NCBI GenBank assembly: GCA_946407495.1
Contig: CAMJOB010000013.1
Span: forward strand, 1-32,961
From: an uncultured Bacillota bacterium
GTDB lineage: Bacteria > Bacillota_I > Bacilli_A > RF39 > UBA660
Length of the DNA: 32,961 nt
Reading direction: 5' to 3'
The position numbers were made by a program, and so were the translations under genes. Position 1 is the first letter of the stretch. Every line of letters starts with the position of its first letter. Positions 1-32,961 of this stretch are shown here, piece by piece. The notes under the pieces are model-generated. The model saw nothing but the letters and a program-made list of their open reading frames with translations. It made no database searches and was not told where the DNA came from.

Positions 1-8
1 AAAAAATT

Positions 9-998
9 ATGACAGTTATATCAATGAATTATTTATTAGAAGCTGGTGTTCATTTCGGACATCAAAAGAGAAGATGGAATCCTAAAATGAAGGAATATAT
101 CTTCACTACAAGAGATGATATTTATATTATCGATTTACAAAAAACAGTTAAAAAATTAGAAGAAGCTTATGAAGCAATGAAAGAAATCGCTGCTAATGGT
201 GGAAAAGTATTATTTGTAGGTACTAAGAAACAAGCTCAAGAAGCAGCAGTTGAATGTGCTACTCGTACTAACATGTATTTCGTAGATGAAAGATGGTTAG
301 GTGGTACATTAACTAACTTCAAGACTATCCGTTCAAGAATTAGAAGAATGGAAGAAATTGAAACTATGGAAAAGGATGGTACTTTCGAAGCATTACCTAA
401 GAAAGAAGTTATCCAAATCCGTAAAGAATACGATAAATTAAACAAAAACTTAAGAGGAATCCGTGAAATGAAGAGATTACCTCAAGCATTAGTTATTGTT
501 GATCCTCGTAAAGAAGAAATCGCTATTAAAGAAGCTCATATCTTAGGAATCCCAGTATTTGGTGTTGTTGACACTAACTGTGATCCAGATGTTGTTGATT
601 ATGTTATTCCAGGAAATGATGATGCAGTACGTTCTGTAAAATTATTAATTGGTGCATTAACTAACGCTATTGCTGAAGTTAACGGAAATGAAATTATCGA
701 TTATATTTCTGATGAAGATAAAGGTAAAGTAGCTGCTAAACCAGCTAAGAAAGAAGAAAAAGCTGAAGCAGTAGAAGAAAAAGCTGAAGTAGTTGAAGAA
801 AAAGAAGTTAAAGAAGTTAAAAAAGAAGCTAAAAAAGAAACTAAGAAACCAGCTAAGAAAGAAGTAAAAGAAGAAAAGACTGAAGAAGTTGATCTTTCTA
901 AGAAAACTGTAGCTGAATTAAAAGAAATCGCTGGTGAAAAAGGTATTTCTACTAGTGGTATGAAAAAAGCTGACATTATTGCTGCTTTAACTAAATAA
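9..998 (+). CDS. rpsB: Small ribosomal subunit protein uS2 with C-terminal extension
   Basis: This is ribosomal protein S2 of the 30S subunit. The N-terminus carries the family signature ([11 protein letters not shown] at about residues 9-19) followed by the normal S2 core, including FVGTKKQAQ and [10 protein letters not shown]. The ATG at 9 fits the usual MxVISM start, and its ribosome binding site lies outside the window. The protein has 329 residues, about 80-100 more than the usual 230-250. The extra part is a Lys/Glu-rich low-complexity linker (about 240-293) followed by a roughly 35-residue segment ([19 protein letters not shown]...) that resembles a Rho-N/SAP-like helix-extended-loop-helix. 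That domain name is an inference. The gene is followed by its own hairpin terminator and then by tsf, the usual neighbour. Confidence 0.97.
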
Positions 999-1010
999 TG
1001 AAGTAATAGG

Positions 1011-1039
1011 AAGGAGGATGGGCAACCATTCTTCTTTTT
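1011..1039 (+). terminator. Intrinsic terminator after rpsB
   Basis: An 11-bp stem (1011-1021 with 1026-1036, two G-U pairs) is closed by a GCAA tetraloop and followed by a short T-run. It lies between rpsB and tsf, so it probably lowers read-through rather than ending the operon completely. Confidence 0.75.
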
Positions 1040-1052
1040 GTTTAAAAAACTC

Positions 1053-1081
1053 TTTTTTAGAGTACATTTATACGTTATAAT
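1053..1081 (+). promoter_or_regulatory. Probable tsf promoter
   Basis: A perfect TATAAT at 1076-1081 lies 24 nt before the tsf start and downstream of the rpsB terminator. The -35 region (about 1053-1058, all T) is poor, so this is a -10-based call. A small hairpin (ACTCT/AGAGT, 1049-1063) overlaps the -35 region. Confidence 0.45.
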
Positions 1082-1104
1082 ATATATGTTTGGAGGATTA
1101 AAGT

Positions 1105-1980
1105 ATGTACAAAATTACAGATGTTAAAGAATTAAGAGAAAGAACTGGAGCAGGAATGATGGACTGTAAAAAAGCCCTAGAAGCTTGCGATGGTGATATT
1201 GACAAATCAATCGATTGGTTAAGAGAAAAGGGTATTGCTAAAGCTGCTAAGAAAGAATCAAGAATTGCTGCTGAAGGTTTATGCCAAATCAAAACTGAAG
1301 GAAATACTGCAGTTATCGTAGAAGTTAACAGTGAAACTGATTTCGTTGCTAAGAATGCAGAATTTACTACTTTTGTTGATTATATCGTTGATCAATTATT
1401 AAAGAATGATGTTAAAACATTAGAAGAAGCATTAGAAATCAAAGATGGTAATGAAACTATCAATGATAAATTAATCGCTTTAGTTGCTAAAATCGGAGAA
1501 AAAATTTCATTCCGTAGATTTGAAAAAGTTACTAAGAATGATGATGAAGTATTCGGTACTTATAAACATATGGGTGGAAAGATTGGTACTATTATCGTAG
1601 TTAAAGGTGCTAATGAAGAAGTTGCTAAAGATGTTGCTATGCAAACAGCTGCAATGAACCCAACTGCATTAAACCGTGCTGGTGTTCCACAAGAAGATAT
1701 TGATAGAGAATCTAAGATCATTAAAGAACAAGTTATGTCTGAAGGAAAACCTGAAGAAATCGCTGAAAAAATGGTTGTTGGACGTCTTAATAAATTCTAT
1801 AAAGAAGTATGTCTTGAAGAACAAGCATTCATTAAAGATAGTGGATTATCTGTTAAAGATTATGTTAAGAACAACGGTGGAGAAATCGTTTCTATGACTC
1901 GTTTCGCTGTAGGTGAAGGAATTCAAAAGAGAGAAGAAAACTTTGCTGAAGAAGTAATGAGCCAAATCCAAAATGCTTAA
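1105..1980 (+). CDS. tsf: Translation elongation factor Ts
   Basis: EF-Ts is the guanine-nucleotide exchange factor that regenerates EF-Tu-GTP in the cytoplasm. The N-terminal UBA-like domain has the signature LRERTGAGMMDCKKAL (about residues 10-25), and the exchange-domain motif VEVNSETDFVAKN is present near residue 75. The length of 291 residues is normal. The start is fixed by GGAGG at 1092-1096, eight bases before the ATG. It follows rpsB in the standard order but has its own probable promoter and a strong terminator. The pyrH gene that often comes next is not here. Confidence 0.98.
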   Translation: MYKITDVKELRERTGAGMMDCKKALEACDGDIDKSIDWLREKGIAKAAKKESRIAAEGLCQIKTEGNTAVIVEVNSETDFVAKNAEFTTFVDYIVDQLLKNDVKTLEEALEIKDGNETINDKLIALVAKIGEKISFRRFEKVTKNDDEVFGTYKHMGGKIGTIIVVKGANEEVAKDVAMQTAAMNPTALNRAGVPQEDIDRESKIIKEQVMSEGKPEEIAEKMVVGRLNKFYKEVCLEEQAFIKDSGLSVKDYVKNNGGEIVSMTRFAVGEGIQKREENFAEEVMSQIQNA

Positions 1981-1991
1981 TAATAAAAAAT

Positions 1992-2015
1992 AGAGTAGAA
2001 ATACTCTTTTTTTTT
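1992..2015 (+). terminator. Intrinsic terminator after tsf
   Basis: A 6-bp stem AGAGTA/TACTCT (1992-1997 and 2002-2007) with a GAAA tetraloop is followed by an unbroken run of T to 2015. Confidence 0.9.
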
Positions 2016-2077
2016 GTAAATTTATTGTAAAGTAGGGTTTTGTGGGCCTCCATTTCCTTTAATTATCAATGCTTTTG

Positions 2078-2086
2078 TGGTATAAT
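2078..2086 (+). promoter_or_regulatory. Extended -10 promoter
   Basis: TGGTATAAT (2078-2086) is a perfect extended -10 element about 30 nt before the start of the following gene. No good -35 hexamer is visible. Confidence 0.7.
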
Positions 2087-2115
2087 AGGCACTAATTAAA
2101 GGGAGGATGGTTAAA

Positions 2116-2547
2116 ATGATGAATTCTATTGAAAAATTAGATAGACAAATTGAAATGTTATCATCTAAGAAGTTCAGAGAAAGAACTACCATCAAAGACT
2201 CATTTCAACCTGTCATCCAAAAAAAGAAAAAAGTTATACTAGAAGAGCCAACTAAAATGGATATTATGGCTGATTTATTACCTGATAACGAAGAAGAAAC
2301 AATTGTATACGGCATGAAAGAGACAATTGATGATGTTGATGTTATTAAATTTGATAAGGTAGAGAATGTTCGTAATACAACAAATTATAATATTCTTGAT
2401 ATTATTACTTCTAAATATTCAGAATTAAAGCAATGGGTAATAGATTATGTTAATACTGGTGATTTAGATGAGAAGATATGTGATTTATTATCTATCTTTG
2501 TTGTAATGGCTATTATTTTTATGATTCTATTCACTATTATTCTTTAA
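2116..2547 (+). CDS. Small tail-anchored membrane protein, unknown function
   Basis: I do not recognise this family. The protein has 143 residues from the chosen start. It has a charged, soluble N-terminal part with no signal peptide and a single hydrophobic segment at the extreme C-terminus (about the last 22 residues, rich in Ile, Phe and Met). This suggests a tail-anchored protein facing the cytoplasm. The ATG at 2107 touches the ribosome binding site GGGAGG (2101-2106), so the in-frame ATG at 2116, nine bases after it, is the better start; 2119 is also possible. It has its own extended -10 promoter. It sits between tsf and frr, where pyrH is found in many bacteria, but shows no nucleotide-kinase motifs. 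Confidence 0.8.
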   Translation: MMNSIEKLDRQIEMLSSKKFRERTTIKDSFQPVIQKKKKVILEEPTKMDIMADLLPDNEEETIVYGMKETIDDVDVIKFDKVENVRNTTNYNILDIITSKYSELKQWVIDYVNTGDLDEKICDLLSIFVVMAIIFMILFTIIL

Positions 2548-2560
2548 TTTTTTCTCAATT

Positions 2561-2566
2561 TATAAT
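2561..2566 (+). promoter_or_regulatory. Possible frr promoter -10
   Basis: TATAAT lies 31 nt before the frr start in the short gap after the tail-anchored protein gene. No convincing -35 is visible, and there is no terminator before it, so frr may also be read from the upstream promoter. Confidence 0.4.
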
Positions 2567-2597
2567 ATAATAATCTTGTTAGGGAGAGATGAAATAG

Positions 2598-3146
2598 ATG
2601 GATACTGAGATGATTACTTTAGAAACTGCTGATAAGATTGAAAAAGCTTTAGAGAACCTTGATAAGAAGTTTGCTACTGTTCGTGCAGGTCGTGCAAATC
2701 CTTCAAGTTTAGACGGACTTATGGTTGAATATTATGGATCTATGACTCCATTAAAACAACTTGCTACTATTTCTGTACCAGAAGCTAGACAATTACTTAT
2801 TAAACCATTTGATAAGAGTTGTTTAAGTGGTATTGAAAAAGCTATTCTTGCTTCAAATTTAGGATATACTCCAGGAAATGATGGAGAAACTATTCGTATT
2901 GTTATTCCTGAATTAACTGAAGATAGACGTCGTGAATTAGTTAAACAAGTTAAGGCTTTAGGAGAAGAAGCAAAAGTTAGTGTACGTAACATTCGTCATG
3001 AAGCTTTAGAAGATGTTGAAAAGGCTGAATTACCAGAAGATCAAGAAAAATCAATGGAAAAAGAGATTCAAGATATGGTAAATGAAGCTAATAAAAAAAT
3101 TGAAGCAAAATTCAAAGAAAAAGAACAAGAATTACTAACAGTTTAG
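2598..3146 (+). CDS. frr: Ribosome recycling factor
   Basis: RRF splits post-termination ribosomes together with EF-G. The family hallmarks are present: KFATVRAGRANPSSLDG (about residues 25-41), the domain II segment with SVPEARQLLIKPFD, and the C-terminal helix signature ELTEDRRRELVKQVK and VRNIRHEA. The length of 182 residues is typical. The ribosome binding site is AGGGAGAG at 2581-2588, and the ATG at 2598 is preferred over an in-frame ATG at 2610. The terminator stem starts inside the last codons of the gene. Confidence 0.98.
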   Translation: MDTEMITLETADKIEKALENLDKKFATVRAGRANPSSLDGLMVEYYGSMTPLKQLATISVPEARQLLIKPFDKSCLSGIEKAILASNLGYTPGNDGETIRIVIPELTEDRRRELVKQVKALGEEAKVSVRNIRHEALEDVEKAELPEDQEKSMEKEIQDMVNEANKKIEAKFKEKEQELLTV

Positions 3147-3159
3147 TAATTCTTTTTTT
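3128..3159 (+). terminator. Intrinsic terminator overlapping the frr stop
   Basis: A perfect 11-bp stem (3128-3138 with 3143-3153), loop CAGT, is followed by a T-run. The 3' arm contains the frr stop codon (3144-3146). Confidence 0.93.
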
Positions 3160-3194
3160 ATGCTTTTTTTTCTACTTTTTTGTGCCTTTTTTAA

Positions 3195-3223
3195 TTGTAA
3201 AATTATACGTATTATGATAAGAT
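3195..3223 (+). promoter_or_regulatory. Promoter of the signal-peptidase/AAA operon
   Basis: TTGTAA (3195-3200) and TAAGAT (3218-3223) are separated by exactly 17 bp, with a TG one base before the -10. The transcript would start near 3230, and the ribosome binding site AAGTAGGA precedes the ATG at 3256. Confidence 0.65.
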
Positions 3224-3255
3224 TATTTTGTATACTAGGAAAGTAGGATGAGAAT

Positions 3256-5304
3256 ATGGGTATGGAAAAAAGGGGTCTATTTAAAAACATAATTAATATT
3301 CTTTTAGATATATTGATGGTACTATTTGGGATTATCTTATTAATCTCCATTTATAACAACGTTCAAATACATATTTTAGGTAATAAATATTCTAGTTTCT
3401 TCGGATATTCAAACTTCGAAGTACAAACTGGAAGTATGGAGCCTACAATTTCAGCAGGAGATTGGATCATTGTTAAACAAACTAAGAATGTTAAGTTAGA
3501 TGATATTATCACATATGAAAAAGAAGGAGAGTTTATTACTCACCGTGTTCTTGAAGCTTATCGTGGTACTTATATCACTAAAGGTGATGCGAATAACAGT
3601 AAGGATGAAGCTATTAGTCAAGATCAAATCGTAGGTACAGTTGTTAAAATCTTACCTGGATTTGGAATTATTCGTAGAACATTGCTTAACCCAGTAGTAC
3701 TTGTTGCTTTAATAATTACACTTTATCTTTTAGGTTATGCTTTAAAAGGTAATAAGAAAGAGAATAAAGAAAGCTTCTTACAAAAGTTCTTTGATACTAA
3801 GACAGTTCCTAATAAGAAAATTAAGATTAAGAAAAAAGTTGTTGTTCAACCTGTAGTAGAAGAAAAAGTTGCTACTGAGGTTGAAGAAGTAAAAGAAGAA
3901 CCAATTGCTGAAAAAATCGAAGAAGTAGAAGAGGTTCAAGAGGAAGTTGTTGAAGATATCCCTGAAAATGTTGTTGAAGAGGATGAAATCAACGAAGAGT
4001 TAGCTTCAGCATTAGAAGAACCTGTAGATGAAGAAGACTTAACTAAGACAATGTACTTCAGAATGGTTAATGTAAGTAAGGAAGACTTAAATAGTAATTC
4101 AATAGAAGTTCCACAACAAGAAGTTGAAGAAACAATTGAAGAGACTAAGGAAGTAGAAGAAGAGAAACCTGAAAATAGTGAAGTTGCTGATAAGATTAAG
4201 TTAATTCAAAACAGACGTAAGAAATATAAAAACATCATTGATAAAATAATCTACATTAAAAATGAAGAATTAAATGAAATACTTGAGATATTAAATAATA
4301 ATGATCGTTATAAAGTAAATGAATCTTCTATTAAAGATGAGATTCAAAAAGATTATGTTGATGGTAAGTATTATAACTATTGTGGAAATGTTAATGTTGA
4401 ATACAATGGTAAGAATATGCTTACAAGAATTGATGCAGAACTTAAAGCTAAAGGAGATGCATTAATTAAGAAATATAAGGGTAACGATAGTAACTATGGT
4501 GATAAAGTTAAGAAATTTGTTAATTACTATTTATTAATCAATAGCTTAGAAGAATACTTCCGTAAGGATGAAGATACTAAAGCTAAGAGAGATGCTTATA
4601 GTAATAAGATTTCTAAACATATTAAAGATATTTCAGATTTTGAACTTAAGAATATGATTACTAAACTTCTTAAAGTTCAAAGAGTTTATGCAAGTGTTGT
4701 TAATCATTTGATTAATGAACAAGCTTCTACAACATTCCAATTAGAGTTTTCTAAGATTAATGGTCATAAGAATTTAATTGGAGCAGATTTAAATCATAAT
4801 ATTCAATTTAGCAAAGTATACAGTGATTACATTGTTAAAAAGACTTATAACGATGGTACAGTTGCTGAAGATAAATCAATTATCTTAGTTAACTTATTAC
4901 TTGTAGAAGTATTAAAGGACATGTATGCTGGTGATTTCTTTAAGAATTATATAATTCCAATAGCTGGAAGTATTTATTCTAAGAGTACTAAGATGGAACG
5001 TACCTTCAATATTCTTGGTGATGAGTATGCTAAGAAGAATATCATTATCTTACTTGAATACACAGATTTAGTTGAAAATAAGAAAGTTCTTAAAGCACTT
5101 AAGAAAGATGGATTTAGATTTGCTGTAGTATTTAGATATGGTGATGAAATTAAAGATAAAGATCAAAAAATGCTTAGCATTTGTGATTATGCATTTGTGG
5201 ATAAAAAGGAAACTAACATATTGAATAGCTTACCTGAAGAATTAAAGGGTAATGTTATAAATGATGATATCTTAAAAAAATTAAATGTTGATGGGGGTAA
5301 ATAA
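3256..5304 (+). CDS. ER-type (SipW-like) signal peptidase I with long cytoplasmic extension
   Basis: This is a membrane signal peptidase of the archaeal/ER-type class that in Bacillus (SipW) processes TasA-like fibre proteins. A membrane segment spans about residues 12-34. Ser60 lies in TGSMEPT, His96 in ITHRV, and Asp111 and Asp117 in KGDANNSKDE, so the catalytic set is complete. A second membrane segment spans about 148-168. The normal enzyme would end near 190. Here an acidic low-complexity linker (about 195-305) leads to a mostly helical domain of about 370 residues. Its end (ILLEYTD, then VLKALKKDGFRFAV and CDYAFVD) faintly recalls a degenerate EAL-type barrel, which is only an impression. 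It is the first gene of the operon, 2 nt before the AAA+ gene. Confidence 0.88.
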   Translation: MGMEKRGLFKNIINILLDILMVLFGIILLISIYNNVQIHILGNKYSSFFGYSNFEVQTGSMEPTISAGDWIIVKQTKNVKLDDIITYEKEGEFITHRVLEAYRGTYITKGDANNSKDEAISQDQIVGTVVKILPGFGIIRRTLLNPVVLVALIITLYLLGYALKGNKKENKESFLQKFFDTKTVPNKKIKIKKKVVVQPVVEEKVATEVEEVKEEPIAEKIEEVEEVQEEVVEDIPENVVEEDEINEELASALEEPVDEEDLTKTMYFRMVNVSKEDLNSNSIEVPQQEVEETIEETKEVEEEKPENSEVADKIKLIQNRRKKYKNIIDKIIYIKNEELNEILEILNNNDRYKVNESSIKDEIQKDYVDGKYYNYCGNVNVEYNGKNMLTRIDAELKAKGDALIKKYKGNDSNYGDKVKKFVNYYLLINSLEEYFRKDEDTKAKRDAYSNKISKHIKDISDFELKNMITKLLKVQRVYASVVNHLINEQASTTFQLEFSKINGHKNLIGADLNHNIQFSKVYSDYIVKKTYNDGTVAEDKSIILVNLLLVEVLKDMYAGDFFKNYIIPIAGSIYSKSTKMERTFNILGDEYAKKNIIILLEYTDLVENKKVLKALKKDGFRFAVVFRYGDEIKDKDQKMLSICDYAFVDKKETNILNSLPEELKGNVINDDILKKLNVDGGK

Positions 5305-5306
5305 GT

Positions 5307-6869
5307 ATGAATACATTTTTAAGATTTTTCTATGAATTTGTTTCTGTATTCTTTGATGGATTACTTTCAATAGTTAATGGTTTTACATCAGGTATTGTTA
5401 AAATGTTCAGTTTTAAAGAATATGGAAGAATTATTGAGAATTACAAAGCTTACTTTAATGGTAAAGAAAAAATATTTGTAATTATGGCAGTTGTATTCTT
5501 AATAGTAATTGTCTTAATAGTAGGTATATTAATTTATCTATTTGTTAAGAAGCTATTAAGAAGAATGCAAAATCATTATAGTAAAGATGAAATGCTTGAA
5601 GAAATTGGTAGTTTAAATGATCAAGTTCTTAAATTAAAGAAACAAAATGATGAATTGATGGCAATGAAAGTTTCTCAATTAGGTCTTAAACCTGATGATG
5701 CTAAAGAAGAAGGCAAAGATGGTAAGAAAGATGCTAAGGATGGAGAAGCTGGTGAAGGTGAAGAAGAAGAGGAAGAAGAAGGTGTAGCTGGAATTAGATT
5801 CCCTAAACTATGTGGTTATGATGAACAATTCAAAGGTAAGAAACCTAAGACATATGACACTAGTTATACTTTACCTGAGTTAATTGATAACTTCAGATGT
5901 TTCTCAGCTAGTCAATTACATTTGTATTATGACTTTACTATTTTAAGACCTTTCTTTGCTGGACTTGCTTGTGGTAAGTTAATTATCCTACAAGGTATCT
6001 CTGGTACTGGTAAAACTTCCTTAGCTTATGCTTGGGGTAAATTTGTTAAGAATGATTCCTGCGTTACTGCAGTTGAACCTTCATGGCGTGATAAATCAGA
6101 TTTCTTAGGATACTTCAATGAGTTGACTAAGAAGTTCAATGAAACTCGTGCCTTAGGTGAGATTTACTTAGCTGGTTATGATGACAATGTTCATACAATC
6201 ATCCTAGATGAAATGAACCTTGCACGTGTTGAGTATTACTTCGCCGACTTATTATCAATTTTGGAAATGCCAAACCGTCAAGAGTGGTTAGTAGATATCG
6301 TATCTTCGTCTTGGCCAAAGGATCCAAAGAATATCGTTGCAGGTAAGTTAAGACTTCCAGGTAACTTATGGTACATCGGTACAATCAATAACGATGACTC
6401 AACATTCATGGTTACAGATAAAGTTTACGATAGAGCTATGCCAATCGATATCAATACAAAGATTGATCCATATACATGTCGTGAACAAGAAGCAGTAGAA
6501 GTAAGTGCTACTTACTTAGAAAGCTTATTTGCAGAAGCAATTGAAAAGAATCCGGTTTCTCCAAAAGGATTAGAAGCAATTCGTGAAATCGATGATTATG
6601 TTACTGAACATTTCCGTATCGCTTTTGGTAACCGTATTATGAAACAATTAAATGTCTTTGCTCCAGTGTATGTTGCATGTGGTGGTAAAGAGATGGAAGC
6701 AATAGATTACTTTATTGCTAGAAAGATTTTACGTAAGTTCGACCAATTAAGTGTTAACTTTATACGTGATGAATTAAATCCATTTATCGCTTTCTTAAAT
6801 AAGAAATATGGTAAAGGAACAATGAAAGAATGCATTGCATTCATTGAAAACTTAAAGAAGAGTATATAG
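5307..6869 (+). CDS. Membrane-anchored McrB-like AAA+ ATPase
   Basis: This is a P-loop AAA+ NTPase of the McrB/AAA_5 type. The N-terminus is hydrophobic (residues 3-31), followed by a clear membrane helix at 56-80, a coiled coil (about 92-125) and a Gly/Lys/Glu-rich acidic linker (about 135-165). The NTPase core has Walker A GISGTGKTS (230-238, Lys236), Walker B IILDEMNLA with Asp301-Glu302, sensor 1 around GTINNDDST (358-366) and a likely arginine finger in DRAM (Arg376). No nuclease or DNA-recognition domain is visible, unlike restriction McrB. It lies between two signal peptidase genes and just before a DUF2357-like gene, which suggests a role in export or assembly at the membrane. The substrate is unknown. 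Confidence 0.88.
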   Translation: MNTFLRFFYEFVSVFFDGLLSIVNGFTSGIVKMFSFKEYGRIIENYKAYFNGKEKIFVIMAVVFLIVIVLIVGILIYLFVKKLLRRMQNHYSKDEMLEEIGSLNDQVLKLKKQNDELMAMKVSQLGLKPDDAKEEGKDGKKDAKDGEAGEGEEEEEEEGVAGIRFPKLCGYDEQFKGKKPKTYDTSYTLPELIDNFRCFSASQLHLYYDFTILRPFFAGLACGKLIILQGISGTGKTSLAYAWGKFVKNDSCVTAVEPSWRDKSDFLGYFNELTKKFNETRALGEIYLAGYDDNVHTIILDEMNLARVEYYFADLLSILEMPNRQEWLVDIVSSSWPKDPKNIVAGKLRLPGNLWYIGTINNDDSTFMVTDKVYDRAMPIDINTKIDPYTCREQEAVEVSATYLESLFAEAIEKNPVSPKGLEAIREIDDYVTEHFRIAFGNRIMKQLNVFAPVYVACGGKEMEAIDYFIARKILRKFDQLSVNFIRDELNPFIAFLNKKYGKGTMKECIAFIENLKKSI

Positions 6870-6881
6870 GAGTGAGGGAGC

Positions 6882-8018
6882 ATGGCTAAGAAGTCTACTT
6901 TTACAGATAGTGTTGATACTGAAATCAAAGCAAAAAAAGATTCTTTTGTATCATCTCTAGGATCAGAAATGTATTATGAGTCGGACTTAAACGGTGGATC
7001 AATGTCATTTGAGTGGCTAGATCAAATCGAATTTGCCGCTCCTTTTATTGATAATGTAATTCGTATTCCGAAACTATCACTTGTAAAACAAGAAATTATA
7101 GTTCCGGCTGAAAGAACTAAGAAGGTTACAGTTGAAAGTATTAAGGATTTAGCTAAACATCCAAATTATGTTGATGAGATGAATCCTTCTACTGGAGATG
7201 TAAGACCAAACAGAATCTTAAATGTTATTAGTGAAGAGACTTATAACATTTATGAAAATAGATTCTTATATACATTAATACATGATATGGAAACGTTTAT
7301 CCGTAAGAAAGAGGATGAGTTAAAGAATCTTAAACTTAGTACTCATAAGTTTCTAGAATATAGTGGTAGTACAAAGACTGATATTGAAAATATTAATATT
7401 GAACTTCGTATTACTTCTGATACTTTCCCATCAGATGTTGCGGATAAAAAGTTAAAGGATGAAATAAGACAAGTCAAGGTAAGGCTTAAGAGAATTAATG
7501 ACTATGTATCAAGTTGGCATCGAAGTGCGATGTTTAAAGAACTTGATAAAGCTCATGTTCATTATTTAAATCCTCCAATTAAGAAGACTAATATTTTCTT
7601 AAAAAATCCTAACTTCAAAGTAGCTCAAAAATTATATGACTACTTGTTAAAACAAAATGGAAGTGACGATGATAATTCCACTTCAAACTTAGAAAAGAAT
7701 AGTGATCCTTTCCAAGGATTTTTGGATCATGCTTTCTTGATTGACTTCTGTGTTTTGGATTCTGTTTCTAGAAGAAAACGTGATCAAAAAGAGAAGATGA
7801 GTTATTATGCAATACTATTATTAAAAGAAGAAATTCATAGAACATTGGATATGTTAATGAGTGCTGGAATAGATATTACTGATGATGAATTAATAAAAAT
7901 GATAGCTGAAGAACTTAAGAAAGATAGAAATAATCGACTTGTTGGAGTTGATGATGTTAAGAAGAAGTTCAAGAGTGCTATTGATGAATATATGGAAAGG
8001 ATGCAAGATTACTTGTAG
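6882..8018 (+). CDS. DUF2357-like partner of the AAA+ ATPase
   Basis: This is a soluble protein of 378 residues without signal peptide or membrane segment. The centre contains YNIYENRFLYTLIHDMETFI (121-140) and the region LNPPIKKTNIFLKNP...YDYLL (229-256). These resemble the core of DUF2357/McrC-type proteins that pair with McrB-like ATPases (an Asn-Arg-Phe motif followed by a helical scaffold). The PD-(D/E)XK nuclease half expected in McrC is not visible, so it is unlikely to cut DNA. The ribosome binding site AGTGAGGGAG precedes the ATG, 12 nt after the ATPase gene, so the two are probably translated together. The family name is an inference from motif memory; the pairing with the ATPase is direct. 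Confidence 0.55.
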   Translation: MAKKSTFTDSVDTEIKAKKDSFVSSLGSEMYYESDLNGGSMSFEWLDQIEFAAPFIDNVIRIPKLSLVKQEIIVPAERTKKVTVESIKDLAKHPNYVDEMNPSTGDVRPNRILNVISEETYNIYENRFLYTLIHDMETFIRKKEDELKNLKLSTHKFLEYSGSTKTDIENINIELRITSDTFPSDVADKKLKDEIRQVKVRLKRINDYVSSWHRSAMFKELDKAHVHYLNPPIKKTNIFLKNPNFKVAQKLYDYLLKQNGSDDDNSTSNLEKNSDPFQGFLDHAFLIDFCVLDSVSRRKRDQKEKMSYYAILLLKEEIHRTLDMLMSAGIDITDDELIKMIAEELKKDRNNRLVGVDDVKKKFKSAIDEYMERMQDYL

Positions 8019-8027
8019 TGTGATTTT

Positions 8028-8600
8028 ATGAAAAAGTTTTTTGAGAGTAAACCATTTAAAATATTTAAATCGGTTTTTAACGTTTTTATTGTAGTTTTAG
8101 TTATAGCATTTGTACTGATTGTTTGTTTACAACGTTTCAGTAATAATAGAATATCATTCTTTGATTATCGTATGTTTACGGTAATTTCTGGTTCCATGGA
8201 ACCTAAGTACAAGATAGGTGATGTATTAGTAGCTAAAGAAGTTGCTCCTAATAAAGTTAAAGTAGGAGATACAATCTCATATCTTGGTAAAGAAGGGCAA
8301 TTTAAAGATAAGGTTATAACTCACGAAGTTGTAGAAATTGCTAAAGACAAAGATGGAAAAATTATTTTCCATACTAAAGGTCTAGCTAATTTAGTTGAAG
8401 ATCCTATTGTTAATGAATCTCAACTATATGGTGTAGTTATCTATCGTTTGTTCTTACTATCAGCAATATATAAGATAGTGGGTACAACACTTGGTATGTT
8501 TATCTTTATAATTATTCCAATATTCTATATTATTGGTTCTGAAATTATAACATATATGTTAGAAAAAGAAGAGGAAAGAAGAAGTAAGTCTAAGAAATAA
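8028..8600 (+). CDS. ER-type (SipW-like) signal peptidase I, second copy
   Basis: A compact signal peptidase of 190 residues. The N-terminal membrane segment spans about 14-34, Ser56 lies in ISGSMEP and His99 in VITHEVV, and the C-terminal membrane segment spans about 153-176, followed by a charged tail. The conserved motif KGDxN...D reads KGLANLVEDP. The first aspartate is Leu119, while the second (Asp125) is kept. The first copy in this window has both. Activity is likely but not certain. It lies 9 nt after the DUF2357-like gene and just before a SipW-type secreted protein, its likely substrate. A different substrate range from the first copy is a reasonable inference. Confidence 0.9.
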   Translation: MKKFFESKPFKIFKSVFNVFIVVLVIAFVLIVCLQRFSNNRISFFDYRMFTVISGSMEPKYKIGDVLVAKEVAPNKVKVGDTISYLGKEGQFKDKVITHEVVEIAKDKDGKIIFHTKGLANLVEDPIVNESQLYGVVIYRLFLLSAIYKIVGTTLGMFIFIIIPIFYIIGSEIITYMLEKEEERRSKSKK

Positions 8601-8637
8601 TAATTAGTTTCTTAAATCTAATGAGAGGAGGGAATTC

Positions 8638-9852
8638 ATGGATGCCAAAAAACGTATTTATTTAAAACTTAATTTAGTATCGTTATTTTTTATCGCTGTT
8701 TCCCTAATCTCAGTAACTCTAGCATGGTTTGCTTATAGTGGACTTGCTAAGGTAGATACGGAAATTGATGTTAAGACTTGGTATATTGAATTCCAGAAAG
8801 GTCAAGAAGCAGTAAGTAATAACATTGTTATTTCATTATCTGATATATCTCCAGGTATGGATATAGTAACTGAAAAAGTTAAGATAATGAATAGAGGAGA
8901 TTCCGATGCTCAATTAAGTTATTCTATTGTTTCTGCTACATTGATGGGTACTGAATTAGATAGTACTAATGGAAGTAGTTACTTAGAGGATAAGTTAAGT
9001 CATGATTATCCATTCCATATAAATCTAAGTTTAAATAAGAGCTTTGCTTTATCTGGTGATGAATATAGTGAATTTAATTTATCTGTATCATGGCCACTTG
9101 ATTCTGGAAATGATTCATTTGATAGCGAGTGGGGTACACGAGCTTATCAATTCCAAAGAGCTGAACAAACTCATCATTCTCAAGATGAGAGTTATGTTCC
9201 AAAACCTTCGATTAAAATAATTATCAGTGTTAAGGCTGAACAATTGTTAACACAAAATTCTTCACCTGATACTGATTATGAAACTGGAGCATTGGTATTA
9301 TACGATGTAGTTCAAAATGCTAAATGTGATACATTAAGTGGTACATGTTTAAGAACACATGTTATTGATACTAATAATACTAAAGGTGATACAACAGTTT
9401 CATTACTTCCTGATTTATATGGTACTTATTCTTCAGGAGACTTTAATTCATATAATTCATTATTAGCTTCTGCTGTTAGTGGATGGACAGTTAATACTAG
9501 AGCATTAACTCCAGATGATTTATTAAAAGTAATTTCAAAAGATGTTGTTAATTCTATAGTAATTGGTGATAATGTTTCTAATCGAATTATTGGTGATGTT
9601 AAATATGGAACAAGATCTAATAATGTTAGAACATGGACAGTATCTAAGAATGGTTTATTTAGATTTAACAATGATGTTTATCCTTACTTAGTAACTAATA
9701 AATGTTACTGGACTAATACAGAATATGATACTGATAGAGGATTTGCATTAACTAAGATTGATGAAGATTACTCTAAAGTATATGGAGCTGCTAAGAATAC
9801 AAGTTGTAGTGTAGTTCCAGTAATAGTTGCAAGTAAATCAAATTTACAATAA
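8638..9852 (+). CDS. Secreted protein with SipW-type signal peptide (TasA/camelysin-like)
   Basis: The 404-residue protein starts with a basic end and a hydrophobic helix ending in SVTLAWFAYSG (25-35), the pattern of signal peptides cleaved by SipW-like peptidases. Next comes a beta-rich domain with the phrase LSDISPGMDIVTEKVKIMNRGDSDAQLSY (split across about 62-90), typical of TasA/camelysin-like proteins in which a 'PG' turn precedes a strand on relative extracellular repeats. The C-terminal part (about 215-404) has four Cys residues and is not recognised. A GAGAGGAGGG ribosome binding site fixes the start. It is the last gene of the operon that carries both signal peptidases, so it is the natural substrate candidate. 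Confidence 0.82.
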   Translation: MDAKKRIYLKLNLVSLFFIAVSLISVTLAWFAYSGLAKVDTEIDVKTWYIEFQKGQEAVSNNIVISLSDISPGMDIVTEKVKIMNRGDSDAQLSYSIVSATLMGTELDSTNGSSYLEDKLSHDYPFHINLSLNKSFALSGDEYSEFNLSVSWPLDSGNDSFDSEWGTRAYQFQRAEQTHHSQDESYVPKPSIKIIISVKAEQLLTQNSSPDTDYETGALVLYDVVQNAKCDTLSGTCLRTHVIDTNNTKGDTTVSLLPDLYGTYSSGDFNSYNSLLASAVSGWTVNTRALTPDDLLKVISKDVVNSIVIGDNVSNRIIGDVKYGTRSNNVRTWTVSKNGLFRFNNDVYPYLVTNKCYWTNTEYDTDRGFALTKIDEDYSKVYGAAKNTSCSVVPVIVASKSNLQ

Positions 9853-9876
9853 GGTGAGTGATCACCTTATTTTTTT
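9848..9876 (+). terminator. Intrinsic terminator of the AAA/signal-peptidase operon
   Basis: A perfect 10-bp stem (9848-9857 with 9862-9871), loop GTGA, is followed by a T-run. The 5' arm includes the stop codon at 9850-9852. Confidence 0.93.
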
Positions 9877-9891
9877 GTATTATTTTAGTAC

Positions 9892-9921
9892 AAAAAAAAA
9901 GGAACTTAATTGTTCCTTTTT
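9892..9921 (-). terminator. Intrinsic terminator of the minus-strand secreted protein gene
   Basis: A stem of AAAAAGGAAC (9896-9905) with GTTCCTTTTT (9912-9921) lies directly after the stop codon of the minus-strand gene. On the minus strand it is followed by at least four more U residues. Confidence 0.88.
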
Positions 9922-9922
9922 G

Positions 9923-10543
9923 TTATGCTAATTTTTGTTCGAAAGTCATGTCAACTTGCATTTGTAATGTTGTGTTGTCTGCATCGATTCCTACTAATGT
10001 ATCATCATCGTCATCCATGCTTTCATTATTTCCTTCATACCATTCGAAGTAGATTCTTATGGTCATTGGTTCAAATTCAAAATTTTGTACATTCTTATTA
10101 TAATTTAAAGAACCTTGAATTTCGTTGTTTTGAATTACTGTTAACTCTAATTCATCGCCTTCTTCATAATCACTATCAAGTATTGCGTATTTTGTAATCA
10201 TGATGTCTGGGATATCGTTATTTAGAACTGATAATGTAATATCGTAGTTGAATGATAACTCAACGTTTGATGGATCTATGTCAATATCGAAATAACCTTT
10301 TGATGATGGAGCTAAAGTATTACTCTTTACGTTTGCATTTTCTTCAACTACTGGAGTTAATGTAATTGTTGAAGTATTTCCACTAGTAATGTCGCTTTCG
10401 TTTACAAGTATTTGCCACTTACTAAATGATACTTCTACGTTTCCAGTTGTATCTGCAACGTATCTTGAATAAGTATTGCTCATCAAGCAAAGCGTTATAG
10501 ATAAAGATATTAGAACCACCAAGAACTTCATCTTAGTGTTCAT
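9923..10543 (-). CDS. Small secreted TasA/camelysin-like protein with SipW-type signal peptide
   Basis: The 206-residue protein has a hydrophobic N-terminus ending in MSNTYSRYVAD (21-31), the Tyr/Phe-containing junction typical of SipW substrates. A short beta-rich domain follows, with strands such as VEVSFSKWQI and a 'LAPSSKGYFDIDIDPSN' segment that matches the general camelysin/TasA layout. Near the C-terminus an acidic patch (SMDDDDDT) could bind metal, which is speculative. The ribosome binding site AAGGAAGGAG is strong. It is the only gene of the fibre cluster on the minus strand and has its own promoter and terminator, so it can be expressed separately from the two flanking operons. Confidence 0.82.
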   Translation of the reverse strand: MNTKMKFLVVLISLSITLCLMSNTYSRYVADTTGNVEVSFSKWQILVNESDITSGNTSTITLTPVVEENANVKSNTLAPSSKGYFDIDIDPSNVELSFNYDITLSVLNNDIPDIMITKYAILDSDYEEGDELELTVIQNNEIQGSLNYNKNVQNFEFEPMTIRIYFEWYEGNNESMDDDDDTLVGIDADNTTLQMQVDMTFEQKLA

Positions 10544-10572
10544 AAGAATTCTCCTTCCTTATCTTTAATTCA

Positions 10573-10601
10573 ATCATACTAGTATTATGTCCACTTTGCA
10601 A
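10573..10601 (-). promoter_or_regulatory. Promoter of the minus-strand secreted protein
   Basis: Read on the minus strand, TTGCAA (10596-10601) and TATGAT (10573-10578) are separated by 17 bp, about 30-60 bp before the ATG at 10543. Confidence 0.65.
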
Positions 10602-10711
10602 TATTTAACACTCAAAAAGTTTGTAAAGTGTGTCTAATGATTGTAAATTATTTTACGTGACAATTTGTAAAATAAAAGTGTACAATATTTTTATAAAAAA
10701 TGTACACTTTT
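10592..10711. promoter_or_regulatory. Repeat-rich divergent control region
   Basis: The 330-bp gap between divergent genes holds several repeats. TTGTAAA occurs at 10621, 10641 and 10665. AAAGTGT occurs directly at 10625-10631 and 10675-10681, inverted at 10704-10710, and as an inverted near copy at 10592-10597. An inverted repeat ATTTTAC/GTAAAAT spans 10650-10673. A long imperfect palindrome has arms AAAAGTGTACA (10674-10684) and its complement (10701-10711). These look like protein-binding sites, and the palindrome could also act as a terminator-like hairpin. No ORF is supported here. Confidence 0.5.
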
Positions 10712-10746
10712 TGATTAATCTTTTGTATTATAAAAAAATAACTTTT

Positions 10747-10758
10747 TTCTACGTAGAA
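10747..10758. promoter_or_regulatory. Perfect 12-bp palindrome upstream of the fibre operon promoter
   Basis: TTCTACGTAGAA is its own reverse complement and ends 14 bp before the -35 box at 10773. The position fits an activator or repressor operator; the regulator is not known. Confidence 0.45.
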
Positions 10759-10772
10759 TAAAGGTTTCCTTA

Positions 10773-10801
10773 TTGACTTTTTATTTTTGCGTGTATATAA
10801 T
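10773..10801 (+). promoter_or_regulatory. Strong sigma-A type promoter of the fibre operon
   Basis: TTGACT (10773-10778) and TATAAT (10796-10801) with a 17-bp spacer form the closest match to consensus in the window. The leader would be about 68 nt and contains an imperfect hairpin (ATAA..GG..TAC with GTACCTTAT, about 10812-10841). Confidence 0.8.
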
Positions 10802-10875
10802 TAAATTGTATTATAAAGGATACTAGGATGCGGTACCTTATAATTATTTAGATAGTTAGAAGGGTAGGAATTCGT

Positions 10876-11571
10876 ATGGAGAAGAAGGTTACGTTAAGCT
10901 CAGAAAAAATGAAACGCGAAAAGAAAATACGTAAGTTCTTCAAAATCTTTTTGCTATGTCTCTTACTTCTATTAATTATAATCTACTTCCTCGTAGGCAT
11001 CATTTATAATAGTGGAAATTTTAGCATAACGATGGACAAAAACTTATACTTTGAGAAGAATTTGATCATATACGATAGTCCTATATATAAGGTATATAGA
11101 ACTGAATTGTATGCTAAAGCGCCAAATACTTTTGATAACATTTCTTACAAGTGGCTTCCTGAAAATCTAGATGATTTGGGTGGTGGATCCCACAATGGTC
11201 AGAATTATTTAGCTTATACTTTCTATATAGAAAATATGGGTAAAGATATTTCAGACTATTGGAGTGAAGTCATCGTCGATGACGTTATTAAGAATGTGGA
11301 CGAAGCCGTAAGAATTAGAGTCTATAGGGATGGCGAACCTGTCACGTATGCTAAATTATCTGCAAGGGGAACTGCTGAGCCAGAAACAGTTCCGTTTGAT
11401 TCGGATGAATTAGTAGTCCGTGAACATATCACTAACTTTAAACCAGGAGATATTAGTAGATATACTATTGTTCTTTGGGTAGAAGGTAGTGATCCAGAAT
11501 GCACTGATAACATTCTGGGTGGAGAATTCAAAGTCCATATGGATTTCAAATCAGAATTTGTTGAAGATTAA
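10876..11571 (+). CDS. Membrane-anchored TasA/camelysin-like protein
   Basis: The 231-residue protein has a basic N-terminus and a long hydrophobic helix (about 21-44) with no SipW-type cleavage motif, so it probably stays anchored with its body outside. The exterior beta-rich domain includes YLAYTFYIENMGKD (about 113-126), a common element of this fold. Its end VLWVEGSDPECTDNILGGEF (199-218) matches the WxEGxDP(E/D)C...GG motif of many Bacillota SipW-associated proteins. The same place in the three downstream paralogues reads IEGQD(V/I)D. It is the first gene of the operon, 19 nt before the next start. Being first and anchored, it is a candidate base or nucleation unit for the fibre, by analogy with TapA; that role is inferred. 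Confidence 0.75.
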   Translation: MEKKVTLSSEKMKREKKIRKFFKIFLLCLLLLLIIIYFLVGIIYNSGNFSITMDKNLYFEKNLIIYDSPIYKVYRTELYAKAPNTFDNISYKWLPENLDDLGGGSHNGQNYLAYTFYIENMGKDISDYWSEVIVDDVIKNVDEAVRIRVYRDGEPVTYAKLSARGTAEPETVPFDSDELVVREHITNFKPGDISRYTIVLWVEGSDPECTDNILGGEFKVHMDFKSEFVED

Positions 11572-11590
11572 ACGAAGGAGTAAAAAAATT

Positions 11591-12877
11591 ATGGCTAAGA
11601 AAAGAAAAAGAGATAACAAACATGAAAAACGCGTCAAGAAGCTCATTGTAGGAAGTTTCTTATGTGCAATTTTATTAGCAGTTTCAACTTATGCATGGTT
11701 CATTGGTATGAAAACTGTTAATGTTTCTAGTTTCGATGTTTCAATTGCTGCAATTGATGGGTTATCATTATCTTTAAATGGTAAGGATTGGTCTGATACT
11801 GTAACAATTAATCAATCAAACTATAATGATACTGAAAATACAGTATATTCTGGTAATACTAATACTTGGGGTGGAGATGGATTAATTCCAATGTCAACAG
11901 TTGGTATAATCGATACTACTGCTTCAAGAATGATATTATTTGAAAAAGGATCTTTAACTACTACACCTGGTGGTTATAGATTAATGGCAAGTCAAGTTCA
12001 AAATTCTGGCGCTAAAGAAGCAGATGGATATGTTGCTTTCGATTTATTTGTTAAGAACTTGTCAGGAAATGAATATTATACTGATTTAGAGAAAAAGAAT
12101 GAGGAAGCTATTTACTTAACTACTGATTCTAAAGTAACTGTAGCTTCAACTGGTGTTGCTAACACTGGTATTGAAAATAGTGTTCGTGTAGCATTCGCTC
12201 AAATCGGACGTGTAATTGCTACTGAAACTACTCAAGCAAAAATTACTGGTATCACTTGTGCTACTGGTAATGGTGTAACTGGAATCTGTGCTGATCGTCC
12301 TGCACAAATCTGGGAACCAAATGATAAAGATCACGTACAAAATGCAATTAACTGGTATACAACTTCTTGTAAGAAGAGAGTTGATGAAGACGTAACTGAT
12401 ACTGATTCTTATAATGGAGCATGTAACGCAGTTGCAAATGGTACTGCATATCAAACATATGCTGTATCTGGTGTAATTGATTATGATGATAATGTAGATG
12501 TATACGATGGTGCTGCTTATAACACTTATACTGCTACTACTTCTGCTACAGCAGCTGCTGGTAAATTAGTAGCTTATCCTACATTTACTGATACTATGAA
12601 GAATTTAGCTGGTGTTAATAGACCAACATTCATTACATTAGCTCCAAATAGTATTACAAAGATTAGAATCTATGTATATATCGAAGGTCAAGATGTTGAT
12701 AACTATGACTTCGCTTCTTTAGGAAAGAAGATTTCTGTAGCATTCGGATTCACTAAGGAAAGATTCTTTGATGAAGATGTTAACTATGATAGTACTAATA
12801 CTGCTACATTACCAGATGATGTTATTAAGAATGCAGAAAATAGATCAACTGCTAATAACACTACAAATAATGGTTAA
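11591..12877 (+). CDS. Secreted SipW-type fibre subunit candidate, paralogue A
   Basis: The gene encodes 428 residues from ATG 11591, which is preceded by AAGGAG at 11575-11580. A longer reading from 11489 would overlap the previous gene and lacks this site. The signal region is basic, then hydrophobic (18-31), then STYAWFIGMKTV (32-43), a SipW-type junction. The mature part shares long blocks with the next gene: IPMST..., GYVAFDLFVKN, TVASTGVANTGIENSVRVA, IWEPNDK.HVQNAINWY and a C-terminal block around LAPNSITK and IEGQDVDNYDFASLGKK. Four Cys residues (in ITGITC, TGIC, TTSC and NGAC) are conserved in the next paralogue, which suggests two disulfides. The function as a polymerising subunit is inferred from the TasA/SipW context. 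Confidence 0.85.
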   Translation: MAKKRKRDNKHEKRVKKLIVGSFLCAILLAVSTYAWFIGMKTVNVSSFDVSIAAIDGLSLSLNGKDWSDTVTINQSNYNDTENTVYSGNTNTWGGDGLIPMSTVGIIDTTASRMILFEKGSLTTTPGGYRLMASQVQNSGAKEADGYVAFDLFVKNLSGNEYYTDLEKKNEEAIYLTTDSKVTVASTGVANTGIENSVRVAFAQIGRVIATETTQAKITGITCATGNGVTGICADRPAQIWEPNDKDHVQNAINWYTTSCKKRVDEDVTDTDSYNGACNAVANGTAYQTYAVSGVIDYDDNVDVYDGAAYNTYTATTSATAAAGKLVAYPTFTDTMKNLAGVNRPTFITLAPNSITKIRIYVYIEGQDVDNYDFASLGKKISVAFGFTKERFFDEDVNYDSTNTATLPDDVIKNAENRSTANNTTNNG

Positions 12878-12893
12878 TAATTAGATATTGGTG

Positions 12894-12919
12894 TGTTAGG
12901 CAATTAAGTTTGCCTAACA
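12894..12919 (+). other. Intercistronic RNA hairpin without U-tail
   Basis: A perfect 10-bp stem TGTTAGGCAA/TTGCCTAACA (12894-12903 and 12910-12919), loop TTAAGT, lies between the two close paralogues. The following TGCTGG has no T-run, so it is probably an mRNA stability or processing element rather than a terminator. Confidence 0.65.
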
Positions 12920-12962
12920 TGCTGGTTATAAAAAAATAATATAAAAATTATGGAGGAAATTT

Positions 12963-14285
12963 ATGGCTAAGCAAAGAAAACGTAATAAGAAGTTGCGTAA
13001 GCTTATTGCAATTTGTCTTATTTGCGCTATTATCTTAACAGTATCTACTTATGCATGGTTCATTGGTATGAAAACTGTTAACGTATCTAGTTTTGATGTT
13101 GAAATTGCTACAACTGAAGGTCTATTCCTTTCAATGGATGGTGTTGATTGGAAATACAATCTAGATGCAAAAAATACTCAAGCATATGCAAAAAATACTA
13201 ATACTTGGGCAGATGATGGATTAATCCCTATGTCATCTATTGGTGATATGGATGAAGATGCTTCTCGTATGAAATTATTCGAAAAAGCATCTTTAACTAC
13301 TACTAAAGGTGGTTACAGATTATTAGCAAGTAGAGTTGCTAATAACAGTAAAACTGATTCAGATCATATTGGTTACATTGAAGGAAAAGGATATGTTGCT
13401 TTCGACTTATTCATTAAGAATATGTCTGGTAATGAATACTATGAAACTAATGAACCATTAAATGAAGAAAATATTTACTTAACAACTAATTCTGCAGTAA
13501 CTGTTGCTTCTACTGGTGTTGCTAACACTGGTATTGAAAACAGTGTTCGTGTTGCTATCGTTCAAATCGGACGTGTTAAAGGTGATACTACTGATGCAAC
13601 TACAATTACTGGAATTACTTGTGAAGATGTTGAGGCTACACAAAGTACACCTAAAATAACTGGAATTTGTCGTAATGCACAAATTTGGGAACCAAATGAT
13701 AAAGCACACGTACAAAATGCTATTAACTGGTATGACACATCTTGTTTACCAAGAAATAGTGGTGGATCTGATGTAACTAATGCTGCATCTTATAACACTG
13801 CTGATGGAGCTGCTTGTGCTACTGTTGAAAATGGTGAAGCTTATCCAACTTATGCAGTTGCTAAAGTTTTAGGAATTAACGATAATGTTGATGTATATGA
13901 TGGTGAATCTTATAATGGATATACTACAGATACAGTTGATTATGCTGCTTATGCTGCTGCTCAAGATCAAAGTGGTTATAAATTAGTAAGTTATCCATAC
14001 TTTACTGATACAATGAAAAATTTAACTGGAACTTCAAGACCTGCTTTCATGTCTTTAGCTCCAAATTCAATTACTAAGTTAAGAGTTTATATCTTTATTG
14101 AAGGACAAGATATCGATAACTATGACTTCGCTTCTTTAGGAAAGAAGATTTCTGTTAACTTTGGATTTACTAAGGAAAGATTTACTGAATCTGATGTTAA
14201 CTATAGTGGTCCATCAACTGATATAACACCAAATGCTGAAGCTGAAGCTGCTGCTGCAAATAACTCAGCAAACAATGGTGACTAA
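12963..14285 (+). CDS. Secreted SipW-type fibre subunit candidate, paralogue B
   Basis: The 440-residue protein is a clear duplicate of the previous gene. Its signal region ends in VSTYAWFIGMKTVNVSSFDV (27-46), almost letter for letter the same as in paralogue A. It shares the blocks KGGYRLLASRV, GYVAFDLFIKNMSGNEYY, ASTGVANTGIENSVRVA, IWEPNDKAHVQNAINWY and IEGQDIDNYDFASLGKK, and the same four Cys. The differences are concentrated in the N-terminal part after the signal and in loops, such as the Ala/Tyr-rich segment near 325. The ribosome binding site is TGGAGGAAA before ATG 12963. The two copies could form a heteropolymer or be phase- or condition-specific variants, which is inference. Confidence 0.85.
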   Translation: MAKQRKRNKKLRKLIAICLICAIILTVSTYAWFIGMKTVNVSSFDVEIATTEGLFLSMDGVDWKYNLDAKNTQAYAKNTNTWADDGLIPMSSIGDMDEDASRMKLFEKASLTTTKGGYRLLASRVANNSKTDSDHIGYIEGKGYVAFDLFIKNMSGNEYYETNEPLNEENIYLTTNSAVTVASTGVANTGIENSVRVAIVQIGRVKGDTTDATTITGITCEDVEATQSTPKITGICRNAQIWEPNDKAHVQNAINWYDTSCLPRNSGGSDVTNAASYNTADGAACATVENGEAYPTYAVAKVLGINDNVDVYDGESYNGYTTDTVDYAAYAAAQDQSGYKLVSYPYFTDTMKNLTGTSRPAFMSLAPNSITKLRVYIFIEGQDIDNYDFASLGKKISVNFGFTKERFTESDVNYSGPSTDITPNAEAEAAAANNSANNGD

Positions 14286-14340
14286 TTGAAATAAGATTTT
14301 AGAATAAAGAGTAATTTATTTCAATTACTCTTTATTTTAT
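14283..14340 (+). promoter_or_regulatory. Attenuator-like RNA: competing terminator and anti-terminator stems
   Basis: A 14-bp perfect hairpin (14303-14316 with 14323-14336, loop TATTTC) ends in TTTATTTT, like a weak terminator. A second, perfect 12-bp stem can form between 14283-14294 and 14316-14327 and is mutually exclusive with the first. Its 5' arm begins with the stop codon of the upstream gene (14283-14285), so a terminating ribosome could cover it and favour the terminator. Structure read by eye; function is inferred. Confidence 0.55.
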
Positions 14341-14355
14341 ATAAGGTGGTGTTTT

Positions 14356-15504
14356 ATGGCTAAAGAAAATACTACAATTCAATCCACTGATCAAAAGAAA
14401 GAAAAAGAGAATAAGAAAAAGAGTAAACGTGCTGCTTCTGTTTCTGAGAAGCGTGATAAAAGAGAAAAGAAGAATATTGGTTTACTAGTGTTCACTATTT
14501 TCGCTATGGGTGTTTTACTTATATTTTCTGCTTATGCATGGTTTTCCACTGCATTAAATGTTCAAGTAAAGACATTTAATATGATCGTTACTCGTAACAG
14601 TGGTTTAACTATCTCTTTGGATGGTATTACTTATGATAGTTTCGTTGAGATTAGTAAAACTATTCTTATTGATGAACTAAAGAATACTTATCCAAATAAT
14701 CTAAGTCAATGGGCTTCAAATGGTATGATTCCAGTATCTACTAATGGTATACCTAATTCTGATACTTATTTCTTTGATATTTACTCTAGTAGTGGAGTAC
14801 GTTATAAGAATAAGGCTAGAGAGATTGGTTTCTTAAGTACTGTTAGAGAAAAAGAAGAGTATCGTCGTTCATTTAATAACTGGATTGCTTTTGATTTATT
14901 CTTAAAGAATGATACTGGTTCTCCTATTTCAGATAACTTATATCTTGATACTGGTACTGGTATTACATTCGATACAGAAGAAGTATCAGAGGAAATGCAA
15001 GGTCTTGTTAATTCAGCAAGATTTGGTTTTGCAAGAGTAGCTACTGTACCTAAAAATACAGATCCAACTACTGTTCAAAATCTACAATGTAATGGTGGAT
15101 GTGAATCCATTATTTATGAACCTTATGATAAAGCTCATACCGAACTTAGTAAGGAACGTGCAAAAAAATATGGTCTTCACTTAGAGGATGGAACTTATTT
15201 CCCAACTTATGCTTATATTAAGCAAGGTGGACCATTCCAAATGCCAGATACTATTTCTGGTGCAGCAAATTTAAATTTAGAATATTTCCAATTACAAAAT
15301 ACAATAACTGATGATTCTTTAAGAACACCATTATTTGAATTACCTGATGGTGTTACTAAGATGAGAGTTTATGTTTGGATAGAAGGACAAGATATTGATA
15401 GTTTAGAGACTAACTCTGAAGGAGCAGAAATCACTATATCTATTAACTTTATTAAGGATACTCGTGGTTATGATTCTTTCAATCAATATTCTACAAATCC
15501 TTAG
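14356..15504 (+). CDS. Secreted SipW-type fibre subunit candidate, divergent paralogue C
   Basis: The 382-residue protein has an unusually long, lysine-rich cytoplasmic lead (residues 1-40), a hydrophobic helix (41-58) and the SipW-type junction SAYAWFSTALNVQVKTF (58-74). The layout matches paralogues A and B at lower identity: GLTISLDG, WASNGMIPVSTNG, NNWIAFDLFLKND, IYEPYDKAHTELS and KMRVYVWIEGQDIDSLE. Only two of the four Cys are kept, both in QCNGGCES. It has an AAGGTGG ribosome binding site and lies after the attenuator-like structure, so it may be made in smaller amounts than A and B. A role as minor, capping or adaptor subunit is a guess. Confidence 0.82.
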   Translation: MAKENTTIQSTDQKKEKENKKKSKRAASVSEKRDKREKKNIGLLVFTIFAMGVLLIFSAYAWFSTALNVQVKTFNMIVTRNSGLTISLDGITYDSFVEISKTILIDELKNTYPNNLSQWASNGMIPVSTNGIPNSDTYFFDIYSSSGVRYKNKAREIGFLSTVREKEEYRRSFNNWIAFDLFLKNDTGSPISDNLYLDTGTGITFDTEEVSEEMQGLVNSARFGFARVATVPKNTDPTTVQNLQCNGGCESIIYEPYDKAHTELSKERAKKYGLHLEDGTYFPTYAYIKQGGPFQMPDTISGAANLNLEYFQLQNTITDDSLRTPLFELPDGVTKMRVYVWIEGQDIDSLETNSEGAEITISINFIKDTRGYDSFNQYSTNP

Positions 15505-15526
15505 GATAAATTGGGTGGGTGATACG

Positions 15527-15685
15527 ATGAAAAAGAAGAATGAAGAAGAAAAAGTTGGTTTTGATTTATCTACGTTAAGTTTACAAGAATTAATTAATGT
15601 TTATAAAAATATTACAGATTTTATGCAATATTTAGACGATAATAAAATTATTGTAGAAGAAGAAAAGGAAACAGAAGATGATTAA
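15527..15685 (+). CDS. Small acidic protein, unknown function
   Basis: This 52-residue protein starts at ATG 15527 behind GGGTGGGTG. A longer reading from 15464 overlaps the previous gene and has no ribosome binding site. It has a charged N-terminus, a helix-prone middle (TLSLQELINVYKNITDFMQY) and a strongly acidic tail (EEEKETEDD). It is not membrane-bound and I do not recognise it. Its stop overlaps the start of the next gene by 8 nt, so the two are probably translationally coupled and may form a complex. Confidence 0.7.
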   Translation: MKKKNEEEKVGFDLSTLSLQELINVYKNITDFMQYLDDNKIIVEEEKETEDD

Positions 15686-17300
15686 TTTTTTAAATTTTAT
15701 TGAAAAAGATATTTCAGCTAAAAAGACTTTAATTAGTTCTATGCCAACTAAAACAAAAACCAATATAAAAAAATTTAATGAGAATATAGAATCCATCCGT
15801 TCTAAGTACGAAGATTATCGTACTAGTGTAAGGAACTATTTACTTGCGAAGAGTCATTCTTTTGAGATTAAAAATACAAAAGAAGATATTGATCGTTTAA
15901 GTGAAAGCGTAGTTTCTTTAGAACGTGTTAAGTTTTTATTAAATCCATACAATACGTATTTTGAAAAAATGAGTTTTGATGAATTATTATTCCAATTAAA
16001 TAATTCATATATGTTTAACTTTAATTCATTAAGTGATGTTATTAATAGTTTCTTGGATAAATTTGAATTAGTAGGAGTTCGTCTTACTAGTGATGATTTC
16101 CATTATACTTGTTATGTTCATGAATATATGACTTCTTTCTTAGAGGTACGTTATAGTAATACAGAAGATAAGAAGTATGCTAAAGTTAATGAGATTTTTG
16201 AACAAATCTATTGGGTTAACCCTGAATTAATTGAGCATATTGAATTAAACTTCCGTAGATTAATTCGTATTCATGAGAAGAAATTTAATGCATATATTGC
16301 TAAGAGACAAAAAGAAGTAATGGCAGAAAATGACATTAAAAACTATGTTAATTGCCAAGAGAAACTTAAAGCAGCTCATATTGAATTAAATATGGCCAAT
16401 GATGAAACAGTTGCTGATTTAGTTGAATTAGCAATTACTAATGGCTTTGATATTAACCAATACATGCCTGATAGTAAGGTACGTAGTGGTGCTTATGAAT
16501 CTTTAATTGCTCCTAGTGTAGATATACATGATAAGAGTAAAATGTCTAAAGTATGTCGTGCTTTAGAAAAATTAAAGAGTAATATTATTGAATACAATAA
16601 TTACAATGAATTCTTACCATTGTTTAATGATTTTAAAGAACAATATCAAGAATTATTAACCGTAGATGTTAAAAAATATAATGGTCTAAAGACTATATTA
16701 GATCAAATTAATTCTAAAGAAAAAGAATTAGATAAATTAAATTCTAAGATATTTGGTGGAAAGCCAGGATTCTTTGAATTTAATAATGAAAAAGATCTTC
16801 GTAAGTTAAAAGTTCAATCAGTATTAAAAGCAAAAGAATTATACGAATTATATAAGCAATATGATAATGAGTATTTTAGAATGCATGTTCTAAATATCAT
16901 TAGTAATACAATGACTGTTGCGGATGTGTTAAATCTTTATTATAGTTTTGATTACTTTAAGAAGATTGCTATTCGTAAGGTCTATGAATTAGAAGATTAT
17001 GGAGAAGTAATGAAATATAGTGATAATTTTTATATGTATGCTACTGATCCAACTAATGTTATTATTACTGGTATACCTGTATTTGAAGATTCATCAATTG
17101 CTCGTGTAATTGCTAATAAATATCGTTTGAATAATCTTAAGCTTACAGAGGATGATTTAGCAGCTCCTGATGCTTTACTTTCTAAGATTAATTTAATACT
17201 TAGAGTAGAGAAAATTGATGATAGTAAAGACATAGATATGGAACGTATTTGGTTTATGGTACAAGTACAAAAAATAGTTGCTAGTGAAGAGAAAAAATAG
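15678..17300 (+). CDS. Large cytoplasmic helical protein of the fibre operon, unknown function
   Basis: I do not recognise this 540-residue protein. It has no signal peptide or membrane helix and looks almost entirely alpha-helical, with coiled-coil-like stretches near 40-85 and 200-240 and again near 345-365. Motifs of NTPases, proteases or nucleases are not visible. Its ATG lies inside the end of the 52-residue gene (8-nt overlap), and both follow the third fibre paralogue in the same operon, which ends at the terminator after this gene. A cytoplasmic role connected with fibre production, such as scaffold or chaperone, is suggested only by position. Confidence 0.72.
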   Translation: MINFLNFIEKDISAKKTLISSMPTKTKTNIKKFNENIESIRSKYEDYRTSVRNYLLAKSHSFEIKNTKEDIDRLSESVVSLERVKFLLNPYNTYFEKMSFDELLFQLNNSYMFNFNSLSDVINSFLDKFELVGVRLTSDDFHYTCYVHEYMTSFLEVRYSNTEDKKYAKVNEIFEQIYWVNPELIEHIELNFRRLIRIHEKKFNAYIAKRQKEVMAENDIKNYVNCQEKLKAAHIELNMANDETVADLVELAITNGFDINQYMPDSKVRSGAYESLIAPSVDIHDKSKMSKVCRALEKLKSNIIEYNNYNEFLPLFNDFKEQYQELLTVDVKKYNGLKTILDQINSKEKELDKLNSKIFGGKPGFFEFNNEKDLRKLKVQSVLKAKELYELYKQYDNEYFRMHVLNIISNTMTVADVLNLYYSFDYFKKIAIRKVYELEDYGEVMKYSDNFYMYATDPTNVIITGIPVFEDSSIARVIANKYRLNNLKLTEDDLAAPDALLSKINLILRVEKIDDSKDIDMERIWFMVQVQKIVASEEKK

Positions 17301-17323
17301 ATACTTGAAAAAGTATCTTTTTT
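17299..17323 (+). terminator. Intrinsic terminator of the fibre operon
   Basis: An 8-bp stem AGATACTT/AAGTATCT (17299-17306, 17311-17318) with a GAAA tetraloop and T-tail overlaps the stop codon at 17298-17300. Confidence 0.92.
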
Positions 17324-17354
17324 GTTTGGAAATGTATTTTTTTTTGCATTTATA

Positions 17355-17363
17355 TGTTATACT
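17355..17363 (+). promoter_or_regulatory. Extended -10 promoter of the large surface protein operon
   Basis: TGTTATACT (17355-17363) is an extended -10 element about 38 nt before the ATG. The upstream -35 region is T-rich with no clear hexamer. Confidence 0.6.
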
Positions 17364-17400
17364 TAATTATAGTAAATAATAGGTAGAATAGGGGAATACT

Positions 17401-20400
17401 ATGAAGGCTTTTAGTAAGAAAAAGAAAATTCAGATTACTAGTATAGTTATAGTTCTTTTAGTAGCTATCTTATTTGTAACTATTGGTGTACCTTCTTTTG
17501 CACGTTATAAGAATCGTAGTTCTATGGCTGAAGCTATGGTTTGGGATGGTAGTGTTGCTAGTAGTTATCGTAAGGGTTCAGGTACTTCAGTAGACCCTTA
17601 TGTAATTTCAAATGGATCTGAATTTGCTTATTTCCAATCTCAATTGGAAACAGTAGATTATGAAAATACATATTTTGAATTAGGCAGTGATATTGTTTTA
17701 AATGATGGTGTATTTGCTTATGACACTACTAATGGTATTACTTATACAAAGAATGGTAATACTTCTACTATTAGTCCTTATCAAAATTCATATCAAAATG
17801 TACAAGTATTCCCAAGTATTAAACAATTTAAAGGTCATTTAGATGGTAAAGGATATAGAATATATGGATTATTTATTACTAAGTCTACTTCTGATCCTTT
17901 AGGTTTATTCTTAGATCTTCGTGGTACAGTTAATGATTTATATATTACAAATTCTTTAATCTATGGTGGTTCTATTACTGGTGGTGTTGCTGGTAAGGCT
18001 AAAGATGCTACTATATCAAATGTTTTATTCCAAGGGGACGTTGTAAGTAGAAGTGAAACTGTTGATAATACTTTCTATGTTTCAATGGAAGATGTTGAAA
18101 AAGAAATTGATAATACTACTGATACTGAATTAGTAGTTATTCCAAAACAAAAGATTGGTGGAAAGATAACTTCAATTAAAGTAACTGGTAATTTAGTTAC
18201 AAGTGATCAAGTAGGTACAGTTACTTTAAATGGTCAAGCTATTAGTGATGGAGATTTTGAAATCACTCTTGGTACTACATTAGATGATGTTACTTTTGAA
18301 TTTACTTCTACTGCAAATACAACTTATGAGTTAACTAATTTAAGATACGCTATTGCTTATAGATATGGTAATAGTGCTGGTATTGTATCAGAGGCTGATG
18401 GAGTTACCTTAACTAATGTTGCTCAAAGAGGTACTATTTACGGTAGCGTATATGCTGCTGGATTAGTAAATGATGTTACTGGTACAACTAATATTACAAA
18501 TTGTTATAACGTTGCTGATATTCATGGTAATTCTGCTAGTGGTTTAATTAATAGAATAGAATATAATGCTAGTACAGTAACAATTACTAATGTTTATAAC
18601 TCTGGTGCAGTATATGCTCCTGGTAGTTATGGTTTAATCGGATCAATTAATAATAGTACAGTTAATTTAAGTAATAGTTTTAATCAAAATAATAACTTTG
18701 TATTAGGAACTATTGATAATAGTACAGTTACAGTTACTAATGTAGCTTGTAGTACAAATAATTATGTTAATAATGGTACTATTACTGGAACTATTTCTTA
18801 TTCAAATGATTTAAAAGCATATGCTAGAACAGTTGGTTTTGATGAATTTATTGACTCTACTGATTTAGCAAGTAATGCTTCTCATATTTGGGTTTATAAT
18901 GATACAAGTCTTCCAATACTTGCTTTAGATGATGTTAATAATACTTTAGCAACTATTCATGTTGGAGATCATTCTTGGAATAATGTTGGTTATGAATTAA
19001 ATCCATTAAAGTTTAATTCTTTATCATTTAGTATTCAAGAAGTTGATCATTTAAGACCAATTAAAACAGTTTCTTATTACATTCATAATTCAAGTACACC
19101 TTTACGTAAGAGTGAAATTGAAGCTATAAGTAGTTGGGAAACTTATAATGATGTAGTTAATATACCAAATGAAGGATTCTATATTGTATATGCTAAAGTT
19201 ACTGATTATAGCGATGTAGTTTCTTACTTAAATACAGATTTATTAATTCTAGATTTAAGTGGTTCATCTATTACAATGGAATTAGGTAGTGATACATGGA
19301 CTACTACTTCAAATAATGTTAATACTAAATATCTTGCTTCTAATGGAAGTTTAAGTATTAGTGCAGTTGATAGTTTATCTGGTGTTAAATCTATTCAATA
19401 TTATGTAACTGATTCAGTTTTATCTAATCAAGAATTAACAGAAGTAAGTACATGGACAAATTATACTGGTCCTGTAACAATTAATTCTACAACAGGTGAA
19501 ATTGTTTATACTAAGGTTAATGATAATGTTAATTATATTACTTATGCAAATACTGATAGATTATTAGTAGGTGGATTTGAACAAACTAGTATTATTGCTG
19601 GTAGAAGTACTTCATTCTCTACTAATGTTAATGTAACTGATAAATCTGCTGTATCTATGTATTATGCATTCAGTGATACTGATAGTTATCCTAATGGAAT
19701 AACTCATGCAATTACATTTAGTGATACATTACCTGTTGATACTATGATTACTATTATGGATCGTACTCGTAGTAAAACATATAAATATACAACAACTGCT
19801 TTAGATGATGAGACTATTTACTTTACTAGTTTCAGAGAAGTAGGTACTACTAATTCATTTAGTGAATCAGTATATACTGGAGCAATTAGTGAAAGTTATA
19901 AAGTAATAGTTGATTTTTCTAAGACTACATTATCAAATAACATTATTGATTTAAGTGCTACATTAAGTATTAATAGTGGTTTAGATACTATATTAAGTAC
20001 TGTAGGTAGTGTAAGTTCATTTAATGTTATTACTAATAGTGATGCTACTGTTACTTTTGCATCTACTTATAATAGTACAGTTTACTATAATACTGATGAT
20101 ACTTATCAAATACCAGTTACTGGTTCATTAGCATTTGGTACTTATAATACTTCTAATGTAATTGATACTACTTATGAAGATAAGAAGTTTGGATTAGCAT
20201 TAAAGATGGTTGATTCAAATCAAACTATTGTTAATAAGATGCATTTACAAAATATTAAATTTAAGATTGGTAATAAATATTACTTTATGGATAACGATAA
20301 CGTTGTTCGTATGGATTTAGGTGTAGGAGTTGGAAATGTTAATACTAATTTAGTTATTGAAACTAATAGTGCTAATATTCAATTACCTAATGGTACTTAC

Positions 20401-20889
20401 ACATTTAAGATAGGTTACTATACTTCTTATGATGGTACTTATGCTAGTGATATAACTTACTTTAAAGATGTCACTGTTACTGTTGCTGATAGTAGTTATC
20501 TACAAATGCAAAAGTTCCAAGTACGTATGAATGATGAAGATCGTATTTTAAGTAAAGATGATAGTAGTCAATTTACTGTAAGTATTCTACAAAATAGTAG
20601 TTACAATAATGCTACTGTTAAAGTTAGATTACTTAGAAAATCTACATTTAGTGCAGCTGATCAAACATACACTGAATTAGATTTAGGGGATTATTCAAAT
20701 ACACAATTAACTAATTATTCTGGTAATATCTATAACACAACTATTACTGGAAATAGTGCTAATTATCGTGATTTAAGTTTTGACTTAGATACTGAAAGTC
20801 TAGGTAGTGGAGCTTATTCATTATCATTTGATTTATATCATGGAGATACATATATTAAATCAATATCAAAGAAAATTATGATTAGATAG
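17401..20889 (+). CDS. Large secreted surface protein with GLUG-like and Ig-like repeats
   Basis: The 1162-residue protein has a basic start, a hydrophobic helix (12-30) and PSFARYKNRSS (31-41), a junction of the SipW substrate type. The motif GSGTSVDPYVIS (59-70) and the phrases GHLDGKGYRIYGLFI and GSITGGVAGKAK are typical of GLUG-type beta-solenoid surface proteins, covering about 59-500. Two tandem repeats of about 95 residues follow (about 522-617 and 621-717), each with an 'I..YY' strand, a 'W..Y' loop and a 'IVY.KV.D...Y.NTD' end, as in Bacillota Ig-like repeats. The last 440 residues are Ser/Thr/Asn-rich and unrecognised. No LPXTG sorting motif is visible. It is probably an adhesin or fibre accessory. 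Confidence 0.82.
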   Translation: MKAFSKKKKIQITSIVIVLLVAILFVTIGVPSFARYKNRSSMAEAMVWDGSVASSYRKGSGTSVDPYVISNGSEFAYFQSQLETVDYENTYFELGSDIVLNDGVFAYDTTNGITYTKNGNTSTISPYQNSYQNVQVFPSIKQFKGHLDGKGYRIYGLFITKSTSDPLGLFLDLRGTVNDLYITNSLIYGGSITGGVAGKAKDATISNVLFQGDVVSRSETVDNTFYVSMEDVEKEIDNTTDTELVVIPKQKIGGKITSIKVTGNLVTSDQVGTVTLNGQAISDGDFEITLGTTLDDVTFEFTSTANTTYELTNLRYAIAYRYGNSAGIVSEADGVTLTNVAQRGTIYGSVYAAGLVNDVTGTTNITNCYNVADIHGNSASGLINRIEYNASTVTITNVYNSGAVYAPGSYGLIGSINNSTVNLSNSFNQNNNFVLGTIDNSTVTVTNVACSTNNYVNNGTITGTISYSNDLKAYARTVGFDEFIDSTDLASNASHIWVYNDTSLPILALDDVNNTLATIHVGDHSWNNVGYELNPLKFNSLSFSIQEVDHLRPIKTVSYYIHNSSTPLRKSEIEAISSWETYNDVVNIPNEGFYIVYAKVTDYSDVVSYLNTDLLILDLSGSSITMELGSDTWTTTSNNVNTKYLASNGSLSISAVDSLSGVKSIQYYVTDSVLSNQELTEVSTWTNYTGPVTINSTTGEIVYTKVNDNVNYITYANTDRLLVGGFEQTSIIAGRSTSFSTNVNVTDKSAVSMYYAFSDTDSYPNGITHAITFSDTLPVDTMITIMDRTRSKTYKYTTTALDDETIYFTSFREVGTTNSFSESVYTGAISESYKVIVDFSKTTLSNNIIDLSATLSINSGLDTILSTVGSVSSFNVITNSDATVTFASTYNSTVYYNTDDTYQIPVTGSLAFGTYNTSNVIDTTYEDKKFGLALKMVDSNQTIVNKMHLQNIKFKIGNKYYFMDNDNVVRMDLGVGVGNVNTNLVIETNSANIQLPNGTYTFKIGYYTSYDGTYASDITYFKDVTVTVADSSYLQMQKFQVRMNDEDRILSKDDSSQFTVSILQNSSYNNATVKVRLLRKSTFSAADQTYTELDLGDYSNTQLTNYSGNIYNTTITGNSANYRDLSFDLDTESLGSGAYSLSFDLYHGDTYIKSISKKIMIR

Positions 20890-20904
20890 AAAGGAGAGAC
20901 CTAT

Positions 20905-21462
20905 ATGAAGAGTATAAAAATAAAATATCGTATTGTAGTTATTTTGTTTTTACTAGTATCACTTGTGATTGGTTCTTGTATAACTTATTCATTGTTTCAT
21001 TCATCTGTTACAGTTGAAGTTAATCAAGATTTAGCTCGTTTCGTATTTGATGCGAATAATACAGATCACATTGATCTAGATCTTGTAGGTCTTACTCCAG
21101 GATCAGATGAAGATTATTACTTCTCTGTAACTAATAGAAAAAATAATAAATTAAGTGATGTAACTATAAAATATCAAATTACTATAAAGACTATGCATAC
21201 AATGCCACTTACTATTAAGCTTTATTCTATTGATGCACAAGATCATGAAACTGAAATAATGCAATGTGATGAAACTTATTCAAGAGATTCTGATCATTAC
21301 TTAATCTGTAATACTTCTGAATTAGAGATGGCTTATTCTAGTGCAGTAGTTAATAGATACAAAATCAACGTAGCTTTTCCACAACAATATAATGGAATTG
21401 AATATGCTGATTTAGTAGATACTATTAGTGTTGATATTAGAAGTTGGCAGAAGACAAGTTAG
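20905..21462 (+). CDS. Small secreted TasA/camelysin-like protein
   Basis: The 185-residue protein has a basic N-terminus, a hydrophobic stretch (9-25) and the junction CITYSLFHSSVTVEV (25-39), like SipW-type substrates. A compact beta-sandwich-like domain follows, with LDLVGLTPGSDEDYYFSVTN (split near 57-76), the 'PG' phrase before a strand found in camelysin-like proteins. Two Cys (in MQCDE and LICNT) could pair. It lies 15 nt after the large surface protein with the ribosome binding site AAAGGAGAG, so it belongs to the same operon. Confidence 0.78.
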   Translation: MKSIKIKYRIVVILFLLVSLVIGSCITYSLFHSSVTVEVNQDLARFVFDANNTDHIDLDLVGLTPGSDEDYYFSVTNRKNNKLSDVTIKYQITIKTMHTMPLTIKLYSIDAQDHETEIMQCDETYSRDSDHYLICNTSELEMAYSSAVVNRYKINVAFPQQYNGIEYADLVDTISVDIRSWQKTS

Positions 21463-21471
21463 GGGGATTCT

Positions 21472-22341
21472 ATGAAGACGAAGAGAAAATTAAAATTACA
21501 GTATCTTATCTTAGTAATATTAATTCTTGGAGTTGCAGTTACTAGAGGTTTTTCATTAGCTAAGTATGCAAAAAACTCGGCATGGAATTATTATTTGAAA
21601 AGTAATGGATTTTACTTTACAACAGACTTTGATACACAAGATACTATTAATACTAACTGGAATGGTAATCCTATAACTTTTACTGTTAATAACTTTGATG
21701 AAGATTCAGTTACTAATTATGATATTGGTTATCAAGTTACTTGTTCTGTTACTGGTGAAGCTGCAAGTATTGCTGCTTGTAGATTAAATGGTGGTAATAC
21801 AAATACATTTAGTGGAACTTTATCAAGTAATGAATATTGTTCAGATAATCAATATTTAACTCAAACTACATGTGAGACACACAATGAAGAATGGATTGTA
21901 GCTAAGACACATAGAGATTTAACATTTACTGTTGTACCAACTGGTCAAGATGAAATTACTACAGCTACTGTACAAGTACAAGTAACTTCAACTGCACCAT
22001 TTAGTAAAACAATGACTCATAGATATATTTTAACTAAGGGTATGAGTGAAATTGGTACATTTAGTTTAGATTATAAGACTATGTCACAATATGACCATTT
22101 AGTAGTAACTAATTCATATAATGAGAATAAATGTGCTAGACTTACTTGGGATAGTACTAAAGTAAGAATAGATTTAAATGATAATAGTTATGCTACTACA
22201 ACAGATGGCAATGGGGTAATAAATGGAATTACATTTACGATACCTAAAAAAGATAGTATGAACTTTGTATTCTATAGAACTAATTTAAGTCAGGCAGTTA
22301 ATTCTTCAATATTTACTATTGTTGAATCAAATGCTTGCTAA
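21472..22341 (+). CDS. Secreted TasA/camelysin-like protein with several Cys
   Basis: The 289-residue protein has a basic start, hydrophobic residues 11-24 and the junction GFSLAKYAKNSAWN (26-39), another SipW-type form. The exported part contains the camelysin-like phrase PITFTVNNFDEDSVTNYDI and several Cys (in VTCSV, AACRL, EYCSDN, TTCETH, NKCAR and the final Cys), an even number that fits disulfides. The ribosome binding site is TAGGGGGAT, 9 nt after the preceding gene. The function is unknown beyond export. It may be partner of the preceding small protein. Confidence 0.78.
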   Translation: MKTKRKLKLQYLILVILILGVAVTRGFSLAKYAKNSAWNYYLKSNGFYFTTDFDTQDTINTNWNGNPITFTVNNFDEDSVTNYDIGYQVTCSVTGEAASIAACRLNGGNTNTFSGTLSSNEYCSDNQYLTQTTCETHNEEWIVAKTHRDLTFTVVPTGQDEITTATVQVQVTSTAPFSKTMTHRYILTKGMSEIGTFSLDYKTMSQYDHLVVTNSYNENKCARLTWDSTKVRIDLNDNSYATTTDGNGVINGITFTIPKKDSMNFVFYRTNLSQAVNSSIFTIVESNAC

Positions 22342-22356
22342 ATTATTGAAAATAGA

Positions 22357-22385
22357 TTGTTTAATATAAAAATATATGTTACTAT
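22357..22385 (+). promoter_or_regulatory. Possible promoter before the pseudo-signal peptidase
   Basis: TTGTTT (22357-22362) and TACTAT (22380-22385) are 17 bp apart, with TG one base before the -10. This would allow separate expression inside the operon. Confidence 0.4.
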
Positions 22386-22401
22386 AAAGTAGGAGGGTAA
22401 T

Positions 22402-22935
22402 ATGAAAATACTTAAGAATATTAGAAATGTAATTTTGTTTATTTTAGGAGTAGCGTTTTTTATCTTTGCGTTATCTATGTCTATGTTATTACTTAACTTT
22501 AATAAATATGGATTAACACAATTTGGAGATACTACATTTGTATTAATTAATAACGATATAGTTAGTGATGTTTATAAAAAAGGAGATTTAGTATTTGCAG
22601 AATCTCATAACATTATGACTTTAAAAGAAGGAGAAATGATGTTTGCTTATCGTGTAGATAGTCAAGGTGGAGTACATGTTGACTTAGGTAAGATCGGACA
22701 TATTTATCCTGAAGAGAATGCAATTTCATTTGAGAATGGTAATACTTATTCTACTGAGTTTTTAGCGGGTGTTCCTACTAATCATTATAAGAGTGTTGGA
22801 ACTTTCTTATCAGTAGTTGAATCTAAATGGGGATTCTTATTTATAGTATTAGTTCCTTGTTTCTTGATTTTCTTATATGAAATCTATGCATTAATTGTAG
22901 AAATCAAATATGGTGGTGAAGAAGAGAATGCTTAA
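22402..22935 (+). CDS. Signal peptidase-like protein lacking the catalytic serine
   Basis: The 177-residue protein keeps the layout of the two SipW-like peptidases: N-terminal membrane helix (about 9-31), a strand followed by YKKGDLVFAE (58-67), then LKEGEMMFAYR, an extracellular beta domain ending near VGTFLSVVESKWGF, and a C-terminal membrane helix (about 146-168). The catalytic SGSMEP box is replaced by NNDIVS (50-55), with Asp52 at the position of the serine. No ITH(R/E)V or KGDxN motif remains; one His occurs in GGVHVDL but does not align clearly. It is therefore probably inactive and may serve as a chaperone or regulator of a peptidase. Three SipW-type proteins precede it. Confidence 0.72.
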   Translation: MKILKNIRNVILFILGVAFFIFALSMSMLLLNFNKYGLTQFGDTTFVLINNDIVSDVYKKGDLVFAESHNIMTLKEGEMMFAYRVDSQGGVHVDLGKIGHIYPEENAISFENGNTYSTEFLAGVPTNHYKSVGTFLSVVESKWGFLFIVLVPCFLIFLYEIYALIVEIKYGGEEENA

Positions 22936-22952
22936 TGTATTCTCTTTTTTTT
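22923..22952 (+). terminator. Intrinsic terminator of the surface protein operon
   Basis: Stem AGAGAATGC (22923-22931) with GTATTCTCT (22937-22945, one G-U pair) and loop TTAAT is followed by T to 22952. It spans the stop codon at 22933-22935. Confidence 0.9.
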
Positions 22953-22959
22953 GTTTTTA

Positions 22960-22968
22960 TGGTATAAT
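22960..22968 (+). promoter_or_regulatory. Extended -10 promoter
   Basis: TGGTATAAT at 22960-22968, 30 nt before the ATG at 22999. No clear -35. Confidence 0.65.
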
Positions 22969-22998
22969 ACATAGTCATAAGGAGAGATTTTAAATATT

Positions 22999-23556
22999 AT
23001 GAATGATTCAAGTGAGTCGATTGTTACAACAAAGATTAGACAAAAAGTAGATGATCAAGACGAAGTATCGTCGGGTAATCTTAGTTTGTATTTTAAAAAT
23101 AACAAACAATTAGTAGAGGACTTTTGTTTAAGAAGTCAGAAAGAGTGGAAAAAGACTGCTCGTGGTTTTAAGAAACTTATTTTTTTAGATAAGTTAAGAG
23201 GATATAAGAGAGTAGATGATTTAGTATATTCTGTTGAATGTGCTACTGATTTAAAAAGAGAATCCTTTGATAATTATCGAATGTTATTAGAATATGGAGA
23301 TCGTTGTTTAGAAAGACCTTCTGAAGATGGTATTCTTATTTATAGTGCATTTAAAGATTATTGTGATTCTTTTGATCAAGTATCTACGAGATTTAATTGT
23401 AAGATATTAACTCGTCCAACTGATAGATCTTTAATTCCTTTTATCTTAGATATGGAAGATGAAAAGACTGCAGTCGTTGAATCTGGTAAGGATTTAATAG
23501 ACCATGTTAGACAAGTTGTTCAAATAGATAATAATACAAAAAGATTGGTTAAGTAG
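22999..23556 (+). CDS. Hypothetical cytoplasmic protein
   Basis: The 185-residue protein has no signal peptide or membrane helix. The N-terminal 30 residues are polar and probably disordered; the rest looks alpha-helical, with a basic patch around KEWKKTARGFKKL. I see no catalytic motif and do not recognise the family. It has its own promoter and terminator, so it is a single-gene unit. The ribosome binding site AAGGAGAG lies 12 nt before the ATG. Confidence 0.75.
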   Translation: MNDSSESIVTTKIRQKVDDQDEVSSGNLSLYFKNNKQLVEDFCLRSQKEWKKTARGFKKLIFLDKLRGYKRVDDLVYSVECATDLKRESFDNYRMLLEYGDRCLERPSEDGILIYSAFKDYCDSFDQVSTRFNCKILTRPTDRSLIPFILDMEDEKTAVVESGKDLIDHVRQVVQIDNNTKRLVK

Positions 23557-23574
23557 TTTACCAATCTTTTATTT
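23539..23574 (+). terminator. Intrinsic terminator overlapping a stop codon
   Basis: Stem AAAAGATTGGT (23539-23549) with ACCAATCTTTT (23560-23570) carries the stop codon 23554-23556 in its loop and is followed by ATTTTA. Confidence 0.85.
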
Positions 23575-23576
23575 TA

Positions 23577-23585
23577 TGTTATAAT
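23577..23585 (+). promoter_or_regulatory. Extended -10 promoter
   Basis: TGTTATAAT at 23577-23585 directly after the previous terminator. The transcript would start near 23592 and give a 31-nt leader. Confidence 0.6.
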
Positions 23586-23597
23586 ATGGAACTGTTC

Positions 23598-23625
23598 GGA
23601 GGACGTATAATACGTATTATTTATG
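23598..23625 (+). promoter_or_regulatory. Ribosome binding site with long palindromic spacer
   Basis: GGAGG (23598-23602) is 20 nt from the only usable start, ATG 23623; no nearer start codon is in frame after the stop at 23608. The spacer holds ACGTAT-A-ATACGT (23603-23615) and the 14-bp palindrome ATAATACGTATTAT (23607-23620), which could fold to shorten the distance. Confidence 0.5.
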
Positions 23626-24144
23626 GTTTATAACAAAAAAGAATTAATAGAAAAATTAGAAAATGGGGAAGAATTAAAAGAAGATGAATATCGCGTTCTT
23701 ATTATGAATGGGAAGGCTATGGCTCAAGATCATTTATTTATGATTTCTTCACCATCATGTAAAAATTTATTAACAAAATATGCAGTTTTTGGAGCAGCAG
23801 CTTGTAAGTTAGGAGAAGATGGTGCTGATTTAGTTAGGGGTTGTGCTTATATGATAGGTACATATTCAACTAATTTAAATCACTATGAATCAATAATTAA
23901 GTATTCTTCTTCATGTTTATCTCATATGTCTCGTTTTAATACATTAAATTTTATTAGACAAAAAGAAGAAACTGATAAGTATGATTCATATATTGGAGAT
24001 TTACATGATAGTTTATTAGCTGTTTTTAATCAAGGAATTACTCCATATGCAATGGAAGAAGTACAAGATAATATTAATAGATTAGAAGAGTCTAAACAAA
24101 AGATTAAATGTATAAAAAAGAAGTATATTGGTTTTTCCTTGTAA
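23623..24144 (+). CDS. Hypothetical cytoplasmic protein, mostly helical
   Basis: The 173-residue protein is not recognised. It starts with a charged helix (KKELIEKLENGEELKEDEY) followed by a middle part rich in Ser, Cys and Ala (five Cys, such as SPSCKN and SSSCLSH) and ends in a basic helix. There is no signal peptide, and a weakly hydrophobic section near 53-63 is too short for a membrane helix. The start is set by the absence of any other in-frame start after a stop at 23608. Its stop codon lies inside the probable -35 box of the pheS leader promoter. Confidence 0.72.
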   Translation: MVYNKKELIEKLENGEELKEDEYRVLIMNGKAMAQDHLFMISSPSCKNLLTKYAVFGAAACKLGEDGADLVRGCAYMIGTYSTNLNHYESIIKYSSSCLSHMSRFNTLNFIRQKEETDKYDSYIGDLHDSLLAVFNQGITPYAMEEVQDNINRLEESKQKIKCIKKKYIGFSL

Positions 24145-24166
24145 AATAAAAAAAATGTGGTATAAT
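24139..24166 (+). promoter_or_regulatory. Promoter of the pheST T-box leader
   Basis: TTGTAA (24139-24144) overlaps the stop codon of the upstream gene, and TGGTATAAT ends at 24166, with a 16-bp spacer and an extended TG. Confidence 0.75.
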
Positions 24167-24172
24167 GATTTG

Positions 24173-24389
24173 TATCGACATGGATTAAGAAGTAGTAGTA
24201 AATGATTTCTTTACAGAGAGTATGTGGTAGGTGGAAACATATAAAGAATAGTTTATGAATTCGTCTTAGGAGTTCTTATTAATAGTAAGCGTAATTCTTG
24301 CGTTAAAAGAAATAGAGTGTATAGAACAAGTTCTATAAAATAAGGTGGTACCGCGAGTAATTCGTCCTTAGTTTATAGAACTTTTTTTT
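24173..24389 (+). ncRNA. T-box riboswitch, phenylalanine-specific
   Basis: The leader senses uncharged tRNA-Phe and controls pheST read-through. The specifier region reads ATGAATTCGTCTTAGGAG, with the Phe codon TTC at 24260-24262. Upstream AAGTAGTAG and GGTGGAAAC match stem I elements. The T-box core AAGGTGGTACCGCG is at 24342-24355 and can pair with CCTT (24366-24369) as anti-terminator. The terminator is a perfect 12-bp stem (24328-24339 with 24372-24383) followed by eight T. Another hairpin ATAGAAC/GTTCTAT (24321-24336) probably is stem III. Boundaries of the 5' end are set by the promoter. Confidence 0.95.
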
Positions 24390-24410
24390 GTACAAAAGGA
24401 GAGTGAAAAT

Positions 24411-25451
24411 ATGAGTATTGAAAGTGTTAAAAGTGAATTAGAAAAAGATTTAGTCGATGTATCTTCTATGGAACAATTAATTGAATTAAAGAACAAATAC
24501 TTAAGTAAGAAAGGTTTAATTACTGAACTTAATAGTGAGATTAAGAATGTTCCTAATGAGGAGAAAAAAGAATTTGGTCAAAAGGTTAATGATTTAAGAA
24601 ATACTTTTAATGATTATTTTGAAAGTAATAAGAATCGTATAGAAGAAGATATCTTAAATCAAAAATTAAGTAAAGAAGCAATCGATATTACGCTACCAGC
24701 TACTAAAGTAGTTAGTGGAGCTCCAAACATGTTAGAGGAATTAGTGGAGCAAGTAGAAGAAGTCTTTTTATCTATGGGATATGATGTAGTTGATGGACCT
24801 GAAATTGAACTTGATAAGTATAACTTTGAAATGTTAAATATTCCAAAGGGACATCCTGCTAGAGATGCACAAGATACATTCTATATTGAAGGGGAAGAGA
24901 TTTTACTTCGTAGTCAAACTTCACCTGTACAAGTTCGTACAATGTTAGAAGGTAAGGGAGAAGTTCCTATTCGTATGATTTGTCCTGGTAAGACATATCG
25001 TAGAGATGATGATGATGCTACTCACTCTCATCAATTTATGCAAATTGAAGGGTTGGTAGTAGATAAAGATATTTCTTTAAGTGATTTAAAAGGTACCTTA
25101 GATATTTTATTTAAAAAATTATTTGGAGAAGATACTCAATCTAGATTCCATCCAAGTTATTATCAATTTACTGAACCATCTGTAGAAGTAGATATTACTT
25201 GTCATAAGTGTAAGGGTGCAGGATGTAATATTTGTAAGAACACTGGTTGGATTACAATTGTTGGTGCTGGTGTTGTTCATCCTAACGTATTACGTATGAG
25301 TGGATATGATCCAGAAAAATGGACTGGATTCGCATTTGGATTCGGTGCTGATCGTTTAACAATGTTAAAGTACGATATTAATGATTGTCGTGCAATTTAT
25401 AATACAGATTTAAGAGAGTCTAAAGCTTTCGATAGAAAGGAGGCTGAATAG
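24411..25451 (+). CDS. pheS: Phenylalanine--tRNA ligase alpha subunit
   Basis: Catalytic subunit of the heterotetrameric enzyme that attaches Phe to tRNA-Phe using ATP. The N-terminal coiled coil (1-95) binds tRNA. The class II core shows HSHQFMQIEGLVVD, FHPSYYQFTEPSVEVD (motif 2 region) and GFAFGFGADRLTML (motif 3). A Cys cluster CHKCKGAGCNIC (264-275) is present, as in many Bacillota. The length of 346 residues is normal. The start has AAAAGGAGAG nine bases before it. It lies 22 nt after the T-box terminator and 1 nt before pheT. Confidence 0.98.
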   Translation: MSIESVKSELEKDLVDVSSMEQLIELKNKYLSKKGLITELNSEIKNVPNEEKKEFGQKVNDLRNTFNDYFESNKNRIEEDILNQKLSKEAIDITLPATKVVSGAPNMLEELVEQVEEVFLSMGYDVVDGPEIELDKYNFEMLNIPKGHPARDAQDTFYIEGEEILLRSQTSPVQVRTMLEGKGEVPIRMICPGKTYRRDDDDATHSHQFMQIEGLVVDKDISLSDLKGTLDILFKKLFGEDTQSRFHPSYYQFTEPSVEVDITCHKCKGAGCNICKNTGWITIVGAGVVHPNVLRMSGYDPEKWTGFAFGFGADRLTMLKYDINDCRAIYNTDLRESKAFDRKEAE

Positions 25452-25452
25452 T

Positions 25453-27822
25453 ATGATTAGTTTAGAATGGGTAAAAGATTATATTGATATTGAAGATCAA
25501 GATGTAAGAGAACTTGCTCGTAAGATTACTGAATCAGGTATTAACGTTGAAAAAGTTATTACTAATCATATTGACCATCTAGTTATTGGTGAAGTTTTAG
25601 AGTGTGAAGCTCATCCAGATAGTGATCACTTACATGTATGTAAGGTTAATATTGGAGATAAAACTACACAAATCGTTTGTGGAGCACCTAATGTTCGCAA
25701 AGGATTAAAAGTAATAGTTGCAACTCCTGGAGCAGTACTACCTGGAGACTTCGAAATTAAAGCTAGTAAGATTCGTGGTGTAGAATCTAATGGTATGATT
25801 TGTGCATTATTCGAATTAGGTGTAGAAGAAAAGACTGAAGAGAATTATGCTCGTGGAATTGAAGAATTAGATAAGGATGCTCCTGTTGGAGAAGATCCTA
25901 TGAAATATTTAGGATATGATGATACTTTATATGAATTAGATATTCATAAACATCGTAATAATGACTGTTATTATCATATTGGTTTCGCTTATGAAATTGG
26001 AGCTATTTTAAATAGACCTGTTAAGTTACCTGAAGATGGTATTAAAGAAGATAAAGATTCTATTAAGAAACATTTCGAATTAAAAGTAGATACTCCTAAG
26101 TGTCCATATTATTTAGCACGTATGGTTAAGAATGTTAAGATTGGAGAAAGTCCAGATTTCATTAAGAGAAGACTTACTGCTGCTGGTATGAGACCAATTA
26201 ATAATGTAGTAGATATTTCTAACTATGTAATGTTAGAGTATGGTCAACCACTTCATTTCTTCGATAAGAAGAAGTTAGGTGATAAAATTCTTGTTCGTGA
26301 TGCGAAAGAAGGAGAAGAAGTTATTACTCTAGATGGAAAGAATAGAGTATTAAGTAGTAAAGATATAGTTATTACTGATGGTAAGAAACCTGTATGTATT
26401 GCTGGTGTAATGGGTGGAGAAAATACTGAAGTAGATGAAAATACAACTGAAATTTTAATTGAAGCTGCTATTTTCGATGCTGTATCTATTCGTTATACTG
26501 CTGCTAACTTAGATTTACGTAGTGAAGCATCAATTCGTTATGGTAAAGGATTAAGTTATGAATATACAGATAAAGCAATGCAAAGAGCATGTCATTTATT
26601 AGAAAAGTATGCAGGTGCTACTATTTTATCTGATATTGTTTCTCATGATAAAGTAGATAAGACCCCTAAGACTGTAACATTCACTCCTGAAGGAGTTAAT
26701 AAGATTTTAGGAATTACTATTTCTGAAGATGATATGAAAGTTGAATTAGGAAGATTAGATTTCCCTTATGAATTAAAGAAGGGTGTATTTACTGTAACTA
26801 TTCCTAAGAGAAGACTTGATATTGATCCTAATGTTAATGATATTGCTGAAGAGATTGGTAGACTTTATGGATATCAAAACTTAGTATCTACAGTACCTGT
26901 TGTTCCTATTAGACGTGGTGAATATATTGGTGATGTTAAGTATCGCAAACAAGTATCTAAACGTTTAAGAAGATTAGGTTTAAATGAAACTAAGACTTAT
27001 ACTTTAGTAAGTCCTGAAATGACTAAATTATTTAATTATGAAGGTAAAGAAAATGTTGTTTTACCAAATCCAATGAGTGTTGATAAGAGTATTGTTAGAA
27101 CTACATTAATTCCATCATTATTAAATGTTTATGATTATAATAAGAAACGTAAAGTAAAAGATATTATGCTTTATGAAATTGCTAAGACATATGATAAAGC
27201 TTATACAGAAGATAGTAAGATTTGTGGATTACTTGCAGGTAACTATGCAACTAATGGATGGGGAACATCTATTAAAGCAGATTTCTATGTATTAAAAGGA
27301 ATAGTTGAAGATGTTTTAGACTATATGGGATTCAAGAATCGTTATAGTTTTGAAGTGTCTGATTGTTCTGATTTACATCCAGGTATTAGTGCTAATATCT
27401 TACTTGATCGTAAGAAGATTGGTATTATGGGTAGAGTACATCCAAGAATCTTAAAAGATGAAGTTTATGTATTTGAATTATCACTTCAAGCATTAATGAC
27501 TAATATTAAACCTATTAAATTTAAGGAAGCTCCTAAGTATCCAATGATTGAAAAAGATGCTGCATTTATCTTAGATAAAGATATTACTGCAGGTAGTGTA
27601 GTAGATACAATCAAGAAGGCTGGAGGAAGACTTCTAACTGACATTTCAATCTTCGATGTATATACTGGTGAGAATGTAGATGCTGATAAGAAATCTATCG
27701 CATTTGGATTAACATTCATGGATCCAACTCGTACATTAACTGAAGAAGAAGTAATGGAAGTATTTAATAAGATTACTGATAAAGTATGTGATACTCATAA
27801 AGCAGTATTACGTGATAAATAA
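25453..27822 (+). CDS. pheT: Phenylalanine--tRNA ligase beta subunit
   Basis: The beta subunit contributes tRNA binding and editing of misacylated Tyr-tRNA-Phe. The order is as expected in 789 residues: the N-terminal part with the EMAP-type tRNA-binding domain (about 40-150, HPDSDHLHVCKV), the B3/B4 editing region (about 210-380, with GQPLHFFD), the B5 domain (about 405-475), the inactive catalytic-like domain and the C-terminal FDX-ACB anticodon-binding domain (about 695-789, KYPMIEKDAAFI). The ribosome binding site AAAGGAGG lies within the end of pheS, so both are translated from the T-box-controlled transcript. Confidence 0.98.
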   Translation: MISLEWVKDYIDIEDQDVRELARKITESGINVEKVITNHIDHLVIGEVLECEAHPDSDHLHVCKVNIGDKTTQIVCGAPNVRKGLKVIVATPGAVLPGDFEIKASKIRGVESNGMICALFELGVEEKTEENYARGIEELDKDAPVGEDPMKYLGYDDTLYELDIHKHRNNDCYYHIGFAYEIGAILNRPVKLPEDGIKEDKDSIKKHFELKVDTPKCPYYLARMVKNVKIGESPDFIKRRLTAAGMRPINNVVDISNYVMLEYGQPLHFFDKKKLGDKILVRDAKEGEEVITLDGKNRVLSSKDIVITDGKKPVCIAGVMGGENTEVDENTTEILIEAAIFDAVSIRYTAANLDLRSEASIRYGKGLSYEYTDKAMQRACHLLEKYAGATILSDIVSHDKVDKTPKTVTFTPEGVNKILGITISEDDMKVELGRLDFPYELKKGVFTVTIPKRRLDIDPNVNDIAEEIGRLYGYQNLVSTVPVVPIRRGEYIGDVKYRKQVSKRLRRLGLNETKTYTLVSPEMTKLFNYEGKENVVLPNPMSVDKSIVRTTLIPSLLNVYDYNKKRKVKDIMLYEIAKTYDKAYTEDSKICGLLAGNYATNGWGTSIKADFYVLKGIVEDVLDYMGFKNRYSFEVSDCSDLHPGISANILLDRKKIGIMGRVHPRILKDEVYVFELSLQALMTNIKPIKFKEAPKYPMIEKDAAFILDKDITAGSVVDTIKKAGGRLLTDISIFDVYTGENVDADKKSIAFGLTFMDPTRTLTEEEVMEVFNKITDKVCDTHKAVLRDK

Positions 27823-27847
27823 AAGGAGCGAATAGTTCCTTTTTTTT
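27821..27847 (+). terminator. Intrinsic terminator of pheST
   Basis: Stem AAAAGGAGC (27821-27829) with GTTCCTTTT (27835-27843, one G-U pair) and T to 27847. It overlaps the pheT stop. Confidence 0.88.
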
Positions 27848-27848
27848 A

Positions 27849-27857
27849 TGGTATAAT
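27849..27857 (+). promoter_or_regulatory. Extended -10 promoter
   Basis: TGGTATAAT at 27849-27857 is followed by the ribosome binding site GAGGTGAT before ATG 27879. No -35 is clear because the terminator T-run occupies that place. Confidence 0.65.
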
Positions 27858-27878
27858 ATATGTAGATGAGGTGATGAT

Positions 27879-28331
27879 ATGAACAAGAAGTTTGTATATA
27901 CCTTTTTTATAATAATTATTGTATTATTTATTGCTTTAAGTATTCATGATGGTATTTTAAATAAGCAATGGGATAGTGAAGATACAAATGATGGAGTTAG
28001 TATGTTAAAAGTTAATATTGATGGTAAAGATTATATTATGAATATAGAGAAGAATGATACTACTAAGCATCTTATTAATATGTTACCTAAAACATTTAAA
28101 ATGTCTGATTTAAATTATAATGAAAAGTATATTTATTTAGATGAAAAGTTACCTAAAGATGAGAAATTACCTAGATATATAGTTAGTGGTGATGTTATGT
28201 TATTTGGAGATAATTGTATAGTTATTTTCTATAAGTCTTTTGATACTATATATAAATATACTAAAATAGGTCATATAAATGGATTACCTGATTTAGGTAA
28301 TGGAGAAGTTACTGTTACTATTACAAAATAA
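27879..28331 (+). CDS. Membrane-anchored cyclophilin-like fold protein
   Basis: The 150-residue protein has an N-terminal membrane helix (about 5-22), without a lipobox Cys, and an extracellular domain. The domain contains the ordered motifs of the cyclophilin-like family (Cyclophil_like2): NIDGKDYIMNIEKNDTTKHL, LPKTFKMSDLNYNEKYIYLD, SGDVMLFGDNCIVIFYKSF and YTKIGHINGLPDLGNGEV. Proteins of this type are small beta-barrels; most have no proven isomerase activity, and the sequence does not show one here. A single-gene unit between the pheST terminator and a bidirectional terminator. The function is unknown; surface folding helper is a possibility. Confidence 0.8.
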   Translation: MNKKFVYTFFIIIIVLFIALSIHDGILNKQWDSEDTNDGVSMLKVNIDGKDYIMNIEKNDTTKHLINMLPKTFKMSDLNYNEKYIYLDEKLPKDEKLPRYIVSGDVMLFGDNCIVIFYKSFDTIYKYTKIGHINGLPDLGNGEVTVTITK

Positions 28332-28355
28332 AAAGAATCTTATGATTCTTTTTTT
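28330..28355. terminator. Bidirectional intrinsic terminator
   Basis: A perfect 10-bp stem AAAAAGAATC/GATTCTTTTT (28330-28339, 28344-28353) with loop TTAT lies between convergent genes. It has T to 28355 on the plus strand and a U-rich tail on the minus strand. It overlaps both stop codons. Confidence 0.9.
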
Positions 28356-28837
28356 ATTTCTATTTCAATAAATTTATCTACTAGAGTATTATCTATCCAG
28401 GTACTTCTAGGTATATTTCTATTAGCTATATGATACATATAATTAAATCTATTATAGATTAATTCTAGAAGAGGAGAATCTATTCCTTTTCCATATAGAT
28501 TATGTATTTCTTCAATTACTTCATATGAATAATTATTATTAGTATCTTTAATAATATTTTTCATAGTTCTATATATATTAATTATTTCTGAGAATAATAA
28601 GGCATCTTCTGAAATCATTCCTTCAAAGAATAAGTCGTATTCTTCTATTGGTTTAGGTAATTCTACTGTATTATTTTTATAATAATCATTACGGATTATT
28701 TTTATATTTCTTTTTTTAATAAGATGAATTTCACTATCTATTATGTTTAAACTTGTATCTTTATCAAAACCAATATCTAATAGTTCTTGTAGTGCTTCAT
28801 TATTTTTACCTTGTAATATTAAATTTGAAAAGTACAT
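28340..28837 (-). CDS. Hypothetical cytoplasmic protein downstream of sspI
   Basis: This 165-residue protein is not recognised. It appears alpha-helical, acidic and soluble, with no signal peptide, membrane helix or visible catalytic motif. A GAGGTGA ribosome binding site precedes its ATG. It lies 28 nt after the sspI-like gene on the same strand without a terminator between them, so the two are probably co-transcribed. If so, a role in the spore or during sporulation would be possible, which is inference from position only. Confidence 0.72.
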   Translation of the reverse strand: MYFSNLILQGKNNEALQELLDIGFDKDTSLNIIDSEIHLIKKRNIKIIRNDYYKNNTVELPKPIEEYDLFFEGMISEDALLFSEIINIYRTMKNIIKDTNNNYSYEVIEEIHNLYGKGIDSPLLELIYNRFNYMYHIANRNIPRSTWIDNTLVDKFIEIEIKKES

Positions 28838-28865
28838 GATATCACCTCAGTAGTACTATTATACA

Positions 28866-29078
28866 TTAAATTGTCTCTTTTATAATGGCTTTTCTTACAG
28901 TTTCTATTATTTGGTCTTTTAATTCATTATCTGAGTTATTCCATAATAGTTCAAATATTACTCCTTCTCCTGGTAGAGTAGATTCGGAATTACTAGATAC
29001 GGAATTAGTTATTTGATCTCGTATTTCTTTATAATTATCATTTTTAAAATTATATAGTATATATTCTTTTATATTCAT
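28866..29078 (-). CDS. sspI: Small acid-soluble spore protein I (SspI) family
   Basis: The 70-residue protein has the SspI signature LPGEGVIFELLW (35-46; the family typically has LPGxGVxFExxW), preceded by the 'I..QI..SV' helix and followed by an 'L..QI.ETV' helix. The length matches the 71-residue Bacillus protein. The ribosome binding site AAGGAGGT is ideal. In Bacillus subtilis, sspI lies next to a TrmH/SpoU-type methylase gene and pheST; here pheST, sspI and a TrmH-family gene are again close, which supports the call. I could not find a convincing sporulation-sigma promoter by eye in the 70 bp upstream. Confidence 0.82.
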   Translation of the reverse strand: MNIKEYILYNFKNDNYKEIRDQITNSVSSNSESTLPGEGVIFELLWNNSDNELKDQIIETVRKAIIKETI

Positions 29079-29133
29079 ATGTACCTCCTTATTTTATTGT
29101 GTTCCTTTTCTAGATTTATATGCTTTAATTTAG

Positions 29134-29139
29134 TATAAT
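29134..29139 (+). promoter_or_regulatory. Promoter -10 of the trmH-rimM-trmD operon
   Basis: TATAAT at 29134-29139 would start a transcript near 29146, only a few bases before the first possible start codons (29145 TTG, 29151 ATG, 29157 ATG). No clear -35 is seen. Confidence 0.5.
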
Positions 29140-29156
29140 AGTAGTTGGTGATGGAC

Positions 29157-29795
29157 ATGGAGTTTGAACTAGATGGAATTACTTATCCTATTGTAGTAGA
29201 ACGTAAGGCATTTCAAAAGAATACTTATATTAGAGTTAAAAAAGATATGTGTATTCATGTTACTACTGGTAAACTTACTAGTAATCGTTTTATTATGAAT
29301 ATGATTAAAGAAAATAAAGATAAAATTAAAGATATGATTGTTTTACAAAAGAAGAAAAAAGATAATAATACTGGTTTCTTTTATTTAGGTAAACAATATG
29401 AAATAGAGTATATTAATGAGAATAAATGTTATATAGATGGAGATAAGGTTTATTTAGGAAGAGATTATGATATATATGATTTCTATAAGAAGGAAGCTAA
29501 GAAGTTATTTTTAGAGAGATTAGAATATCATTATGATAATTATTCTCGTAAGATTCCACATCCAACTCTTAGAATTAGAAAGATGACTACTCGTTGGGGA
29601 GTATGTAATATTAAGACTCATGTCATTACTTTAAATTTAGAATTAATGAAGAGAGATATAGAGTATTTAGATTATGTTATAGTTCATGAACTTACTCATT
29701 TAGTGCATGGAGATCATTCTAGTGAGTTCTGGGATGTAGTAGGTGAAAATATGCCTAATTATAAAAAGTATCGTAAGGAGATGAAGGTATTTTGA
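29157..29795 (+). CDS. YgjP/SprT-like zinc metallopeptidase-family protein
   Basis: The protein belongs to the YgjP-like (DUF45) metallopeptidase family. The metal site is visible as HELTHLVHGDH (177-187 from this start): His177, His181 and His187 with Glu178 as general base. Preceding KMTTRWGVCN matches the family's 'RWGSC' motif (Cys kept; Ser replaced by Val). A beta-rich N-terminal half is typical. The start is uncertain. ATG 29157 has GGTG six bases upstream, but ATG 29151 and TTG 29145 are in frame, and the -10 box at 29134-29139 leaves almost no leader. The stop overlaps the next start by 4 nt. The cellular substrate is unknown. Confidence 0.88.
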   Translation: MEFELDGITYPIVVERKAFQKNTYIRVKKDMCIHVTTGKLTSNRFIMNMIKENKDKIKDMIVLQKKKKDNNTGFFYLGKQYEIEYINENKCYIDGDKVYLGRDYDIYDFYKKEAKKLFLERLEYHYDNYSRKIPHPTLRIRKMTTRWGVCNIKTHVITLNLELMKRDIEYLDYVIVHELTHLVHGDHSSEFWDVVGENMPNYKKYRKEMKVF

Positions 29796-30526
29796 TTACA
29801 AGTGTTTCAAATGATAGAATTAAAGAATTAGCTAAGTTATATCAAAAGAAGTATCGTGATTTAAGTGGTAAGTTCTTAGTAGAAGGAGATCACTTAGTAG
29901 AAGAAGCTTATAAAGCTGGAGTACTTGAAGAATTATTTGTATTAGAGAATAGTTCTTATAGTTATGATGTTCCTACAACTGAAGTTACTTATGAAGTACT
30001 TTGTAAGATATCCAGTGTAGATACTCCTAGTGATGTAGTTGGATTATGTCATAAGAAGGAATCTTCTATTAGTGGTGATAAATTATTATTACTTGATTGT
30101 ATTCAAGATCCTGGTAACTTAGGTACAATAATTCGTAGTAGTGTAGCTTTTGGAATAGATACAATTGTTTTAAGTTTAGATACAGTTGATTTATATAATC
30201 CTAAAGTTATTAGAAGTACACAAGGTATGTTTTTTCATACTAATGTAGTAGTTGCGGATTTAAGCGAAGTAATTAATGATTGTAAGAATAATGGTATTAA
30301 AGTATATGGAACTAACGTTAATAACGGAGTAGATGTTCGTAATATTCCAGATTCTGAATTAGAGAAATTTGCTCTTATTATGGGTAATGAAGGTAATGGA
30401 GTAAGAGAGAAAATTGCAGAAATGGTAGATACTAATTTATATATACCTATGAACTCTGTTGTAGAAAGTTTAAATGTAGGAGTTGCTACATCAATTCTTT
30501 TATATGAAATGGGGCGTATTAAATGA
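29792..30526 (+). CDS. TrmH-family (SpoU) RNA 2'-O-methyltransferase
   Basis: A SAM-dependent RNA ribose methyltransferase of the SPOUT trefoil-knot class. The N-terminal part (1-90) is the substrate-binding domain with SGKFLVEGDHLVEEA. The catalytic domain has motif 1 LDCIQDPGNLGTIIRSS (about 99-115), motif 2 LIMGNEGNGV and motif 3 IPMNSVVESLNVGVA (about 217-231). The length is normal at 244 residues. The start is TTG at 29792, overlapping the upstream stop (TTGA), with AAGG five bases before it. The modified nucleotide cannot be told from sequence; the neighbours rimM and trmD point to ribosome or tRNA maturation. Confidence 0.93.
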   Translation: MITSVSNDRIKELAKLYQKKYRDLSGKFLVEGDHLVEEAYKAGVLEELFVLENSSYSYDVPTTEVTYEVLCKISSVDTPSDVVGLCHKKESSISGDKLLLLDCIQDPGNLGTIIRSSVAFGIDTIVLSLDTVDLYNPKVIRSTQGMFFHTNVVVADLSEVINDCKNNGIKVYGTNVNNGVDVRNIPDSELEKFALIMGNEGNGVREKIAEMVDTNLYIPMNSVVESLNVGVATSILLYEMGRIK

Positions 30527-30993
30527 TTAAGATAGGTAAGATTGTCTCTACTCATGGAATTAAAGGTGAACTTAGAATATTTAGTGATTTTGAGTTTAAG
30601 AATAAAGTATTTGTAGTAGGTAATAAATTAGTAATTGATGGAGAAGATTATGAGATAAAGAGTTATAGACCTCATAAGAATTTTGACATGGTTACTCTTA
30701 ATGACTATAATAATATAAATCAAGTTTTATTCCTTTTAAAGAAGGAAGTTTACTTTAGAGAAGAAGACTTAAAATTAGGTGAAGACGAAGTAATAGATAC
30801 GGAGTTAATGACTTATAAAGTTATTAATAAAGATGGTAGAACTGGTAGTGTTAAAGAAGTATTTTTTGCTTCTCCTACTAATAAAATTATTCGTATTATG
30901 TTAGATAAAGAATACTTAATTCCTTATAATTCACCTATGTTAGTAAGTGTTTCTAAAGATAAAAAGGAAATTAATGTAGATGTAATGGAGTGA
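30523..30993 (+). CDS. rimM: Ribosome maturation factor RimM
   Basis: RimM assists late assembly of the 30S head with protein S19. The N-terminal beta-barrel starts with IGKIVSTHGIKGELRI (3-18), the family signature. The C-terminal PRC-barrel contains GRTGSVKEVFFASPTNKIIRI and EYLIPYNSPMLVSV, the latter the typical 'IPxxxxxv' end. The length of 156 residues is slightly short. ATGA overlap with the upstream methylase gene shows translational coupling. Two genes downstream is trmD, its usual partner. Confidence 0.95.
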   Translation: MIKIGKIVSTHGIKGELRIFSDFEFKNKVFVVGNKLVIDGEDYEIKSYRPHKNFDMVTLNDYNNINQVLFLLKKEVYFREEDLKLGEDEVIDTELMTYKVINKDGRTGSVKEVFFASPTNKIIRIMLDKEYLIPYNSPMLVSVSKDKKEINVDVME

Positions 30994-30997
30994 TTCT

Positions 30998-31357
30998 ATG
31001 TTATTAAAAGTATCTAAAGTTTTTAGTGATTGTCCTGGTGGTAGATACGAAAGTCAAGGACCATATTCTGGAGAAGAATTTCGTAATAATTATTTAATTC
31101 CAACTTATGATATATGTCGTGAAAGACAAGAAAAGTTAATTGTTGATTTAGATGGTGGATATGGTTATGGATGCGGTTTTATCGAAGAGAGTTTCGGTGG
31201 AATGGTTAGATGCGGATATAGCGGTAAAGAATTACTTAAAAATATAGAATATATTTCTGAAGATGAGATTGGTTTACCTGATAAGATTAGGAACTATATT
31301 AAAGAAGCAGATAAAAATAAAAAACAAGTTCAAAAAAGAAAAAGGTGGTTTAAGTGA
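30998..31357 (+). CDS. DUF4325 (STAS-like) domain protein
   Basis: The 119-residue protein contains VDLDGGYGYGCGFIEESFGG (49-68), the hallmark of DUF4325 STAS-like proteins (strand-DxDG, then F(L/I)EExFGG). The N-terminal part, with GPYSGEEFRNNYLIP, also fits that family. The C-terminus is a lysine-rich helix. The biochemical role of DUF4325 proteins is not established; they are often found near signalling or defence genes, but here the gene lies between rimM and trmD. Its stop overlaps the trmD start (GTGA), so the link with trmD is tight. Confidence 0.82.
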   Translation: MLLKVSKVFSDCPGGRYESQGPYSGEEFRNNYLIPTYDICRERQEKLIVDLDGGYGYGCGFIEESFGGMVRCGYSGKELLKNIEYISEDEIGLPDKIRNYIKEADKNKKQVQKRKRWFK

Positions 31358-32016
31358 GAATTGATATTCTAACTTTATTTCCAGATATGTTTTCTGGAGT
31401 ATTTGAAGAATCTATTATTAAAAGAGCAATAGATGAAGGTAAAGTTAAAATTAATTTAGTTAATTTTAGAGATTATACAAATGATCCTCATAATAAAGTT
31501 GATGATACACCATATGGTGGAGGAGCTGGGATGGTTCTTGCTTGTCAACCAATCTTTGATTGTGTTAAAAGTATTAGAACTGATGATAGTATCGTAATAT
31601 TACTTACTCCAGATGGAGAAGTTTATAAACAAGAAAAAGCTTATGAATTAAGTAGAGCTAAACACTTAATTTTAATATGTGGACATTATGAAGGATTTGA
31701 TGAGAGAATTCGTAGTATCTGTGATATGGAATTAAGTATAGGAGACTATGTATTAACTGGTGGAGAAGTTGCTTCTATGGTTTTAGTAGATTCTATTACT
31801 AGATTAATTCCTGGAGTTATTACTGAAGAGTCTCATGAGAATGATTCTTTTAATAATCATTTATTAGATTATCCAACATATACTAAACCTAGAGTATATG
31901 AAGGAATGGAAGTACCTGAAGTTTTATTATCAGGTGATCACAAAAAAATAGATGAATGGAGAAAGTCTGAAAGTATTAGAAAGACTAAAGAGAGAAGACC
32001 TGATCTATTCGAATAG
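31354..32016 (+). CDS. trmD: tRNA (guanine-37-N1)-methyltransferase TrmD
   Basis: TrmD puts m1G at position 37 of tRNAs, preventing +1 frameshifts. The sequence shows the N-terminal IDILTLFPDMF, VDDTPYGGGAGMVL (49-62), the knot region CGHYEGFDERI and SIGDYVLTGGE, and the C-terminal tRNA-binding part with LDYPTYTKP and ending in RRPDLF. At 220 residues it is at the short end but complete. The start is GTG 31354 with AAAGGTGG before it, overlapping the preceding gene. The usual follower rplS is not present in this window. Confidence 0.97.
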   Translation: MRIDILTLFPDMFSGVFEESIIKRAIDEGKVKINLVNFRDYTNDPHNKVDDTPYGGGAGMVLACQPIFDCVKSIRTDDSIVILLTPDGEVYKQEKAYELSRAKHLILICGHYEGFDERIRSICDMELSIGDYVLTGGEVASMVLVDSITRLIPGVITEESHENDSFNNHLLDYPTYTKPRVYEGMEVPEVLLSGDHKKIDEWRKSESIRKTKERRPDLFE

Positions 32017-32026
32017 GAGGTTAATT

Positions 32027-32461
32027 ATGTATTCCGTAAGTAAGAAGACTAATGGTAAATTGATTGATACTTATGAAGTTCTTAATTTAGATGGATTTTT
32101 AATGTCTACTAAGAATGGATTTAAGATACATGATCAAGTTATACAGAATATACGTATTATTGATGCGGACATTGCGCATGGTATAGTAATTGACAAAGTT
32201 ATGAAGCGATATAAAAAGTTAATTGCGTATCTTACGGAAGTATTAACTAGTGATGACGATAGTGGAGATGCTTTATGTGAAGCACTAAATCAAATTGAAA
32301 GATTTCGTTTAGAAATAAAGAATAAATATCGTAATTATTTAAAGCAAAAAGAATTAGAGAAAATGTCTAGACAATTGATGAGACTAAAGAAAGAAACAGA
32401 AAATCAATTATTAGAGATACAAGAGAATCGTGTAAAATTGACAAATGGGAAAGGAAGATAA
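32027..32461 (+). CDS. Hypothetical protein with C-terminal coiled coil
   Basis: I do not recognise this protein. It has 144 residues from ATG 32027, placed by AGGAGGT at 32015-32021. A longer reading from 31952 overlaps trmD out of frame and lacks a ribosome binding site. The N-terminal half appears alpha/beta (LIDTYEVLNLDGFLM...NIRIIDADIAHG), the C-terminal half a long charged coiled coil (about 85-135, with EKMSRQLMRLKKETENQLLE). It follows trmD by 10 nt and ends the operon at a terminator. Confidence 0.75.
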   Translation: MYSVSKKTNGKLIDTYEVLNLDGFLMSTKNGFKIHDQVIQNIRIIDADIAHGIVIDKVMKRYKKLIAYLTEVLTSDDDSGDALCEALNQIERFRLEIKNKYRNYLKQKELEKMSRQLMRLKKETENQLLEIQENRVKLTNGKGR

Positions 32462-32482
32462 TTAATTTTTCCCATTTTTTTT
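32443..32482 (+). terminator. Intrinsic terminator of the trmH-rimM-trmD operon
   Basis: Arms AAATGGGAAA (32443-32452) and TTTCCCATTT (32468-32477) are perfectly complementary, with a 15-nt loop including the stop codon 32459-32461, followed by T to 32482. Confidence 0.88.
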
Positions 32483-32489
32483 ATTTCTA

Positions 32490-32498
32490 TGATATACT
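32490..32498 (+). promoter_or_regulatory. Extended -10 promoter
   Basis: TGATATACT at 32490-32498 precedes the ribosome binding site GGGTGG (32516-32521) and ATG 32526. Confidence 0.55.
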
Positions 32499-32525
32499 TA
32501 AAGTAGTATAAAAGTGGGTGGTTAT

Positions 32526-32961
32526 ATGAAAGATACTAAAAATAAAAAAAGAGTTAATAACGAGCCTAAATGGAAGAAAAAGAAGGAAGAAAAAGCAAAG
32601 AGAAAAATCGTATTAGATATTGGAGTAACTGGTAATGCGATTGAAGATGCTTTAGATGATACTTCTTCAATGGAAGAAATTATTGAAGCTGTTGAAAAGC
32701 ATAAAGAATTTGCTGGTGAAGATTCTGTAGATGCATTAGTTTCTAATGTTGCAAATTATAAAAAAGAAGAAATTTATGCTGAACCAGAAATTGAACTTCC
32801 TAAAGGAATTACTAAAGAAGATCTTTATGGTACTGAACCTCTTTTAGAAGGTGATGATAATTCTATTCAAGAAGAATATCATGAATATTCTTTTGATAAA
32901 GAAGTTGAACCTAATGAAGAAGTAGAAGTATCTGAAGAAGATGATAAATTTACAGGTAATA
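32526..32961 (+). CDS. Acidic hypothetical protein, truncated by the window end
   Basis: An open frame starts at ATG 32526 (GGGTGG five bases upstream) and runs without stop to the last base, giving 145 codons and one extra base. The start is lysine-rich (KNKKRVNNEPKWKKKKEEK), followed by strongly acidic, low-complexity sequence with short ordered bits (KIVLDIGVTGNAIEDAL). It has its own promoter. The fold and function cannot be judged from the part seen; the charged lead suggests a disordered cytoplasmic region, possibly before a membrane or catalytic domain beyond the window. Confidence 0.75.
   Translation, partial: MKDTKNKKRVNNEPKWKKKKEEKAKRKIVLDIGVTGNAIEDALDDTSSMEEIIEAVEKHKEFAGEDSVDALVSNVANYKKEEIYAEPEIELPKGITKEDLYGTEPLLEGDDNSIQEEYHEYSFDKEVEPNEEVEVSEEDDKFTGN

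Follow-up and report, generated by a model that had tools for sequence, protein, structure and literature searches.

We propose, at a probability that we put a little under 60%, that the stretch of DNA analysed here (32,961 nucleotides from an uncultured Bacillota bacterium; hereafter the window) carries a CoCoPALM-type locus: an operon for SipW-dependent surface fibres that includes a cytosolic NTPase device of its own, which is set by a dead-EAL receptor and controls or powers fibre biogenesis. The surface function of the module is well supported by its context, and the composition of the locus suggests that a restriction motor has found a second use in building or controlling fibres on the cell surface.

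The source genome of the window comprises 52 contigs and is 68% complete, and the closest relatives with a name are MAGs of uncultured Bacilli. The cluster begins at position 3256, preceded by rpsB, tsf and an frr-like gene, with nearly all of its genes on one strand and pheS/pheT-like genes beyond its far end. At its start lies a 682-aa protein (3256..5304, plus strand) in which a SipW-type signal peptidase (residues ~1-165), an acidic linker and a dead-EAL domain (residues ~317-682) were recognised by TIGR02228, an AF2 model and structure searches. It is followed on the same strand by the 520-aa McrB-type AAA+ NTPase P0002 (5307..6869), the 378-aa McrC-type DUF2357 scaffold P0003 (6882..8018) and a further SipW-type signal peptidase with catalytic Ser and His present (8028..8600; TIGR02228, 76 bits), with only 2-12 bases between P0002 and P0003 and likewise between this pair and its neighbours. 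The original prediction had the pair at 5307-8018 and placed it between two SipW-like genes; this holds, except that the upstream SipW proved to be the N-terminus of a SipW-EAL fusion and that a third, Ser-less SipW-like gene is also present.

Downstream, the genes encode mainly exported proteins. The secreted SEC1 (8638..9852, plus strand) has a signal/anchor segment ending in ...SVTLAWF, and the small, divergent, secreted SEC2 (9923..10543; ...NTYSRYVAD; alignment A6) lies on the minus strand, an orientation kept in most loci. On the plus strand follow a membrane-anchored extracytoplasmic protein (10876..11571; membrane helix at 24-42), with homologues in many SipW-linked loci and also outside the close family, and three surface subunits predicted from sequence, at 11591..12877 (signal ...LLAVSTYAWF; resembling the product of the next), 12963..14285 (...ILTVSTYAWF) and 14356..15504 (...LLIFSAYAWF). 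A cytosolic 540-aa protein with no family assigned (15678-17300) lies within this surface cluster and is kept in several relatives. The remainder, again on the plus strand, consists of a large surface protein of 1162 aa (17401..20889), an ORF of >1000 aa being recurrent in many loci; a small subunit whose family is related to camelysin/TasA (20905..21462); a conserved secreted or anchored protein (21472..22341), which adjoins the EAL gene in other loci; and the SipW-like pseudo-enzyme without the catalytic Ser (22402..22935), whose SM motif is missing in 61/62 homologues and whose gene is the first of the module in many relatives.

Using a profile of nine homologues of P0002, we found E. coli McrB to be the only PDB family at E <0.01 (E 1e-5). 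The complete NTPase set that had been claimed for the protein was borne out: Walker A K236, Walker B D301-E302, the sensor N361 and also R376 do not vary among nine homologues, and the motifs recur in 80 further loci, with GISGTGKT in 79 (the remaining one being a clipped ORF), LDE[MI]N and NND[DE]STF in all 80, and DKVYDRAM, which contains R376, in 77. An NxD motif (N361-N-D363), followed by D or E, is present in 80/80 loci; aligned without gaps to E. coli McrB, the sequence also permits the reading NxxD. The predicted membrane helix and acidic linker were likewise recovered, and for the coiled coil a heptad pattern was seen. After a conserved N-terminal segment there is one membrane helix (58-76), kept in 78/78 full-length homologues, then a heptad pattern discerned by eye at residues 97-125 (I100, L103, V107, L110, L117), an acidic linker that varies by lineage and the NTPase domain (~190-520). 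The N-terminus of P0002 has these membrane, heptad and acidic segments instead of a modified-DNA-binding domain. Since the single helix at 58-76 is followed by a basic stretch, the NTPase domain is predicted to be cytosolic. Collectively, the sequence data strongly support P0002 as related to McrB, with its catalytic motifs intact and a single helix that probably tethers it to the membrane.

The assignment of P0003 as a DUF2357/McrC scaffold without a nuclease was also upheld. The Pfam DUF2357 model recognises P0003 over its cut-off (7e-12), and it matches 56/56 family members scanned (P0003 plus 55 homologues). Its AF2 model (pLDDT 82, pTM 0.54) gave weak Foldseek matches, and in a second-look alignment four McrC structures ranked at the top, covering residues 37-263 only (Z 8.1-8.4). 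As a Z of ~8 is marginal by itself, the McrC identity is drawn from the Pfam match together with the first ranking of these four entries. The C-terminal third, after residue 263, where the McrC matches stop, is all helical in the model, and no PD-(D/E)xK fold was seen there; family scans, model and structure alignment were all without a nuclease of this type or a consistent match to a nuclease family, and we discarded the idea of a hidden one. These analyses strongly support P0003, as modelled, as a nuclease-less McrC scaffold and the probable partner of P0002, and on our explanation DNA cleavage is not the job of this pair.

The third subunit is the EAL-like domain. The fusion protein at 3256-5304 scores 72 bits with TIGR02228, over the cut-off, and has the Ser in TGSM and the His in THR, and its residues 317-682 were modelled with an AF2 pLDDT of 92. 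The best Foldseek matches and all 50 alignment rows listed were EAL-domain proteins, with Z up to 14.0 (rmsd 2.9 over 174 residues). The columns aligned by eye with the EAL glutamate and the other catalytic positions are variable, and we therefore read the domain as enzymatically dead; from the topology of SipW it should lie in the cytosol. The EAL-like protein is free-standing in 45 loci and fused to SipW in 27 others besides the window, with the Ser and His motifs of the fused SipW kept in 27/27. Among 60 related genomes, the EAL-like gene occurs in nine, the same nine that carry a family-type NTPase, and a tenth NTPase match (G056) is a distant relative without an EAL-like gene. The model and these distributions strongly support a probable dead EAL domain as third core subunit, covalently joined on the cytosolic side to an active-looking SipW. 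Separately, the only GGDEF protein detected in the 68% complete genome of the window (L177 406-2445, contig C23) has a degenerate DGNEF motif, and GGDEF proteins of about this length occur almost throughout the family. The candidate assignment of the L177 protein as GdpP proved mistaken; this GGDEF protein lies in the membrane and, in addition to the DGNEF motif, has a long N-terminal part that resembles a sensor.

Both SipW proteins encoded at 3256 and 8028 pass the TIGR02228 cut-off and match the SipW equivalog NF046067 below its own cut-off. For the exported proteins of the window, NCBIfam yielded neither a SipW-cognate signal nor a TasA profile at a maximum E of 10; SEC1 had no Pfam or NCBIfam match, and PDB profile searches with SEC1, SEC2 and the 20905 family were empty or at chance level. 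In the 20905 family, Peptidase_M73 (camelysin/TasA) matches 5/25 members (best 1e-5), the window copy being without a match. In four loci, SipW and a camelysin/TasA-like subunit share one ORF (L086 4558-5682, L087 5606-6730, L092 5730-6851 and L118 5697-6836). The exported protein can thus be connected to the cytosolic NTPase through a chain of subunit-SipW fusion, SipW-EAL fusion and the fixed order of EAL, NTPase and DUF2357 genes.

We examined the conservation of the module in the 80 further loci, which had been picked by NTPase similarity and not by context, with loci clipped by contig ends left out of the counts. An EAL-like gene lies upstream of the NTPase gene in 75/77 loci, the DUF2357 gene directly follows it in 79/79 checkable loci, SipW is the next-but-one gene in 77/78, and secreted SEC1 comes after that SipW in 75/75; median intergenic gaps within the module are 3-14 bp. 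In a wider sample, drawn from class-wide DUF2357 matches, a broadened profile found a SipW-type gene at or near the pair in 17/20 loci. The neighbourhood check proposed for the original prediction hence found the homologues almost always in the company of SipW, and it is strongly supported that SipW-type peptidases and exported subunits accompany the module from genome to genome. This conserved order already contradicts the hardly credible idea of an ordinary McrBC restriction remnant lying near SipW genes by chance, for which the McrB/McrC homology speaks, but against which stand the SipW gene in its constant place and flanking the pair in most of the distant loci, the fusions that join the parts and the missing nuclease.

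Two of the three SipW-less exceptions in the wider sample (L145 and L146) are ordinary McrBC systems with a long McrC, and the third (L143) has a GGDEF-EAL gene immediately before the NTPase. A tree gathers the SipW-linked NTPases in a single clade of 54 rows (97/91) and leaves ordinary McrB and an 890-aa McrB outside it. Clade members without SipW are L157-L159 and L170, which form a basal group, L188-L190 and L143. SipW-type genes scored in L157 and L159 were rejected as spurious, the match being only to that tail of the SipW profile which holds a membrane segment and charged residues, and there is therefore one more basal exception group to the SipW association than the tree labels show. 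Within the same clade, the arrangement also differs in L157-L159: a single DUF2357 gene lies between two nearly identical NTPase genes (L157 5556-11475, L158 6379-10741, L159 5756-11595), and L157 and L159 additionally carry a degenerate NTPase-like protein.

In L143 and L189, curated Pfam EAL/GGDEF models match the gene just before the NTPase (L143, EAL 1.7e-20; L189, 6e-8). Relatives of the L143 GGDEF-EAL protein were found in 15/120 class genomes, and by comparison of coordinates 12/19 matches lie within ~5 kb of a clade NTPase; judged by eye, proteins of this type have kept neither the GGDEF motif nor most of the catalytic positions of EAL. An hhalign comparison of the alignment of the EAL-like subunit (A4) with the GGDEF-EAL proteins gave no match, and the link between the two EAL groups is made through gene position and EAL assignment, by structure for one and by Pfam for the other, not through profile similarity. 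A second McrB/DUF2357 copy beside Tad/Flp genes was seen in two genomes of the same family (L173 2029-12587, L174 2700-12102). There the pair follows Tad pilus genes (RcpC/CpaF/TadB/C; in L173, T2SSE 1.9e-29 and RcpC 1.4e-6) and precedes a membrane protein that carries DxDGDG-type repeats (X426), while the protein upstream of the pair is a homologue of the EAL-like subunit (hhalign E 1.7e-18). The link to Tad is no more than suggestive, since in L180-L183, from the same branch, the flanking genes are kept and Tad genes are not visible.

The original prediction had held that no system of this composition was described, which was wrong: CoCoPALM was named by Bell et al. 2024 (PMC11090510). The main text of that paper describes a McrB-like GTPase of NxD type fused to a membrane/coiled-coil segment, tied to signal peptidases and presumed to act in pilus assembly, the NxD motif usually being followed by D or E and the membrane and coiled-coil segments being FtsB-homologous; its function was left to later work, and we found no later paper. 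We file the locus as a CoCoPALM member, judging from its sequence features: an McrB-like NTPase with an NxD-type motif, a membrane helix with heptad segment, a McrC/DUF2357 partner and signal peptidase neighbours. A coiled coil is also described for the McrC homologue of CoCoPALM; in P0003, the AF2 model has an all-helical C-terminal third. The coiled coil of FtsB lies outside the membrane, unlike that of P0002, which is predicted from charge to be cytosolic together with the NTPase. In contrast to our loci, with their EAL subunit, camelysin/TasA-like proteins and Tad genes, the main text of PMC11090510 makes no mention of EAL, GGDEF, TasA/camelysin or Tad. We class the dead-EAL/SipW-fused form as a variant of CoCoPALM whose third subunit we did not find described in that main text, priority being not certain.

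With McrBC of E. coli K-12 the pair shares the McrB AAA+ domain and the DUF2357 stalk of McrC, but it differs in having no PD-(D/E)xK nuclease or modified-DNA-binding domain, and instead a membrane anchor and surface-gene context. Like the tapA-sipW-tasA operon of B. subtilis, the cluster combines ER-like SipW-type peptidase with small exported subunits, one family of which is related to camelysin/TasA; unlike that operon, which has no NTPase, DUF2357 or EAL gene, it encodes three SipW-like proteins, of which two look active and one lacks the Ser. In FimX and LapD, respectively, pili and the retention of adhesins are under the control of dead EAL domains (PMC7288161). A catalytically dead EAL domain beside a pilus or adhesin machine recalls both LapD and FimX, the latter from type IV pili, and the distant loci keep a GGDEF-EAL tandem, but here the domain is joined to SipW and an McrB-type NTPase rather than to PilZ-PilB or LapG.

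By analogy with these systems, DUF2357 would join and stimulate the NTPase ring, as McrC does with McrB, and the EAL domain would couple the ring to SipW as a FimX/LapD-like receptor for cyclic di-GMP or another ligand. NTP turnover might then gate or drive the release of subunits, exported by Sec and bound to SipW, into the fibre as it grows. In B. subtilis, TasA fibres arise by donor-strand exchange, and no NTPase is described for their three-gene operon (PMC9674648); energy input is therefore not obviously needed for fibres; the NTPase may gate rather than push. Counted against our best explanation are the exported proteins without a TasA or SipW-cognate profile match, the unconserved EAL site, the degenerate GGDEF and the clade members that lack SipW.

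Because of the dead-EAL partner, a signal-controlled switch is a serious alternative to the unfoldase or gate that had been envisaged, with a tangible minority chance of being correct. The dead-EAL/NTPase/DUF2357 assembly would sense a signal and, in a LapD-like manner, toggle SipW processing or surface-protein retention without assembly force. The direct fusion of the dead EAL domain to an active-looking SipW fits such a role, as do the precedents of FimX and LapD, and B. subtilis SipW is reported, as cited in PMC13082335, to be bifunctional with a regulatory role; the strict conservation of the catalytic NTPase motifs, however, exceeds what a pure scaffold would need. Doubtful, in our estimation, is the broader proposal that a ring of restriction-derived NTPase, gated by a FimX/LapD-like dead-EAL receptor in physical linkage with the signal peptidase, powers SipW fibre assembly and also serves Tad pili, as a general nucleotide-signal-gated energy device in Bacillota.

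That the locus is an anti-phage or envelope-stress system, tethered to the membrane and making use of surface genes, for instance to sense phage attachment to the fibre, we regard as very unlikely. McrBC ancestry and the patchy distribution in the family would suit it, and PADLOC, run on seven cluster proteins, gave a significant match for the NTPase only (candidate PDC-M26A, 1.5e-37); we discarded this match as evidence for defence, its best stretch being the shared NTPase domain, and found no literature on PDC-M26. Against such a system stand the housekeeping genes as flanks, the steady association with SipW and exported subunits, joined in two loci by Tad pilus genes, and the fact that no nuclease or other toxic effector was found in the cluster.

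Returning to a SipW-dependent fibre operon with its own NTPase device, the constant order of the genes, the fusions of SipW to EAL and to a subunit, and the copies next to Tad genes give a specific, testable wiring of receptor, motor, activator, peptidase and fibre. They make the phrase 'linked to pilus assembly' specific for CoCoPALM, a family named in 2024 without a known function. If this reading is true, a phage-defence motor would have been reused in cell-surface construction, and SipW-dependent fibres would gain an energy or control input that is absent from the described TasA system.
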